Assembly: GCF_010726245.1 (NCBI RefSeq)
Contig: NZ_AP022561.1
Coordinates: forward strand, 4,650,001 to 4,714,000
Length of the DNA stretch: 64,000 nucleotides
Reading direction: 5' to 3'
Source: Mycolicibacterium aichiense
GTDB taxonomy: Bacteria; Actinomycetota; Actinomycetes; Mycobacteriales; Mycobacteriaceae
Both the position numbers and the translations under genes were made by a program. The notes under the pieces were generated by a model. The model made no database searches and was not told the origin of the DNA. It saw only the letters and a list, made by a program, of their open reading frames with translations. Positions 1-64,000 of this stretch are shown here, piece after piece; position 1 is the first letter of the stretch, and each line of letters begins with the position of its first letter.

Positions 1-1
1 G

Positions 2-634
2 CGCGGCGAGTTCCGGATCGGCACCGGCGGCGGTGTGGAGAACACCTCGATCCCGATGCTGCTGGGCGCGTTGCGCAAGGCTCACCCGGGCATCGACATA
101 CACCTCACCGAAGCGACGAGTACGCCCCTACTGGACATGGTGGTTCAGGGCCGGCTGCACGTCGCGGTGATCGCCCGACCGGACGGCACCCTGCCGGCGA
201 CGATCGCGAGCGCCCCGATGTTCTCCGGTCACCTGGTAGCGGTCTTCGACCCGGCGGTGTTCACCTTCGCCGAACCGGTGACAATCGCCGCGCTGAGCGG
301 CCATTCGGTGATCACCTACCCCGCGTCGAGTGCGCTGCGGTCACGCCTGGACACCGCCATCGCCGAAAGCGGAGCCGACATCACGGTCAACTACGTCGCC
401 AATGACGTTCGGCTACAGGTCTCGTTCGCCCGCCAGGGTGTCGGCGTCGCAATCTCCGCAGATTCAGATCCCGCCCTGCAGGACTGCCCCGACCTTGCGA
501 TTCGCACCCTCGCCCCGAGCGTTGGCTTCGACAAAATCCTGGTGTGGCGCAACGACATCGAGCCCGCCGCCGCCACCCAGGCCTTCTTCGGCGTCTGGAA
601 GGAATTCAGCACCGCGGCGCGCGAATCGGCCTGA
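2..634 (+). CDS. LysR-family transcriptional regulator, C-terminal part (5' end outside the window)
   Basis: The frame is already open at the window edge, so the N-terminal winged HTH and linker helix are missing. What remains, about 210 residues, is a LysR-type effector-binding domain: it begins with the family's usual entry into the first lobe (GEFRIGTGGG, then a PMLLGAL helix and the 'HPGIDIHLTEA' strand) and has the alternating alpha/beta layout of a type 2 periplasmic-binding fold. Such proteins bind a small ligand and control nearby or divergent genes. The stop lies 3 bp from the convergent hydrolase stop, so the regulated gene is probably upstream of the window. The family is secure; the ligand cannot be inferred. 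Confidence 0.85.
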   Translation, partial: RGEFRIGTGGGVENTSIPMLLGALRKAHPGIDIHLTEATSTPLLDMVVQGRLHVAVIARPDGTLPATIASAPMFSGHLVAVFDPAVFTFAEPVTIAALSGHSVITYPASSALRSRLDTAIAESGADITVNYVANDVRLQVSFARQGVGVAISADSDPALQDCPDLAIRTLAPSVGFDKILVWRNDIEPAAATQAFFGVWKEFSTAARESA

Positions 635-637
635 CGG

Positions 638-1462
638 TCAGGACCGGACGAACTCGAGCAGGTCGGCGTTGATCGTCTCGGCGTGGGTGGTGGGCATTCC
701 GTGCGGGAAGCCCGCATACGTCTTGAGCGTGCCGTTGGGCAGCAGCGCCGCCGACAACGGCCCCGCGTCGGCGTAGGGGACGATCTGGTCGTCGTCGCCG
801 TGCATCACCAAGACCGGGATTCCGATCCCCTTGAGGTCTTCGGTGAAATCCGTCTGCGAGAACGCCACTACGCCGTCATAGTGGGCCTTCGCTCCGCCGG
901 TCATGCCCTGGCGCCACCAGTTCGCGACGATCGCTTCAGAGAGTTCGACTCCGTCTCGGTTGAATCCGTAGAACGGACCGGCGGCCACCTCGCGATAGAA
1001 CTCCGAACGCCGGGTCGCAACCTGCAGCTGGAAGTCGTCGAACACCGACTTCGGGAGGCCACCGGGGTTGGCGTCGGTTTGCACCATCAACGGCGGGACC
1101 GACGAGATCAAAACGGCCTTGGCGGCGCGACTTTCGCCGTGGCGGGCCAGATACCGCACCACTTCCCCGCCGCCGGTGGAGTGCCCGATGTGCACCGCGC
1201 CGTGCAGATCGAGATGGGTGACGACTGCGGCGAGGTCGTCGGCATAGTGGTCCATGTCGTGACCTTCGGAGACCTGCTCGGAGCGGCCGTGTCCGCGCCG
1301 GTCGTGAGCCACCACCCGATAACCGTGGTTGACGAAGAACATCAGCTGCGCGTCCCAGTCGTCGGAGGACAGCGGCCAGCCGTGGCTGAACACGATGGGT
1401 TGCCCTGTGCCCCAGTCCTTGTAGTAGATCTCGACGCCGTCATCGGTGGTGATCGTCGGCAT
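638..1462 (-). CDS. alpha/beta hydrolase, non-haem chloroperoxidase / arylesterase type
   Basis: This 274-residue protein is a complete alpha/beta hydrolase. The oxyanion segment is SHGWP (about 26-30). The nucleophile elbow is GHSTGG, giving Ser95. The acidic residue lies in MHGDDDQ and the catalytic His in GFPHGMP near the C-terminus. The N-terminus (TTDDGVEIYYKDWG) is typical of the cofactor-free 'chloroperoxidase' esterases, which in vivo most likely act as esterases or perhydrolases. It has no signal peptide, so it is cytosolic. It is the last gene of a short minus-strand set with a flavin reductase-type protein and a second hydrolase. The natural substrate is unknown. Confidence 0.88.
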   Translation of the reverse strand: MPTITTDDGVEIYYKDWGTGQPIVFSHGWPLSSDDWDAQLMFFVNHGYRVVAHDRRGHGRSEQVSEGHDMDHYADDLAAVVTHLDLHGAVHIGHSTGGGEVVRYLARHGESRAAKAVLISSVPPLMVQTDANPGGLPKSVFDDFQLQVATRRSEFYREVAAGPFYGFNRDGVELSEAIVANWWRQGMTGGAKAHYDGVVAFSQTDFTEDLKGIGIPVLVMHGDDDQIVPYADAGPLSAALLPNGTLKTYAGFPHGMPTTHAETINADLLEFVRS

Positions 1463-1472
1463 GGCGCCCTTT

Positions 1473-2108
1473 CTAATTCTGTTGGTCGTCAGGTCTGGTC
1501 ATGCTGAACATCGAATCGTGGGTGATCGCGGCGTATGCGGCGGGCCCGCCCGCGCGCAGGATGGGCGCCGCGGCAGCGGTGTCGTAGACGCCGTCGACCA
1601 AGAGCTTTTGGTCGATATGGACGCCGACGACTTGTCCGATGACGAGCCAACTCTGCGACTCTTGCCCGTCGATGCCGGTCAGCCGGATCAACTGGGTCAG
1701 CTTGCATTCGAAGTTCACCGGACTCTCGCCGACCCGAGGAGCACTGACGAGACGGCTCGGCTCGGGTGTCAAACCGCTGCAGGCGAATTCGTCCTCGGTC
1801 GCGGGCTTAGAAGCCGATGTCAGGTTCATCGCCTCGGCCAGCGGGCGGGTGGCCAGGTTCCAGACGAACTCTCCAGTTGCCTCGACGTTGGCCACGGTGT
1901 CTTTCCAGCCGATCGAGGAGAACCCGATCAACGGCGGGGTGTAGCTGAAGGCGTTGAAGAAACTGTAGGGCGCGAGGTTGGCTATGCCTTCGGCGCTGCG
2001 GGTGGAGATCCAGCCGATCGGGCGCGGCCCGACGATCGCGTTGAACGGATCGTGCGCAAGCCCGTGTCCGTCCTCGGGTCGGTAGAAGTGTGTGTCGCCG
2101 GCGGCCAT
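1473..2108 (-). CDS. flavin reductase-like, FMN-binding split-barrel protein
   Basis: At 211 residues it matches the DIM6/NTAB-like flavoprotein group, the split-barrel FMN-binding fold. Visible family features are the NAIVGPRPIGWIST entry, SFFNAFSYTPPLIGFSS and the VWNLATRPLAEAMN stretch. Members bind FMN and either supply reduced flavin to a monooxygenase or act as oxidoreductases themselves. Its ATG overlaps the stop of the upstream hydrolase by one base (TGATG), so translation of the two is probably coupled. The pairing with two esterase-like hydrolases suggests a small catabolic or detoxification cassette; its substrate is inference only. Confidence 0.85.
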   Translation of the reverse strand: MAAGDTHFYRPEDGHGLAHDPFNAIVGPRPIGWISTRSAEGIANLAPYSFFNAFSYTPPLIGFSSIGWKDTVANVEATGEFVWNLATRPLAEAMNLTSASKPATEDEFACSGLTPEPSRLVSAPRVGESPVNFECKLTQLIRLTGIDGQESQSWLVIGQVVGVHIDQKLLVDGVYDTAAAAPILRAGGPAAYAAITHDSMFSMTRPDDQQN

Positions 2109-2824
2109 CAGACAGTGACCTCGGTGAGCGCCGCGCTGATCAATGCTGCGACCTCCTGTGGGTGCGAGAGCGTCACCAGATGTGACGAGTTGATCTCCAT
2201 TGTGGTCGCACCGGCACGTTGATAGCCGAACCGCTGCACGTCGGGGTTGATCGCGTGGTCATCGGCGGCGACGACGGCCCAGGACCGCTTGGATCGCCAG
2301 GCGGCCCCTGGCGCCGCCTCGACGAATGCAGCGGCGGCCAGCGGTCGCTGCGAAACCGCCAGTGTGGCAATCAGTTCGGGGTCGACGTCGGCACCGATCA
2401 CCGGCCCGAAGCGCTCCGGCACAACCGTGACGTCGACGCGGGCTTCACCGGCCACCGACGCGGGCACATCGGTCTGCACCAGCGCGGCGGTCAATTCCGA
2501 ATCCGGGAAGCCGCCCTGGAGTTCGGCCAGGCTCTCACCTTCGTCGAGGGCATAGCCGGCCAGATACACCAAACCGACGACGTTGTCGGCGGCGCCGGCC
2601 ACCGTGATCACCGCACCGCCATAGGAATGACCGACGAGCAGGACGGGGCCGTCGAGCTGTTCGACGACAAACCGGATCTCGCGGGCATCTCCGAGCAGGC
2701 TGCGATTGGGCACTGCGGGTGCCAGCACCGAAATACCCTCGTCGAGCAACGCTTTCGTGACCGGGGCATATGTGGACGCATCAGCGAACGCGCCGTGGAC
2801 CAGGACAACGGTCGGTTGGGGCAC
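2108..2824 (-). CDS. alpha/beta hydrolase (small esterase-like)
   Basis: This 238-residue protein begins with the oxyanion strand VVLVHGAFAD, which places the catalytic fold at the very start with no leader peptide. The nucleophile elbow is GHSYGG, giving Ser67. A C-terminal histidine falls in 'SSHLVTLSHPQ'. This is the compact EstC/RsbQ-like alpha/beta hydrolase type that is common next to oxidoreductases in actinomycetes. It is the first gene of the set and is coupled by a one-base overlap to the flavin-reductase gene. Function beyond esterase or lactonase chemistry cannot be stated. Confidence 0.87.
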   Translation of the reverse strand: MPQPTVVLVHGAFADASTYAPVTKALLDEGISVLAPAVPNRSLLGDAREIRFVVEQLDGPVLLVGHSYGGAVITVAGAADNVVGLVYLAGYALDEGESLAELQGGFPDSELTAALVQTDVPASVAGEARVDVTVVPERFGPVIGADVDPELIATLAVSQRPLAAAAFVEAAPGAAWRSKRSWAVVAADDHAINPDVQRFGYQRAGATTMEINSSHLVTLSHPQEVAALISAALTEVTV

Positions 2825-2870
2825 AGGTGCTCAGCTCCTCAGCGGGTCGAGAGTTCGGGTCCGGGACGCG

Positions 2871-3344
2871 TCAGCGCCGGAGCAGGTAGGTGTGCTGACC
2901 GTCGAGCACCAATTCACCGCGCTGATTGTGCACGGTCGCCGCGGTGGTCACGCGGCCGAGTTCACCGGCGTCGGACAACGAGATGATCTCGAGCTGCGGG
3001 TACAGCGTGTCACCGGCGTGGACTTCGCCGAGGAAGCGACAGGACACACTCTCGAAGCTGACGAACACCTCGCCGATGATGTGGGGAAAGGGGGTGGCGC
3101 CGGGGGCGGTGAACGCCAACACCTGAAGGCCGTGCACCACCGGGGCGACATGGCCGTGCGCCCGGGCCCACTCGACGTCGTAGTGCACGGGATGGTTGTC
3201 CGCCGAGACCGCCTGAAACACCGAGGCGTGCGCGTCGGTGACAGTACGGCTGGGTGCGCGAAATATCTCGCCGACCTCGAGCTGGCCGTACGTTCTTGGT
3301 GTGACCAGCGTGAAGTTGTCGACAGAGAACCCGGACTGCGGCAC
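2871..3344 (-). CDS. MaoC-like hot-dog domain protein
   Basis: The protein has 157 residues. It carries an N-terminal helix, a 'VGEIFRAPSRTVTDAHASVFQAVSADNHPVHYD' type MaoC signature with the hydratase Asp/His pair (D..P.H), and the hot-dog strands 'DTLYPQLEI' and 'RGELVLDGQHTYLLRR'. MaoC proteins hydrate trans-2-enoyl thioesters or act as accessory acyl-CoA dehydratases. The start is a GTG with a good AAGGAG ribosome-binding site 8 nt upstream. It is the last gene before the tRNA-associated island. Substrate chain length is unknown. Confidence 0.85.
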   Translation of the reverse strand: MPQSGFSVDNFTLVTPRTYGQLEVGEIFRAPSRTVTDAHASVFQAVSADNHPVHYDVEWARAHGHVAPVVHGLQVLAFTAPGATPFPHIIGEVFVSFESVSCRFLGEVHAGDTLYPQLEIISLSDAGELGRVTTAATVHNQRGELVLDGQHTYLLRR

Positions 3345-3486
3345 GCAGCGTCTCCTTCGGACGGGCCGGTCGACGCTGACCTGCTGACGATGATGCGATC
3401 CACGCTGCCGAAATCAGCGGGCGATGTCCAAGAGGGAACGCTGCGACCAGCCATAGGCAGGGCCGATGGGTCGCCGCGGGCGGCAG

Positions 3487-3529
3487 GTGCCCCCAGTCGG
3501 ACTCGAACCGACACTGTGCGGATTTTAAG
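3487..3529 (-). repeat. left tRNA-Leu 3'-end fragment (att-like repeat 1)
   Basis: The stretch repeats the 3' half of the intact tRNA-Leu gene at about 10 kb. It has the acceptor 3' strand (GTGCCCCCAGT), a T-arm, and a 19-bp perfect match ending in the anticodon region (ACACTGTGCGGATTTTAAG, 3511-3529 against 10002-10020). Identity stops exactly after the anticodon. The T-stem differs in sequence (CGGAC...GTCGG instead of GAGAC...GTGAG) but remains base-paired, so this is a diverged tRNA end rather than random decay. It is interpreted as the outer attachment remnant of an element integrated into the tRNA gene. Confidence 0.85.
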
Positions 3530-3539
3530 ATCGCAATAC

Positions 3540-3838
3540 TAACGTTTCGCCGGCTCGCAGCCAGTCTCGGATTCTTACGGTTATTGCTCGTTCATCTCGT
3601 TAAGACATTGCACGGCAAAGGCTTTGGTTGGCGAACGATTGCGGTCCTCCTGAGTCGCTTGCGGGCTTCATGCGGACTGGCTGCGGACTGAGATCGGACT
3701 TCGCAGGGCCCATGCACCGCCCGTTCGCCGTCGGTGACTTCAAACTATGTTGGTCTTCCTGCGGGATTCTCGCGAGCATTCACTGGTTGAGACGGAACTA
3801 CTCAGCAACAGGACGCTCCGGCCGCTCTAAGTCGCTAC
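3540..3838. other. Non-coding stretch between att remnant and structured leader
   Basis: No credible coding frame is present: the open frames on both strands are short and lack codon bias or family resemblance. The stretch holds the TGCGGACTG repeats and probably the promoter that drives the downstream leader RNA. I cannot place -35/-10 boxes with confidence; a TATGTT near 3745 is only a weak -10 candidate. Confidence 0.4.
3671..3700. repeat. TGCGGACTG repeats near left island end
   Basis: Two copies of TGCGGACTG lie at 3671-3679 and 3682-3690, 11 bp apart, followed by a partial ATCGGACT at 3693-3700. The same nonamer, in the same orientation, appears at 9913-9921 and 9941-9949 (plus CGCGGACTG at 9924-9932), just inside the right end. 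Short direct repeats near both ends of an island are what arm-type integrase binding sites look like. That role is inferred, not shown. Confidence 0.5.
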
Positions 3839-3839
3839 T

Positions 3840-4130
3840 GCGGATGTCGCCGGGGGCCAGTCGCTCGCCACGGCAAGAAGCCGACTGGGCAAGGCGACGT
3901 GGGTTAGCGCCTTCTACCGCGCAAATATGAGCCGCGGCTTGTTTCCATGCGTATGATCCGATGCGGGTCCCAAGAGGGGCTAGGCCTGGCGTCGGTAGCG
4001 AGTAGGGGAACGGGTTGATCACCGCCTACTCACTCGAGGCTTCGACACGTTCGGAGCAGTGAAAGCATAATTTCGTATGACGCGAAGCCGGTTAGGGGTC
4101 GGGCGGTCCGCCTGGCCCCTAATTTCTTTG
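3840..4130 (+). ncRNA. Candidate structured RNA encoded upstream of the reverse transcriptase
   Basis: The 290 bases before the RT contain no plausible gene but hold several consecutive stems. GTCGCC (3846-3851) pairs with GGCGAC (3893-3898), enclosing CCAGTCG (3857-3863) with CGACTGG (3882-3888). AGCCGCGGCT (3930-3939) is a perfect palindrome. GAGTAGG (4000-4006) pairs with CCTACTC (4025-4031). GGCTTCG (4038-4044) pairs with CGAAGCC (4083-4089). A final hairpin with a T-rich tail spans 4092-4129. Known retrons and several defence RTs (DRT2 and DRT9 are established cases) carry a template or cofactor RNA directly upstream of the RT. The 5' end is not determined and could lie further left. Existence as a transcript is inference. 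Confidence 0.5.
4092..4129 (+). terminator. Terminator-like hairpin 20 bp before the RT start codon
   Basis: TTAGGGG (4092-4098) pairs with CCCCTAA (4116-4122), and inside it GGCG/CGCC can pair. The stem is followed directly by TTTCTTT (4123-4129). It sits immediately in front of the RT ribosome-binding site (AGGAG, 4132-4136). It could end the leader RNA so that only read-through yields RT mRNA, or it could be the 3' structural element of a functional RNA. Confidence 0.6.
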
Positions 4131-4142
4131 TAGGAGAACACG

Positions 4143-5672
4143 ATGTGGTGGAAACTGCAAGAGAAACTTGAGCTGGCGTCCAACCGACTGATCAAGGAGC
4201 ACGAAGAGTACGCCAAGTGGGTTATCGACGAAAACGCTCGCAGATCGCGACGCTGCACTGAGACGCCCGAATTGCTGAGTGTTCAGCGGCCCCCGACCTG
4301 GCAAAAAACACCTGGCTTCAACCCCTATTTAGTACGCGCCCGCGCCTCGTCCATTGCGCACGCCATGACCGCTCGCCTCAAAGGCGGCTACTACGTTCCG
4401 CACGCGCCCGCACAGTTTCAGGTAGATAAGGCTGGCGGCGGTAAGCGAACCATCACGACGTTCGAGATAGCGGACGAAGTAATTTCGAACCGGCTCCTCC
4501 GATCACTGTCCCGCAAGAACTTGTCAAAGATGAGTTCGCGATCCTACGCATACCGACCGGGCCTATCTCCACATGATGCTTTGTCCTACGCAAGGTACGA
4601 ACTCAAGACCAAGCATCGACTTTTCGTTGCAGAATACGACTTCACCAAATTCTTTGACAGAATAGATCACGACTATCTCTTCAAGGCCATGCAGCGTTTG
4701 GATATAATAATGACCCCCCTTGAGGAGAGTCTCATCCGTTCGTTTCTAAGTATCCGCCCAGTGGAAATCGAATCCACAGGCGGGGATGAAATAAAATCAG
4801 GCGCAGTAGGACTGGCCCAGGGAACGTCGATAAGCCTCTTCCTAGCGAATATCGCCGCGACCGAGATGGACCGCGAACTTGAGCGACTAGGTGTTGGCTT
4901 TGTGCGCTATGCGGACGATACGTTGATATGGAGTTCTGATTACGGACGAATCTGTAGTGCGGCCGAGCTTCTGCATGAGGCGGCCGAGCAGATAGGCTCC
5001 CCAATCAACGTCAAGAAGAGCGAAGGCATCCGCCTCCTGGTGCGGAATGCCGGAGCCAAGACGGAACTCAACAAGGCCACATCGATCAACTATTTGGGAC
5101 ATTCTTTAACACTGCGCGATATGCGTATTGGAGAAAACGCCGTTGAACGAATTAAACAAAAGATAAGCGGATTCATCTACAATAACCTCATTCGTGAACC
5201 ACTTCGCCATCAGCAGTCGCCGAGTCAACTAACAGTTAATGATCGGGACTACGTCACATGCCTATTGCAGATTCGTAGATATATATATGGCCCACTCAGC
5301 GAGAAGGAAATCCGCCGATACTTAGATGGGACGGTTCCATTCATGCGCTTTGAAGGCGTAATGGCGTTCTATCCACTAGTGAATGATAACGCACAGTTGC
5401 GCGCCCTCGATGGATGGTTATCTAACCAAGTCTGGCTCGCCACTCGCCGGCGACGTAATCTCCTAACCGAACAAGGCTTACCTACCCCGAGGCCACTCGG
5501 GTTATCGAAGCAAGAACTTGTCGGCTTCAAGACGACCTCTTCAACCAGCGGCCGTGATGTCGACCTACGAATTCCGAGCTTCCTCCGCATCTCAAAGGTT
5601 CTTCGTGAGGCAACAGAGACCTACGGATTCAGCGTTGTGCCCGGGGGCGCCACGCTGTACGCATACGACTAG
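4143..5672 (+). CDS. Reverse transcriptase, probable defence-associated (DRT/unknown-group) type
   Basis: The 509-residue protein has a full RT palm. Motif A is FVAEYDFTKFFDRIDH with Asp166. Motif B is GLAQGTSIS (Gln226-Gly227). The catalytic motif is YADD at 256-259. A downstream NYLGHSL block lies at about 316-322. There is an N-terminal helical segment of about 60 residues and a C-terminal region of about 180 residues with no recognised domain. It has no group II intron maturase or HNH region, and I see no retron VTG signature. This single-protein layout, with a non-coding leader upstream, fits the bacterial 'unknown group'/DRT reverse transcriptases. The ATG has AGGAG 6 nt upstream. Codon use is clearly less GC-rich than the host, consistent with transfer. 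RT activity is near certain; the DRT class is not assigned. Confidence 0.85.
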   Translation: MWWKLQEKLELASNRLIKEHEEYAKWVIDENARRSRRCTETPELLSVQRPPTWQKTPGFNPYLVRARASSIAHAMTARLKGGYYVPHAPAQFQVDKAGGGKRTITTFEIADEVISNRLLRSLSRKNLSKMSSRSYAYRPGLSPHDALSYARYELKTKHRLFVAEYDFTKFFDRIDHDYLFKAMQRLDIIMTPLEESLIRSFLSIRPVEIESTGGDEIKSGAVGLAQGTSISLFLANIAATEMDRELERLGVGFVRYADDTLIWSSDYGRICSAAELLHEAAEQIGSPINVKKSEGIRLLVRNAGAKTELNKATSINYLGHSLTLRDMRIGENAVERIKQKISGFIYNNLIREPLRHQQSPSQLTVNDRDYVTCLLQIRRYIYGPLSEKEIRRYLDGTVPFMRFEGVMAFYPLVNDNAQLRALDGWLSNQVWLATRRRRNLLTEQGLPTPRPLGLSKQELVGFKTTSSTSGRDVDLRIPSFLRISKVLREATETYGFSVVPGGATLYAYD

Positions 5673-5690
5673 CGAGACCTGCTCATATTA

Positions 5691-5713
5691 GTGCCCCCAA
5701 TGAGACTCGAACC
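5691..5713 (-). repeat. internal tRNA-Leu 3'-end fragment (att-like repeat 2)
   Basis: GTGCCCCCAATGAGACTCGA at 5691-5710 matches the end of the intact tRNA-Leu (9978-9997) with a single mismatch and then diverges within a few bases. It starts 18 bp after the RT stop. A third copy of the tRNA end inside the island is expected if two elements inserted one after the other at the same tRNA gene, so it marks the border between the RT compartment and the ATPase/HEPN/integrase compartment. Confidence 0.75.
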
Positions 5714-5741
5714 GGGCCGACCGGACGACTTGGGGCCCAAC

Positions 5742-8030
5742 TCATGCAATGGCATGCGCATCTGCACCTGTGGCCTGACACATTCGCTCAAAATGCTCTG
5801 GGTCTGCGAATTTGAAAAACTTCATACATCGGCGAATCTGACCATGTACTACGCGCCCATCGAGCACGTCGATGCTTTCATGCCCCTCCCCATGCGAGAA
5901 TCGGTTACAGAAGTCGTAGACGTCGCGATACGGATTTTCGGTAGCAACGTCCATTAATGACGCTAGGCGCTGATCGAAGTTGCCGAGGTGCGGTGCCTTA
6001 TAGCTGGTAAAGACTTCCAATACGCGACGGGCCGCATTCGGCAAGAGAAACAGACGGTCGTGACTAGGTCCGTTGGCCACACCGTCCATCACTTGCCTGA
6101 ACAGGTAGGCATACTCCGTGGTCTGTTGCAGCAGCATCGCAGGTAGTGGTGCGATCCTGGTGCGGCGAACACCTTGGTCCAATGAAGCGTACATCTCAAG
6201 AAAGGTGGCCTTGGGAAACCGCGCCTCGTCGGCGTTCTGCTCTTTGAGGATCTTCCTCCGCGAGTCGCTCCATGCGTTCTTCTGCGATTTAAGGAAGAGT
6301 CCAAGAAGCCCGAAATCATGGGTGAGAACAACGAACTGCCCGAACCCCCTAAGCGAGTCGACAAGCCACTGATGCGTTGCGAATAACGCTTCGCGGTCAA
6401 GCGAACTCGACGGATCATCAATAACGACGAGGCGTGCAGCTTTGTCGCCACTTACGGTCTCGTCTTCCAGTTTGCGAAGGAAATAGAGCAGCGACAATGT
6501 GGTGCGCTCGCCGTCGCTTAGGTGGGTGGCCGGGGCACCCCCGCGGAGGCATGCGTACGATTTTCCGTCGTCCGTGACGCCAACACTGAGGTGGTCTTTG
6601 CCATACACGCGGGCTGAGTCCTTGGTAAGCGTCTCGGCCATCTGGCTGTTTGAGAATTGCTGTTGACGGATCGCTGCGAGTGTCCTTGAAGCAAGATCAG
6701 CAGCATCATTTGCGGCCTTCGCATCTGCTTGCGCACCCTGCGCAGCCGATTCTGCGTTGCGAAAGGCTTCACTCCGCGAGCCAAGAATATGGTTCAAGAC
6801 CGTCTCGTAGCGAGCTTCAACGACGACATTGTGTTGATCAGCCTGCTCATTGTGCTCGGCAACAGCCTGCTGCAAAGGAGCACACAATAGATCGGTAGCA
6901 AGTATGTTCACATCCGGTACCCCTGGCGTGACGCTTGGGTCATCGGCCTTAAGTTGGAGTGCTTTCCTCACCTCTTCCAGCGCCGCGAGCCGCGCCGCCA
7001 CCTCCGCCGCGACCACCTTCACATGGACGCCGTACCCGTCGCGGACCTCACTACACAGTTCCTTCGGGTCTGGCATGTTAGCGAGCCAGCCCTCGAAAGC
7101 CACCTTTGTTGCATTGACCTGTTGGAGCAACGAAAGCGCACGCTCACGGATCTGAAACCAGCTTTGGTCGAAGTGCTTGGCTAGCTTCGCACGACGCTCG
7201 TTCGTAAGCGGTCCCGCGCAGAAGAGGCACTCGTCCAGATGCTCGTGAAGCGGCATGCCTTGTTCAACCCATGCCTGCCGAACTTGGTCAGCGGCAAGCG
7301 TTTCGAGGGCGACGCGAGTTGGTGTTTCAGCGAGCAAGGCACCAAGGACCTCAAGATCGACCACCCGTCCGGTAGGTGGGTCCGGAATTGCTCTCACACG
7401 GTCGGCAGCGCCTTCCCCGAGTCGCTTAAGAGCCTCAGCGTGTTGGCTCTCATCAGGGAACTCCCCGTTGTAGTCGCGAAGCTTCCCCTCAACGACGGGC
7501 ATTGAGTAGCGATTCTTGGAGAAGCGCTGGTAGTCGAATTCACGCAGTTGATCGGCCACGGCGTTCTGAGCGGCGGTGGCAAGCTTCCGCGCCCTCGAAG
7601 TGTGATCCTGCCGCTTCTTGTCCGCCTCTTGGGCCTTAGCGCGATGGTCTTCGATCTGCCGTGATAACTCCTTCTCCCGCTCCTTCGCTTCGATCGCCTC
7701 TTCGCCGAGCGTCACGATGGGGGAAGCAGTTGCTCCGTCGAGGAACTGCGACAGGTTGCGTTGTACCCACGCCTTCGTGAACACCGCGACAGCAGGCGAC
7801 GGTCCGCCGTGCCCTGCACGCACGGTGTGCTGCTGTCCATTCTCGTCTTCCCACAGAACCTCGGTGGAACTGCCATCGGAAGCGATCTCGAAGAGCAGCG
7901 ACGCGAACGAGGATTTTCCGCTTCCGTTGTGGCCGTAGATAACCGAGCGCTTACCCAACGGCAGGTCAGCCGGCCAGAATCCTCTGCTCAACGAGCGATA
8001 CGAACCGGTAGGTTCTAAACGACGAAGCAT
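5742..8030 (-). CDS. RloC/PrrC-like ABC-type ATPase with zinc hook (AAA_13 family)
   Basis: This 762-residue protein has an ABC/SMC-type ATPase head split by coiled coil. Walker A is GHNGSGKSS (33-41). The signature LSDGE lies near 504, Walker B LVVIDD at about 534-539, D-loop SSLD, and the switch His in VLTHD at about 571. The central coiled coil carries C268-L-F-C271, the CxxC of a Rad50/RloC zinc hook. The C-terminal region has R668-x3-E672 and a later His (NRFSH, about 713), an arrangement reminiscent of the Arg-Glu-His triad of PrrC/RloC anticodon nucleases. Those relatives cut tRNA during phage infection. It shares strand and compartment with the HEPN gene 244 bp upstream. ATPase family is secure; the nuclease triad is a hypothesis. 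Confidence 0.82.
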   Translation of the reverse strand: MLRRLEPTGSYRSLSRGFWPADLPLGKRSVIYGHNGSGKSSFASLLFEIASDGSSTEVLWEDENGQQHTVRAGHGGPSPAVAVFTKAWVQRNLSQFLDGATASPIVTLGEEAIEAKEREKELSRQIEDHRAKAQEADKKRQDHTSRARKLATAAQNAVADQLREFDYQRFSKNRYSMPVVEGKLRDYNGEFPDESQHAEALKRLGEGAADRVRAIPDPPTGRVVDLEVLGALLAETPTRVALETLAADQVRQAWVEQGMPLHEHLDECLFCAGPLTNERRAKLAKHFDQSWFQIRERALSLLQQVNATKVAFEGWLANMPDPKELCSEVRDGYGVHVKVVAAEVAARLAALEEVRKALQLKADDPSVTPGVPDVNILATDLLCAPLQQAVAEHNEQADQHNVVVEARYETVLNHILGSRSEAFRNAESAAQGAQADAKAANDAADLASRTLAAIRQQQFSNSQMAETLTKDSARVYGKDHLSVGVTDDGKSYACLRGGAPATHLSDGERTTLSLLYFLRKLEDETVSGDKAARLVVIDDPSSSLDREALFATHQWLVDSLRGFGQFVVLTHDFGLLGLFLKSQKNAWSDSRRKILKEQNADEARFPKATFLEMYASLDQGVRRTRIAPLPAMLLQQTTEYAYLFRQVMDGVANGPSHDRLFLLPNAARRVLEVFTSYKAPHLGNFDQRLASLMDVATENPYRDVYDFCNRFSHGEGHESIDVLDGRVVHGQIRRCMKFFKFADPEHFERMCQATGADAHAIA

Positions 8031-8274
8031 GGAGCGACTTTAGCGAGGCCAGGCGACAGGTTCGGCCCAAATTCGGCCCGCGCGGCGCAACTGGCGTAAG
8101 CCGCTGCTCTAGATCGACTTGTTTCAAATCTAATATTGGTGGGTGCTCAAAAGTCGGAGCAGTTGTATCCGAGCGATTGCTCGCACGATCCGCAGCACCA
8201 AGGAGTAGGGCGACCGCGACGCCGGGTCGGTCGGCGGCGCGCCCGGCAAGACCGTCGAAGTCCAACGTCGCTGA

Positions 8275-9438
8275 TCAAGCTGTGTTCGTATGCAGGAGGC
8301 TGGCGAGGGGATACGCCTCTTCGACAACGGCAGTAGCCATGTCGACTGCCGTCTGCGCCTGCTCGTCTGTCAATGCGTGACCGCGGTGAGTTGCGTAATT
8401 CCGCGGCTTAATAAGGTCTTCATCTAGTCGGTGGGATAGCAGCCCCTTGCGCAGGTCCCTCAGCAATCGTGCGCGTCCCTCGAGCGCTCGATACCTCGCG
8501 TCTAGTGCTTTCTTCACTATATCGGTGGTGTTGGCCGTAGCGAGGTAGTTGTCGATGAGCTTAGTCATTGCAAGCTCTGCTGCAGTCGCAGCGTCAATTA
8601 CCGCCCTCCGCGTCTGACCTGTGTTCAACAGTGAACGCGCATCACGAATCAACATCCATTCCGTCGGGGGTGCACCTCCGTCGCCGGTAGCGGCTATGCA
8701 CGCCTGGAGATTCTGTAGCTCCAAGGGGGTTGGCTGTACACGATTTTCAGTCGCGTACCCATAACTTTCTTCGCTCATGCGCTGCCCGTCCGCATCCGTT
8801 GTCCACGCCTCAACGTTCCAGCTTTTGTAGAAGAAGGCCGCCGAGATCCCTGAATTGCCGCCGCCGATCTGTACGAAGTCTTGCGATGTCAAAATGCTTA
8901 CCCAAGAAGTGAAGCGCGCCCACCAATCCTCAAGCTCCATCACGAATTTATCGGCGGCAGCTTCGAATTCCTCGTCGGTGGACGCCGTCAGCGATGTGTA
9001 GAACCGGCAGCGCAAGACGCGGAACTGGACCTCGTCTAACTCATCATCGTCCACCGGTAGACCGGCCAGTGAAAGCAGCGCCCGCACTTTCAGCGTGCCG
9101 AGGTCCGGAAGCACGAGCCCCCAGGCGTCCTGGTCCTGATCCTCATCCTCGTCGATTGGGCCATAGGTCCATCGAGGCGAACGCAGCGTCGGATGCGGGC
9201 GACGCGTGTCAAGCTGCGGCAAGCTGATAATGATGTCGTGGTTCGCGGTCCGCGACTTGAACTCTCCGCTCAAGCAATCCGGCGTCACGATGAGCCCCTG
9301 ACCCCCACACTCAAAATGTCCCTCCAGCGGCCACTCTCTCGCTACGCGGTCGCCTGAAGAATCATCGTCGGCCATCCGTGCATCATTCCAGCGGAGAATT
9401 GGGCGCACCATCGAATGAGTCTGTTCAGTGCCGGTCAC
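8275..9438 (-). CDS. HEPN-motif protein of unknown function (putative RNase effector)
   Basis: This 387-residue protein has no overall family I can name. The N-terminal 220 residues are beta-rich with an acidic patch (DEDEDQDQD). The C-terminal third is helical and contains RNYATH at 346-351, which fits the R-x4-6-H active site of HEPN ribonucleases, preceded by the usual 'AVIDAATAAELAMTKLI' helix. HEPN proteins are frequent RNA-cutting effectors or toxins in defence islands. The GTG start at 9438 has GGAG 7 nt upstream; an ATG at 9375 is the main alternative. Its 5' end overlaps the tail of the integrase remnant. Pairing with the downstream ATPase suggests a two-gene module; this is inference. 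Confidence 0.62.
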   Translation of the reverse strand: MTGTEQTHSMVRPILRWNDARMADDDSSGDRVAREWPLEGHFECGGQGLIVTPDCLSGEFKSRTANHDIIISLPQLDTRRPHPTLRSPRWTYGPIDEDEDQDQDAWGLVLPDLGTLKVRALLSLAGLPVDDDELDEVQFRVLRCRFYTSLTASTDEEFEAAADKFVMELEDWWARFTSWVSILTSQDFVQIGGGNSGISAAFFYKSWNVEAWTTDADGQRMSEESYGYATENRVQPTPLELQNLQACIAATGDGGAPPTEWMLIRDARSLLNTGQTRRAVIDAATAAELAMTKLIDNYLATANTTDIVKKALDARYRALEGRARLLRDLRKGLLSHRLDEDLIKPRNYATHRGHALTDEQAQTAVDMATAVVEEAYPLASLLHTNTA

Positions 9439-9962
9439 GCAACCGCTCCGTTCCCCACTTGGGCACGATCACCACGTCTAGCAAGCTCCGGTAACCGGCA
9501 GCCGTCTTAGGTGCCCGGTTAGCAGCCTTAGCCGCAAACCAAGTCTCAGCCACGGTCCCGAAGGTCACAGCGGAGGTGCGGATCGGCATATGTGCCGGTA
9601 ATCAGCGCCGTCGTGATCCCATCAATGTGGCGCTTCGCATCGGCGCGCCGGTCAAACGCCGTTCTGCGCTCCTGGCCGTCGTGGTCCACCCACCGAGCTA
9701 GCCAACGCTTGCCCTGGCCGTGACGCACGGTACATACCAGCGCGCCACTCTTGCCGTGCTTCGGGTCGGTACACCAGACCGGGCCAGGCATGTTGGCAGC
9801 GGGCCAGTTGACCTGTTCGCCGCGCCGCGCTGGCCGGTGCCAACGGTCCTCCTCGCCTGCCCGGTCGTTTCGCTTGGTCGGTGCGCTCATGGTCCGCAGC
9901 ATGGAAGATCGCTGCGGACTGTACGCGGACTGACGCGCCGTGCGGACTGGCCGCTTCGGCAT
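9425..9962 (-). pseudogene. Frameshifted and truncated phage-type integrase
   Basis: The first part encodes an arm-binding N-terminal region of a tyrosine integrase (KRWLARWVDHDGQERRTAF... ending GTYADP). The frame then shifts near 9565: the reading continues in another frame as TFGTVAETWFAAKAANRAPK..., a typical core-binding (SAM-like) domain start, and stops after RLRDRH at 9425. The shift is explained by loss of two bases in a CG-repeat (DPR would become DPH). No catalytic domain with the R...HxxR...Y residues follows. The start is uncertain (ATG at 9962, 9902 or 9890). This was the integrase of the right-hand element, placed next to the tRNA as usual. Confidence 0.78.
9913..9949. repeat. 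TGCGGACTG repeats near right island end
   Basis: TGCGGACTG at 9913-9921 and 9941-9949, and CGCGGACTG at 9924-9932, lie between the integrase start and the tRNA. The same nonamer occurs twice at 3671-3690 inside the left end. Position and spacing suggest integrase arm sites; unproven. Confidence 0.5.
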
Positions 9963-9978
9963 ATTTCCTGTTAAACCG

Positions 9979-10052
9979 TGCCCCCAGTGAGACTCGAACT
10001 CACACTGTGCGGATTTTAAGTCCGCTGCCTCTGCCAATTGGGCTATGGGGGC
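9979..10052 (-). tRNA. tRNA-Leu (anticodon UAA)
   Basis: The 74-nt gene folds as a cloverleaf. The acceptor stem is GCCCCCA/TGGGGGC. The anticodon stem is GCGGA/TCCGC with loop CTTAAAA, so the anticodon is UAA and decodes UUA. The T-arm is GTGAG-TTCGAGT-CTCAC. The variable loop is only five bases (ACAGT), which is unusual because bacterial tRNA-Leu normally has a long variable arm. CCA is not encoded (discriminator A followed by CGG). It is the attachment site for the island: its 3' half is repeated at 3487-3529 and, in part, at 5691-5713. Confidence 0.93.
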
Positions 10053-10285
10053 GCGCGCCGGGCGATCGGCGCGCCCATGACGTTAGCGCGTGCGACCTCG
10101 GGCTCCGATGACCACGGGGCCGGCGAAACCTGCGTCGCACCCCAGGTCACCGCCGAGAACGCCGCGGATCACAGGGAGTGCCGACTGAAGTCATTGGTAA
10201 CTCACAGCTTTCACCCAGTTCAGAGCCGTAATTCACAGCGAGCTGCGCTACGGTGAAGGGGCGACAGAGCCTGGCTCTTCTCGCG

Positions 10286-10323
10286 GAAAGGCCCGGCGGC
10301 CCCCCCGACAGCCGGGCTTTTTC
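10286..10323. terminator. Bidirectional rho-independent terminator
   Basis: GCCCGGC (10291-10297) pairs with GCCGGGC (10311-10317). The stem is extended by GGAAA on the left and TTTTTCC on the right. The A- and T-runs allow termination in both directions. It lies downstream of dctA. Confidence 0.75.
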
Positions 10324-10353
10324 CGTTTCACGACCATGTTCGCCTCCGGACGG

Positions 10354-10390
10354 CACGACACCCCGGGGGAAGGGCTCCCGGGGTGTCGTG
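10354..10390. terminator. Long hairpin directly after dctA
   Basis: A perfect 14-bp stem, CACGACACCCCGGG (10354-10367) with its complement (10377-10390), surrounds a 9-base loop, 10 bp after the dctA stop. There is no long T-run, so it may act with the T-tailed hairpin at 10286-10323 or protect the mRNA 3' end. Confidence 0.65.
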
Positions 10391-10400
10391 AGCTTGGCGA

Positions 10401-11777
10401 TCAGGCCGCGACTGCCTCCTTTTGTGACGCCGGCGGGTGATCGTTGTCGAGCATGGTGACCTCGTCGAACGGATCGCTGCCGGACAGCACGCGGTCGACC
10501 TTGGCCGTGTCCACCGTCTTGGTCCACGAACCCACCAGCAGAGTGGCCACCGCGTTGCCGGAGAAGTTGGTCACCGCGCGGGCCTCGGACATGAATCGGT
10601 CGATCCCGACGATCAGGCCGACCCCGTCGAGCATCTCCGGCCGATGGGCCTGCAGGCCGCCGGCCAGCGTCGCCAGCCCGGCCCCGCTCACCCCGGCCGC
10701 ACCCTTGGACGCCACGATCATGAACACCAGCAGACCGATCTGCTCCCCCACCGACAGCGGGTCGCCGAGCGCATCGGCGATGAACAACGACGCCATCGTC
10801 AGGTAGATCGCGGTGCCATCCAGGTTGAACGAATATCCGGTCGGCACAACCACACCCACGGTGCTCTGCTGCACACCAAGGTGCTCCATCTTCGCGATCA
10901 GCCGCGGCAGCGCCGACTCCGAGGACGACGTGGCGAAGATCAGCAGGTACTCCCGCGCCAGGTAGCGGACCAGTTTGAAGATCGACACCCCGGCCACCAT
11001 CCGCAGCAGCGCGCCGAGCACACCGAACACGAACACCACGCACGTCAGGTAGAAGCCCAGCATCAGCACCAGCAGGTTGGTCACCGCGCTCCACCCGGTC
11101 TGGCCCACCACATTGGCCATCGCACCGAACGCGCCAATCGGGGCCAGCCACAACACCATTGCCAGGATCTTGAACACCAGCCGCTGCAGATGCTCCACCC
11201 CACGCAGGATCGGCTCACCCTTGGTGCCCATCGCCTGGATCGCGAACCCGACCAGCAGCGCCACGAAAAGTCCTTGCAGCACATTGCCGTCCGTCAGTGC
11301 GGAGAACAGCGACGTCGGAATGATGTGCTGGATGAACTCGATCAAACCGCCCGACTCGTGCGCCTGCTCGGCCAGTTGCGCTCCCTTGCCGGCCGTCGAC
11401 TCCGAGAGCTTGAGGCTGCTGCCGGGATGCAGCAGGTTGCCGACCAACAGGCCGATGCCCAGCGCGATCGTCGACATCACCAGGAAGTAGCCGAACGCCA
11501 ACCCGCCGACCTTGCCGACGGTGGCGGCTTTGCGTACCGATCCGATACCCAGCACGATCGTGCAGAAGATCACCGGGACGATCATCATCTTGATCAGGGC
11601 GACGAACATCGTGCCCAGAACGCCGACGTCCTTGCCGATGCCGGGGGCCATCAGACCGACGGCGACGCCGCCGACCACCGCGAGGATGACAGCGATGTAC
11701 AGCCAGTGGGTGCGATCCCGGCGCTTGGGCGCGGGGGGTTTCTCATCGCCGCCTGGACGATCCACAACCGTGGTCAT
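10401..11777 (-). CDS. dctA: C4-dicarboxylate / cation symporter, DctA type
   Basis: The 458-residue membrane protein belongs to the dicarboxylate/amino acid:cation symporter family. It has a cytosolic N-terminus (to about residue 25), several hydrophobic helices, the re-entrant serine-rich hairpin SSSES before ALPRLI, NLDGTAIYLTMASLFIA in helix 7, and ARAVTNFSGN in helix 8, which forms the substrate site. It imports C4-dicarboxylates such as succinate, fumarate and malate with protons or sodium. It is divergent from a CitA/DcuS-type kinase and its response regulator, which probably control it. Assignment to DctA rather than a glutamate carrier rests on context and overall resemblance. Confidence 0.88.
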   Translation of the reverse strand: MTTVVDRPGGDEKPPAPKRRDRTHWLYIAVILAVVGGVAVGLMAPGIGKDVGVLGTMFVALIKMMIVPVIFCTIVLGIGSVRKAATVGKVGGLAFGYFLVMSTIALGIGLLVGNLLHPGSSLKLSESTAGKGAQLAEQAHESGGLIEFIQHIIPTSLFSALTDGNVLQGLFVALLVGFAIQAMGTKGEPILRGVEHLQRLVFKILAMVLWLAPIGAFGAMANVVGQTGWSAVTNLLVLMLGFYLTCVVFVFGVLGALLRMVAGVSIFKLVRYLAREYLLIFATSSSESALPRLIAKMEHLGVQQSTVGVVVPTGYSFNLDGTAIYLTMASLFIADALGDPLSVGEQIGLLVFMIVASKGAAGVSGAGLATLAGGLQAHRPEMLDGVGLIVGIDRFMSEARAVTNFSGNAVATLLVGSWTKTVDTAKVDRVLSGSDPFDEVTMLDNDHPPASQKEAVAA

Positions 11778-11832
11778 GAGCGGTTTCCTTCCGGTGTGAC
11801 GGCAATAGGTCTGAAAGGATGGTTTACCCTCA

Positions 11833-11848
11833 CGTGACGCAGGTCACG
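11833..11848. promoter_or_regulatory. CRP-like palindrome between dctA and the kinase gene
   Basis: CGTGACGCAGGTCACG is a perfect inverted repeat of the form GTGA-N6-TCAC, the half-site spacing used by CRP/FNR-family regulators. It sits in the 105-bp divergent spacer, 35 bp before the kinase start and 56 bp before dctA. Either a Crp-type protein or the adjacent response regulator could bind it. Confidence 0.5.
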
Positions 11849-11882
11849 CTTTAGTTCATTACGTTCATCGCGGAGGTGGGCA

Positions 11883-13415
11883 GTGGCCGTACTGCCGCGC
11901 TCCCTGGCGGGCCAGGCCTTCGCGCTGCAGGCCGCGGTAATCCTGCTGGTGGTGATGGCAGGCAGCGCATTGGCCCTCTTCGATGCGAAACGCCACGGCG
12001 ACGAAGCCGCCCGTCAGCAGGTCACCGCGATCGCCGTCGCCCTGGCTGACGCGCCGTCCACGGCGGAAGCGATCGAAAGCAGCAACGCTGCACGGGTTCT
12101 GCAGCCGGTCACCGAGGCGGTCCGCAAGAGCACCGGCATCGCCTTCATCACGATCATGGCGCCCGACCGCACCCGGTTCACCCACACCAACCCCGAGCAG
12201 ATCGGCCAGAAGTACATCGGGACCATCGAGCCGGCGTTGCGCGGCGACGTCTTCACCGAGGTCTACACCGGCACCCTCGGTCCGTCGGTGCGCACCATCG
12301 CGCCGGTGCGCAGTGACAGCGGACAGGTCATCGGGCTTGTCGCCGCCGGCATCACGCTCGAAAGCCTCTCCGCGCGCTGGCGTTCGCAATGGCTGATGAT
12401 CGTCGGCGTTGCGGCCGGGGCACTGGCCCTGTCCTTCGTCGGCATCTGGGCGATCCGACGGCGCGTCCTGCACCAGACCCACGGCCTGGCGCCCGACGAG
12501 CTGCGCGTGATGTACGACCACCACGACGCCATCCTGCACTCGGTCTCCGAAGGGCTGATCGTGTTGGACCGCAGCGGCGTCGCACTGGCCAACGACGAAG
12601 CCCGACGCCTGCTGGCCCTGCCTGCCGGCCCGATAACCCGGGCCGATCTGCCAGAGTTCCTGCGCGGCAACGACCCCGGTGTGCGTGACGAGGTCCGGCT
12701 CACCGATGACCGGGTACTGGTGGTCAACCGCTCCGCGGTCAGCGCGTCGGACAGCGAAGTCGTCACCATTCGTGACCGCACCGAATTACAAGGCGCGCTG
12801 GGCGAATTGAGTTCACTGCAGGGCTTTACCGACTCGCTGCGCGCACAGGCTCACGAGTCGGCCAACAAACTGCACACCGTCGTCACGCTGGTGGAGATGG
12901 GCCGTCCCGAGGAGGCCGTCAAGTTCGCCACCCAGGAACTGGCGCTGTCCCAGCAGCTCGTCGACCGGGTCTCCGACGCCGTCGGCGAACCCGCCCTGGT
13001 GGCGCTGCTGCTCGGCAAGACCGCCGAGGCCGACGAGCGCGGCATCGAGTTGACCATCACCGAAGAGACCCACCTGCCGGCCGAGGCATTGCTGAGCCCG
13101 CAGGAGATGGTCACTGTGCTGGGCAATCTGATCGACAACGCGATGGACGCGTGCGACCGCGACGACCCGTGGGTGGAGGTGACCGTCAACCAGAGTGACG
13201 AGCAGCTGCAGATCCAGGTCGCCGACAGCGGCCCCGGCATGGACCCCGACACCTTCGCACGCGCCAGGCAGCGCGGCTATTCGACCAAGTCCGGCGGCGA
13301 CCAAGGACACCAGGGCCTCGGGCTCGCGCTGGTCGCCCAGATCGTCAACCGGCACGGCGGCAGCTTGAGCGCCGACGTCACCTACGGCTCGGTGGTGACG
13401 GTGACGATCCGATGA
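11883..13415 (+). CDS. Sensor histidine kinase, CitA/DcuS family
   Basis: This 510-residue membrane kinase has an N-terminal transmembrane helix (about 14-32) and an extracytoplasmic sensor of about 130 residues of the single-Cache (CitA/DcuS) type. A second membrane helix follows at about 170-190, then a PAS domain with HSVSEGLIVLD. The dimerisation helix carries the phospho-His in QAHESANKLH. The ATPase domain has N-box NLIDNAMDA, G1 DSGPGM and G2 GLGLAL. The family senses carboxylates such as citrate or C4-dicarboxylates outside the membrane. The start is GTG (11883) with GGAGG about 5 nt upstream. It overlaps the response regulator by 4 bp and is divergent from dctA. Confidence 0.92.
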   Translation: MAVLPRSLAGQAFALQAAVILLVVMAGSALALFDAKRHGDEAARQQVTAIAVALADAPSTAEAIESSNAARVLQPVTEAVRKSTGIAFITIMAPDRTRFTHTNPEQIGQKYIGTIEPALRGDVFTEVYTGTLGPSVRTIAPVRSDSGQVIGLVAAGITLESLSARWRSQWLMIVGVAAGALALSFVGIWAIRRRVLHQTHGLAPDELRVMYDHHDAILHSVSEGLIVLDRSGVALANDEARRLLALPAGPITRADLPEFLRGNDPGVRDEVRLTDDRVLVVNRSAVSASDSEVVTIRDRTELQGALGELSSLQGFTDSLRAQAHESANKLHTVVTLVEMGRPEEAVKFATQELALSQQLVDRVSDAVGEPALVALLLGKTAEADERGIELTITEETHLPAEALLSPQEMVTVLGNLIDNAMDACDRDDPWVEVTVNQSDEQLQIQVADSGPGMDPDTFARARQRGYSTKSGGDQGHQGLGLALVAQIVNRHGGSLSADVTYGSVVTVTIR

Positions 13416-14089
13416 TCACCGTGCTGATCGTCGAGGACGAACCGCTGATCGCCGAAGCGCACAACGCGTATCTGTCTCGGCTGCAAGGCTTTACCGTCGC
13501 GGGCATAGCCAACACCGCACGCGACGCGATGCGCATCGCCGCCGAAGCCGAATCACCCGTCGACCTGGTGTTGCTCGACCTCGGCCTGCCCGACGCCAGC
13601 GGGATCGCCCTGGCCTCGGCGCTGTCCGGGCTGCGGCCCGCCCCCGACATCATCGCGATCACCTCCGAACGCGATCTGGAGATGGTGCGCGCCGCCGTCG
13701 CCCACGGTGCACTGGCCTACCTGCTGAAGCCCTTCACGTTCGCCGCGTTCCGCGACCGCCTCGAGCGCTACCGCCGCTACCGCGAGGCGTTGCCGGCGGG
13801 CACCGAGGCGGCCAGCCAGGCCGAGGTGGACCGTGCGCTGGCCGAGCTCCGCAGCACCGATAAGTCGGTGGCCCCCAAGGGCGCCGCACCCGGGACCACC
13901 GACGAGATCGCCCGCGCCGTGCGTGATCGCGCCGACGGGCTGACCGCCGACGAGGCCGCGAAACTGGTCGGCGTCTCCCGGGTGACGGCCTGGCGCTACC
14001 TGGAACGGCTGGCCGACGACGGCACCGTCACCCGCCTCACCGAATACGGCAAGACGGGTCGGCCGAGTACGCGCTACCAGTGGCGTTGA
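13412..14089 (+). CDS. Response regulator, CitB/DcuR family
   Basis: The 225-residue protein has a receiver domain with acidic pocket EDE (8-10), phospho-acceptor Asp56 in LLDLGLPD and the switch Lys in YLLKPF. The C-terminal HTH (LTADEAAKLVGVSRVTAWRYLERL) and the GRPSTRYQ tail are typical of CitB/DcuR regulators. It is translated from an ATGA overlap with the kinase, so the two form a pair. Probable targets are the divergent dctA and its own operon, perhaps through the palindrome in the dctA-kinase spacer. Confidence 0.93.
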   Translation: MITVLIVEDEPLIAEAHNAYLSRLQGFTVAGIANTARDAMRIAAEAESPVDLVLLDLGLPDASGIALASALSGLRPAPDIIAITSERDLEMVRAAVAHGALAYLLKPFTFAAFRDRLERYRRYREALPAGTEAASQAEVDRALAELRSTDKSVAPKGAAPGTTDEIARAVRDRADGLTADEAAKLVGVSRVTAWRYLERLADDGTVTRLTEYGKTGRPSTRYQWR

Positions 14090-14252
14090 GTGGTCGAGGG
14101 CGAGGCGATAGCCGTTTTTCCACAACGTGATATCGCCGGTGATATCGCGTTTCGGAAGAAGGTAGGCCCACGCGGCGGCGCGGCCCGCCCGGCGCCCCGT
14201 CGCGGCCCTTGCGAGACGGCTCCTTGCCCCCTTGCGTAGCCGGTCACAGCGT

Positions 14253-14270
14253 TACTAGGATGTCCTAGTA
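14253..14270. promoter_or_regulatory. Palindromic operator candidate before mmsA
   Basis: TACTAGGATGTCCTAGTA has perfect 8-bp arms around a 2-bp centre, 30 bp before the mmsA start, where a repressor would block the promoter. The arms themselves contain TAGGAT, which could double as a -10 box. The downstream MarR-type gene (17867-18388) is one possible ligand; a TetR elsewhere is equally possible. Confidence 0.6.
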
Positions 14271-14300
14271 TTCAGCCGGCAGGTCAGCCAAGGGGCAGTC

Positions 14301-15821
14301 ATGAGCACAACCATCCAGCACTTCATCGACGGTAAGCGCAGCAACCTCAGCAGCACGCGCACCGCGGACGTCTTCAACCCCAGCACCGGTGAGGTGCAGG
14401 CCCAGGTTCTGCTGGCCTCAGCCGCCGACGTCGATACCGCGGTGGCCTCCGCGGTCGAAGCGCAGAAGGAATGGGCGGCCTGGAATCCGCAGCGGCGCGC
14501 CCGCGTCCTGATGAAGTTCATCGAGCTGGTCAACGCCAACGTCGAAGAGCTCGCCGAGCTGCTGTCCATCGAGCACGGCAAGACCGTCCCCGATTCCAAG
14601 GGCGACATCCAGCGCGGCATCGAGGTCATCGAGTTCGCCATCGGCATCCCGCACCTGCTCAAGGGTGAGTTCACCGAAGGCGCAGGCGGCGGCATCGACG
14701 TGTACTCGATCCGCCAGCCGCTCGGCGTCGTCGCCGGCATCACGCCGTTCAACTTCCCGGCGATGATCCCGTTGTGGAAGGCCGGCCCCGCCCTGGCCTG
14801 CGGCAACGCGTTCATCCTCAAGCCGTCCGAGCGGGACCCCTCGGTCCCGGTGCGCCTGGCCGAGCTGTTCCTCGAAGCCGGCCTGCCCGCCGGTGTGTTC
14901 CAGGTGGTGCAGGGCGACAAGGAAGCCGTCGACGCGATCCTGCAGCACCCCGACATCAAGGCCGTCGGCTTCGTCGGCAGCTCCGACATCGCGCAGTACA
15001 TCTACTCCACCGCGGCGGCCAACGGTAAGCGCTCGCAGTGCTTCGGCGGCGCCAAGAACCACATGATCGTCATGCCCGACGCTGACCTGGACCAGGCCGT
15101 CGACGCGCTGATCGGCGCCGGTTACGGCAGCGCCGGTGAACGCTGCATGGCCATCAGCGTCGCGGTCCCGGTCGGGGAGGAAACCGCAAACCGCTTGCGC
15201 GGCAGGCTCGTCGAACGCATCAATGAGCTGCGCGTCGGACACAGCCTGGACCCCAAAGCCGACTACGGCCCGCTGGTGACCAGCGCCGCACTGCAGCGGG
15301 TCCGCGACTACATCGACGCCGGTGTGGCCGCGGGAGCCGAGATCGTGGTCGACGGCCGCGAGAAGACCAGCGATGAGATGACGTTCGATGACGCGAGCCT
15401 CGAGGGCGGCTTCTTCATCGGCCCCACCCTCTTCGACCACGTCACCACCGACATGTCGATCTACACCGACGAGATCTTCGGCCCGGTTCTGTGCATCGTG
15501 CGCGCACACGACTATGAAGAGGCGCTGCGGCTGCCGACCGAGCACGAATACGGCAACGGGGTGGCCATTTTCACCCGCGACGGTGATGCCGCTCGCGACT
15601 TCGTCTCCCGCGTTCAGGTCGGCATGGTCGGCGTCAATGTTCCGATCCCGGTTCCGGTGTCCTACCACACCTTTGGTGGCTGGAAGCGCTCCGGCTTCGG
15701 CGATCTCAACCAGCACGGTCCGCACTCGATCCTGTTCTACACCAAGACCAAGACCGTCACCGAGCGGTGGCCGTCGGGAATCAAGGACGGCGCCGAGTTC
15801 GTCATCCCCACAATGCAATGA
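14301..15821 (+). CDS. mmsA: Methylmalonate-semialdehyde dehydrogenase (CoA-acylating)
   Basis: The 506-residue protein is an aldehyde dehydrogenase of the MmsA subfamily. It has the cofactor region ITPFNFPAMIPLWK, the FVGSSDIAQYIY Rossmann loop and the catalytic Cys in AGERCMAISV. Length and the 'NFFVxxHTFGGWKRS'-type C-terminus fit. It converts methylmalonate semialdehyde (valine and thymine breakdown) to propionyl-CoA using NAD and CoA. It opens an operon with an acyl-CoA dehydrogenase and mmsB; its stop overlaps the next start (ATGA). Order mmsA-fadE9-mmsB is the mycobacterial valine catabolic cluster. Confidence 0.94.
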   Translation: MSTTIQHFIDGKRSNLSSTRTADVFNPSTGEVQAQVLLASAADVDTAVASAVEAQKEWAAWNPQRRARVLMKFIELVNANVEELAELLSIEHGKTVPDSKGDIQRGIEVIEFAIGIPHLLKGEFTEGAGGGIDVYSIRQPLGVVAGITPFNFPAMIPLWKAGPALACGNAFILKPSERDPSVPVRLAELFLEAGLPAGVFQVVQGDKEAVDAILQHPDIKAVGFVGSSDIAQYIYSTAAANGKRSQCFGGAKNHMIVMPDADLDQAVDALIGAGYGSAGERCMAISVAVPVGEETANRLRGRLVERINELRVGHSLDPKADYGPLVTSAALQRVRDYIDAGVAAGAEIVVDGREKTSDEMTFDDASLEGGFFIGPTLFDHVTTDMSIYTDEIFGPVLCIVRAHDYEEALRLPTEHEYGNGVAIFTRDGDAARDFVSRVQVGMVGVNVPIPVPVSYHTFGGWKRSGFGDLNQHGPHSILFYTKTKTVTERWPSGIKDGAEFVIPTMQ

Positions 15822-16984
15822 ACTATCTGACCCTCGACGACGACGATCGCGTGATCGCCGACACGGCGGCCGCGTTCGCGATCAAACGCCTTGCGCCCCA
15901 TGCCTTGGACTGGGACCACTCCAAGGAGTTCCCGGTCGACGTGCTGCGCGAGGCTGCCGAGCTGGGGATGGCCGCCATCTACTGCGCCGAGGACGTCGGC
16001 GGCAGCGGGCTGCGGCGCCTGGACGCAGTGCGGATCTTCGAGCAGCTCTCGACGGCCGACCCTGCACTGGCGGCGTTCTTGTCGATCCACAACATGTGCG
16101 CGTGGATGATCGACACCTACGGCACCGACGACCAGCGCAAGTCGTGGATCCCGCGGCTCGCCTCGATGGAAGCCATCGCCAGCTACTGCCTCACCGAGCC
16201 GGGAGCGGGATCGGACGCTTCGGCGTTGCGCACCAAGGCGGTTCGCGATGGTGACCACTATGTGCTCGACGGGGTCAAGCAGTTCATCTCCGGCGCGGGT
16301 AGCTCGGACGTGTACATCGTGATGGCCCGCACCGGCGCCGACGGACCGCGTGGCATCTCGGCGTTCGTCGTCGAAAAGGACACCCCTGGGCTGACTTTCG
16401 GCGCACAGGAGGAGAAGATGGGCTGGAACGTGCAGCCCACCGCGCAGGTGATCCTCGACGGCGTGCGGGTCCCCGCTGCGGCGATGCTGGGCGGCCCGGA
16501 GGGTGAGGGCACCGGATTCGGTATCGCGATGAATGGCCTCAACGGCGGACGTCTCAACATCGCAGCCTGCTCACTGGGTGGCGCACAAGCCGCCTACGAG
16601 AAAGCGGCGCGTTATCTCGCCGACCGGCAGGCCTTCGGTGGAGCACTTCTCGACGAGCCGACCATCCGGTTCACGCTGGCCGACATGGCGACCGCGCTGG
16701 AAACCTCGCGGTTGATGCTGTGGCGCGCGGCCGTCGCCTTGGACAACAACGAACCGGACAAGGTCGCGCTGTGCGCCATGGCCAAACGGTATGTCACCGA
16801 CGCCTGCTTCGAGGTCGCCGACCAGGCGTTGCAGTTGCACGGCGGATACGGCTACCTGCGGGAGTACGGGATCGAGAAGATCGTTCGCGATCTGCGGGTG
16901 CACCGAATCCTGGAGGGCACCAACGAAATCATGCGCGTGGTCATCGGGCGAGCAGAAGCTGCCCGGGCACGCGCAACGGCATGA
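15818..16984 (+). CDS. fadE9: Acyl-CoA dehydrogenase, probable isobutyryl-CoA dehydrogenase
   Basis: The 388-residue flavoprotein has the acyl-CoA dehydrogenase signatures CLTEPGAGSDASAL and QLHGGYGYLREYGIEKIVRDLR, and the catalytic Glu in the final 'ILEGTNEIMR' block. It should oxidise isobutyryl-CoA to methacrylyl-CoA in valine degradation; that specificity comes from its place between mmsA and mmsB. The ATG at 15818 overlaps the mmsA stop, and the frame upstream of it lies inside mmsA, so this start is preferred. Confidence 0.92.
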   Translation: MNYLTLDDDDRVIADTAAAFAIKRLAPHALDWDHSKEFPVDVLREAAELGMAAIYCAEDVGGSGLRRLDAVRIFEQLSTADPALAAFLSIHNMCAWMIDTYGTDDQRKSWIPRLASMEAIASYCLTEPGAGSDASALRTKAVRDGDHYVLDGVKQFISGAGSSDVYIVMARTGADGPRGISAFVVEKDTPGLTFGAQEEKMGWNVQPTAQVILDGVRVPAAAMLGGPEGEGTGFGIAMNGLNGGRLNIAACSLGGAQAAYEKAARYLADRQAFGGALLDEPTIRFTLADMATALETSRLMLWRAAVALDNNEPDKVALCAMAKRYVTDACFEVADQALQLHGGYGYLREYGIEKIVRDLRVHRILEGTNEIMRVVIGRAEAARARATA

Positions 16985-17000
16985 GGCAAAGGAGCCACAC

Positions 17001-17870
17001 ATGACGACGGTCGCGTTCCTGGGGCTGGGCCATATGGGCGGGCCGATGGCGGCCAATCTGGTCAACGCCGGCTACACGGTGCGGGGCTTTGATCCGGTAC
17101 CCGCATTACGCGCGGCGGCCGAGGAGAAAGGCGCGACGGTCTTCGACGCCGGCGCCGCCGCAGTGTCCGAGGCAGACGTCGTCATCACCTCGTTGCCCAA
17201 CGGTGCGATCGTGAAAGCCTGCTATGCCGAAGCGCTTCCGGCCGCCGCGACGGGCACGCTGTTCATCGACACCTCGACGATCTCCGTCGACGACGCCCGC
17301 GACGTCAACGCACAGGCCTCGGCGGCCGGGATGGCTCAGCTCGACGCCCCCGTCTCCGGCGGCATCAAGGGTGCCACCGCGGGCACGCTTGCATTCATGG
17401 TCGGCGGCGACGCCGAAGCATTGGACAGGGCTCGACCGGTCCTGGATCCGATGGCCAGCAAGGTGATTCACTGCGGGTCATCGGGCGCAGGCCAGGCCGC
17501 CAAGCTGTGCAACAACATGGTGCTGGCCGTGCAGCAGATCGCCGTGGGGGAAGCCTTCGTGCTGGCCGAGAAGCTGGGCCTGTCGGCACAGTCGCTGTTC
17601 GACGTGATCACCGGCGCCACCGGAAACTGCTGGGCGGTCCACACGAACTGCCCTGTGCCCGGACCTGTTTCGACGTCACCGGCCAACAACAACTTCCAGC
17701 CTGGCTTTGCCACCGCGCTGATGAACAAGGACCTCGGGCTGGCGATGGATGCGGTGTCCTCGACCGGCGCCACCGCACCACTGGGCACCCATGCCGCCGA
17801 GATCTACGCCAAGTTCGCCGAGGAGCACGCCGATCTGGACTTCAGCGCGGTCATCGAAACCCTGCGTTAG
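17001..17870 (+). CDS. mmsB: 3-hydroxyisobutyrate dehydrogenase
   Basis: The 289-residue NAD-dependent beta-hydroxyacid dehydrogenase starts with the Rossmann motif FLGLGHMGGPMAANL. It has the substrate-binding signature DAPVSGGIKGATAGTL, the catalytic Lys in GAGQAAKLCNNM, and NNNFQPGFATALMNKDLGLAM. It oxidises 3-hydroxyisobutyrate to methylmalonate semialdehyde, the substrate of mmsA. The ATG at 17001 has AAAGGAG 6 nt upstream; longer in-frame extensions overlap fadE9 and are not credible. It is the last gene of the valine operon. Confidence 0.94.
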   Translation: MTTVAFLGLGHMGGPMAANLVNAGYTVRGFDPVPALRAAAEEKGATVFDAGAAAVSEADVVITSLPNGAIVKACYAEALPAAATGTLFIDTSTISVDDARDVNAQASAAGMAQLDAPVSGGIKGATAGTLAFMVGGDAEALDRARPVLDPMASKVIHCGSSGAGQAAKLCNNMVLAVQQIAVGEAFVLAEKLGLSAQSLFDVITGATGNCWAVHTNCPVPGPVSTSPANNNFQPGFATALMNKDLGLAMDAVSSTGATAPLGTHAAEIYAKFAEEHADLDFSAVIETLR

Positions 17871-18388
17871 AAATCTCCGGCGTGGTGGCGCAGCGTCTCG
17901 ATAGACGCCACCAGGGCCCGGGCTTCCGGCGCGGCCATCCCGATATCGGCGAACACCACCTCGTTGAGCGTGGCGGTGGCGTCCTCCACCGTCGAGCGCC
18001 CCAGGTCGGTGATCTCGACCAGCGTGGTGCGCCCGTCGGTGGGATGCGGCACGCGCCTGACCAATCCGTCGGCCTCCAGCCGGCGGATCGCGTGCGTGAC
18101 GCTGGTGACGTGCACCTGCAACCGGTCTGAGGCCTTGGTGATCGGTAACGCCCCGGAGCGGCTGAACGCCAACAGCCGCAACAGCTCGAAGCGGGAGAAG
18201 CTCAGATCGTAGGGCCGCAACGCGTTCTCCACCCGGGCCAGCAGGATCTGGTGGGCCCGCATCACCGAGGTCACCGCCACCATGCCCTCGGCGACATCAC
18301 CCCACCCGGCGCGCTCCCAGTTGCGTCGCGCGGCAGCGATCGGGTCCGGCTTGGCGGGCGGGATTGATTCGGCCATCCGGACATTCAT
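17867..18388 (-). CDS. MarR-family transcriptional regulator
   Basis: This is about 173 residues. The winged HTH core is LSFSRFELLRLLAFSRSGALPITKASDRLQVHVTSV followed by the wing 'DGLVRRVPHPTDGRTTLVEIT', with the DxR motif of MarR proteins. The start is either 18388 or the ATG at 18376; the open frame extends further upstream only with low-quality sequence that overlaps rslA. It converges on mmsB with a 4-bp overlap and follows rslA, as the MarR gene does in M. tuberculosis (Rv0737). It may control the valine operon or its own transcription. Confidence 0.9.
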   Translation of the reverse strand: MNVRMAESIPPAKPDPIAAARRNWERAGWGDVAEGMVAVTSVMRAHQILLARVENALRPYDLSFSRFELLRLLAFSRSGALPITKASDRLQVHVTSVTHAIRRLEADGLVRRVPHPTDGRTTLVEITDLGRSTVEDATATLNEVVFADIGMAAPEARALVASIETLRHHAGDF

Positions 18389-18404
18389 ACCGCATGGCGC
18401 AGAC

Positions 18405-19118
18405 CTACAGGCTGCGCTGTAACAGCACGTCGCCGGTCTCGGCCTTGACGACCTGGACTGCGGCGATCTTCTCCATCGGCATCGACGTGCTGCCGGTCGG
18501 CGAGGCGGACTCCCCTTCGCGCGCCATCCACGTCGCCAACTGCACCCTGCTGCCGTCGCGACCGACGGCATACATCGCCAGCTTGTCCGCGTCCTCGGTC
18601 GCGTCGGCGCCGATCTCCTGGTGGTAGGTGCAGGTCATCTCGATATGGGTGCCCCACCCCATCGGAGTGACCTGGATCGTCGCGTCGAACGACGACGGCA
18701 TCACCGGCGTCATGCTGACCGTCGCGGCCGAGACCTGCGGGGCTGGGGTGTGCGCGCCGAAGGGTGCGGGCTTGATCGCGACGAAGACACCAACGGCCAG
18801 CACCGCAGCGGCTGCGGCGGCCACCGACCAGGTGATCCACCGGCCCCGGCGACGGCGCCTGCGCACCTCGAACAGCACGCCGTCGAGCAGCTGCGGGCGC
18901 AACGGCGGTGGTTCCATCCCGCCGGTGTCGATGGCGGTCACCTCGTCGGGGGTGAGCATGGCCAGCAGCGCGGGCATCCCGCTGAGCTCGCCGACGGACG
19001 AACGGCAGGGCACGCATCCGCTGAGGTGCGCTTCGTATTCGCGGCGCTCACTGCTCGACAGCGACCCCAGTACGTAGGCGGCGTCCCATGTCTCGTACGG
19101 ATCGTGTGGATCCTTCAC
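18405..19118 (-). CDS. rslA: Anti-sigma-L factor
   Basis: The 237-residue protein has an N-terminal cytosolic zinc anti-sigma domain with the HxxxCxxC motif (HLSGCVPC). A single transmembrane helix (WITWSVAAAAAAVLAVGVFV) is preceded by basic residues. An extracytoplasmic domain of about 125 residues follows, matching the anti-sigma-K RskA C-terminal type. It binds and silences SigL, and release on oxidative or envelope stress frees the sigma factor. The GTG start overlaps the sigL stop (GTGA), giving stoichiometric co-translation. Confidence 0.93.
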   Translation of the reverse strand: MKDPHDPYETWDAAYVLGSLSSSERREYEAHLSGCVPCRSSVGELSGMPALLAMLTPDEVTAIDTGGMEPPPLRPQLLDGVLFEVRRRRRRGRWITWSVAAAAAAVLAVGVFVAIKPAPFGAHTPAPQVSAATVSMTPVMPSSFDATIQVTPMGWGTHIEMTCTYHQEIGADATEDADKLAMYAVGRDGSRVQLATWMAREGESASPTGSTSMPMEKIAAVQVVKAETGDVLLQRSL

Positions 19119-19636
19119 CGGGTCACCCCCATCTCCTGCAACGTCAGCCGAAGCGCGCGCACCGCGTAGTGCAGTCTCGACTTCACCGTCCCCTCGGCGA
19201 TCTGAAGGTCGGCCGCGATCTGCGCTGTGGTCCAGCCAAGATAGTAGGAACGGCGGACGACGGCGCGATGATCGGGCGACAGCTGCGCCAGCGCATCCCC
19301 GATCAGCAGCCGGTCCAGCGCGCTGTTGACCTCGTCCGGCCCTGCGGGCTCCGGCGCACCGTCGGTGTTCAGCGAGTCGGTCTCCCGGCGGAACCGGGCG
19401 CTGCGCCGTTCGTCGATGATCATGTTGCGGGCGACCGTGAACAGCCACGCCCGTGCAGAACGCTCGGCGTCGCCGGCGACCTCCGGATGCTGCCAGGCCC
19501 GCAGCAGGGTCTCCTGGACCACGTCCTCCGCGCGGGCCGGATCGCCGGTCAGCCGCAGCGCATAGCGCCATAGCGCGGCCGCGTGCTCCTCGTAGAGCAC
19601 CCGAACCAACGCCGCCTCCGGGTCGTCCATGGTCAA
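19115..19636 (-). CDS. sigL: ECF RNA polymerase sigma factor SigL
   Basis: The 173-residue ECF sigma factor has region 2 (LTGDPARAEDVVQETLLRAWQHP) and region 4 with the HTH TTAQIAADLQIAEGTVKSRLHYAVRALR. Gene order with rslA, mapA, adk and secY is that of mycobacterial sigL. In M. tuberculosis SigL controls polyketide, membrane-protein and its own genes. An SD of GGGAGG lies about 5 nt before the ATG, and a matching SigL-type promoter sits 13 bp upstream of the start. Confidence 0.94.
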   Translation of the reverse strand: MTMDDPEAALVRVLYEEHAAALWRYALRLTGDPARAEDVVQETLLRAWQHPEVAGDAERSARAWLFTVARNMIIDERRSARFRRETDSLNTDGAPEPAGPDEVNSALDRLLIGDALAQLSPDHRAVVRRSYYLGWTTAQIAADLQIAEGTVKSRLHYAVRALRLTLQEMGVTR

Positions 19637-19648
19637 CCTCCCGGCTGA

Positions 19649-19676
19649 TACACGTAACCGGTGGGTGTTTGGTTCA
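19649..19676 (-). promoter_or_regulatory. SigL-type autoregulatory promoter of sigL
   Basis: Read on the minus strand, TGAACC (19676-19671) and CGTGTA (19654-19649) are separated by 16 bp. This is close to the SigL consensus known from M. tuberculosis (TGAACC, 16-18 bp, CGTGTC). It lies 13 bp upstream of the sigL start codon, as expected for autoregulation. Confidence 0.78.
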
Positions 19677-19770
19677 CAGTGTGCGCTCGCCGCCGGGCGT
19701 CAGCCGCGAAATCGACTTCAGGGTCGTGATCGTCGCCGGACAACAGCCATGATGGCGGTCTCGGCGCCGA

Positions 19771-20568
19771 TTACACCGTGAGGATGCGCGGGCCGTCGTC
19801 GGTGACGGCGACGGTGTGTTCCCAGTGCGCGGCGCGGGACCCGTCGGCGGTGACGACGGTCCACTCGTCGGCCAGGATTCGGGTCTTGGTGGTGCCCAGG
19901 GTCAGCATCGGTTCGATCGCCAGCACCGATCCGGCGACCAGTGTGGGGCCGCGACCGGGCTCGCCCTCGTTGGGCAGGAACGGGTCCATGTGCATGGCCC
20001 GGCCGATGCCGTGCCCGCCGTAGCCGGCGACGATGCCGAACCGGCGGCCGTAGGTCTGCTCGGCCGCGCGGGTGCCCTTCTCGATGGCATGCGACACGTC
20101 GGTGAGCCGGTTGCCCGGGATCATCGCCGCGATACCGGCTTCCATCGACTGCTTCGTCGCCGCCGACAGCGCCTCATCCATCGCGATCAAAGTGCCGATT
20201 CCGAACGTGACAGCGGCATCGCCATGCCAGCCGTCGATGATCGCCCCGCAGTCGATCGACACCAGGTCGCCGTCGGCGAGCTTCTCGTCGGCCATCGGAA
20301 TGCCATGCACCACACGGTCATTGACCGACGAGCAGATGCTGGCCGGATAGCCGTGATAGCCGAGAAAAGACGGGGTGCCGCTGGCCTGCCGGATCACCGA
20401 CTCGGCGACGTCGTCGAGGTCCTTGGTCGATACCCCGGGGGCGGCGGCCGCCTGGACGGCCCGCAACGCTGCCGCCACCACGGCGCCGGCGGCGGCCATC
20501 GCATCCAGCTCCCCCGGCGTGCGGGCGGGAACGGTTTTGCGATTGCGCAGCCCGGGCAGTGAAACCAT
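19771..20568 (-). CDS. mapA: Type I methionine aminopeptidase
   Basis: The 265-residue enzyme removes the initiator methionine from new proteins. The metal-binding residues are visible: Asp in [22 protein letters not shown], His in [12 protein letters not shown], Glu in LAIEPML and the C-terminal Glu in [11 protein letters not shown]. It lies 6 bp after adk and belongs to the secY-adk-map operon found in most actinobacteria. Confidence 0.95.
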
Positions 20569-20574
20569 CGAAAC

Positions 20575-21120
20575 TCAGCGACCGAGTGCGTGCAGCGCCC
20601 GCGCGAACACCTCGTCGAGGCTGCCGACGGCGTCGACGGTCTTGAGCTCGTCGGAGTAGTAGTCGAGCAGCGGCGCGGTCTCGTCGCGGTACACCTTGAA
20701 CCGGTTGCGGATGACGTCCTCGGTGTCGTCGGCGCGGCCACGGCCCTTGAGGCGCTCGACCAGCTCATCCTCGGGCACCCGGAACTCGAGCACCGCATCC
20801 AGCACCAAGTCGCGCTTGGCCAGCATCTGCTTGAGCGCCTCGGCCTGCTCCACCGAGCGGGGGAAGCCGTCGAGGATGAAGCCGCCGGACACATCCGCGT
20901 CGTTGAGCCGGTCGTCGACCAGCGCGTTGGTCAGCGTCGCCGGAACCAGGTCACCGGCGTCGAGGTACTTCTTGGCCTCCAGCCCCAGCTCGGTGCCGGT
21001 GCTGATGTTATGCCGGAACAGGTCACCGGTCGAGATCTGCGGTACGCCGAGCTTGTCCGCCAGCTTGACCGCCTGAGTTCCTTTGCCCGCGCCCGGCGGT
21101 CCCAGCAGAACGATTCTCAC
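20575..21120 (-). CDS. adk: Adenylate kinase
   Basis: The 181-residue short-form adenylate kinase has the P-loop [11 protein letters not shown] at 7-17, the AMP-binding ISTGDLFR and FILDGFPRS segments, and [16 protein letters not shown] in a short lid without zinc cysteines, as in mycobacteria. It interconverts ATP, ADP and AMP. The ATG overlaps the secY stop by 4 bp. Confidence 0.96.
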
Positions 21121-22442
21121 TTCAGGAACCCTTCGTAGTTGCGCTGCATGAGCTGGCTCTCGATCTGTTTGACCGTATCCAAACCGACACCGATCATGAT
21201 CAGAACCGCGGTACCGCCGAACGGCAGGTTCTGGACGCCGCCGCTATTGCCCATCTGCAGGAAGACGTTCGGCAGGACGGCGATCACACCCAGGTAGATC
21301 GAGCCGGGCAGGGTGATCCTGTTCAACACGTACCGCAGGTAGTCGGCGGTCGGCTTGCCCGGCCGGATGCCCGGGATGAAGCCGCCGAACTTCTTCATCT
21401 CGTCGGCACGTTCGTCAGGGTTGAACGTGATCGAGACGTAGAAGTAGGTGAAGAAGATGATCAGCCCGAAGTAGATGGCGATATAAACGGGATCCGCTGG
21501 GTTCGTCAAATAGTTGGCGACGAAACGATCCCACCAGCCGTTGCTCGGGGTTGTTCGACCGCTCTGGATCAGCTGAGTGATCAGGTGCGGGATGTAGATC
21601 AGCGACGACGCGAAGATCACCGGGATGACGCCGGCCTGGTTGACCTTCAGCGGCAGGTAGGTCGACGTGCCGCCGTACATCCGCCGGCCGACCATGCGCT
21701 TGGCGTACTGCACCGGGATGCGGCGCTGTCCCTGCTCGACGAATACGACGCCGATGATGATCAGTAGAGCCGCCCCACAGACCGCGGTGAAGATCAGGCC
21801 GCCACGGCTGTCCAGGATGCTCTTGCCCTCAGCGGGGATGCGAGCAGCGATACCGGCGAAGATCAGCAGCGACATGCCGTTGCCGACGCCCCGCTCGGTG
21901 ACCAGTTCGCCCATCCACATGACCAGCGCGGCGCCCGCGGTCATCACCAGGACGATGATGACCAGCGAGAAGATGCTGGTGCTCTGCAGGATGTCCAGGG
22001 TGCAGCCCTGCAGCAGTCCACCGTTGGCGGCCAGGGCCACGATGCTGGTGGCCTGCAGGATGGCCAGCGCGATCGCCAGGTAGCGCGTGTACTGGGTCAT
22101 CTTGGCCTGACCGGCCTGACCCTCCTTGCGCAGCTGTTCGAAACGCGGGATGACCACCGTGAGCAGCTGCACGATGATGCTGGCGGTGATGTAGGGCATG
22201 ACGCCCACCGCGAACACCGTCAGCTGCAGCAGTGCGCCGCCGGAGAACAGGTTGATCAGCGAATAGATCTGCCCGCCGGCACCACCACTCACCTGCTCGA
22301 TGCACTGGTGGACGTTCTTGTAGTTGACCCCGGGGGACGGCAGTGAGGCGCCGACCCGGTACAGGATCACAACACCCAACGTGAACAGGATCTTTCGCCT
22401 CAGGTCGGCCGTCCTGAGCGAAGAGATGAAAGCCGAGAGCAC
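21117..22442 (-). CDS. secY: Protein translocase subunit SecY
   Basis: The 441-residue protein is the ten-helix core channel of the Sec translocon. The N-terminal [30 protein letters not shown], the '[15 protein letters not shown]' plug region and the cytosolic loop [26 protein letters not shown] are all typical. It leads the secY-adk-mapA operon. It is separated from the spc ribosomal genes by the methyltransferase and sppA block, as in M. tuberculosis. Confidence 0.96.
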
Positions 22443-22762
22443 TCTTCCTCCTGGGCAGCCGGACGTGAGTCACAGCGTGCCATTGGGGCTGGCCTGGCCA
22501 GCGTTCGGGTAATCCTGCCTTGCGCCGATCGCCGCCTGGATTTTCACCCGCGGCACCGCTCGCTCAAACAGTCTACGAGAGTAACAGTTGGCCCAGGCAG
22601 GGCGGGAATCCGCGGATCAGCTTCCGGCGGGCAGCAGCGAAGCGACGCGGGAATCGGTACGGCCGCAGGCCGCTGCGCGCTCAGGAATCGCACAGCGGGA
22701 ACAACGTACAGTCGATAGTGGTTAACTCAGCTAAGTATAAATGGCGGCAGTGAGGTCAAACG
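22443..22762. other. Divergent spacer between secY and the methyltransferase array
   Basis: No gene is recognised in these 320 bp. The spacer must contain the secY promoter on the minus strand and the methyltransferase promoter on the plus strand. Close to the latter, TATAAA at 22736-22741 is a plausible -10 box, 22 bp before the first methyltransferase start; no clear -35 is visible. Confidence 0.45.
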
Positions 22763-23683
22763 ATGACGCGTACCGACAACGACACCTGGGACCTGGCCTC
22801 CAGTGTGGGTGCCACCGCGACTCTGGTCGCCGCTGCCCGCGCGGCGGCGAGCCGGGAGCACGACCCCTTGATCGACGACCCGTTCGCCGAACCCCTGGTG
22901 CGGGCCGTCGGCGTCGACTTCTTCACGAAGATGGCCAGCGGCGACCTGCCGAACCCGGACGACGACAGCGCCATGGGCGTCACCCGGATGACCGACAACA
23001 TGGCGGTGCGCACGAAGTTTTTCGACGAGTTCTTCCTGGGCGCCGCCGACGCCGGTGTCCGTCAGGTCGTCATCCTCGCCTCCGGCCTCGACTCCCGTGC
23101 CTACCGACTGGACTGGCCGGCCGGCATGGTCGTCTACGAGATCGACCAGCCCGACGTCATCGCGTTCAAGACCCAGACGCTGGCCGAGCAGGGCGCCGCA
23201 CCCACGTGTGACCGCAGGCCGGTGGCGATCGATCTGCGCAACGACTGGGCCACCGCGCTACGCGAGGCAGGCTTCGACCCGCAGGCGCCCACCGCGTGGA
23301 GCGCCGAAGGTCTGCTGGGCTACCTCTCGCCGGACGCGCAGGACCGTCTGCTGGACACCATCACCGACCTGTCCGCTCCCGGGAGCCGGGTGGCCATCGA
23401 CGCCGCGCCGCCGTCGAACCCCGAGGAACAGGAAGAGTCGCGCGAAAAGATGCAGACCATCTCGCAGCACTGGCGCGACAACGGCTTCGACCTCGACTTC
23501 GGCTCGCTGGTCTATCTGGGCGAGCGCAACGAGGCCAGCGACTACCTGACCGACCATGGCTGGCAGGTCGATCGCTCCCCGGTCAACGACCTGCTGGCCG
23601 CCGGCCGGCGCGGGACCTTCGACGACGACGAGCCGATGGGCAAGCTCTACTACCTCAGCGCCATCTACGGCGGCGCCCGATGA
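22763..23683 (+). CDS. SAM-dependent methyltransferase, array copy 1
   Basis: The 306-residue protein is a class I methyltransferase of the family with the LCM-like fold (TIGR00027/PF04072) that is expanded in mycobacteria. It has the start signature [13 protein letters not shown], the SAM-binding loop [16 protein letters not shown], the acidic [11 protein letters not shown] and the [10 protein letters not shown] block. The substrate is unknown for this family; roles in methylating lipids or metabolites have been proposed. It is the first of four tandem paralogues, and its stop overlaps the next start (ATGA). One difference is a longer acidic insert ([12 protein letters not shown]) before the C-terminal third. 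Confidence 0.92.
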
Positions 23684-24585
23684 GCCGCAGCGACTCCGAC
23701 TCCTGGGACCTGGCCACCAGCGTCGGCACCACCGCCACCATGGTGGCCGCCGCCCGCGCGGTGGCCAGCCGCGAAGAGAACGCCCTTATCGACGATCCGT
23801 TCGCCGCTCCCCTGGTCCGCGCCGTCGGGATCGAGGTCTTCACGAAGATGGTCGACGGCGACATCGACATGGCAGCCATGGACGGCTCCGAGACCGCCCG
23901 GGTGATGACCGGTGTGATGGCGGTGCGGACCCGTTTCTTCGACGACTTCTTCCTGACTGCGGCCGCCGCCGGAGTGCGACAGGCGGTCATCCTGGCCTCC
24001 GGCCTGGACTCTCGGTCGTATCGGCTGGACTGGCCGGCGGGCACCGTGGTCTACGAGATCGACCAGCCCCAGGTCATCGACTTCAAGACAGAGACGCTGG
24101 CCGCGCTCGGCGCTTCCCCTACAGCGGATCTCCGCACGGTCAGCGTCGACCTGCGCGACGATTGGCCGGCCGCACTGCGGGCCAACGGTTTCGACGCCAC
24201 CTTGCCGACCGCCTGGAGCGCCGAAGGCCTGCTCGTCTATCTGCCACCGGAAGCCCAGGACCGGTTGTTAGACAACATCACCGCGCTGTCCGCGCCCGGC
24301 AGCCGGATCGCCACTGAATACCACCCGGACGGCGGCCGCGGTCTGGCTGAGCGCTCCAAGGCGATCAGCGACCAATGGCGCGAACGAGGGCTGGACATCA
24401 ACATGTCCGATCTGTTCTACGACGGAGAACGAAACCCCGTCATCGGCTACCTCGAACAGCAAGGCTGGCAGGTCGGCTCCCAGGCGCGAGCAGACCTGTT
24501 CGCCGCGTACGGACGCCCCTTCCCCGAGACCACCCTGACCGAATCACTGCGGAACTCCGTGTCCGTCACCGCAATCCGGAAGTAG
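23680..24585 (+). CDS. SAM-dependent methyltransferase, array copy 2
   Basis: The 301-residue paralogue shares [40 protein letters not shown] and [17 protein letters not shown]. The ATG at 23680 overlaps the preceding stop by 4 bp; the frame is open further upstream but that part lies wholly inside copy 1 and has no family resemblance. It ends 4 bp before copy 3. Substrate unknown. Confidence 0.92.
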
Positions 24586-24589
24586 CACC

Positions 24590-25516
24590 ATGAGCCAGAC
24601 AAACAGCCGATACGACGGCGACACCTGGGACCTGGCATCCAGCGTCGGCGCCACCGCGACATCGGTCGCGGCATCGCGCGCGCTGGCCTCCCGCGGCCCG
24701 GACGCACTCATCCACGACCCGTACGCCGAGGTACTCGTCAAGGCCGTGGGCGTGGAGTCCCTCATCCGGGTCGCCAACGGCGAAGCCAACATCGAGGACG
24801 ACCCGATGCTCAACCGGCGCCGGATGACCGAGCAGATCGCCGTGCGCACCCGGTTTTTCGACGACGTGTTCACCAACGCCGCCCGCGACGGCATCACCCA
24901 GGCCGTCATCCTGGCCTCGGGTCTGGACACCCGCGCCTACCGGATGAGCTGGCCCGCCGGCTCGGTGGTGTTCGAGTTGGACCAGCCTCAGGTCATCGAA
25001 TTCAAGACCCGCGTGATGGCCGACCTGGGGGTCTCGCCGACCGCCGATCGCCGCACCGTCGCGGTCGACCTGCGCGATGACTGGCCGACGGCATTGCGGG
25101 AACACGGTTTCGACATCACCCAGCCGACGGCGTGGATCGCCGAGGGCTTGTTGATCTATCTGCCGCCGGAGGCCCAGGACCGATTGCTGGACAACGTCAC
25201 CGCGTTGTCGGCACCGGGAAGCCGATTCGCCACCGAATTCATGGCCGCCGGAACGACACTGCCGGACAGCTGGCGCGACAGGTTCAAGAAGTACTCGGCA
25301 CAGATCGGCTCCGACATCGACCTGCCTGCCCTGTTCTACGACGGCGAGCGCAACTCGGCGGGCGACTACCTCGCCGAGCGCGGGTGGCGCATCAGCACGG
25401 TGAGCACCCGGGAATCCTACGCCGCCAACGGCTTTGACCTGCCCGACGACGAGACGCTGGTGCAGTTCAGCGACAGCACCGGTTACCTGACCGCCACCCG
25501 ATCACAGGAGCAGTGA
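24590..25516 (+). CDS. SAM-dependent methyltransferase, array copy 3
   Basis: The 308-residue paralogue has [25 protein letters not shown] at the N-terminus, [16 protein letters not shown] as SAM loop, [11 protein letters not shown] and [15 protein letters not shown]. It differs from its neighbours in the region after the SAM motifs ([17 protein letters not shown]), which contributes to the substrate pocket in related enzymes. It starts 4 bp after copy 2 and its stop overlaps the start of copy 4 by one base. Substrate unknown. Confidence 0.92.
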
Positions 25517-26430
25517 TGACCCGAACCAATGACGACAGCTGGGACCTGACCTCCAGCGTCGGCGCCACCGCGACAGCCGTGGCCGCCGGACGCGCGCTGG
25601 CCACCAGCGACCCGCGGCGGCTGGTCAACGACCCGTTCGCCGATCCCCTGGTTCGCGCGGTCGGCATCGACTTCTTCATCAAGATGATCGACGGCGAACT
25701 GGACACCTCGGCATTCGGCGACCTCGCTCCCGAGCGTGTGCAGTCGATGATCGACGCAATGGGCGTGCGGGCCAAGTTCTTCGACGACTACTTCATCTCG
25801 GCGACCGGAACCGGCATCCGGCAGGCCGTGATTCTGGCGTCCGGTTTGGATGCCCGCGCATATCGGCTGCCGTGGCCGTCGGGCACCGTGGTGTTCGAGA
25901 TCGATCAGCCCGACGTCATCGCGTTCAAGACCGGAGTGTTCGACGACCTCGGTGTTCAGCCGACCGCCCAGCGCCACACCGTCGGCATCGATCTGCGCGA
26001 GGACTGGCCGGCCGCACTGCGCGCCGCCGGCTTCGACCCGAGCCTGCCCACCGCGTGGCTGGCTGAGGGACTGTTGGTCTATCTGCCGTCCGAAGCACAG
26101 GACCGGTTGTTCGACACGATCACCGAGCTGAGCGCGCCCGGCAGCGCCGTGGCCACCGAATTCGTGCCCGGAATCATGGATTTCGACCCGTCGAAGGGGA
26201 CGGCGATGACCGCCCAGGCCCGCGAACAGGGCCTCGACATCGACATGGGGTCGCTGGTCTACGCCGGCCCTCGCAGCCACGTGATGGAGTACCTCACCGG
26301 GAAGGGCTGGGATGTCACCGGGGTCGCCGACGAGGAGCTGTTCCGCCAGCTCGGACTGCCGCCCAGGCCCGAGCGGGACGACAACGACCCGTTCGGTGAA
26401 ATCGTCTACGTCAGCGCCACTCTGGGCTGA
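25516..26430 (+). CDS. SAM-dependent methyltransferase, array copy 4
   Basis: The 304-residue paralogue has [40 protein letters not shown] and [15 protein letters not shown]. The start ATG at 25516 forms TGATG with the previous stop and has CAGGAG upstream; a GTG three bases earlier is possible. The last 20 bp overlap the convergent sppA gene. It is the end of the array; substrate unknown. Confidence 0.92.
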
Positions 26431-28252
26431 ACCCCAGCCATAGCGCAGTGGTTCCGGTCAGGGCACGCTCGCTCTGATCCACCACTCCCCTGATGGACTG
26501 GCCCATCAGCACCGCGATGGCTTCCGGCAGTGAGGCCGCAGCCGGCTGCGATGAAGGCTTGGGGCGCAGGAAGTCCCGCAGCGACGAGCTGGGGTAGCTG
26601 ACCAGTTCGGCCTTGGTGTCGGCGTCGATCCCGGCGAGCACCTTGGCCCGTCGTACCGCCGTCCGCAGGCCCCCGAGTTCGTCGACCAATCCGTGCTCGA
26701 GGGCATCGGCCCCGGTCCACACCCGGCCCTGCGCCACCGCCTCGACCGCCTCGACGGACATGTGCCGAGCCTCGGCCACCCGCTGCACGAAGTCGGTGTA
26801 GAACAGATCGGCCTCGGCCTCCACCAGAGCCTGCTGTTCCGGGGTGAACGGCGCATTGACCGACCACGCGTCGGCATTGTCGTTGGTGCGCACACTGTCC
26901 GAGCCGACCCCCAGGCGCTCTTTGAGGCCCCGTGCCACGAGCTTGCCGGTCAGCACACCGATCGACCCGGTGATGGTGCCCGGGTTCGCGACGATGGCGT
27001 CGGCGGCCATCGCGACGTAGTAACCGCCCGATGCGGCGACCGCGCCCATCGACGCCACTACCGGCTTACCCTTGGCGCGCAGGCGGTTCACTTCGCGCCA
27101 GATCGTCTCCGAGCCCGTCACCGAGCCGCCGGGACTGTCCACCCGGACGACAACCGCGTCCACATCGTCGTCGGCCGCGACCTCGCGCAGCGCCGCTCCG
27201 ATGGTGTCACCGCCGGCGCTGGACCGCCCGATCGGCAGGCCCTGTGGGCCGCCGCGGCCGCTGACGATCGACCCGGCGACGGTGACCACCGCGATCCTCG
27301 GGCGCTTCTTGCGGCCCGGCACCGACGGCATCGGCACCGCGGGACCGCCCTTGCCCGCCTGCGCGTAGCGGGACAGATACAGCCGCGGCGGGGCGTTGTC
27401 GCCGGAGTCGGCGTCACCGGATTCCGGCGAAACACCTTCCGGAGGGCAGGAGCGGAGCGACCCGGGAATAGGCTGAGCGCCAGTGAGTTCCGCGATCCGG
27501 CTGTACGCCTCGTCGCGGAAGCCGATCCGGTCGACCAGGTGTCCGTCGACCGCGGCGTCGCGCAGCAGCGGCGCCTGGTTTGCCAGTACGTCGACCGCGG
27601 CCACGTCGATGTGCCGCGACTCGGCGATGGCCTGCCACACCTGGCTGTGCAGGCTGGCGATCAACCGGGAATCGGCCTCGCGATGGGCGTCGGTGTAGTG
27701 GTCCTGGGTGAACAGATTGGCTGCCGACTTGTACTGGCCGCGCGTCACGAACTGCGCCTCGATACCGGCCTTGTCCAGGGCGTCCCGCAGAAACAGGGCG
27801 TTGGTGGCGAAACCGATCAGGCCGACGGTGCCCGTCGGTTGCATCCACACCTCGGAGAAGGCGGACGCCAGGTAGTACGACAAGGTGCCGGGGTACGTTT
27901 CGGCCCACGCCAGCGACGGCTTGGTCTCGCTGAAGGCGGCGATGGCGGCCCGCAGTTCCTGCACCGGTCCGGCCGGGGCAGCCGAAAGCTGAACGCGGGC
28001 AATCAGTCCCGCCACCCGCGGATCCTCTGCGGCGCGATGGATCGCGGCGACCGCGTCGCGCAGCAGCATCGTCCGGCCGCCACCGGTGATGAAGGTCAGC
28101 GGATCGAAGCCGCTGGACTCCGGCGGCACCGTCTGCAGGTCCAGCTCCAGGATGCAGCCGTCGGGCACACCGTGGTGCCGGGCGGTGTCGATGCGCCGCA
28201 GCGCGTCGCGGAGGTCGTCGGCGCCCGGTATCGCGGGCAGGAAGGCGAACAT
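26411..28252 (-). CDS. sppA: Signal peptide peptidase SppA (67K type)
   Basis: The roughly 613-residue protein carries two SppA repeats. The N-terminal one has the catalytic-Lys segment [10 protein letters not shown], the C-terminal one the nucleophile Ser in [15 protein letters not shown], giving the Ser/Lys dyad of the tandem form. It degrades remnant signal peptides and other membrane peptides. No clear N-terminal anchor is visible, so membrane attachment may be peripheral. ATG at 28252 ([10 protein letters not shown]) is preferred; a GTG at 28270 would add six residues. It corresponds to Rv0724 by position. Confidence 0.9.
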
Positions 28253-28308
28253 ACAGTCGAGATTACCCACGCCGGTGCGGGTGCCCCTGCGCGCGCTCGT
28301 ACCGTGGA

Positions 28309-29238
28309 GTGGTGAAGTACTCGATCTCGATACCGCAGTTCGACGCCGACGGCTTCGACGGCGAGGGGCTGCGGAGCTATCTGACCCGTGCCGAGGAACT
28401 CGGCTTCGAGGGCGGCTGGACGATCGAGCAGATCATCGGCCCGTCGCCGATGATCGCACCGATGGAACTGCTGGCCTGGGCCGCAGCGTGCACCACCACC
28501 CTGCGACTGGGCGTGGCCGTGCTGATCACCTCTCTGCACGACCCGCTGCAGCTGGCCTCGACGGTGACCGCCGTCGACCGGCTCAGTCATGGCCGCCTGG
28601 AGCTCGGGGTGGCGCCCGGCGGTGGCCGGCGAAAGTTCGAGGCGTTCGGCGTCGACCCGGCCACGTTCATCAGCAGCTTCACCGAAGGCCTGCAGTTGAT
28701 GAAGGCGGCGTGGTCCGACGAGCCGCGGGTGACGTTTCACGGCCGGTTCCGCGACGTCGACGATCTGCCGATCGCGCCCAAACCCGTGCAGCGGCCACAC
28801 CCGCCGATCTGGTTCGGCGCCAACGCCCCGCGCGCGATCGCCCGCGCGGTACGTCACGGCGACGCGTTCATGGGCGCGGGATCATCGACGACCGCCAACT
28901 TCGCGACCGCCGTGCGGACCCTGCGCACCGAAATGGCCGAGCAGCACAAGGATCCGGACACGTTCCGGATCGGCAAGCGGGTGTATCTCATCGTCGACGA
29001 CGATGCGGCCCGGGCCCGCGAGCGGGTGCTGGCCGGTCTGCGCCGGATCTACGGCTCGATGCCCGGCGTGGACGCGGTTCCGGTGGCCGGCACACCGTCG
29101 GATGTGGTGCGCGGTTTGCGCGAGGTGATCGACGCCGGCGCGCAGACGCTGTTGCTGCACCCGGTCGGCGCGAGCCTGGCGGAGGATCGCGAGCAGATGG
29201 AACGCCTTGCCGCCGAAGTCATTCCGCAGCTGAGCTGA
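28309..29238 (+). CDS. LLM-class flavin/F420-dependent oxidoreductase
   Basis: The 309-residue protein is a luciferase-like TIM-barrel oxidoreductase. It shows the N-terminal strand YSISIPQFD, ELGFEGGWTIEQ, the TTLRLGVAVLITSLHDPLQLAS strand-helix and the SHGRLELGVAPGGG phosphate-binding loop. In mycobacteria most members use coenzyme F420, but F420 against FMN cannot be decided here. The start is one of two adjacent GTG codons (28309 or 28312). It converges on rplO across a strong terminator. Confidence 0.87.
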   Translation: MVKYSISIPQFDADGFDGEGLRSYLTRAEELGFEGGWTIEQIIGPSPMIAPMELLAWAAACTTTLRLGVAVLITSLHDPLQLASTVTAVDRLSHGRLELGVAPGGGRRKFEAFGVDPATFISSFTEGLQLMKAAWSDEPRVTFHGRFRDVDDLPIAPKPVQRPHPPIWFGANAPRAIARAVRHGDAFMGAGSSTTANFATAVRTLRTEMAEQHKDPDTFRIGKRVYLIVDDDAARARERVLAGLRRIYGSMPGVDAVPVAGTPSDVVRGLREVIDAGAQTLLLHPVGASLAEDREQMERLAAEVIPQLS

Positions 29239-29247
29239 CACAACGAG

Positions 29248-29276
29248 AAAAGCCCCCGCAAAGTGCGGGGGCTTTT
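29248..29276. terminator. Bidirectional terminator between the oxidoreductase and rplO
   Basis: A perfect 13-bp stem (AAAAGCCCCCGCA with its complement) surrounds a 3-base loop, with A/T runs at both edges. It serves the plus-strand oxidoreductase and the end of the spc operon on the minus strand. Confidence 0.92.
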
Positions 29277-29291
29277 GTCGTGGAACTCGAA

Positions 29292-29735
29292 TTACAGCTC
29301 GGTGACCGAACCGCCTGCAGCGGTGATGGCCTCGCGGGCGCTGCCACTGAACTTGTGCGCGGTGATGTCGACCTTGGCGGTCAGCTTGCCGTCGCCGAGA
29401 ACCTTGACGAGCACGTTCTTGCGAACGAGACCCTTGGCCACCAGGTCGTCGACACCGACGGTGCCACCCTCCGGGAAGGCCTTGTTCAGGTCGCCGACGT
29501 TGACGACGGCGTACTCGGTGCGGAACCGGTTACGGAAACCCTTGAGCTTGGGCAGCCGCATGTGGATCGGCATCTGCCCGCCCTCGAAGGTCACCGGCAC
29601 GTTCTTGCGGGCCTTGGTGCCCTTGGTGCCACGACCGGCCGTCTTACCCTTGGAGCCCTCACCGCGACCGACGCGAGTCTTCGCGGTCTTGGAGCCGGGA
29701 GCCGGCTTCAGGTCGTGCAGCTTGATGACGCTCAT
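29292..29735 (-). CDS. rplO: Large ribosomal subunit protein L15
   Basis: The 147-residue L15 has the glycine-rich, basic N-terminus ([31 protein letters not shown]) that threads into 23S rRNA and the conserved core [10 protein letters not shown]. It is the last gene of the spc operon here, because secY is detached. Its ATG overlaps the rpmD stop by 4 bp. Confidence 0.97.
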
Positions 29736-29926
29736 GATTTAGCCTCAACCACTTCTTCTACTTCAACGAGGTGGTGCACAGCCTTGATCAGGCCACGCGT
29801 CTGCGGGTTGTCCTCGCGAACCACCGTCTGGCGAATCTTCCTCAGACCCAGGGTCCGCAGGCTTTCACGCTGCTTCCAGCGGGCACCGATGATGCCGCGC
29901 ACCTGGGTGATCTTCAGCTCTGCCAT
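29732..29926 (-). CDS. rpmD: Large ribosomal subunit protein L30
   Basis: At 64 residues it has the normal length and core ([26 protein letters not shown], then [20 protein letters not shown]). It lies between rpsE (2-bp gap) and rplO (overlap) in the spc operon. A short acidic tail follows the domain. Confidence 0.97.
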
Positions 29927-29928
29927 GG

Positions 29929-30642
29929 TTATGCGCTTCCTTCACCACGCGCTGCTGCGGCAGCCAGCGCTTCGCTCTCCCGACGCGCGCGCAGCATGCC
30001 TGCTGGCGCGACGTCTTCGATCGGCAGCCCGCGACGAGCGGCCACCTCTTCAGGACGCTGCAGCAGCTTGAGCGCGGCAACGGTGGCATGCACCACGTTG
30101 ATCGCGTTGTCACTGCCCAGCGACTTGGCCAGAACGTCGTGCACGCCAGCGCATTCCAGCACGGCACGGCACGCGCCACCGGCGATGACACCGGTACCGG
30201 GGCTGGCCGGACGCAGCATCACGACACCGGCCGCGGCTTCGCCCTGCACGGGATGGGTGACGGTGCCACCGATCAGCGGGACGCGGAAGAAGTTCTTGCG
30301 AGCTTCCTCGACACCCTTGGCGATCGCGGCGGGCACCTCTTTGGCCTTGCCGTAGCCGACACCGACCAGACCGTTGCCGTCACCGACGATGACCAGGGCG
30401 GTGAAGCTGAAGCGCCGACCACCCTTGACCACCTTGGAAACCCGGTTGATCGTGACGACGCGCTCGAGGTAGTTGCTCTTCTCGCCGCCGTCGCGGCCAC
30501 CACGTCCACCGCGGTCGCCACGATCATCACGACGGCCACGGCCACCGCGATCGTCACGTCCGCCGCGCTGTACGTCGGTACGGGTGCCGGCTGAGGGGGC
30601 GCCGGTATCCGGCGCGCTGCCGGCTGCGGTCTGCTCCGCCAT
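29929..30642 (-). CDS. rpsE: Small ribosomal subunit protein S5
   Basis: About 237 residues. The conserved S5 domain begins at about residue 57 ([23 protein letters not shown]), with the [21 protein letters not shown] loop and the C-terminal fold. The first 55 residues are an arginine-glycine-aspartate-rich stretch (RDDRG/RGGRD repeats), longer than in S5 of most bacteria. Two adjacent ATGs (30645 and 30642) are possible starts. Confidence 0.96.
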
Positions 30643-30667
30643 CATGCGGTCCTTCCGTTGTTCATCA

Positions 30668-31075
30668 TTAGAATTTGAGTCCGTTCTCGCGAGCCGCGTC
30701 GGCCAGCGCCGCGATGCGGCCGCCGTAGGTGTTGCCGCCGCGGTCGAACACCACGGCCTCGACGCCTGCAGCCTTGGCGCGCTCGGCGATCAGCTGACCG
30801 ACTCGCACGCTGTGGGCCTTCTTGTCACCCTCGACGGCGCGGACGTCGGCCTCGATCGACGATGCCGCAGCGACCGTGACACCCTCGGCATCGTTGACGA
30901 GCTGCACGTGGATGTGCCGCGAGGAGCGGTTGACCACGAGACGCGGCCGTTCGGCGGTGCCGACGACCTTCTTACGCAGCCGGTTGTGCCGACGCAGGCG
31001 CGAAACCCGGCGCGCGGCCGAGACACTCGTGCCGACCGGCGTCCGATCGTTGGCTGCCTTCTGTGCTTGAGCCAT
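30668..31075 (-). CDS. rplR: Large ribosomal subunit protein L18
   Basis: The 135-residue protein binds 5S rRNA. It shows the basic N-terminus ([26 protein letters not shown]), [11 protein letters not shown] and the C-terminal [22 protein letters not shown] signature. It lies 3 bp after rplF and 22 bp before rpsE in the spc order. Confidence 0.97.
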
Positions 31076-31078
31076 GGC

Positions 31079-31618
31079 TTACTTACCTGTCTTTCCGACC
31101 TTGCGGCGGATCTGCTCACCCTCGTACCGCACGCCCTTGCCCTTGTACGGGTCCGGGCGGCGCAGCCGACGGATGTTCGCCGAGATCTGGCCGACCTTCT
31201 GCTTGTCGATACCTGAGATCGAGAACTTGGTGGGCGTCTCCACCGCGAAGGTGATGCCCTCCGGGGCCTCGATGACCACGGGATGGCTGTAGCCGAGCGC
31301 GAACTCGAGGTTGCTGCCCTTGAGCGCGACGCGGTAACCGACGCCGAAGATCTCCATCTTCGTGGTGTAACCCTGGGTCACACCGGTCACCAGGTTGGAC
31401 ACCAGCGTGCGCGAGAGCCCGTGCAGCGAACGGCTGCGCCGCTCGTCGTCGGGCCGGCTCACCACGATTGCGCCGTCGTCGCTGCGCGACACGGTGATCG
31501 GCTCGGCGATCGCCAGCTCCAGCGTGCCCTTCGGGCCCTTGACCGACAGGTTCTGACCGTCGATCGTCACATCAACACCGGCGGGAATGGCCACCGGCTG
31601 CTTACCAATACGCGACAT
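31079..31618 (-). CDS. rplF: Large ribosomal subunit protein L6
   Basis: The 179-residue L6 begins [15 protein letters not shown] and contains two related domains, ending in the RNA-binding signature [19 protein letters not shown]. Length is standard. It follows rpsH with a 21-bp gap. Confidence 0.97.
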
Positions 31619-31639
31619 AGTTCTGCTTCTCCTATCCCG

Positions 31640-32038
31640 CTACCAGACGTAAGCGAGGACTTCGCCGCCCACGCCCTGTCGGGACGCTTGGCGGTCGGTC
31701 AGCAGGCCGGACGACGTGGAGATGATCGCCACGCCAAGCCCACCGAGAACCCGCGGCAGATTGGTGGATTTCGCGTACACCCGCAGACCGGGCTTGGACA
31801 CCCGGCGCAATCCGGCGAGGCTGCGCTCGCGGTTGGGGCCGTACTTGAGCTGGACAACAAGTGACTTGCCGACCCGAGCATCCTCGGTGCGGAAATCGCT
31901 GATGTACCCCTCGCTCTTGAGGATCTCGGCGATGTTCGCCTTGATCTTCGAGTGCGGCAGGGTCACTTCGTCGTGATACGCCGAATTGGCGTTGCGCAGA
32001 CGTGTCAAAAAGTCTGCGATCGGGTCCGTCATGGTCAT
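31640..32038 (-). CDS. rpsH: Small ribosomal subunit protein S8
   Basis: The 132-residue S8 has [21 protein letters not shown] at the N-terminus and the C-terminal rRNA-binding [19 protein letters not shown] signature, and ends with GGEVLAYVW. In other bacteria S8 represses the spc operon at the rplE region; no such site is evident here. Confidence 0.97.
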
Positions 32039-32126
32039 GACTGGGCCTGTCTACCTTCCTCGCAACGGTTCCCACTCGGGTCGATTCCCTCGGGGGCCTG
32101 CTGCGCACCTGTTCTGTAGGGGTCTG

Positions 32127-32312
32127 TTACCAGCTGGACTTCTGCACACCGGGCAGTTCGCCGGCGTGGGCCATCTCGCGCAAGCAGATTCGGCACAGGC
32201 CGAACTTGCGGAAGACGGCGTGCGGACGCCCGCACCTGTTGCAGCGGGTGTAAGCCCGCACGGCGAACTTCGGCTTCTTATTGGCCTTGTTGACCAGTGC
32301 CTTCTTTGCCAT
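32127..32312 (-). CDS. rpsZ: Small ribosomal subunit protein S14, zinc-binding type Z
   Basis: The 61-residue S14 keeps both zinc knuckles: C24-x2-C27 and C40-x2-C43 ([18 protein letters not shown]). It is therefore the zinc-dependent form; a zinc-free paralogue, used in mycobacteria under zinc starvation, would be elsewhere. It is 4 bp downstream of rplE. Confidence 0.97.
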
Positions 32313-32316
32313 CTGC

Positions 32317-32880
32317 TCAGTTCTCCTTGAAGGGGAAGCCCAGCGCGCGCAGCAGCGCCCGACCTTCGTCGTCGTTGGTCGCCGAGGTGACGACGGTGAT
32401 GTCCATGCCGCGCGGACGGTCGATCGAATCGACGTCGATCTCGTGGAACACCGACTGCTCGGCGAGTCCGAAGGTGTAGTTGCCGTGGCCGTCGAACTGC
32501 TTGGGGCTCAGGCCGCGGAAGTCGCGGATACGCGGCAGCGCGATCGACACCAGCCGGTCGAGGAACTCCCACATCCGGTCGCCACGCAGGGTCACCCGCG
32601 CACCGATCGGCATGCCTTCGCGCAGCTTGAACTGTGCGATCGACTTGCGGGCCTTGCGGATCTCCGGCTTCTGGCCGGTGATCAGCGCCAGGTCGTTGAC
32701 CGCGCCGTTGATCAGCTTCGCGTCGCGGGCGGCGTCACCGACACCCATGTTGACGACGACCTTGACCACGCCGGGGATCTGCATGACGTTGGCGTAGTTG
32801 AACTCTTTGTTGAGCGCGTCCTTGATTTCCTCGCGGTAGCGCGCCTTCAGCCGGGGCTGAACTTTTTCTGCGGTAGTCAT
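32317..32880 (-). CDS. rplE: Large ribosomal subunit protein L5
   Basis: The 187-residue L5 binds 5S rRNA in the central protuberance. Signatures are [47 protein letters not shown] and the C-terminal [19 protein letters not shown]. It follows rplX after 5 bp. Confidence 0.97.
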
Positions 32881-32885
32881 ATCTC

Positions 32886-33203
32886 TCAGAGGTCCTTGCC
32901 GTTGCTCTTGGCGATGCGAACGTTCTTGCCGGTCTCCTCGTCGCGGCGAACGCCGACGCGGGTCGGTTTGCCGTCGGAGTCGACCACCATCACGTTCGAG
33001 ACGTGGATCGGAGCTTCCTGGGTGACGATGCCGCCCGAGGATGCGCCGCGCTCGTTCGCCGACTGCGCGGTGTGCTTCTTGATCCGGTTGACGCCTTCGA
33101 CGAGGACGCGGTTGCGGGTCGGGTAGGCCTGCAGGACCTTGCCCTTGGCGCCCTTGTCCTTACCGGCGATGACGAGCACGGTGTCGCCCTTGTGGACCTT
33201 CAT
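32886..33203 (-). CDS. rplX: Large ribosomal subunit protein L24
   Basis: The 105-residue L24 has a KOW motif at the start ([27 protein letters not shown]) followed by the [14 protein letters not shown] strand. It initiates 50S assembly. It is directly adjacent to the rplN stop with no gap. Confidence 0.97.
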
Positions 33204-33572
33204 TTACAAAACCTCCGGGGCCAGCGAGACGATCTTCATGAACTTCTTCTCGCGCAGTTCACGACCGACCGGGCCGAAGATGCGGGTGCCTCGCGGGTCG
33301 TTGTCGTTCTTGATGATGACGGCGGCGTTCTCGTCGAACTTGATGTAGCTGCCGTCGGCGCGGCGACGTTCCTTGACGGTGCGCACCACGACGGCCTTGA
33401 CCACATCACCGCGCTTGACGTTGCCACCGGGGATGGCGTCCTTGACGGTCGCCACGATGACGTCGCCGATACCGGCGTAGCGCCGCGACGAGCCACCCAG
33501 AACACGGATGCACAAGATCTCCTTGGCGCCCGTGTTATCGGCGACCTTGAGCCGCGATTCCTGCTGAATCAC
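33204..33572 (-). CDS. rplN: Large ribosomal subunit protein L14
   Basis: The 122-residue L14 begins [18 protein letters not shown] and contains the conserved [19 protein letters not shown] block. It is the first gene of the spc operon; a 250-bp non-coding gap upstream separates it from the sulfatase-modifying gene and should contain the spc promoter. Confidence 0.97.
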
Positions 33573-33821
33573 TAGATCTCCTCGACCTGGTTAACTGTGT
33601 GCACGGCAGATGCCGACCTGACGTGCGCGGTCTTGTTCTTGCTGCCCAAAGAGCACGCAGGGTTTTCTCGCGTGGAGATAACCGAGGTCTGCCCTAGGCA
33701 ACCCCTACATGCTAGGTGACGAGCCCAAAAGCTCCAAATCGCTGCAGTTCATGACGCCCAAACCGACACATCGCCGAGGAAGTGCGAGTGGATCGCGCCG
33801 TTTCGTCGATCTCGGCTCAGG

Positions 33822-34709
33822 TCAGCCGCTCACCACGCAGCGGAAGCCGATGTGGGTGGTCGACGTGTCCTGCGACTGGGGCGACCGCGCGGCGGGCCGG
33901 TACCGGTGGCAGTACTCCGGCGCGCACAGATGCGAGCCGCCTTTGAGGGCCTGGCTGACGGCGGGATCGGGCACGGTGGGCGGCGGGCAGCACGAATTCC
34001 TCTGGTCCTTCTGGTTCAGCACGTGGTGCGCCGAGAACCGGGTGGTCGTCCACTCCCAGACATTGCCGATCATGTCGACCAGCCCGAACCCGTTCGCCGG
34101 GAAAGTCCCCACCGGCGAGGTCCCCGTCCACCCCGACGCCCCGTCGTTGCGGTACGGGAACCGCCCCTGCCAGGTGTTCGCCATCAACGCGCCCTCGACG
34201 GTCGGCTCGGTTCCCCAGACGTAGTCCGTGGTGCTGCCGGCCCGTGCGGCGTACTCCCACTCCGCCTCCGTCGGCAACCGCCGGCCGGCCCACCGCGCGT
34301 AGGCGGCCGCGTCGGGATAGGCCACCTGCACGACGGGATGGTCGGCCTTGTCCGCGATGTCGCTGCCGGGCCCGAACGGTGCGCGCCAGTTCGCGCCGGG
34401 CGCCCAGTCCCACCACTGCCGCCAGTCCCGCAGATCCACCGGGCCCGAAGTGGGCCGGAACACCAGGGCACCGGGTTGCAGATCCGCTTGCGGCACACCG
34501 GGATACAGCGCCGGGTCGAGTGCCTTCTCGGCGACGGTGACATGCCCGGTGGCAGCGACGAACTCAGCGAACTGCGCGTTGGTGACCGGATGCCGGTCGA
34601 TCGCGAATGCGTCCACGGTGACCGTGTGGATCGGCGCCTCTTCGGGATAGAAACTCGTCGACCCCATTCGAAAGACACCGCCGGGCACCTCGACGAGCTC
34701 GGTGAGCAT
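33822..34709 (-). CDS. Formylglycine-generating enzyme (sulfatase activator)
   Basis: The 295-residue protein is a formylglycine-generating (SUMF1) enzyme. It has EVPGGVFRMGS, RLPTEAEWEYAARAG, MIGNVWEWT and the copper-binding cysteine pair in GSHLCAPEYC near the C-terminus, followed by RYRPAAR. It oxidises the Cys of a C-x-P-x-R motif in sulfatases to formylglycine. The sulfatase three genes away on the same strand has exactly that motif. Corresponds by position to Rv0712. No signal peptide; it acts in the cytosol before export or folding. Confidence 0.95.
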   Translation of the reverse strand: MLTELVEVPGGVFRMGSTSFYPEEAPIHTVTVDAFAIDRHPVTNAQFAEFVAATGHVTVAEKALDPALYPGVPQADLQPGALVFRPTSGPVDLRDWRQWWDWAPGANWRAPFGPGSDIADKADHPVVQVAYPDAAAYARWAGRRLPTEAEWEYAARAGSTTDYVWGTEPTVEGALMANTWQGRFPYRNDGASGWTGTSPVGTFPANGFGLVDMIGNVWEWTTTRFSAHHVLNQKDQRNSCCPPPTVPDPAVSQALKGGSHLCAPEYCHRYRPAARSPQSQDTSTTHIGFRCVVSG

Positions 34710-34713
34710 GGCT

Positions 34714-35421
34714 TCAGGGTATGACGATGCTGAACTTGTCGGTCAGCACCGAGGCGGCCTCGTCGAAACCGGGAGCTCCCGCCGGCGCCTCCACGTGCAC
34801 GGCGACCAGATAGTTGCCGCTGTTGGTCCAGATGTGGGCGATGCGGTCGTGGTACTCCAGCGACTCGTCCGGATCCTGGGCCCAGGTGCCGATCAGCTTC
34901 TGCCCGCTGAATCCGCAGAAGTCACCCGGCAACAGGCTCAGCGTGCTGATCGGATACTTGGCCATCAGATCATCGCCGTACCGGGTGAAGGCATCGGCCG
35001 GCTCCAGCGTGGTGGCCGCGATCGTCACCTTGGCGACCATGTCGTCAGGCCCCGACAGCGACGCACCGACATCGCCGGCGCCGGGGGTCACCGACCATCC
35101 CTCCGGCACCCGAACGGTGATCTTGGGCGCGGCCGGGTCGGCGACGGCGGCCACCGCCGTCTGACCCTGCTGGTCCTGTCGGCACACGGCGGCGTTCGGC
35201 GGGACGGGCACCTTGGTGGTCTCCAGCACACCCGGTTGCGACGACTCCGGCTCGTCGGTCTCCCGGGTGGACGGCGACGCCGACGTGGGTGCGGCGCTGG
35301 TAGCGGAGGAGGAGGACGCCTCGGCACGGATCGGCATCCCGTCGCTGTTGCGCGCGCAGGCGGCAACGCCTGGAACGGCCAGCACCATCACCGCCGCAGC
35401 GGCACATACCAGCCGAGTCAC
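34714..35421 (-). CDS. Putative lipoprotein (LpqN/LpqT-like)
   Basis: The 235-residue protein has an N-terminal hydrophobic segment ending in a lipobox (VAAC, Cys22), a low-complexity Ser/Ala/Pro linker (about 30-65), and a globular domain with ITVRVPEGWSVTPG and a run typical of the mycobacterial LpqN/LpqT lipoprotein family. It should be anchored to the outer leaflet of the plasma membrane. It sits 4 bp from the formylglycine-generating enzyme and 21 bp from the sulfatase, so the three are probably co-transcribed. Role unknown; the family name is a moderate-confidence call. Confidence 0.72.
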   Translation of the reverse strand: MTRLVCAAAAVMVLAVPGVAACARNSDGMPIRAEASSSSATSAAPTSASPSTRETDEPESSQPGVLETTKVPVPPNAAVCRQDQQGQTAVAAVADPAAPKITVRVPEGWSVTPGAGDVGASLSGPDDMVAKVTIAATTLEPADAFTRYGDDLMAKYPISTLSLLPGDFCGFSGQKLIGTWAQDPDESLEYHDRIAHIWTNSGNYLVAVHVEAPAGAPGFDEAASVLTDKFSIVIP

Positions 35422-35442
35422 CGCTCCAGTATGACGCGGCGC

Positions 35443-37800
35443 TCAGTCCCTGGCGAAGGCCACCGCGAGCTCGCGCTCCGCATCGACATACGGAGTCCCC
35501 GACACGTCAACCACAACCTGGGCGATCGTTCCTCCGGTGAAGCTGAAAGGTGCCTGGTAGGCGGCCGAGACAGCCTGGCCGAGGTTGCGGCCGACACTGA
35601 CCCCGCCACCGGCCAACCCGAAGGTGAACGGGTGGGCTTTCACACCGGTCAGGGTGGCCACCGCGGCCCCGTCGACGTACAGCGTGGCGTCGCCGACCGG
35701 GGTATGGCTGCCGTCGACCGTGCCGGTCCGGGCGTAACCCACCCCCAGGATGTGGTCGCCCAGCGGCAGCGGCTCCGGGGCGATCACCCGCTGTTCCTCT
35801 TCGCCGAAGAAGTTGTAGACGAACTGCAGGCGTCCGTCGGCGACGAACAGCACATAGCCGCCGTGGCCGGCCCCCTGCTTGAACAGCACGCCGCGCACGT
35901 CGGGCGTGCTGATGGCCACCTCGGCCAGCACCGAGAACGAGCGGCCGACGATGTTCACACAGGCACCCATCCCCACCGGCGCGGTATTCGGGTAGTAGAT
36001 GTAGCGCGGCCGATCACCGGCCAGCGTGGGTCGCCAGCGGCCCAGCATCTCCCCCACGTTGAGGTCGGACAACGGCAAGCCGTTGTATTTCTCGGCCTCG
36101 CTGAACCACAGCTTCTGCAATTCGGCGAGCTTCTCCGGGTGTTCGGCTGCGAGGTCGTGACATTGGCTGCGGTCGTTCTCGATGTGGTAGAGCTCCCAGC
36201 GGTCGTCCTCGAAATGCGACCAGCCCGACGGCGAGGCGGGGTGCACGGCGCTGGCGAACCACCCCTTGTGCCAGATGCCACGAGTGCCCAGCATCGTGTA
36301 GAACTGGGTCTCTTTGCCGGTCTTTGCCGTCGAGTCCTCCAGTGCCGCTTTGAAACTCACTCCATCGAGCGGCTTCTGGGCAATCCCCTTCACCGTGTGC
36401 GGGACGTCGATGCCGAGCAGCTCGTAGACGGTCGGCGTGACGTCACTAACGTTGACGTAGTTGTCCCGGACTTCACCGTGTGCGGCAATTCCGTTGGGCC
36501 AGGAGATGATTGCGGTGTCGGCGATGCCGCCTTCGTGTGAGGCGTAGCGCTTGTACAGCTTGTAAGGCGTATTGAACGCCATCGCCCACCCGATCGGGTA
36601 GTGGCCGTAGGTGGTGGGACCGCCCAGTTCGTCGAAGAAACGCATGCTCTCTTCGACGGTGTCGATGTAGCCGTTGAAGAACTTGCCTTCGTTGACCGAC
36701 CCGTTGGGCCCACCCTCGCCGCTGGCGCCGTTGTCGGAGATGACGACGATGATCGTGTTGTCCAACTGACCGGATTCGTCCAGATAGTCCAGCACTCGGC
36801 CGATCTGGGCGTCGGTGTAGGACAGGAAGCCGGCGAACACTTCGGCCATCCGGGAGAACAGCCGCTTCTCGGAGTCGGACAGCGATTCCCACGGACGCAC
36901 GGTGTCCCCTTCCGGCCAGGGCTGGCCGTCGGGTCCGGTGACGTCGTTGTACGGATTCACCGCGGACAGTTCGGTCTCCGGCGGCACGATCCCGAGCTTC
37001 TTCTGGTTCTCCAGGACGATCTCGCGGTAGCGCTCGTAACCCATGTCGAACGTTCCGGAGTAGCGGTCGGCCCATTCGGTGAACACGTGATGCGGGGCGT
37101 GCCCGGCCCCCGGGCACAGGTAGGTGAACCACGGCTTGTCGGGAGCAATCATCGTGGAATCGCGAATGAACTCGATTGTCTTGTCCGCCAGATCCTTCGA
37201 GAGGTGATAGCCCTCCTCGGGAGTGGCCGGCGCCTCCACGGGATGGCTGTCGTACATCAGCTCGGGATACCACTGATCGGTCTCACCGCCCATGAAGCCG
37301 TAGAACCGCTCGAAGCCGCGCGACAGCGGCCAGTGCCTGCGGGTCGCGGCGAGGCTGGACTCCTCGATCGGCGTGAGATGCCACTTGCCCACGCAGTACG
37401 TGTTGTAGCCGCGCTCGGCCAACACCTCCGAAATCAACGCGGTGTCGTCGGGAATCCGGCCGTTGATACCGGGGAAACCGTCGGTGAATTCCTCGACGGT
37501 CGCCATGCCGACGGTGGTCGAGTTCCGGCCCGTCAGCAGCGACGCGCGCGTCGGGGAACACAGTGCCGTGGTGTGGAACTGCGAAAGCCGCACGCCGCGC
37601 TCGGCGATCCTCGACATCGCCGGCATGGACACCAGCCCGCCGAAGCAATCCCAGGTCGCGATGCCGATGTCATCCCACACCAGGTAGAGCACATTGGGCG
37701 CGTTGTCCGGCGCAGTGGGCGCCGCATATGGGCCCCAGTCCGCCTCGGAATCGCGGATATCCAGTTCGATCTTGCCGTTGAACTCCGTGGTCATACGCAC
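35443..37800 (-). CDS. atsA: Arylsulfatase
   Basis: The 785-residue sulfatase has the metal-binding VLYLVWDDIG near residues 37-46 and the active-site motif ALCSPTRASLLTGRN, in which Cys81 (C-x-P-x-R) is the residue converted to formylglycine. Further alkaline-phosphatase-fold segments are WHLTPIE and VISDNGAS. The last 230 residues form a beta-rich domain. It cleaves sulfate esters to release sulfate. An ATG two codons downstream is an alternative start. No signal peptide is visible, so it appears cytosolic. It corresponds by size and place to Rv0711 and shares an apparent operon with the enzyme that activates it. Confidence 0.95.
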   Translation of the reverse strand: MRMTTEFNGKIELDIRDSEADWGPYAAPTAPDNAPNVLYLVWDDIGIATWDCFGGLVSMPAMSRIAERGVRLSQFHTTALCSPTRASLLTGRNSTTVGMATVEEFTDGFPGINGRIPDDTALISEVLAERGYNTYCVGKWHLTPIEESSLAATRRHWPLSRGFERFYGFMGGETDQWYPELMYDSHPVEAPATPEEGYHLSKDLADKTIEFIRDSTMIAPDKPWFTYLCPGAGHAPHHVFTEWADRYSGTFDMGYERYREIVLENQKKLGIVPPETELSAVNPYNDVTGPDGQPWPEGDTVRPWESLSDSEKRLFSRMAEVFAGFLSYTDAQIGRVLDYLDESGQLDNTIIVVISDNGASGEGGPNGSVNEGKFFNGYIDTVEESMRFFDELGGPTTYGHYPIGWAMAFNTPYKLYKRYASHEGGIADTAIISWPNGIAAHGEVRDNYVNVSDVTPTVYELLGIDVPHTVKGIAQKPLDGVSFKAALEDSTAKTGKETQFYTMLGTRGIWHKGWFASAVHPASPSGWSHFEDDRWELYHIENDRSQCHDLAAEHPEKLAELQKLWFSEAEKYNGLPLSDLNVGEMLGRWRPTLAGDRPRYIYYPNTAPVGMGACVNIVGRSFSVLAEVAISTPDVRGVLFKQGAGHGGYVLFVADGRLQFVYNFFGEEEQRVIAPEPLPLGDHILGVGYARTGTVDGSHTPVGDATLYVDGAAVATLTGVKAHPFTFGLAGGGVSVGRNLGQAVSAAYQAPFSFTGGTIAQVVVDVSGTPYVDAERELAVAFARD

Positions 37801-37876
37801 AGAATCCCACGCCGGTCACCGTTGCGCGGCGTTCTGTCGGCGCCTCGCAGACGAGTTGCAGGATGGTGATCACGAC

Positions 37877-37915
37877 AAAGGCGAGCCGCGGCTTATTCAG
37901 CCGTGGCTCGCCTTT
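37877..37915. terminator. Terminator after rpsQ
   Basis: A 16-bp stem (AAAGGCGAGCCGCGGC with its complement, one G-U pair) encloses a 7-base loop, with A/T ends on both sides. It is 16 bp after the rpsQ stop and separates the S10 operon from the arylsulfatase genes. Confidence 0.92.
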
Positions 37916-37930
37916 GCTAGGACCGGAGTT

Positions 37931-38227
37931 TTACTTGGCGCGCTCGAGCACCTCGACCAGGCGCCAGCGCTTGGTCGCCGACAACGGGCGGGTCTCCATC
38001 AGCGAGACGCGGTCGCCGATACCGGCGTCGCCGTTCTCGTCGTGCGCCTTGACCTTCGTCGTGGTCCGGATGATCTTGCCGTAGAGCGGGTGGCTCTTGC
38101 GAGATTCCAGCTCGACGACGATCGTCTTCTGCATCTTGTCACTGACCACGTAGCCGATGACCGTCTTGCGACGGCCGCGCGACTGCTCGGTGCGCTCAGT
38201 GTGCTTGGTGCCCTTTGTTTCTGCCAT
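37931..38227 (-). CDS. rpsQ: Small ribosomal subunit protein S17
   Basis: The 98-residue S17 has an N-terminal extension rich in Lys/Thr/Glu, then the OB-fold core [18 protein letters not shown] and the signature [25 protein letters not shown]. It is the last gene of the S10 operon and overlaps the rpmC stop by one base. Confidence 0.97.
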
Positions 38228-38460
38228 TACGATTCCTCACCAGCGGGTCCGGCGGCCAGACCCAGTTCACGTTCGCGCAGCACGGTGTAGATGCGCGCAA
38301 TCTCCTGACGCACGGTGCGGAGCCGGCGATTGTTGTCCAGCTGCCCGGTGGCCATCTGGAAGCGCAGGTTGAACAGCTCTTCCTTGGATTCCCGCAGCTT
38401 GTCGGTCAGCTCTTCGTCGGTGAGCTCACGCAGTTCGCCGGGGCTGATGCCAACAGCCAT
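38227..38460 (-). CDS. rpmC: Large ribosomal subunit protein L29
   Basis: The 77-residue L29 begins with [24 protein letters not shown] and has the [15 protein letters not shown] helix-turn-helix near the polypeptide exit tunnel. A short C-terminal tail extends past the usual end. It overlaps the flanking genes by one base each. Confidence 0.97.
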
Positions 38461-38876
38461 CAGAACTGCTCCTCTCGTGTCACGATGCGTGCCTTGATCG
38501 GCAGCTTGTGGATCGCGCGGGTCAGTGCTTCGCGCGCGATCTGCTCATTGGGGTAGCTCAACTCGAACAGCACGCGACCGGGCTTGACGTTGGCCACCCA
38601 CCACTCGGGCGAGCCCTTGCCCGAACCCATGCGGGTTTCGGCGGGCTTCTTGGTCAGCGGACGGTCCGGGAAGATGTTGATCCACACCTTGCCGCCACGC
38701 TTGATGTGCCGGTTGATGGCGATACGAGCGGACTCGATCTGCCGGTTGGTGATGTAGGCGTGCTCCAGTGCCTGGATGCCGTAGTCACCGAACGTCACCG
38801 ACGTTCCACCGCTGGCGATACCACGCTGCCTGGGGTGGTGTTGCTTGCGGTGCTTGACCTTACGGGGAATCAGCAT
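38460..38876 (-). CDS. rplP: Large ribosomal subunit protein L16
   Basis: The 138-residue L16 begins [19 protein letters not shown], with the conserved [23 protein letters not shown] and the [23 protein letters not shown] block that contacts A-site tRNA. It lies 3 bp after rpsC. Confidence 0.97.
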
Positions 38877-38879
38877 GAG

Positions 38880-40224
<1,345 letters not shown>

Positions 40225-40228
<4 letters not shown>

Positions 40229-40506
40229 CGCCGCTTACTCTTCCGGTCGTCCTTGATGTGACCTTTGAACGTGCGCGTCGGTGCGAACTCGCCCAGCTTG
40301 TGGCCGACCATCGCCTCGGTGACGAACACCGGCACATGCTTGCGACCGTCGTGGACGGCGAAGGTGTGACCGATGAAGTCCGGGATGATGGTCGAACGAC
40401 GCGACCAGGTCTTGATGACCTGCTTGGTGTTCTTCTCGTTCTGGACGTCGACCTTCTTGAGCAGATGGTCGTCGACGAACGGACCCTTCTTCAGGCTGCG
40501 TGGCAT
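40225..40506 (-). CDS. rpsS: Small ribosomal subunit protein S19
   Basis: The 93-residue S19 begins [19 protein letters not shown] and contains the signature [33 protein letters not shown]. Normal length. It overlaps rplV by 4 bp. Confidence 0.97.
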
Positions 40507-40521
40507 GTCTTAATCTCCTGC

Positions 40522-41358
40522 CTAGCGCTTCTTGCCGGTGCGCCGGCGTCGGACGATGAGCTTGTCGCTCGGCTTGTTGGGCTTGCGGGTGCGGCCCTCG
40601 GGCTTACCCCACGGGCTGACCGGGTGGCGGCCACCGGAGGTCTTGCCCTCGCCACCACCGTGCGGGTGGTCGACCGGGTTCATCACCACACCACGGACGG
40701 TGGGGCGCTTGCCCTTCCACCGCATGCGGCCGGCCTTGCCCCAGTTGATGTTGGCCTGCTCGGCGTTGCCGACCTCGCCGACGGTGGCGCGGCAGCGCAC
40801 GTCGACGCGGCGGATCTCACCCGACGGCATACGCAGGGAGGCGTAGGCGCCTTCCTTGCCCAGCAGCTGGATGCTCGAGCCGGCCGAGCGGGCCAGCTTC
40901 GCACCGCCGCCGGGACGCAGCTCGACGGCGTGGATCACGGTACCGGCCGGGATGTTGCGCAGCGGCAGGTTATTACCGGGCTTGATGTCGGCATTGGCGC
41001 CCGACTCCACGATGTCGCCCTGCGAAAGACCCTGCGGCGCAATGATGTAGCGCTTTTCGCCGTCCAGGTAGTGCAGCAGTGCGATGTTCGCGGTGCGGTT
41101 CGGGTCGTACTCGATGTGAGCGACCTTCGCGTTGACGCCGTCCTTGTCGTTGCGCCGGAAGTCGATCACCCGGTAGGCACGCTTGTGCCCGCCGCCCTTG
41201 TGGCGGGTGGTGATTCGGCCGTGGGCGTTACGACCGCCAGTGCCGTGCAGCGGGCGGATCAGCGACTTCTCCGGAGTCGAGCGAGTGATCTCGGAGAAAT
41301 CGGAGACGCTGGCACCGCGGCGACCGGGGGTCGTCGGCTTGTACTTGCGGATTCCCAT
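40522..41358 (-). CDS. rplB: Large ribosomal subunit protein L2
   Basis: The 278-residue L2 has [17 protein letters not shown] at the N-terminus, the SH3-like RNA-binding domain, and the conserved C-terminal [29 protein letters not shown] with the essential His near the peptidyl-transferase centre. Confidence 0.97.
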
Positions 41359-41398
41359 TATCTATTCCTGAGTTCTATCTGCAGTCGTTCCCGCCGGG

Positions 41399-41701
41399 TC
41401 AGGCGGGAGCTCCGAATAGGTCGATCGGCTTGCTGCCGGCGGCCAGGGTCACGATCGCGCGCTTGGTGCTCTTGCGCTGTCCGTAACCGGTGCGGGTGCG
41501 CTTGCGCTTGCCCTGCCGGTTGGCGGTGTTCACCGAGTCGACCTTCACCTTGAAGATCTTCTCGATGGCGATCTTGATCTGCGTCTTGTTCGAGCCGGGT
41601 GCGACGATGAACGTGTAGACGTTGTCCTCGATCAGTCCGTACGACTTCTCGGAAATGACCGGGGCCAAGATGATGTCGCGGGGATCAGTCACGGTCGCCA
41701 T
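41399..41701 (-). CDS. rplW: Large ribosomal subunit protein L23
   Basis: The 100-residue L23 begins [22 protein letters not shown] and has [28 protein letters not shown], which docks the signal recognition particle and trigger factor at the exit tunnel. Overlaps rplD by one base. Confidence 0.97.
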
Positions 41702-42345
41702 CAGGCCGAAACCTCCTGAACATTGGCGCCGATGTAGGCATTCAGCGCTTCCACGCTGAACACCACGTCGTCGGCGTTGAGAACGTCGTAGGTGTTGAGC
41801 TGATCCGGCGAGATCACGTGCACACCAGGCAGATTCCGCACGCTCTTGGCGCCGACTTCGTCTGCCCGGCCGATCACGACCAACACCTTGCGGCGGTCGG
41901 TCAGCGAACCCAGGAACGTCTTGGCGCTCTTGGTCGACGGGGTCTGCCCGCTGATCAGCTCGGTCACCGCGTGGATCCGCTCGTTGCGCGCCCGATCCGA
42001 CAACGCACCACGCAGTGCGGCGGCGATCATCTTCTTCGGGGTGCGCTGGCTGTAGTCACGCGGCTGCGGGCCGTGGACGACGCCACCACCGGTGAACTGC
42101 GGAGCGCGGGTCGAACCCTGACGGGCGCGACCGGTGCCCTTCTGCCGGTACGGCTTCTTGCCGCCGCCGGAGACCTGAGCGCGAGTCTTGGTGGCGTGGG
42201 TGCCCTGGCGCTTGGCGGCCAGCTGCGCATTCACCACCTGGTGCATGAGCGCGATGTTCGGTTCCACATCAAAGAGGGCGGCCGGGAGTTCCACGGTGCC
42301 GTCCTGCTTGCCGTCCGGAGTGCGAACGTCAATCTTCAGAGTCAC
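41701..42345 (-). CDS. rplD: Large ribosomal subunit protein L4
   Basis: The 214-residue L4 has the long tunnel-lining loop ([29 protein letters not shown]) and the C-terminal globular part. In enterobacteria L4 autoregulates the S10 operon; whether mycobacteria use this is not visible here. Confidence 0.97.
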
Positions 42346-42995
42346 TTCTCACCTCGTTTGACTGCCGTGCGAACCATCACGAGCCCGCCGTTGCGGCCGG
42401 GGACAGCACCCTTGATCAGGAGCACGCCGTTCTCGGCATCGACCTTGTGCACCACCAGGTTCTGCGTGGTGACGCGGTCGCTACCCATGCGGCCGGACAT
42501 CCGGGTGCCCTTGAAGACGCGGCCCGGGGTGGCGCAGCCACCGATCGAGCCGGGCCGACGGTGCACGGCCTGCGCACCGTGGCTGGCCCCCTGGCCCTTG
42601 AAGCCGTGTCGCTTCATGGTGCCGGCGAAGCCCTTGCCCTTGGAGGTCCCGGTGACGTCGACGTAGGCGCCGTCGGCGAAGATCTCCGCCGTCAGCTCCT
42701 GACCGACCTCGTAGTCGGCGGCAGCAGCCTCATCGTCGAGCCGCAGCTCGGCGAGGTGCCGGCGCGGGTTGACCCCGGCGGCGGCGTACTGACCGGTGAC
42801 CGGCTTGTTGACCTTGCGGGGGCTGATCTCGCCGTAGGCGAGCTGCACAGCGCTGTAGCCGTCACGCTCGGGCGTGCGGATGCGGGTGACCACGTTGGGT
42901 CCGGCCTTGACGACCGTGACGGGGACGACCCGGTTGTTTTCGTCGAACACCTGGGTCATGCCCAGCTTGGTGCCCAAAATGCCTTTTCGTGCCAT
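42342..42995 (-). CDS. rplC: Large ribosomal subunit protein L3
   Basis: The 217-residue L3 has [25 protein letters not shown] at the start and the long rRNA-penetrating loop [41 protein letters not shown]. It overlaps rplD by 4 bp and follows rpsJ. Confidence 0.97.
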
Positions 42996-43014
42996 TTGTT
43001 CGTCGACTCCCCTA

Positions 43015-43320
43015 CTACTGGATGTTCACGTCGACGCTGGCCGGCAGATCGATGCGCATGAGAGCGTCAACGGTCTTCGGCGTCGGGTCGAGGATGTCGA
43101 TGAGTCGCTTGTGCGTGCGCATCTCGAAGTGCTCCCGCGAGTCCTTGTACTTATGCGGGGAGCGGATGACGCAATACACATTCTTTTCCGTCGGCAGCGG
43201 CACCGGACCAACCACGCTCGCACCGGTACGGGTGACCGTCTCCACGATCTTGCGCGCCGAGGCATCAATGGCCTCGTGGTCGTAGGCCTTGAGCCTGATG
43301 CGGATCTTTTGTCCCGCCAC
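43015..43320 (-). CDS. rpsJ: Small ribosomal subunit protein S10
   Basis: The 101-residue S10 starts with [25 protein letters not shown], contains [39 protein letters not shown] and ends at the normal position. The GTG at 43320 is preferred because it has AGGAG 7 nt upstream and gives the standard length; an in-frame extension to 43353 has no homology. It leads the eleven-gene S10 operon and also serves as the NusE transcription factor. Confidence 0.97.
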
Positions 43321-43765
43321 GCTTCTCCTACCTTCACTCCTGCTTGGTCCCATGGAGGGACACGGTGGTCATGCGCCGTTCCCGCCGGCTCTCGCCGGAG
43401 TCACAGCGCTGGCTATCGCCGCCGCTCTTTACCTGTCTCTGGTGCTCCGGCCCCCGCGGTCGGGTGTGTCGCCCTCACGCAGTCCCGAACGCACGGTCGA
43501 AATCTTCCGCACTCCGAGATGGGGACCGGACGCGCCCGTTCGGGCGCCGGTCGTACACCTTGGGCGGCACGCTCCCGCAGGGGAGGCGAACCCGGCTCAA
43601 GGCAACCCGAACAGTATGCCCTAGATCGCGGCACCAGCCAAATTCGGCCAGAGCCCCAGCTAAATCCGCCCGAACCCTGGTAGCGGGTCGGTTTGGCCGT
43701 GTCGGGTGACACCTCCAGCCGAGCCGGATCGCAGCGGCGAACCGACCAATTCTTGCCGCACGCCG
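43321..43765. other. Leader/promoter region of the S10 operon
   Basis: No gene is supported in these 445 bp. Open frames present here lack coding bias and family resemblance. The region must contain the S10 operon promoter and 5' leader. I see no strong terminator hairpin for the convergent side and cannot place promoter boxes with confidence. Confidence 0.5.
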
Positions 43766-44449
43766 TTACCCGGCCGGGGCCGGGGTGGCAGTCGGGTGGG
43801 CCCGATACAAGCTGACCGAGGTTCCGAGGTACCACACTCCGGTGGCGGCGACGGGCAGCAGCGTTCCCCACCCGCCTTCGATGGAGAACGGGCCGTCGTC
43901 GAGGAACACGCTGAACGTCCCCACCAGATTGACCACCGCAGCGATGACCGCCAGCCACCCGGTCCACCGCGGCAACACGGCTTGCGAGAACACGCAGCCC
44001 GCATAGCCGGTCGCGGCGAGAGCAACGATGAAGCCGCAGAGCGCCAACAACACCAGACTGAAATCGGCTCCCACCGCGCGCACCGCGGAGGCCGACAGCT
44101 CATGTGCCGCCCCCGCCGCGACGATCCGGATCGACATCGAGACGAAGGACAACGCGGCGACAGCCACCGTGCCGACGAAGAACAGATCGCCGAGATGACG
44201 ACCGACGGCTGCGGTGTGAAGCAGACGGCGGACCGCGACCGCGAACCAGATCACCAACCCCGTCGCCAGCGCGTACAACCACCCCTGCAGCACCACCTGA
44301 CTGTGGTGGTCGACGAAGAACCGTTGGACTGCCTGGTTACTGGCCTCGGGCCCGGGGGGCTTACCCGTCAGCATCGCGGCCACCACGGTCGCGATGACAA
44401 ATGCGATACCGGCGCTGCCGCCGGTGCGATCCAAACGTGAGTTGTCCAT
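43766..44449 (-). CDS. Hypothetical membrane protein, six predicted helices
   Basis: About 227 residues with roughly six hydrophobic helices (for example GIAFVIATVVAAMLTG, WLYALATGLVIWFAVAV, DLFFVGTVAVAALSFVSM, LVLLALCGFIVALAATGYAG). The pattern is similar to the DUF4386-type membrane proteins, without any catalytic motif. ATG at 44449 (MDNSRLDRTGGSAG) is preferred over a longer frame starting at 44521. It is divergent from the dehydrogenase operon. Function unknown. Confidence 0.75.
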   Translation of the reverse strand: MDNSRLDRTGGSAGIAFVIATVVAAMLTGKPPGPEASNQAVQRFFVDHHSQVVLQGWLYALATGLVIWFAVAVRRLLHTAAVGRHLGDLFFVGTVAVAALSFVSMSIRIVAAGAAHELSASAVRAVGADFSLVLLALCGFIVALAATGYAGCVFSQAVLPRWTGWLAVIAAVVNLVGTFSVFLDDGPFSIEGGWGTLLPVAATGVWYLGTSVSLYRAHPTATPAPAG

Positions 44450-44566
44450 CGTCGCCCCCGATAGCTGTGTCCCTTGCCGGACGATACGTCTGACCGGCGG
44501 GCCGTCGGCCGGTTTCTGCACTGAAATAGGTGACAGTCACTGCCATATCGGCATACGATGCCGCTC

Positions 44567-45628
44567 ATGTATCGCGTGATTCAGTGGGCAACCGGTGGGG
44601 TGGGTAAGGCGGCAATCCAGGGCGTGCTGCGTCACCCCGAACTCGACCTCGTCGGATGCTGGGTTCACAGCTCCGACAAGAACGGCCGCGACGTCGGCGA
44701 GGTGATCGGCGAAGCCCCCATCGGGGTCGCCGCCACGACCGACATCGACGAGCTGCTCGCGCTGGACGCCGACTGCGTCATGTACTCCCCCTTGCTGCCC
44801 GACGATTCGGTGGTCGCGCGAATCCTGCGCTCCGGCAAGAACGTGGTGACCCCGGTGGGCTGGGTCTACCCGGACCGGGAGAATCCCGCGGTGCAGGCCC
44901 TCGAGGAGGCGTGCGCGGCAGGCAACGCCACGTTGCACGGCTCCGGTATCCATCCCGGCGGCATCACCGAGCGGTTCCCGCTGATGATCTCCGCACTCAC
45001 CGCCGCGATCACCCATGTCCGGGCCGAGGAATTCTCCGACATCCGCACCTACAACGCACCGTTGGTGGTGCGGGAGGTGATGGGCTTCGGTCTGACGCCG
45101 GAACAGGCGATGAGTGGACCCATTGCCGCGCTGCTGGAAGCCGGCTTCAAACAATCGGTGCGCATGGTCGCCGATCAGTTGGGTTTTCGGTCCGATCCCC
45201 GCATCCGCTCCACACAGGAGGTCGCCGTCGCGGTCCACGGAACCGACGAGCTGGTGGTTCCGATGGAGGCGGGCACGGTGGCCGCTCGCCGCTTCAAGTG
45301 GCAGGCCATCGTCGACGACGAGCCGGTCGTCACGGCCGCGGTGAACTGGCTGATGTGTGACGTGGAACTCGATCCGCCGTGGACCTTGGGCGAGAAGGGC
45401 GAACGCTTCGAGGTGGAGGTCACCGGTGACTGCGATGTGTCACTGACTTTCAAAGGGCTGCAACCGGAAACCGTCGAGGAGGGGCTCAAGCGCAACCCGG
45501 GTGTCGTGGCCACCGCCAACCACTGCATCAGCGCCATCCCCTATGTCTGTGAGGCCGCACCCGGGATCAAGACGTATCTCGACCTGCCGCTGATCGCCGG
45601 CCGGGCCGCGCCACACCTGGCCAAGTGA
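44567..45628 (+). CDS. Dihydrodipicolinate reductase-like NAD(P)-dependent dehydrogenase
   Basis: The 353-residue protein starts with a Rossmann fold RVIQWATGGVGKAAIQGVLRHPELDLVG, typical of the group that contains 2,4-diaminopentanoate dehydrogenase and related 'DapB N-terminal-like' enzymes, then GKNVVTPVGWVYP and a substrate domain beginning GSGIHPGG. Such proteins are widespread in mycobacteria without a defined substrate. A start 9 bp earlier is possible. It opens a four-gene operon (dehydrogenase, VOC, SDR, TetR) joined by short overlaps. Confidence 0.82.
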   Translation: MYRVIQWATGGVGKAAIQGVLRHPELDLVGCWVHSSDKNGRDVGEVIGEAPIGVAATTDIDELLALDADCVMYSPLLPDDSVVARILRSGKNVVTPVGWVYPDRENPAVQALEEACAAGNATLHGSGIHPGGITERFPLMISALTAAITHVRAEEFSDIRTYNAPLVVREVMGFGLTPEQAMSGPIAALLEAGFKQSVRMVADQLGFRSDPRIRSTQEVAVAVHGTDELVVPMEAGTVAARRFKWQAIVDDEPVVTAAVNWLMCDVELDPPWTLGEKGERFEVEVTGDCDVSLTFKGLQPETVEEGLKRNPGVVATANHCISAIPYVCEAAPGIKTYLDLPLIAGRAAPHLAK

Positions 45629-46098
45629 TCGTGGAAAGCCTTCGGGACCTTCGGTTTTCGCATCTGGTGGTCGGCGTCACCGACATGGACCGGGCGCTGG
45701 GGTTCTACCGGGGGCTGCTGGGCATGGACGTGGTCTTCGACCAGACCATGGCCGGGGACCAATTCGACCATGCACTCGGCGCCGGCGACGGGAACCAGGG
45801 CCGGGTGGTGGGCGGTCTGATCGGCGGAGTGATGATCGAGTTGCTGTCGCTGGGTACAGGCAGCCGTCCGGCGAAGCGGTCATTCGTCGGCAACCAGAAC
45901 ATCTCGCTGTCGGTCACCGACCTCGACGACACCTACCGGCAGGTCCAGGCGGCGGGGTTCGCGCCGGACCAGGCTCCGTTCGACATCGCGGGAGTGCGGA
46001 TGTTCTTCGTCAAGGATCCCGACGGAACCGCGGTGGAGTTCATCGAGTTCCCAGGTACTGCACGCACATCGGAGGAGTTACATCGTGGTGTCCGCTGA
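45625..46098 (+). CDS. VOC-family (glyoxalase/dioxygenase fold) protein
   Basis: The 157-residue single-domain VOC protein has FSHLVVGVTDMDRALGFYRGLLGMDVVFD, with the His of the metal site in SHLVVG, and the closing strand RMFFVKDPDGTAVEFIEFPG that supplies the Glu. Its GTG start overlaps the preceding stop by 4 bp. It may be an isomerase, epimerase or lyase acting with the neighbouring dehydrogenases. Substrate unknown. Confidence 0.88.
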   Translation: MIVESLRDLRFSHLVVGVTDMDRALGFYRGLLGMDVVFDQTMAGDQFDHALGAGDGNQGRVVGGLIGGVMIELLSLGTGSRPAKRSFVGNQNISLSVTDLDDTYRQVQAAGFAPDQAPFDIAGVRMFFVKDPDGTAVEFIEFPGTARTSEELHRGVR

Positions 46099-46870
46099 GG
46101 CGACCTATTGGCATCCGGAATCGCTGAGCGGTCACCGGGTGATCGTCACCGGAGCGGCGCGCGGAGTCGGCCGGGGAATCAGCGCGGCGCTCCTGGAACG
46201 CGGCGCCTCGGTCTTGATGGTGGACCGCGACCCGGGCGTGATCGGCGTCGCGGGGGCCCTGCGCGATGACCAGCACGCCGTGCCTCTGGTCGCCGACTTG
46301 TGCGACCACTCCAGCTATCAGCACATCGTCGACGTCGCGGTCGAATCATTCGGTGGGATCGACGCTTTGATCAACAACGCGATTGCCACCGATGAACCCA
46401 AGCCCTTCACCGACATCACGATGGCCGACTACGATCTCGTCTTCAACATCGGCCCACGGGCCACCTTCTTCCTCATGCAGGCCGCCTACCCGGTACTGAA
46501 AGCCGCCGGCGGCGGGTCCATCGTGAACTTCGGCTCCGGCAGCGGGACCGGTGGCCAGAAGTCGTTCGGGGCCTATGCCGGCGCCAAGGAAGCGATTCGC
46601 GGTATGTCGAAAGTCGCTGCGCTGGAATGGGGTGTCGACAACATCCGGGTCAACGTGGTGTGCCCGTTCGCGAACTCCGACGGCGTCGCGGGATGGAGCG
46701 ACGCCTTCCCCGACATCTACAACAAGATCGTCAAAGGTGTTCCACTGCGCCGGATCGGCGACACCCACGCCGACATCGGCGCGGTGGTCGCCTTCCTGAT
46801 CAGCCGTGACGCCTCGTACATGACCGCCCAGACCATCAACGTCGACGGCGGGATGGGAACCTACCGGTGA
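46085..46870 (+). CDS. Short-chain dehydrogenase/reductase
   Basis: The 261-residue SDR has TGAARGVGRGIS for the nucleotide, NNAIAT, and the catalytic YAGAK (Y-x3-K) preceded by a Ser-containing GSGSGTGG region. It ends with the TINVDGGMGT motif of classical SDRs. It starts with GTG behind a strong GGAGGAG, within the end of the VOC gene (14-bp overlap), and its stop overlaps the TetR start. Substrate unknown. Confidence 0.9.
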   Translation: MVSAEATYWHPESLSGHRVIVTGAARGVGRGISAALLERGASVLMVDRDPGVIGVAGALRDDQHAVPLVADLCDHSSYQHIVDVAVESFGGIDALINNAIATDEPKPFTDITMADYDLVFNIGPRATFFLMQAAYPVLKAAGGGSIVNFGSGSGTGGQKSFGAYAGAKEAIRGMSKVAALEWGVDNIRVNVVCPFANSDGVAGWSDAFPDIYNKIVKGVPLRRIGDTHADIGAVVAFLISRDASYMTAQTINVDGGMGTYR

Positions 46871-47481
46871 GCAGTCCGCCCGCAGAGCGGCCGCCGACCC
46901 TACGGGACCGGCAGCGGGCGCAGGTGCGGGCCGATATCCACGCCGCGGCCTATCGGCTTTTCGCCGCACGGGGATTCGGCAACGTCACCACCGAGGACAT
47001 CGCCGCCGAAGCGTCGGTGTCACCGCGAACGTTCTTCCGCCACGTGGCGACCAAGGAGGATCTGCTGCTCGGGGCCGTACAGCGCGGGAACGCTGCCATC
47101 GCATCGCTGTTGGTGCGTCGTCCGCACGACGAAGCCCCCGACGTCGCACTGGCCGCCGCGATCGTCAGCCGGGTCGGATCCTTCGAGGATGTCGATCTGG
47201 AGAACTGGCGGGCGGCGATCCTGACCGCACCCGAGTTGCTCGACCGGGCGACTCTGCTGTCCACCGCGGATCGCGAACAAATGATCCAGCTCGTGGCTGC
47301 GCGTATGGACGCCGACCCGACCGAGGATTGGCGCCCCGGGCTGCTGGTCCAACTGTCCTTTGCAGCAGCCGATTTCGCCTTTCAACAGTGGGTAAGGAAT
47401 CGCGGAGACCGGCGCAGGCCACTGGCGGCCGATGTCGCCGACGCGCTGGCTGTGGTGGCCCACCCGCGCTGGAGCAGCTAG
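46867..47481 (+). CDS. TetR-family transcriptional regulator
   Basis: The 204-residue TetR has the HTH (AAYRLFAARGFGNVTTEDIAAEASVSPRTFFRHVATKEDLL). The ligand domain is not assigned. It is the last gene of the four-gene operon (GTGA overlap with the SDR stop) and likely controls that operon. It converges on the carboxylesterase with a 4-bp overlap. Confidence 0.92.
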   Translation: MSSPPAERPPTLRDRQRAQVRADIHAAAYRLFAARGFGNVTTEDIAAEASVSPRTFFRHVATKEDLLLGAVQRGNAAIASLLVRRPHDEAPDVALAAAIVSRVGSFEDVDLENWRAAILTAPELLDRATLLSTADREQMIQLVAARMDADPTEDWRPGLLVQLSFAAADFAFQQWVRNRGDRRRPLAADVADALAVVAHPRWSS

Positions 47482-49136
47482 CGCGCCCCGCTGCGGCTCG
47501 TCCAGAACGGGCACTGGTGCCGCGCACTGAAGTCGGTGGTGACCGTCAACTCGCCGGTCTGCAGCGACAGTCGCTTGCCGGTGGCTTCGTCGGCGCCGAA
47601 CTCCGGCCACTGCGGCAACCCCGTCACCTCGGGAGAGCCGGTCTTCACGAACTGGCTCCAGTAGGCCACCATCTGGTCGGACAACACACGTTGCGCCGGG
47701 TCCAGCGGCGGAGCGCCGCCGACGTCGAACAGATACCGCAACTCCAGCGAGTGGCTGGCCCCCACCGGGAACGGCGCCGCACGCAGCGGGTCGGGGGCCG
47801 GCGCCGTGCGGTCGTTGAACTCGTAGGCGTACACCGGTCCGGTGCGCGCCAGACCAGACGCGATTCGGTCTGCGGGACAAGCGAATACGCTGTCCGTCAC
47901 CGCCGCGGAGTACGCCAGGCCCACGCTGCCGCCGTACCGATCCAGCGGATAACGGTCGGCGACCGCAGCGGCGTCCCCGCCGAACGTTTTCGCCATCAAC
48001 TGCGGATAGGGCGGCAACTGCCGCTCCTTGAGGTACTGGATTGCGGCGAACATCGCGAACTCGTCACCGTTGCTGCCGACAAGCACCGGCATCCGAGTCA
48101 CCCGGCCCGACGCGATCGCGGTCATCGGGTCAGCCGGTAACCGGTCGGTACCGGTGACCGGCCCGGTCAGCTTGTCGGGGCCGAACCCGACATAGAGCGG
48201 AGCGCGTCGCAGGGCCTCGGTGGGCAGCCTTCGCAGGCACCCCGCCACCGCGGCTGCATCGGTGCACCCCGCCGCGGCCGCGTATTCGGCACTGACCTGT
48301 TGGGCGGTAGGCCGGTCCGCCTGCGCCTGGCACGGCCCGCTCTGCAGGATCGCTGCGCGGAACAAGCCGGCCGACTCGGGCGCGACCAGGTGGTCGCACA
48401 CCGACATCGCACCAGCAGATTCTCCGGCGATCGTGACTTGGGTTGGGTCGCCGCCGAATTCGGCGACGTTGTCACGAACCCACCGCAGCGCCGCCTGTTG
48501 ATCGGCGAGGCCGTAATTGCCGACGTCGCCGTTCTGACTCAACGCGGGATCCGCCAGGAACCCCAGGGTTCCGAGCCGGTAGTTGACGGTGACGACGACG
48601 ATGTCGCCCTGGGTGGCCATCCACCGCGCGTCGTAGATGTCGGCACTGCCGTTGAGGAAACCGCCACCGTGAATCCACACCATCACCGGCTTCTTGTGAG
48701 AGCGGCTCGCCCCGTCAGGAGTCCAGACGTTGAGGTTCAGGCAGTCCTCACCTGTGGGACGCCCGTAGTCGGGGTCGTAGGTGGTGTCCTGGATGCACCG
48801 CACACCCGGTTTGGTGGCATCGCGCTCACCGGGCCAGGGTGCCGCCGGCTGCGGCGGTTGCCAGCGAAGTGGCCCGACCGGTGCCGCCGCGTAGGGAATG
48901 CCGTTGAAGACCCGATAGCCGGGGGCCACCACGCCGCGCAGCGCACCGGCCGCGGTCTGCACCACCGCCGACTCCGGCTCGGCTGCCGCGGCACCCTGAG
49001 GTTGCGGCTCACCGCTGTTCCGCGCGCATGCGGCTACGGCCAGGGCGATGAGCAGCACCGTCGCGCGCCGCAGTCGTCGGCTCCTCGATTGGTGTGGCAC
49101 GAGAATCGAGCCTACGCGGCCGACCGCCCGAGCCAT
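47478..49136 (-). CDS. Carboxylesterase type B, lipoprotein
   Basis: The 552-residue protein has an N-terminal basic and hydrophobic signal ending in a lipobox (VAAC), so it is probably a membrane-anchored lipoprotein. The carboxylesterase-B fold shows VVTVNYRLGTLGFLA, the oxyanion HGGGF, the catalytic Ser in GESAGAMSV, the acidic residue in SNGDEF and the catalytic His in GASHSLEL. The length fits the family. It hydrolyses carboxylic esters at the cell envelope; natural substrates are unknown. Confidence 0.92.
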   Translation of the reverse strand: MARAVGRVGSILVPHQSRSRRLRRATVLLIALAVAACARNSGEPQPQGAAAAEPESAVVQTAAGALRGVVAPGYRVFNGIPYAAAPVGPLRWQPPQPAAPWPGERDATKPGVRCIQDTTYDPDYGRPTGEDCLNLNVWTPDGASRSHKKPVMVWIHGGGFLNGSADIYDARWMATQGDIVVVTVNYRLGTLGFLADPALSQNGDVGNYGLADQQAALRWVRDNVAEFGGDPTQVTIAGESAGAMSVCDHLVAPESAGLFRAAILQSGPCQAQADRPTAQQVSAEYAAAAGCTDAAAVAGCLRRLPTEALRRAPLYVGFGPDKLTGPVTGTDRLPADPMTAIASGRVTRMPVLVGSNGDEFAMFAAIQYLKERQLPPYPQLMAKTFGGDAAAVADRYPLDRYGGSVGLAYSAAVTDSVFACPADRIASGLARTGPVYAYEFNDRTAPAPDPLRAAPFPVGASHSLELRYLFDVGGAPPLDPAQRVLSDQMVAYWSQFVKTGSPEVTGLPQWPEFGADEATGKRLSLQTGELTVTTDFSARHQCPFWTSRSGAR

Positions 49137-49239
49137 GACCTGGCAATTCCCGCGATTTGCCTGCGACCTGGCAGAATTCGCGCCAAACTAGGAACCTGAC
49201 ACCCGTCAAGTTTCTGGTATGAGTGAGCGAGGAGACCCG

Positions 49240-50490
49240 ATGACCCCACGGATCATGGACAAGGCGGCCCGGGTTCTGGCCAGTCCGCTGGGCTACACCG
49301 ATGAGAAGCGGATGCACGAATCGCTTGCTCACCTGCGTGCGCATGCCCCCGTCTCGTGGGTCGAAGCAGAGGGCTACCGCCCGTTCTGGGCGATCACCAA
49401 GCACGCCGACATCATGGACATCGAGCGGCAGAACGACCTGTTCACCAACGATCCGCGACCACTGCTGGCGATCGCCGAAGCCGACGATGTGCTGCGTGCG
49501 CAGATGGAAGCAGGGATCGGCCTGCGCACGCTGATCCATATGGACGACCCGCTGCACCGCGACATGCGCAAGATCGGTGCCGATTGGTTCCGCCCGAAAG
49601 CCATGCGCGCGTTGAAGACCCGCTGCGATGAGCTGGCCAAGATCTACGTCGACAAGATGCTCGAGCAGGGACCCGAACTCGACTTCGTGCAGGAGATCGC
49701 GGTCAACTTTCCGCTCTACATCATTCTGTCGCTGCTGGGCCTTCCGGAGTCCGACTTCCCGCGGATGCTCAAGCTCACCCAGGAGATGTTCGGCGGAGAC
49801 GACGAAGAGTTCCAGCGCGGCGGCAAGACCGACGACATGCTCGCGGTGCTGCTGGACTTCTTCAACTACTTCAACGCGCTGACCGCTTCCCGGCGCGAAA
49901 ACCCCACCGAGGACCTGAGCTCGGCGATCGCGAACGCCACGATCAACGGAGAACCGTTGTCCGACATGGACACCGCCTCCTACTACGTCATCGTCGCCAG
50001 CGCCGGCCACGACACCACCAGCGCCGGAATCGCCGGCGGACTCCTCGAACTCATCCGCAACCCGGGTGAGCTACAGCGTCTGCAGAACGATCCCTCCCTG
50101 ATGGGCACCGCGGTCGAGGAGATGATCCGCTGCATCGTGCCGGTCAAGGAATTCATGCGCACCGCCCAAGCCGACACCGAGGTCCGCGGCGTCCCCATCG
50201 CCAAGGGCGAATCCGTACTGCTGTCCTACGTCTCGGCCAACCGCGACGAAGAGGTCTTCGCCGACCCGATGCGCTTCGACGTCGGCCGCGACCCCAACAA
50301 GCACCTGTCGTTCGGCTACGGCGTGCACTTCTGCCTGGGCGCAGCCCTGGCCCGCATGGAGATGAACAGCTTCTTCACCGAACTCGTCCCCCGCATCAGC
50401 TCCATCGAACTCGCCGGCGAACCCGAACTCATGGCCACCACCTTCGTCGGCGGCCTCAAACGCCTGCCGATTCGCTACTCGCTGAAGTGA
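49240..50490 (+). CDS. Cytochrome P450
   Basis: The 416-residue P450 has the I-helix oxygen motif AGHDTTS, the ExxR pair in VEEMIR and the haem-binding FGYGVHFCLGAALA with the axial Cys. It is a soluble bacterial type that needs a separate ferredoxin and reductase. ATG at 49240 has AGGAG 6 nt upstream and is preferred over an ATG 21 bp earlier. The substrate is unknown; the CYP family was not assigned. Its end overlaps the convergent TetR by 35 bp. Confidence 0.94.
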   Translation: MTPRIMDKAARVLASPLGYTDEKRMHESLAHLRAHAPVSWVEAEGYRPFWAITKHADIMDIERQNDLFTNDPRPLLAIAEADDVLRAQMEAGIGLRTLIHMDDPLHRDMRKIGADWFRPKAMRALKTRCDELAKIYVDKMLEQGPELDFVQEIAVNFPLYIILSLLGLPESDFPRMLKLTQEMFGGDDEEFQRGGKTDDMLAVLLDFFNYFNALTASRRENPTEDLSSAIANATINGEPLSDMDTASYYVIVASAGHDTTSAGIAGGLLELIRNPGELQRLQNDPSLMGTAVEEMIRCIVPVKEFMRTAQADTEVRGVPIAKGESVLLSYVSANRDEEVFADPMRFDVGRDPNKHLSFGYGVHFCLGAALARMEMNSFFTELVPRISSIELAGEPELMATTFVGGLKRLPIRYSLK

Positions 50491-51106
50491 TCTCACTGAT
50501 CCGGTGGACGGCCAGAAAGCCGTCCACCGCGGCGCGGGCACACTCGCGGTAGTCGAAGTCGGCGAGCGTACTGATCCGGCCTGCAACCAGCGGGCCGATC
50601 AACAGCATGATGGCCTGCGCGCGGTCGACCTCGCCCAGCTCGCGCCGGGCGTCCGGGCTGTCGAAGATCGCGTCGAACGGTGCGCCGTACTGCTGGGCGA
50701 CCCGCTCCCGCAGGGTGCGGACCTCCGGGCTGTCCGCGTCCCCGGTCTTGCCGGGCAGGTGCTCCATGTCCGGGCCCAACGCCAGCCAGTAGGTCGCTGA
50801 CAACAGCGCCGGGGTCTCCGAGATGAGGTCGGCCTGCGCCTGCAGCAGCGCCAGTAGGCGCTCCCGCAGCGTCCCGGTCTCCGGCGGCATCGGGGCCGGC
50901 GGAATAAGACTGTGGAACGCGGCGGCCAGCAGGTCGTTTCCGCTCGGGAAATGCCGGTACAGGGTCGCCCTCGCGACGTTCGCGCCGCGGGTGACGGCGT
51001 CGACGGTGACCGCGCTGGGGCCGCCCGTGCGCAGCAATGCCGTTGCGGCGTCCAGTAACCGCGCGCGTGAACGCGCAGGTCTGGGGTCACTGCGTCGGCT
51101 TGCCAT
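50456..51106 (-). CDS. TetR-family regulator, probable repressor of the efflux gene
   Basis: The 216-residue TetR has the HTH region TALLRTGGPSAVTVDAVTRGANVARATLYRHFPSGNDLLAAAF. It is divergent from an MFS drug transporter with a 93-bp spacer containing a clear inverted repeat, the classic arrangement of a TetR that represses a pump. Its 3' end overlaps the P450 coding end. Confidence 0.93.
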   Translation of the reverse strand: MASRRSDPRPARSRARLLDAATALLRTGGPSAVTVDAVTRGANVARATLYRHFPSGNDLLAAAFHSLIPPAPMPPETGTLRERLLALLQAQADLISETPALLSATYWLALGPDMEHLPGKTGDADSPEVRTLRERVAQQYGAPFDAIFDSPDARRELGEVDRAQAIMLLIGPLVAGRISTLADFDYRECARAAVDGFLAVHRISEITSASSESAGV

Positions 51107-51150
51107 GAGTTGAAACCTCCCCGGTGCCGATCAGCACGTTTGAATATTTT

Positions 51151-51167
51151 TGAGACGGATAGTCTCA
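51151..51167. promoter_or_regulatory. TetR operator candidate
   Basis: TGAGAC-N5-GTCTCA (51151-51167) is a perfect 6-bp inverted repeat located 33 bp before the MFS start and 44 bp before the TetR start, where it could cover both promoters. Confidence 0.65.
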
Positions 51168-51199
51168 CAGTTGGACCTGCGACCGAAGGAAGGCCCTGC

Positions 51200-52846
51200 G
51201 TGGACACCTCGATCCGGCCCGACAAGGGTACCGATAGCCGACTCCGGGACGTCTCGACTCTGCAGCGAACGTGGACATTGACCGTCGCCTGCCTGGGCGT
51301 GGCGCTGGTGATCTCCTCGATGATCGCCCTCAACACCGCGCTGGGCGACATCGCCGTGTCGACCTCGGCCAACCAGTCCCAGCTGACCTGGGTTGTCGAC
51401 AGCTACACCCTGGTACTGGCCTGCCTGCTGCTGCCGGCCGGAGCCATCGGTGATCGCTACGGCCGCCGCGGCGCTCTATTGATCGGTCTGGCTATTTTCA
51501 CGTTGGCATCGCTGGCGCCGATCTTCTTCGACTCACCGATTCAGATCATCGCGGCTCGGGCGGTGGCCGGAGCGGGAGCTGCGTTCGTCATGCCGGCCAC
51601 GCTGTCCCTTCTCACCGTGGTCTATCCGAAGTCGGAACGCACCAAGGCGGTGGGCATCTGGGCCGCGGTGGCCGGCAGCGGCGCCGTGCTTGGCATGTTG
51701 GGTTCCGGTGTGTTGCTGCGATTTTGGCCGTGGCAGTCGATCTTCTGGGCGTTGGCAGGCGCAGGCGTGCTGTTGTTCGCGCTGACCTGGACGGTCAGCG
51801 ATTCCCGCGACATTGCGACTCCCCCGCTCGACTGGCCCGGCGCGCTACTGATCGCAGGTGCCGTCGCAATACTGGTGTTCGGCATCGTCGAGGCGCCCCA
51901 ACGCGGCTGGTCGGATCCGCTGGTGATCTGCTGCCTCGCCGCGGGGCTGGCGCTTACCGCGGCATTCGGCGTATTGGAAGCCCACCGACTACATCCGCTG
52001 CTCGATGTATCCCTTTTCCGGCGAGCCGATTTCGCGACCGGTGCGGCCGCGATCGCGGTGTTGTTCCTGGCCAACTTCGGGTTCATGTTTCTCGCCATGC
52101 AGTACACGCAGCTGATTTTGGGCTACTCGGCATTGCAAACCGCAATGGCACTGACCCCGCTGATACTCCCGCTGGGCGTGCTGTCGGTGACGTCGTCGTG
52201 GTACCTGCCGCGGCTGGGTCTACGGATGGTCGTCTTCACCGGATTGCTCTTCCTGACAGCCGGATTCGTCTGTCTGTTGACCCTGCGGATCGACTCGTCC
52301 TACCTCGGCCTGGCCTGGCCGCTGCTGGTACTGGCCACCGGGGTCGGGCTGTGCACCGCCCCGACCACATCGGCGATCATGAACGCCGCACCCGACGACA
52401 AGCAGGGCGTGGCGTCGGCGGTCAACGACGCCGTCCGTGAAGTCGGCGCCGCGCTGGGTATCGCCTTGGCGGGCTCGGTGCTGGCCGGTCAATACACTCA
52501 CCGCCTCGGCGAACAACTGTCGGCGTTCCCGCCGCCCGTGCGACAGGCCGCCGGTGGTTCACTGGCCGAAGCGCTGGCGGTGTCCACCCGGCTCGGGCCC
52601 GCCGGCGCCCAGTTGGCCGACATCAGCAAGTCGGCCTTCCTGCACGCAATGCAGAGCTCGATCGTGGTGCTCGCGATTCTCGTCGGGGTCGCCGCCGTGC
52701 TGATCGGGTTGTGGGCCCCCGGCCGGGACGGCCGCCAACTGCGGCTCGTCCGACGGTTAACCGGACGAGACGAAGTCAGCGGCGCGGTGCCCGATCATCG
52801 CGATCGTCGCGTGGGGGCCGCGGCTGGTGATACGCGGCAGGACTGA
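51200..52846 (+). CDS. MFS multidrug efflux transporter (14-helix, DHA2 type)
   Basis: The roughly 548-residue transporter shows the DHA2 motifs: WVVDSYTLVLACLLLPAGAIGDRYGRR (motif A) and the helix-5 motif C region GSGAVLGMLGSG. About 14 membrane helices are visible. The GTG at 51200 has an AAGGAAGG ribosome-binding sequence; the frame upstream has no homology. The final 30 residues are hydrophilic and are encoded in the 90 bp that overlap the convergent mftG end. It probably exports a hydrophobic drug or metabolite under control of the divergent TetR. Confidence 0.9.
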   Translation: MDTSIRPDKGTDSRLRDVSTLQRTWTLTVACLGVALVISSMIALNTALGDIAVSTSANQSQLTWVVDSYTLVLACLLLPAGAIGDRYGRRGALLIGLAIFTLASLAPIFFDSPIQIIAARAVAGAGAAFVMPATLSLLTVVYPKSERTKAVGIWAAVAGSGAVLGMLGSGVLLRFWPWQSIFWALAGAGVLLFALTWTVSDSRDIATPPLDWPGALLIAGAVAILVFGIVEAPQRGWSDPLVICCLAAGLALTAAFGVLEAHRLHPLLDVSLFRRADFATGAAAIAVLFLANFGFMFLAMQYTQLILGYSALQTAMALTPLILPLGVLSVTSSWYLPRLGLRMVVFTGLLFLTAGFVCLLTLRIDSSYLGLAWPLLVLATGVGLCTAPTTSAIMNAAPDDKQGVASAVNDAVREVGAALGIALAGSVLAGQYTHRLGEQLSAFPPPVRQAAGGSLAEALAVSTRLGPAGAQLADISKSAFLHAMQSSIVVLAILVGVAAVLIGLWAPGRDGRQLRLVRRLTGRDEVSGAVPDHRDRRVGAAAGDTRQD

Positions 52847-54202
52847 ACCGTCCACCACCCAGAGATTGTCGATCCCCCGCACCCGGCACCGCGGATCGAC
52901 GACGGCATGCTCGTCGGTGTCGAGCCCCATCGGGGCCGTGCCGCAGAGATGCTGGGAAGTCGACCACATCGGTTCCCCGAGTTGTGTTGTGGTTCCCAGT
53001 ATCTCAGCGGCATAGTCGCAGCCGCGCCGCAACGCGGCGGTATCCTCGCCCGCGCTGTCGTAGTGGTGCTCGATCAACGGGGTGAGCATCGGGTCGGCGG
53101 ACTGCAGCGAGACGTGCCCAGTGGACCGGGGACTCATCAGCGCCACACCGAGATGGGGCCAATCCGGGCGGCCGGCGGTGCCGTCGCCGACCATGGCGAT
53201 GAAACCACCGGTGTACGGCCGAATCTCGAGGCCGTCGATGACCAGCACCACTTCGAGCACCGGACGCTGGGGCGCGACGGTCCAGGTTGTCGGCAGCACC
53301 CACTCCGGGTGGTCCCAGGTTCGTTGCCCCACCGGCAGGTCGGCCGCCACCGCGATACCGAGCCGGCGCAGGGTCGCGGCGGGTCCGATGCCCGAGAGCA
53401 TGAGCAGGTGCGCCGAGGAGATGGCGCCCGCCGAGAGCACCACCCGGTCGGCCTCCAACACAGCCGGCCCGTTCGGGCCGACGACCTCGACGCCGACCGC
53501 GCGACCGCCGGAGAGCCGGACACGCAGGGCGCGGGTACGCGGCAGCACGGTCAGATTGGGGCGGGCGGCAGCCGGTTCCAGGAATGCCGCGCCGGGGCCG
53601 CTGCGTACACCGTCGACGATGTTCAGCGGCACCGCCCCGATGCCGGGTGGCGCATTGTCCCCGGTGGGCTCGGCGTTGAGGTCAGGTAGCCAGCGCAATC
53701 CGGCGGCCTGGGCCGCATCGACGAAAGCGGCTGTACTGCCGACGAGTTCGTTGGTGCGCCGGATGGCGATGGGACCACCGTCAGCGCGGTCGGGGAAGTC
53801 CAGATCGGTCTGGATGGCGCGGTAGTGCGGTCTCACCTCGTTCCATGACCAGCCCGGCACGGCAGGCCCGTCGAAGTCGACCGGCAATGCCCGGCAGAAA
53901 TAGCCGCCATTGACCGCACCGGAGCCGCCCACCGTCACACCGCGGACGACGTCGGCGTCGCGGGGCGGATCGTCGGTCAGGCGGGTCCGATAGCGCTGGG
54001 CCAGCGGGCTCGCGGCGCCGATGGGCAGTTGCAGGCCGTTGCGGGTGAGGGCTCGGACACCCGGCTCGTCGGGACCGAGCCCGGTTTCGACGACCGTGAC
54101 CAGGCACCCCACGTCTGCCGAGAGGCGTTCGGCCAACACGGATCCGGCGCTTCCGGCACCGACGATCAGGACGTCGCTGCGGGTGCTGTGGTCGGCCACC
54201 AA
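52757..54202 (-). CDS. mftG: Mycofactocin-associated GMC oxidoreductase MftG
   Basis: The 481-residue GMC flavoprotein has the FAD motif VLIVGAGSAGSVLAERLS at the N-terminus and the GMC C-terminal block (DNLWVVDGSVLPRITSRGPHATIAMIGHRAADF) with the active-site His and Asn-like positions. In M. smegmatis, MftG transfers electrons from mycofactocinol to the respiratory chain. It is the last mft gene, 1 bp after mftF. Confidence 0.94.
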   Translation of the reverse strand: MVADHSTRSDVLIVGAGSAGSVLAERLSADVGCLVTVVETGLGPDEPGVRALTRNGLQLPIGAASPLAQRYRTRLTDDPPRDADVVRGVTVGGSGAVNGGYFCRALPVDFDGPAVPGWSWNEVRPHYRAIQTDLDFPDRADGGPIAIRRTNELVGSTAAFVDAAQAAGLRWLPDLNAEPTGDNAPPGIGAVPLNIVDGVRSGPGAAFLEPAAARPNLTVLPRTRALRVRLSGGRAVGVEVVGPNGPAVLEADRVVLSAGAISSAHLLMLSGIGPAATLRRLGIAVAADLPVGQRTWDHPEWVLPTTWTVAPQRPVLEVVLVIDGLEIRPYTGGFIAMVGDGTAGRPDWPHLGVALMSPRSTGHVSLQSADPMLTPLIEHHYDSAGEDTAALRRGCDYAAEILGTTTQLGEPMWSTSQHLCGTAPMGLDTDEHAVVDPRCRVRGIDNLWVVDGSVLPRITSRGPHATIAMIGHRAADFVSSG

Positions 54203-54203
54203 G

Positions 54204-55616
54204 TCAGGTTTTGATCTGCGGCTTCAGCGGCCGCAACGTGCGCTCGCGGACGACACCCGTCCACAACCCGGCGCCGTACGCCAGATCGTCGAGGCGCTTG
54301 AGCAACAGGTAGGCGAACAGGCCGATCGGCTTACCCTCGACGTCCGTGCTGCGGTTGCGGGTGATCCAGTCCTGCACACCGTCGAGCACCGCTGCCACCA
54401 GGATCGCCTGCCGGCACCGCCGGGAGAGCAGGGCCGCCACCAACGCCAGCGGCCAGTAATGCCGGCATACCGCCGCCGACAGCTGCAGGGCGGCCGCGCC
54501 GATACCGCGCAGAGCCAGGACCACCACCTCGGATATTCCCGCGTCGGTGTTCTGCATGGCCTTCGCCGTGCGCCGGGTGGTCACCCCGGCGAACACCAGC
54601 GAGGCCAGATAGCCGCCCACCGAGCCCAGAGCCATCAGCAGCCACACCAGCAGGCTCCACGCCGAGATCACCACCGGGGCCATCTTGTCCGGGTGCCGAA
54701 TTGACAGCGGCGCGGCCGAGCTGCCATAGAAAGCTTTGCGACCCAGCCACTCTCGCATCTGGGTGCGGTGCTCATGGGCGACCAGCGCAATCGGTTCGTA
54801 GCGCAGCCGAGAACCGGACTCGATCAACCGCCAGCACAGATCGACATCCTCACCCGAGGGCAGGGTCTCGTCGAAACCCCCGACCTCGAGCAGCGCCGAA
54901 CGCCGGCAGATGATCGCCGCGCTCGGCACGTAGGACACCCGGCCGTACGGCATCACCGGAGCCTCGCGCTCACCGAGATCCAGCGACGACCGCACCGCCT
55001 CGTACCGGGCGACCAGCTGATCGCTGTGTCCGAGCCCGACGATGCGCGGGGCCACCAGCGCCACCGCGGGATCGCAGAAATGACCAAGCAGCGCCTCGAG
55101 CCAGCCGCGCCGCGGAACGACATCGGAGTCCAGGAAGGCTACGAAATCTGTTGCGCAAGAGGCAAGCCCGGTATTGCGGGCAGCAGCCGGTCCTTTGCTG
55201 CGCGCGTGACGCACCACCTCGACATCACAGCGGGCGCCGGCGAAATCGTCGGGCTGAATCGGCATCTCGGACCCGTCGTCGACGACCACCACGCGCATAC
55301 CGCGCAACGACATGATCAGCCGATAGAGCCCAAAGGGGTTGTTGCGCACGGGGATAACCACGGTGACGTCGCGGTGCGACGGACCCCCCGCCGGGCGGGG
55401 ATGGGCGACGGTGGCGTCGAGCAGGGTGCGGGCCAACTGGGCGCTCACCGCGTCGCGCACCTCGAGGCGGCCGCCGTCCAGCAAGGTCTGAGCTGCCGGC
55501 GCCAGGCGCAGCAGCCGGGTCGGTGAACCGCCGAGCAGGGCCGAGCCCTCGGCGAGTGTGCGCACCCGACGATCGACCTGAACCGCGAAGCCGTCGGGCA
55601 ACCGCGGCTGGGTCAT
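54204..55616 (-). CDS. mftF: Mycofactocin glycosyltransferase MftF
   Basis: The 470-residue protein is a GT2 glycosyltransferase ([30 protein letters not shown], DxD-like DSDVVPRRG) with a hydrophobic membrane region in the C-terminal third. It adds the oligoglucose chain to premycofactocin. ATG at 55616 ([15 protein letters not shown]) gives the length of the M. tuberculosis homologue; an in-frame extension of 17 residues lies inside mftE and is not credible. Confidence 0.95.
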
Positions 55617-56356
55617 ATCAGCAGCCCGTCGTCGGCCGGGCGCCACCGGCCGATACGTCGTGAACAATCGGCGACCATCTGCGCGAAGATGCGCTCACCC
55701 TCGACCGGAGTCGCCGTCGTCGGGTCACCCAGCACGCCCACCTCACTCACCGCGGCCACCCCCCCGAGACGCATCTGCGGCAAAAGGGTAGCCAGTGGAG
55801 CCCTGTTCCCGCTACACCAGGCGTCGGTGTGCACGTCCGCCGGTGAAATATGTAGCAATACAGACGTTTCCGTATGGCCGGCGTGGGCATCGCCGCCCTC
55901 GGCGATGCACGGGCACCAGGCGGCATCGCGGCCCTCGGTGCGCAGCAGGCGCACCGCGGAGCGCATGGCTTCCAGGTTGCCGCCGTGACCGTTGACGAAG
56001 ACCACCCGGCGCGCCCAGCCACACGCTGAACGGCCGTACTCGACCAGTACGGTGGTCAGCGCCGCGGTGCCGATCGACACCGTCCCGGCAAACCCCTCGT
56101 GCTCGCCGGACGCGCCGTAGGCGATCGCGGGCGCGAGCAGATACTGATCATGATCCGACCCGTCGAGGTCTGCGGTGACAGCCCGGGCCACCGCGGTGGC
56201 GATGCGGGTGTCGGTGTCCAGCGGCAGGTGCGGGCCGTGCTGCTCGGTCGAACCGACCGGGATCAAGATCGTGGGCGAGGTATCGCGAAGCTGACTCGAT
56301 GTCGAGTTGCCCAGCTCGCTCCGTAAAGCCACGCGCCGATGGTAGGCCGAATTCAC
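55613..56356 (-). CDS. mftE: Mycofactocin peptidase MftE (creatininase family)
   Basis: The 247-residue metalloprotease of the creatininase family shows metal ligands in [22 protein letters not shown] and GHTETS. It removes the C-terminal Val-Tyr dipeptide-derived core from the modified precursor. The GTG start at 56356 is preferred. It overlaps the mftF start by 4 bp. Confidence 0.94.
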
Positions 56357-56482
56357 CTGCTATGCGCCAATTGTTCGAGGAGAAGACGGATTTCTTTCGC
56401 AATCGGGACGGCACCGCCCACCAGGAGCGTTCACCGTCGTCCCGTCAGTCACGCCAGCACCAGAGGCTAGCTTATGGCGGGG

Positions 56483-57676
56483 TCAGTGCGCGCCGCCGCC
56501 GGGCACTCCGAGCGCCCGGACGAAGCCGTCCGGGACCAAGATGTCCTCGGCCGTCAGGTCGTGAACCGACGCCTTCCCCAGCCCCCGCAGGGCCGAGTCG
56601 ATGCCGCCGGTGAGGATGTCGAGGACGTTCTCCACACCCGCCTGCCCGTTCGCCGCCAGACCCCATAGGTAGGCGCGGCCGATCATGACCGCGCGGGCAC
56701 CCAGCGCGAGGGCCTTGACGACGTCGCTGCCCCTACGGACACCGCCATCGAGCAGCACCTCGACCTGGTCACCGACGGCCGCGGCGATGGCAGGCAGCGC
56801 CCGGATCGATGCCGGCGTGCCGTCCAGGTTGTTGCCACCGTGGTTGGACACCGAGATCGCCGAAACGCCAGCATCCACAGCACGTTTGGCGTCATCGATC
56901 CGCATTACGCCCTTGAGCATGAACGGTCCGCCCCACAACTCGCGCAGCCAGGCGATGTCGTCCCACGTCGGCGGTGGCGTGCCCATCCACTGGCCGTAGG
57001 CGTCGAAGAACGCCGGGCCGGCCTCGCCCCTGGCGGCCTGGTTCGGCACCGACAGGGCCGGCGGGCGCATGGTCTTGGCCCACTGGTAGAACCAGCTCGG
57101 CTTGGTCAGAACCTCCGGACTCATCTTGATCATGGTCTTGAGGTCCATTTTTTCCGGGATCTTGGGGCTGCCCCAGTCGCGCCCGTGGCTGAAGCTCCAG
57201 TCGGTGGTCACGATGAGTCCGACGGCCCCGGCGGCGCGGGCCCGCTCGGCGCGGGCGGCGATGGCGTCCCGGTCGCCCAGCCAGTAGATCTGGAAGAACG
57301 TCTTCGGGTTGGCCGCGACGACCTCTTCGATGGGCTTGCTGGCAAACGACGACAGCCCCATCGCGGTGCCGCGGGCTGCGGCGGCGCGGGCGACGGCCAC
57401 CTCACCGTCGGGGTGCACGGCCTGCACGCCGGTCGGTGAGATCAGCACCGGCACCGAAACCTCTTGGCCCATCACCGTCGTTGCCATATCCCGCTTCTCA
57501 AGAGCGCCGATGACATGCGGGGCGAAGCCGAGCTCGTTGAAGGCCTCGTTGTTGCCGTTGACCGTGAGGCCCTTCTCACTGCCACCGATGAGTGCGCCGT
57601 ACGCCGACTTCGGGAGGCGCTTGCGGGCGCGCTGCTGCGCGATGGCGACGGTTTCGAACCAGGTGTCGCGTGCCAT
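56483..57676 (-). CDS. mftD: Mycofactocin FMN dehydrogenase MftD
   Basis: The 397-residue protein has the FMN-dependent alpha-hydroxyacid dehydrogenase fold: ISVSNHGGNNLDGTPASIRALP, DGGVRRGSDVVKALALGARAVMIGR. It oxidatively deaminates the precursor core to form the redox-active ketone (premycofactocin). The ATG at 57676 is 2 bp after the mftC stop. Older annotation names it L-lactate dehydrogenase (lldD1). A longer in-frame reading overlaps mftC. Confidence 0.95.
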   Translation of the reverse strand: MARDTWFETVAIAQQRARKRLPKSAYGALIGGSEKGLTVNGNNEAFNELGFAPHVIGALEKRDMATTVMGQEVSVPVLISPTGVQAVHPDGEVAVARAAAARGTAMGLSSFASKPIEEVVAANPKTFFQIYWLGDRDAIAARAERARAAGAVGLIVTTDWSFSHGRDWGSPKIPEKMDLKTMIKMSPEVLTKPSWFYQWAKTMRPPALSVPNQAARGEAGPAFFDAYGQWMGTPPPTWDDIAWLRELWGGPFMLKGVMRIDDAKRAVDAGVSAISVSNHGGNNLDGTPASIRALPAIAAAVGDQVEVLLDGGVRRGSDVVKALALGARAVMIGRAYLWGLAANGQAGVENVLDILTGGIDSALRGLGKASVHDLTAEDILVPDGFVRALGVPGGGAH

Positions 57677-57678
57677 GA

Positions 57679-58848
57679 CTAGATCGGACTTTCGTTGCAG
57701 GGCTTGGCCGGCGGCCGGGTGGACAGAGTCAGCAGGATCGGTTTGCCGCGGGAGTGATCGGCGCTGGGGCGGGGCTTGTCCCGCTCGGTCGCCAGGGCGG
57801 GCACCCCGTAACCCTCGACGCACTCCGGGTCGGGACCGTCGAGCGGCAGGCCGGTGAAGAACTTCGCGGCCATGCAGCCACCGCGGCACGCGTCGTAATG
57901 CCCGCAGCTGCCGCACGCACCGGCCGACTGCGGCTCGCGCAGTTCGCGGAACAGCGGGGCGTTCTTCCATACATTGTCGAAACCGTTGTCCCGGACGATG
58001 TTTCCGGCCAGGAAGCGGTCATGGATGGCGAACGGGCAGGCGTAGACGTCACCGACCGGATCGATCAGGCAGACCACCCGGCCCGCGCCGCACATGTTCA
58101 AACCCGACAGCGCACCGGGCGCGCCCAGGCCGGACAGGTGAAAGAACGAGTCGCCGGTCAGCACTCCCTCGCCCTTGGCGACCAGCCAGTCATACAGCGT
58201 CACCTGCTGCTCGGGGGTCGGATGCAGTTCGTCCCACACGTCGGCGCCACGCCCGGAAGGACGCAGCCGCGTGATCCGCAGGGTGGCGCCGTAGCGGTCG
58301 GCGAGGGCTTTGAATTCATCGAGCTGGTCGACGTTGTGGCGGGTGACCACCACGGAAATCTTGGCGTCCTTGAAGCCCGCCGCGGCCAGGTTCTCCAGCG
58401 CGCGGGTGGCCATCTCGAAGGAGCCCGGGCCACGCACGGCGTCGTTGACTTCCGCGGTGGCGCCGTCGATGGAGATCTGCACGTCGACGTAGTCGCTCGC
58501 GGCCAGTCGCGCGGCCACCTCAGGGGTGATGCGCACGCCGTTGGTGGAGAACTTGACCCCGACGTGGTGTGCGGTGGCGTAGTCCACCAGCTCCCAGAAG
58601 TCCGGGCGCACAGTGGGTTCGCCGCCACCGATGTTGACGTAGAAGACCTGCATGCGCTCGAGCTCGTCGATGATGCCCTTGCACTGCGCCGTGGACAGCT
58701 CGCGCGGGTCGCGCTTGCCGGACGACGACAGGCAGTGCACGCACGCCAGGTTGCAGGCGTAGGTCAGCTCCCAGGTCAGACAGATCGGGGCGTCGAGGCC
58801 GCGCTCGAACTGCTCGATCAGCCGGGGTACCGGTGCTACCGAAGTCAT
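57679..58848 (-). CDS. mftC: Mycofactocin radical SAM maturase MftC
   Basis: The 389-residue radical SAM enzyme has the cluster motif C32-x3-C36-x2-C39 (ACNLACVHC), GGGEP for SAM, and a SPASM C-terminal domain with extra cysteine clusters (GACGSCGHYDACRGGC). It decarboxylates and cross-links the C-terminal Val-Tyr of MftA. It overlaps mftB by 4 bp. Confidence 0.96.
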   Translation of the reverse strand: MTSVAPVPRLIEQFERGLDAPICLTWELTYACNLACVHCLSSSGKRDPRELSTAQCKGIIDELERMQVFYVNIGGGEPTVRPDFWELVDYATAHHVGVKFSTNGVRITPEVAARLAASDYVDVQISIDGATAEVNDAVRGPGSFEMATRALENLAAAGFKDAKISVVVTRHNVDQLDEFKALADRYGATLRITRLRPSGRGADVWDELHPTPEQQVTLYDWLVAKGEGVLTGDSFFHLSGLGAPGALSGLNMCGAGRVVCLIDPVGDVYACPFAIHDRFLAGNIVRDNGFDNVWKNAPLFRELREPQSAGACGSCGHYDACRGGCMAAKFFTGLPLDGPDPECVEGYGVPALATERDKPRPSADHSRGKPILLTLSTRPPAKPCNESPI

Positions 58849-59159
58849 TGGGAATCCTTGCAGGTCAGCATGTTCGAGGTCGCCAGCACGCTCAATGCAT
58901 GCAGATAGGGCGCCTCGTCGGGCTCGTCCACCCCGGCCGCCCGCAAGGCGGAGCGCACGTCGGGATGCTGGGGCAGCGAATTCACGACGGCCAGAATGGT
59001 GCGGTTCTTCAGGAACGACAGCTTCCGGGTGCCGAAGTGGTACAGCAGCGCGCCGAAGGGTTCCGGTCGCACGGCCACCTGCGGATGCAAGCGCCAGCTG
59101 AGTGCCGGGTCGAAGGCCGACCCGGCCACAGCCGGATCGCCCACAGCGTGGGCGGGCAC
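58845..59159 (-). CDS. mftB: Mycofactocin recognition protein MftB
   Basis: The 104-residue RiPP recognition element (PqqD-like) binds the precursor leader and delivers it to MftC. The core is WRLHPQVAVRPEPFGALLYHF then TRKLSFLKNRTILAVVNSL. The GTG at 59159 is 2 bp after the mftA stop, which fits co-translation; a much longer open frame upstream is out of context because it would run through mftA. Confidence 0.93.
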   Translation of the reverse strand: MPAHAVGDPAVAGSAFDPALSWRLHPQVAVRPEPFGALLYHFGTRKLSFLKNRTILAVVNSLPQHPDVRSALRAAGVDEPDEAPYLHALSVLATSNMLTCKDSQ

Positions 59160-59161
59160 GG

Positions 59162-59257
59162 TCAGTAGACCCCGCACATCCCGTCGATGGAGACCTCTTC
59201 GACCAGCGTCTCGGTCACCAGTTCGGTTTCGTTCTCGGTTGCTTGGCTCGGCTCCAT
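59162..59257 (-). CDS. mftA: Mycofactocin precursor peptide MftA
   Basis: The 31-residue precursor has an acidic leader ([18 protein letters not shown]) and ends with the conserved core IDGMCGVY; the terminal Val30-Tyr31 are the substrate of MftC. It is too short for many gene finders. It is directly upstream of mftB and divergent from mftR. Confidence 0.96.
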
Positions 59258-59285
59258 GAAAAGCACCCTTTCGTCGGCCCAGGTT

Positions 59286-59304
59286 CTCGACAATTGTGAT
59301 CGAG
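59286..59304. promoter_or_regulatory. Probable MftR operator
   Basis: In the 92-bp spacer between mftA and mftR, CTCGA (59286-59290) is mirrored by TCGAG (59300-59304) and encloses the palindrome ACAATTGT (59290-59297). This position covers both divergent promoters, as expected for the TetR-type MftR. The exact site is inferred. Confidence 0.55.
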
Positions 59305-59349
59305 ATCGCAAGAATATGGCATCGAGTGCCGAAAAGGAAGGGCGGGTCG

Positions 59350-59967
59350 ATGACGACTGGTGCTGGAGGCTCTCCGGGCGCCCGGGTGGGGCGGCGCAGG
59401 TCCACCACCGGAGACCACATCACCGACGTCGCCCTCGACCTGTTCGCCAACTACGGGTTCGGCTCGGTCAGCGTCGACGACGTGGCGGCGGCATCGGGTA
59501 TCGCCCGGCGCACCCTGTTCCGGTACTACCCGTCGAAGAACGCGATCCCCTGGGGTGACTTCGACGCACACCTGCAGCACTTCCGCGACCTGTTCGACCG
59601 GGTCGCCGACACCGAACCGATCAGCCCGGCGCTGCGCTCGGCGCTGCTGGCGTTCAACACTTTTGACCCCTCCGAGACCGAACGGCACCGGCAGCGGATG
59701 CGGGTGATCCTGCAGACCGCGGAACTGCAGGCGTATTCGATGACGATGTACGCGGGCTGGCGCGGCGTGGTCGCGGATTTCGTGGCCGCCCGCACCGGCG
59801 GCAAGCCCGGTGACCTGGTTCCGCAGTCGGTCGCCTGGCTGATGCTCGGGGTCGCCCTGTCGGCCTACGAGTACTGGCTGGCCGACGAGGCGGTCTCGCT
59901 GCCGCAGGCGATCGGCGATGCCTTCGACGTCGTGGCGCACGGACTCGACGACCTGGACGGACGCTGA
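59350..59967 (+). CDS. mftR: Mycofactocin regulator MftR (TetR family)
   Basis: The 205-residue TetR has the [45 protein letters not shown], with the Trp-Gly ending typical of MftR. In M. smegmatis MftR represses the mft operon and responds to long-chain acyl-CoA. ATG at 59350 has AGGAAGGG upstream; the frame 54 bp upstream is less likely because it overlaps the operator. Confidence 0.95.
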
Positions 59968-60036
59968 CGGCGGCGCGCCGGAAAAAATCTTCAGCGGACC
60001 CGTCGGAGTTCCGCCCGGCGCGACGACGATAAGGGT

Positions 60037-60552
60037 GTGAGCGCGGATCCGGAACCCCCCGATGCTCCGTACCGGCTGCTAGAGCTCTACGACGACGCGC
60101 TTCCGGTCGTCTACGGATATTTCGTCCGCCGGTGCGGTGATCGGGCCACCGCCGAGGACCTCACGTCGGAGACGTTCCTCGCGGCGATGGATGCCGCCCG
60201 ACGGCCCGCACCACCGCCGCTGGCGGTCCCGTGGTTACTCGGGGTGGCTCGGCACAAACTGGCCGACCACTACCGGCGCCGTTCGGCCCGGTCCACGGTG
60301 CCGGTCGCCGACGTGCCCGACAGTGAAGCCGCCGACGAGTGGGACGCGCAGCTGGACCGCATCGTCGCCGAGAGCGTGCTCGCCCGACTCCCAGAAGCCC
60401 ATCGTGTGGTGCTCGCACTGCGCTACATGGACGACTGTTCGGTGCCCGAGTGCGCGGAGCTGATCGGACGCAGCGTGCACGCCACCGAGGCGCTCTTGGT
60501 CCGCGCCCGGCGTGCCTTCAGAAAGCTCTACCCGGAAGGAGGTGTTTCATGA
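60037..60552 (+). CDS. ECF-type RNA polymerase sigma factor
   Basis: The 171-residue ECF sigma has region 2 (RRCGDRATAEDLTSETFLAAMDAARR, WLLGVARHKLADHYRRR) and region 4 (LPEAHRVVLALRYMDDCSVPECAELIGRSVHATEALLVRARRAFRKLY). The GTG start is preferred. It lacks an adjacent anti-sigma factor; instead it is coupled by ATGA to a VOC protein whose first 40 residues are not VOC-like. Confidence 0.92.
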   Translation: MSADPEPPDAPYRLLELYDDALPVVYGYFVRRCGDRATAEDLTSETFLAAMDAARRPAPPPLAVPWLLGVARHKLADHYRRRSARSTVPVADVPDSEAADEWDAQLDRIVAESVLARLPEAHRVVLALRYMDDCSVPECAELIGRSVHATEALLVRARRAFRKLYPEGGVS

Positions 60553-61805
60553 CCGATCCCCTGCGCGTCTTGACCACCGAAGACCTTCCCGTGCAACCGG
60601 ATCCGTCCTTCGCGGCCGAGTTGCGTGCGCGGCTCGAGTCCGCGTTGTCCTTACCCGCGAACACCCAAGGAGTCACCATGAGCGGCACCGCGACAGCAGT
60701 CGCCGAACTGAACGCGCCGGCACCCCAGACCGGCATCCCCCGCCCCGCCGCGTTGCCGTACCTCACGGTGGCCGACGCCCGCGCCGCGATCGACTGGTAT
60801 CGCGACGCCTTCGGCGCGGAATTGATCGGCGACCCGATCGTGATGGATGACGGACGCATCGGCCACGCCGAACTGTCGGTGAGCGGCGGTGTCCTGTACC
60901 TGGCCGACGAATCCCCTGATCTCGGATTGCAGGCGCCGCAGCGGGGGGTCAACTCGGTCAGCCTGATGGTGGAGGTCGCCGACACCGACGCTGCCCTGGC
61001 CCGGGCCAGGGCTCAGGGCGCCGAGGTGCAACGCGAACCCTACGAAGGGCACGGGTCGCGTACTGCCACCATCCGCGACCCGTTCGGCCATCGATGGATG
61101 CTCAGCGGGCCGGTTCGCGAGCCGATCCGGCACGGCGACATCGGCTACGTGTCAGTGCACAGCCCAAACCCCGCCCGCGCGATCGCGTTCTACTCCCAGG
61201 TGCTCGGTTGGGTGTGCGATTCAGCCGGTCAGGTCAGCAATGCCGTTGAGGCGATCGGCTTTTCGCCGTCCGATCGCACCACGCTGTTCTGCTGCTATGC
61301 GGTCGACGACGTGGATGAGGCGCGCGCCGCGATCGTTGCCGCCGGCGGGCGGGTGGATGCGTCACGCGAATCTGTGGTCGGCACTCTGCTGGAGGCCCGC
61401 GACAACCAGGGCGCCGCGTTCGCGATCTATCGGCCGGACCCGGGCCAGCGTCGTCCGCTGCTCAACGGGGCAGGTCCCGGTGAGCTGTCCTACGTCACCT
61501 ACGAGGTCGGTGAGTCAACGGCGTTCCGCGAGTTCTTCGGCCAGGTGCTGGGATGGACGTTCGAACGCGGTCGGGTCGAGGACGGCTGGGCGGTTCAGAA
61601 CACCCACCCGATGTCCGGCGCTGCCGGCGGCTCGCACACACCGGGCGTGGTGCCGATGTGGACGGTGTCCGATGTCGCGGCGGCGGTCGCCCGGGTTCGG
61701 GAGGCGGGCGGATCGGTTCTCGCCGAGCCGGCCCCGCAGCCCTACGGGCTGACGGCGGAGTGCACCGACGACCAGGGTGGGCGGTTCTACCTCGGCGAGT
61801 TCTAG
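60549..61805 (+). CDS. Three-domain VOC (glyoxalase-fold) protein fused to a short N-terminal segment
   Basis: The 418-residue protein has three VOC domains: the first starts at about residue 66 (PYLTVADARAAIDWYRDAFGAEL), the second at about 197 (GDIGYVSVHSPNPARAIAFYSQVLGWVC) and the third at about 315 (GELSYVTYEVGESTAFREFFGQVLGW). The first 43 residues (PDPSFAAELRARLESALS) are not part of a VOC fold. An internal ATG at 60678 with AAGGAG upstream would give the VOC part alone. The ATG at 60549 overlaps the sigma stop. The substrate is unknown; a role in sensing with the sigma factor is hypothetical. Confidence 0.82.
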   Translation: MTDPLRVLTTEDLPVQPDPSFAAELRARLESALSLPANTQGVTMSGTATAVAELNAPAPQTGIPRPAALPYLTVADARAAIDWYRDAFGAELIGDPIVMDDGRIGHAELSVSGGVLYLADESPDLGLQAPQRGVNSVSLMVEVADTDAALARARAQGAEVQREPYEGHGSRTATIRDPFGHRWMLSGPVREPIRHGDIGYVSVHSPNPARAIAFYSQVLGWVCDSAGQVSNAVEAIGFSPSDRTTLFCCYAVDDVDEARAAIVAAGGRVDASRESVVGTLLEARDNQGAAFAIYRPDPGQRRPLLNGAGPGELSYVTYEVGESTAFREFFGQVLGWTFERGRVEDGWAVQNTHPMSGAAGGSHTPGVVPMWTVSDVAAAVARVREAGGSVLAEPAPQPYGLTAECTDDQGGRFYLGEF

Positions 61806-62989
61806 GACGCCGGGAGAACGTCGGCGATGGGGGCGCCGGACGCGATCTTGGCGCGGGTCTTCATGACCTTGCCGGGCATGCCGCCGCCGACCACTCCGGC
61901 CACGACGCCGTCGCGCTCGTAGAAGGCCAGGAATTTACGACCGTCGTCCTCGACGACATGCACCGTGTCGGTGGCCTCCGGCTCTCCCAGGCACTGGATC
62001 TTGACGTCGTACTGGTCGCTCCAGAAGTAGGGCACCACGATCACCGATGGGGCCTCCTGCCCCAGCATCGACGGCACGATGACCCGGGCCTGCTCGGCCA
62101 CATTGCTCCAATGTTCAACGCGGGCTTGATGTCCGGTGGCGTCGCGCCAGGATGCGACATCGCCGAGTGCCCACACGCCGGGGGCGCTGGTGCGGCCCGC
62201 CTCGTCGCACACCACCCCGTTGTCGACGGCCACACCGCTGCCCTCCAGCCAGTCGGTGGCCGGCCGCGACCCGATGCCGACCACCACGAGGTCGGCGGGC
62301 AGCTCGCTGCCGTCGGACAACACTACGGTCGTCACGTGGCCGTTCTCGCCGCGCACCTCAGCCACGCCGATGCCGGTGCGCACGTCGACGCCCTCGGCGC
62401 GGTGCAGGCGGGTGACCAGGTTGCCGACCTGCTCGCCGAGCACCGAGGCCAGCGGAGCCGGCTGCGGCTCGACCAGGGCCACCTCGACACCGAGTTTGCG
62501 CAGGCTTGCCGCGACCTCGCAGCCGATGAAGCCGGCACCGATGATCACCGCCTGCCGGGCCGACGCGGCGTGGGCGCGCAGCGCCAGCGCCTCGTCGAGC
62601 GAGCGCAGAACGCGGATGCCCTCCAGGTCGGGGAACGACGGGATGCGCTTGGGTACCAGGCCGGTGGCGATGACCAGCTCGTCGTATCCCAGCACCGAGC
62701 CGTCGGCAAGGGTCACGGTGCGGGCGCCGGTGTCCAGCGACGTGACAGCGCTACCCAGCCGCAGGGTGATGTCGTTCTCGGAATAGAACTCGGCGGGCTT
62801 GAGCGCGACATCGTCGAGGTCGGCGTGCAGCACGTCCTTCGACAGCGGCGGGCGGTCATACGGCAGATGCACCTCGTCGCTGACGATGGTGACCGGGCCG
62901 GTGTACTCCGACTTGCGCAACTGCTCGGCGGTGCGGGTGGCGGCCAGGCCGCCGCCGACGATCAGGATGCCGTTTTCGCTCGTGCTCAC
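61802..62989 (-). CDS. FAD-dependent ferredoxin reductase-type oxidoreductase
   Basis: The 395-residue protein is a BphA4/ferredoxin-reductase-type flavoprotein: FAD motif ILIVGGGLAATRTAEQLR, NAD motif VIIGAGFIGCEVAASLRKLG, and GVWALGDVASW. The C-terminal reductase domain has YFWSDQYDVKIQCLG. It corresponds to Rv0688 by position. It passes electrons from NAD(P)H to a ferredoxin, possibly for the P450 gene upstream; this link is speculative. The stop overlaps the VOC stop by 4 bp. Confidence 0.93.
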   Translation of the reverse strand: MSTSENGILIVGGGLAATRTAEQLRKSEYTGPVTIVSDEVHLPYDRPPLSKDVLHADLDDVALKPAEFYSENDITLRLGSAVTSLDTGARTVTLADGSVLGYDELVIATGLVPKRIPSFPDLEGIRVLRSLDEALALRAHAASARQAVIIGAGFIGCEVAASLRKLGVEVALVEPQPAPLASVLGEQVGNLVTRLHRAEGVDVRTGIGVAEVRGENGHVTTVVLSDGSELPADLVVVGIGSRPATDWLEGSGVAVDNGVVCDEAGRTSAPGVWALGDVASWRDATGHQARVEHWSNVAEQARVIVPSMLGQEAPSVIVVPYFWSDQYDVKIQCLGEPEATDTVHVVEDDGRKFLAFYERDGVVAGVVGGGMPGKVMKTRAKIASGAPIADVLPAS

Positions 62990-63048
62990 GTGGTGTTCTT
63001 ACACGATCGCCGTCGCCACGTGCGCGCCAGCCTGCACCTACCGACCAG

Positions 63049-63495
63049 TTAGGCGGGCGACCGGTCAATCAGGTTGGACAGCACCACGATGCTCTCGCTG
63101 CGTTCGATGTCGGCGCTCGACCTGATGCGTTCCAGCGCTGCCTCCAGGTGTCTCATATCGCGAGCCAGCACATGCAGGATGGCATCCGACGTTCCGGTCA
63201 CGGTGGCGGCGCTGATGATCTCGGGAATGTCAATCCAGGCCGCGCGCAATCGATCTGGCGCGATCGTGCCGTGACAGTAGACCTGCACGTACGCCTCGGT
63301 GTTCCAGCCGACAGCGCTGCGGTCGATCACCGTGGTGAACCCGCGGATCACCCCGGCGTCGAGCATCCGGTCGACTCTGCGCTTCACCGCCGGAGCAGAC
63401 AGGTTCACCCGTTCCCCGATCTCGGCGAAGGTCGCGCGGGCATGCTCGGCGAGCTCGGCCAGGATCCGCTCATCGGTGTCGTCCAGCCGGTCCAT
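63049..63495 (-). CDS. Lrp/AsnC-family transcriptional regulator
   Basis: The 148-residue protein has the N-terminal HTH (DRLDDTDERILAELAEHARATFAEIGERVNLSAPAVKRRVDRMLDAGVI) and a C-terminal RAM ligand domain. It is divergent from a dimethylarginine hydrolase gene, as in the Rv2323c-Rv2324 pair of M. tuberculosis, and likely responds to an amino acid of arginine metabolism. The spacer contains repeated CGCAAT elements. Confidence 0.94.
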   Translation of the reverse strand: MDRLDDTDERILAELAEHARATFAEIGERVNLSAPAVKRRVDRMLDAGVIRGFTTVIDRSAVGWNTEAYVQVYCHGTIAPDRLRAAWIDIPEIISAATVTGTSDAILHVLARDMRHLEAALERIRSSADIERSESIVVLSNLIDRSPA

Positions 63496-63530
63496 TCAGC
63501 AGCCCTTTCGCACGGCACACAACAGATCAC

Positions 63531-63594
63531 CGCAATGTTAGCGGTGACGCAATAGATCATTCATGGACACGCAATAGTTATCGATTGATTGCGT
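63531..63594. promoter_or_regulatory. CGCAAT element array between Lrp and ddaH
   Basis: CGCAAT occurs at 63531-63536, at 63548-63553 (as ACGCAATAG, 63547-63555) and at 63570-63575 (as ACGCAATAG, 63569-63577); an inverted ATTGCGT lies at 63588-63594. The two ACGCAATAG copies are 22 bp apart, about two helical turns, as Lrp oligomers often need. Confidence 0.6.
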
Positions 63595-63619
63595 CAAACT
63601 GCACTTCTATGGTTGATTC

Positions 63620-64000
63620 ATGACGATATCCCCCGATGTCGCCGTCGGGTCGACGAGGACACCGCGCAGCCAGCGACTCCGCCACTACGCCATGACCCCA
63701 CCGACGTACTTCACCGTCGAGTACGCGATCAACCCGTGGATGGACACCAGCACGCCCGTCGACGGTGAGTTGGCACTCGCCCAGTGGCAACACCTGCGTG
63801 ACACGTATCGCCGGCTCGGCCACACCGTCGACCTCGTCGAGCCGGTACCGGGCCTGCCGGACATGGTGTACGCCGCCAACGCCGGACTGATCATCAACGG
63901 AACCGCGATCGTCGCCCGGTTCAAGCATGCGGAGCGGCACGGCGAATCGGTGGCATATGCCGCCTGGATGGACCAACTCGGGCATGATCCGGTAGCGACC
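63620..64000 (+). CDS. N-dimethylarginine dimethylaminohydrolase-like protein (3' end outside the window)
   Basis: The visible 127 residues start at ATG 63620. Segments HYAMTPPTYFTVEYAINPWMD and ANAGLIINGTAIVARFKHAER match the amidinotransferase/dimethylarginine dimethylaminohydrolase fold; the catalytic Cys lies beyond the window. It probably hydrolyses methylated arginine or arginine-like compounds, and in mycobacteria it is linked to ornithine aminotransferase (rocD). It is divergent from the Lrp gene, its likely regulator. Confidence 0.88.
   Translation, partial: MTISPDVAVGSTRTPRSQRLRHYAMTPPTYFTVEYAINPWMDTSTPVDGELALAQWQHLRDTYRRLGHTVDLVEPVPGLPDMVYAANAGLIINGTAIVARFKHAERHGESVAYAAWMDQLGHDPVAT

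Follow-up and report, generated by a model that had tools for sequence, protein, structure and literature searches.

The window is the whole 64,000-nt stretch analysed here, part of a 5.9-Mb host genome that forms one contig. Near its left end lies an intact open reading frame (4143–5672) for a 509-aa reverse transcriptase (RT) with a YADD motif at residues 256–259 (Y256–D259), as the earlier note had described. A structured RNA precedes the gene, and both sit in an island that ends at a tRNA gene. The features are as follows:

3487–3529, no strand assigned: left attachment-site repeat, a copy of the 3′ part of tRNA-Leu(TAA) (repeat match; L121 identity ends at 3529)
3952–3957, plus strand: -10-like element TATGAT, putative ncRNA promoter (recurrent TANNNT upstream of SL1)
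3962–4131, plus strand: DRT9 ncRNA of about 170 nt, with inferred ends (folding z, covariance model, covariation)
3966–3981, plus strand: SL1 (MFE helix; helix 1, 96.7% of cells paired, two-sided changes in 4 of 6 pairs)
3983–4089, plus strand: long-range closing stem P2, 3983–3994 with 4078–4089 (helices 2 and 3, 95.6% and 67.6% of cells paired; MFE)
3995–4035, plus strand: inner hairpin P4 (helices 4 and 5 of the covariation analysis; MFE)
4039–4057, plus strand: inner hairpin P5, SL5-like (helix 6, two-sided changes in 11 of 11 pairs; MFE)
4071–4073, plus strand: putative template UUU, 4 nt 5′ of the 3′ strand of P2; the tract is UUUU at most DRT9 loci
4090–4124, plus strand: terminator-like hairpin P6 (SL6), a 16-bp MFE helix (helix 7, two-sided changes in 14 of 14 pairs)
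4132–4136, plus strand: ribosome-binding site AGGAG (sequence)
4143–5672, plus strand: DRT9 (UG28) reverse transcriptase, 509 aa, ATG start (profile, PDB sequence, alignment, fold)
9978–10052, minus strand: tRNA-Leu(TAA), integration target and right end of the island (tRNA detection; L121 flank)

The RT is a member of DRT9 (UG28, treated in PMC8934634). In the comparison with DRT and unknown-group RT profiles that the earlier note had proposed, the PADLOC Drt9 profile matched residues 1–501 of 509 with 585.8 bits (E 1.7e-176), against 111.3 bits for the second-best family. The note's suggestion that the system might be undescribed falls away, since this family is already modelled in PADLOC. 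DRT9 was also the best match among PDB sequences (9ioa and five more entries, E 1.6e-91). An AlphaFold2 model of the RT (mean pLDDT 87.9, pTM 0.84) was compared with PDB chains using Foldseek; the top six were all DRT9, with a best TM of 0.88/0.90 (9vma), followed by a group II intron RT at 0.60/0.70. Because the alignment covers the entire protein, the fold match includes the N-terminal helix, predicted at residues 5–37, and the C-terminal extension. The 180-residue C-terminal region that had been described as lacking a recognised domain is the DRT9 thumb plus this extension, the end of which bears the priming tyrosines in the studied systems.

Matches to Pfam RVT_1 and to TIGR04416 (123.5 bits) could be read as signs of an RT from a group II intron, a retron or a DGR, with the RNA as an intron or an msr/msd. 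However, the TIGR04416 score lies far under its cut-off of 300, the best retron RT model reached 54.9 bits (cut-off 235), the full-length fold is that of DRT9, and Rfam gave only three matches at the locus, all of them below the gathering score (best E 0.76). The scores exclude a group II intron RT or maturase and a retron, as the earlier note had argued, and family scores together with the fold rule out a DGR origin as well; we regard this whole class of explanations as extremely improbable.

The residues that matter in the studied DRT9 systems were compared across 73 RTs aligned to E. coli DRT9 (L125); L020, L028, L045, L047 and L074, whose RTs are cut, fragmentary or interrupted, were kept out of the residue counts and the tree. 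YADD and the equivalents of the latch/lock residues K98, R104 and R140 of E. coli DRT9—K96, R102 and R138 in the window RT—are identical in all 73. The NTE tyrosine, Y23 in the window RT, stands at the Tyr25 column, where 60 of the 73 RTs have tyrosine. R205 and K208 contact SL4 of the RNA in the E. coli DRT9 tetramer (PMC12489045); their columns are not conserved among the 73 RTs, and the window has K and A there. Tail tyrosines were counted directly in the last 14 residues, because MAFFT misaligned the Y496/Y498 columns (A and D in the window): at least one is present in 71/73 RTs and at least two in 63/73, and only L024 and L077 have none. The window tail, LYAYD, carries Y506 and Y508 where SenDRT9 has NYDYE (Y496, Y498), and this tyrosine-bearing segment is modelled with pLDDT <50. 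Compared with G845, the RT gene has a dN/dS of 0.068 at a dS of 0.172, indicating purifying selection.

Upstream of the gene, a structured leader of 290 nt had been proposed, of which the downstream part stood and the upstream part did not. Positions 3962–4131 fold at -76.8 kcal/mol, against -63.4 ± 4.14 for shuffled sequences (z -3.24, 0/200 as good), whereas 3840–3961 folds no better than its shuffles (z -0.13), which rules out structured RNA across the whole 290 nt. Since, in addition, the DNA match of the window to its mycobacterial relatives L007 and L008 starts only at 3970, the RNA appears to be about 170 nt long rather than 290. The MFE structure of 3962–4131 has seven helices, with P2 enclosing the hairpins P4 and P5 and the template region. 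The terminator-like hairpin that had been noticed directly before the ribosome-binding site is P6, which has a U-rich tail and lies immediately 5′ of AGGAG and the RT ATG. An upstream structured ncRNA with a long-range stem and a terminal hairpin, as expected of DRT9, is present. In 13 of 15 loci, against an expectation of 0.29, SL1 is preceded at a distance of 13–20 nt by a TANNNT element (at 13 or 14 nt in 12 of the 13), a recurrence that speaks for a separate ncRNA promoter.

A first covariance model (R1), built on a structure that RNAalifold derived from a plain MAFFT alignment, held only 13 pairs and gave at best E 0.66 on new loci. We put in its place R2, with 48 pairs drawn from recurrent single-sequence folds and 14 actinobacterial training loci. 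R2 matches the window, itself a training sequence, at 3962–4126 with 117.4 bits. When 16 actinobacterial RNAs, 15 of them distinct, were aligned by fitting to the model, 82.2% of cells were paired (62.0% when shuffled), two-sided changes occurred in 40 of the 48 pairs, and the covariation score was 0.515 against 0.194 for shuffled alignments (0/500 as high; slid versions at most 0.166). These pair counts lean towards the R2 structure, since the alignment was fitted to it; neither the single folds nor the matches to loci that had no part in training (L017, L019, G845, G909) share this bias. Single folds give the same layout in 8 of the 14 training sequences and in E. coli L125, and pair partly otherwise in the other six (L011, L013, L014, L015, L020, L035). 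The defence-type RT–RNA pair on the DRT2/DRT9 model proposed in the earlier note is thus borne out, the RT being DRT9 and the upstream RNA covarying; that homologous loci share a conserved RNA was a point on which the note had let its reading depend.

We then surveyed the distribution of both components. Searched against 74 sources with E up to 1, R2 recovered every one of its 14 training loci and, beyond them, L017 and L019 (E 1.3e-4). L025 (E 0.14) and L049 (E 0.94) matched weakly, at the correct position; two further hits (L009, minus strand; L066, at 5474) look false, and the actinobacterial loci L018, L022, L023, L024 and L028 were missed. The RT is present in 5 of 396 mycobacterial genomes, and among 392 genomes of the genus R2 finds the RNA directly upstream of the RT in those same five, including G845 and G909, which were absent from its training set. 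The one further match, in G230, is marginal (E 0.004) and likely due to chance, as the E-values are per genome. The RT occurs in 4/397 genomes of the order and, in a phylum draw of 396 genomes, in the window's own genome only, so DRT9 is rare there. Our literature search found no report of DRT9 in mycobacteria.

Of 55 non-actinobacterial loci, 47 were matched by a model of the E. coli-like RNA made in this study (R3; 14 sequences, RNAalifold structure), or 33/41 without its 14 training loci; the misses were L006, L025, L026, L030, L033, L066, L072 and L077, and the published model may reach further. R3 found no RNA in the 21 actinobacterial loci, window included, among which L028 is an RT fragment without identified RNA and L018 has its upstream DNA cut. 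With filters off, R3 gave the window 0.1 bits. Judged from these sequence models, the actinobacterial DRT9 RNAs appear strongly diverged from the E. coli-like type. In the RT tree, midpoint-rooted for drawing only, the actinobacterial RTs form one group of 21 rows (support 99/96), L025 and L077 come next (100/98), and the window clusters with G845, L007 and L008 (100/100); the position of L006 is unsure because of its very long branch. The more distant mycobacterial DRT9 L131 (G909; 43% identity) has a U3 template and lies near an AbiJ-like protein, a ThiF protein and a Hypoth_ymh protein.

The tRNA island named in the earlier note proved to be a bounded insertion. L121 (G095, same genus) is 94% identical to the window over 1–3529 and 93% over 9978–13260, with different content between, so that 3530–9977 is an insertion at tRNA-Leu(TAA). 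It is flanked by 43–48-nt repeats of the tRNA 3′ end (left repeat against 9978–10025: 48 nt at 88%, 43 nt at 90.7%). At the same tRNA-Leu site, L121 carries about 12 kb of other content (3283–15385), which marks the site as an integration hot spot. Between the RT and AAA genes, at 5691–5714, there is a third copy of the tRNA-Leu 3′ end (22 nt, 95%), a pattern that would fit the successive insertion of two cassettes.

Convergent with the RT lies an AAA_13 ATPase gene (5742–8030, minus strand; PADLOC candidate PDC-S06, 355.4 bits) with a dN/dS of 0.155. The 4.2-kb block of RT and AAA gene (3894–8131) is 95% identical in G845, where no tRNA was found within the 16 kb examined. The 387-aa product of the gene at 8275–9438 (minus strand) matched nothing in PADLOC, Pfam, NCBIfam, PHROGs or the PDB sequences. 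Beside tRNA-Leu, 9546–10037 (minus strand) is an apparent remnant of an integrase N-terminus, without a Pfam match, and is 70% identical to L122, which has at the same tRNA a full 429-aa ORF that we called integrase-like by eye.

Other DRT9 loci also adjoin tRNA genes. In M. porcinum (L008), DRT9 has tRNA-Gly(CCC) (3100–3173) on one side and a perfect 51-nt repeat of the tRNA's 3′ part (7878–7928) on the other; L007 has a tRNA-Ala 1.1 kb upstream, and the repeat looked for there was not found; in Ewingella (L031), DRT9 lies between two tRNA-Leu(CAA) genes (201–285 and 10489–10573) about 10 kb apart. As a rule for DRT9, tRNA linkage was rejected: a tRNA or tmRNA was present in 10 of 74 loci in the DNA examined, and 2 of the 5 mycobacterial loci have no tRNA in 15–16 kb.

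The mechanism of DRT9 has been established on SenDRT9, PsaDRT9 and E. coli DRT9 (PMC12483538, PMC12489045). In the picture drawn for SenDRT9 and E. coli DRT9, an oligomer assembles on the RNA as its scaffold, four uridines of the RNA template poly-dA, and tail tyrosines (Y496 and Y498 in SenDRT9) prime synthesis; poly-dA accumulates through phage nucleotide metabolism together with a phage DNA-end-binding protein, and ExoI clears it in uninfected E. coli, silencing DRT9 (PMC12483538, PMC12489045). The four uridines are reported as conserved (PMC12483538, PMC12489045). Deletion of one of them, U124, abolished defence by SenDRT9, and the model behind the claim of universal poly-U conservation covers 201 systems and was seeded on SenDRT9 (PMC12483538).

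The uridine run that DRT9 RNAs carry shortly before the closing stem's 3′ strand is represented in the window by a putative U3 template. We assigned U-tracts by hand with script-checked contexts (the U4 of L034 was read by eye) in 75 of 78 loci, leaving out L006, L028 and L030 and treating L077 as ambiguous. Nine loci have U3, 52 U4, 13 U5 and one U8, the last being L037, where the eight-U tract lies upstream of the RT. On the RT tree, U3 requires three changes, on three branches, which may be gains or losses. That actinobacterial DRT9 forms a distinct branch with its own RNA type and a three-uridine homopolymer template on three separate lineages is plausible, though on balance we would bet against it. 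In its own MFE structure, the window UUU pairs with GAAA (4061–4064) to form a weak 4-bp helix; in single folds of several relatives, the tract is unpaired. On a Thioclava plasmid, the DRT9 locus L006 (2799–2988; Drt9 484.3 bits), which adjoins a SLATT gene, has AACUUAGAUUAUCUACC within the closing stem of its single fold and no U run at the usual place; could it be a DRT9 with a mixed template?

What such a template yields can be read in more than one way. With positions counted by eye from the closing stem's 3′ strand, the mycobacterial clade has A where the usual tract has its first U, and all four close mycobacterial RNAs share an unchanged GCAUAAUUUC. Both would fit a DRT9 with a changed product, in which the U3 template in its 5′-AAUUU-3′ context is read through or re-aligned to give short or A-rich DNA with T, and DRT10 illustrates that related RTs copy mixed templates in telomerase-like fashion (PMC12632851). 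Yet the two bases 5′ of UUU vary among the three U3 lineages (AA, CA, UG), so that no common repeat is seen and slippage poly-dA would be the one product these lineages could share; we consider a changed product unlikely.

A short template could also signify loss of function in a decayed or inactive DRT9, the locus being a remnant. The island integrase appears cut short, and G845, whose RT is 98% identical, keeps a UUUU further 5′ that is absent from the window. In the template region of its RNA (L126/L130), GCATAATTTC is preceded by 10 additional nt, GCATCATTTT; this near-duplication supplies a UUUU 5′ of the UUU. But the window RT is intact and evolves at the low dN/dS given above, the RNA stems are intact, and UUU stands at the same place in L007 and L008, whose RTs are about 66% identical, and is hence old and kept. 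Decay is very unlikely.

We consider it highly probable that the locus is a chromosomal DRT9 antiphage system, in which protein-primed, RNA-templated poly-dA synthesis leads to abortive infection. This preferred reading builds on family membership, the structure and covariation of the RNA and purifying selection on the RT, and equally on the presence of the catalytic, latch and tail residues and the co-occurrence of RNA and RT. The 170-nt RNA, encoded just upstream of the RT gene, would have a promoter to itself. By analogy with SenDRT9 and E. coli DRT9, the RT would bind this RNA as a scaffold that probably drives oligomerisation, and the RNA may present its uridine tract to the active site. 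One C-terminal tyrosine (Y506 or Y508) would then prime DNA synthesis, and the RT would copy the UUU tract repeatedly, with slippage, into long protein-attached poly-dA, as its studied relatives do on four uridines. The trigger, on the same analogy, may be a phage infection that raises dATP or protects the DNA end, and the infected cell would stop growing or die. A nuclease other than ExoI may act as silencer. We infer slippage synthesis on three uridines and this other nuclease because the parts of DRT9 visible in sequence are all present except the fourth uridine and ExoI. Against a DRT9 mechanism here stand the U3 tract itself, given the effect of the U124 deletion, and its pairing in the window's own MFE structure, as well as the unconserved R205 and K208 columns, the low-confidence tyrosine tail and the failure to find ExoI.

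A search of the host genome for PF08411, the C-terminal family of ExoI, found no member (as a control, it was positive in E. coli only, of 14), so regulation must differ from that in E. coli. An Lsr2-domain protein is present in the host genome. Lsr2 binds AT-rich DNA, and this is only a lead. H-NS and StpA co-purify with the DRT9 RT in E. coli (PMC12483538).

The locus is a real DRT9, ordinary in kind, with an unusual host, a divergent RNA type and a departure in the template. The family and its poly-dA mechanism were already known; new are the divergence of the actinobacterial RNA and the U3 template, found in 9/75 loci on three branches. Natural U3 templates on separate branches make the minimal homopolymer template directly testable: if the reading of a distinct actinobacterial branch with U3 on three lineages is true, either a template of three bases is enough or the product has ceased to be pure poly-dA. 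It would also mean that DRT9 can stay silent without ExoI, and a host in which ExoI was not found turns the degradation of poly-dA in uninfected cells into a testable question. The divergent RNA type also cautions that an RNA model trained on E. coli-like systems may overlook those of an entire phylum.

Among known systems, DRT10 (UG17) shares ncRNA-templated, protein-primed synthesis of repetitive DNA by a UG RT, but it requires a SLATT protein and copies an A-B-A' template (PMC12632851), whereas the template in the window is a putative U-tract; the RT_UG17 profile gives the window RT only 77.6 bits against 585.8 for Drt9, which places it outside UG17. DRT2 (UG2) likewise combines an RT with an upstream structured ncRNA but makes a concatemeric gene from a long template (PMC12483538); the Drt2 profile reaches only 65.3 bits, and the fold match is weak (9c0i, TM 0.45/0.52). 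From the studied DRT9 systems (SenDRT9, E. coli; PDB 9ioa, 9nlv, 9vma) the window differs in an RT identity of 34–36%, an RNA missed by R3, U3 for U4, the lack of a SLATT match among the neighbouring proteins searched, and a host in which ExoI was not found. With them it shares an RT-only protein of about 500 aa bearing YADD, the latch/lock residues, the N-terminal helix and two tail tyrosines, and the plan of the upstream ncRNA: SL1, a long closing stem, inner hairpins, a U-tract and a terminal hairpin.
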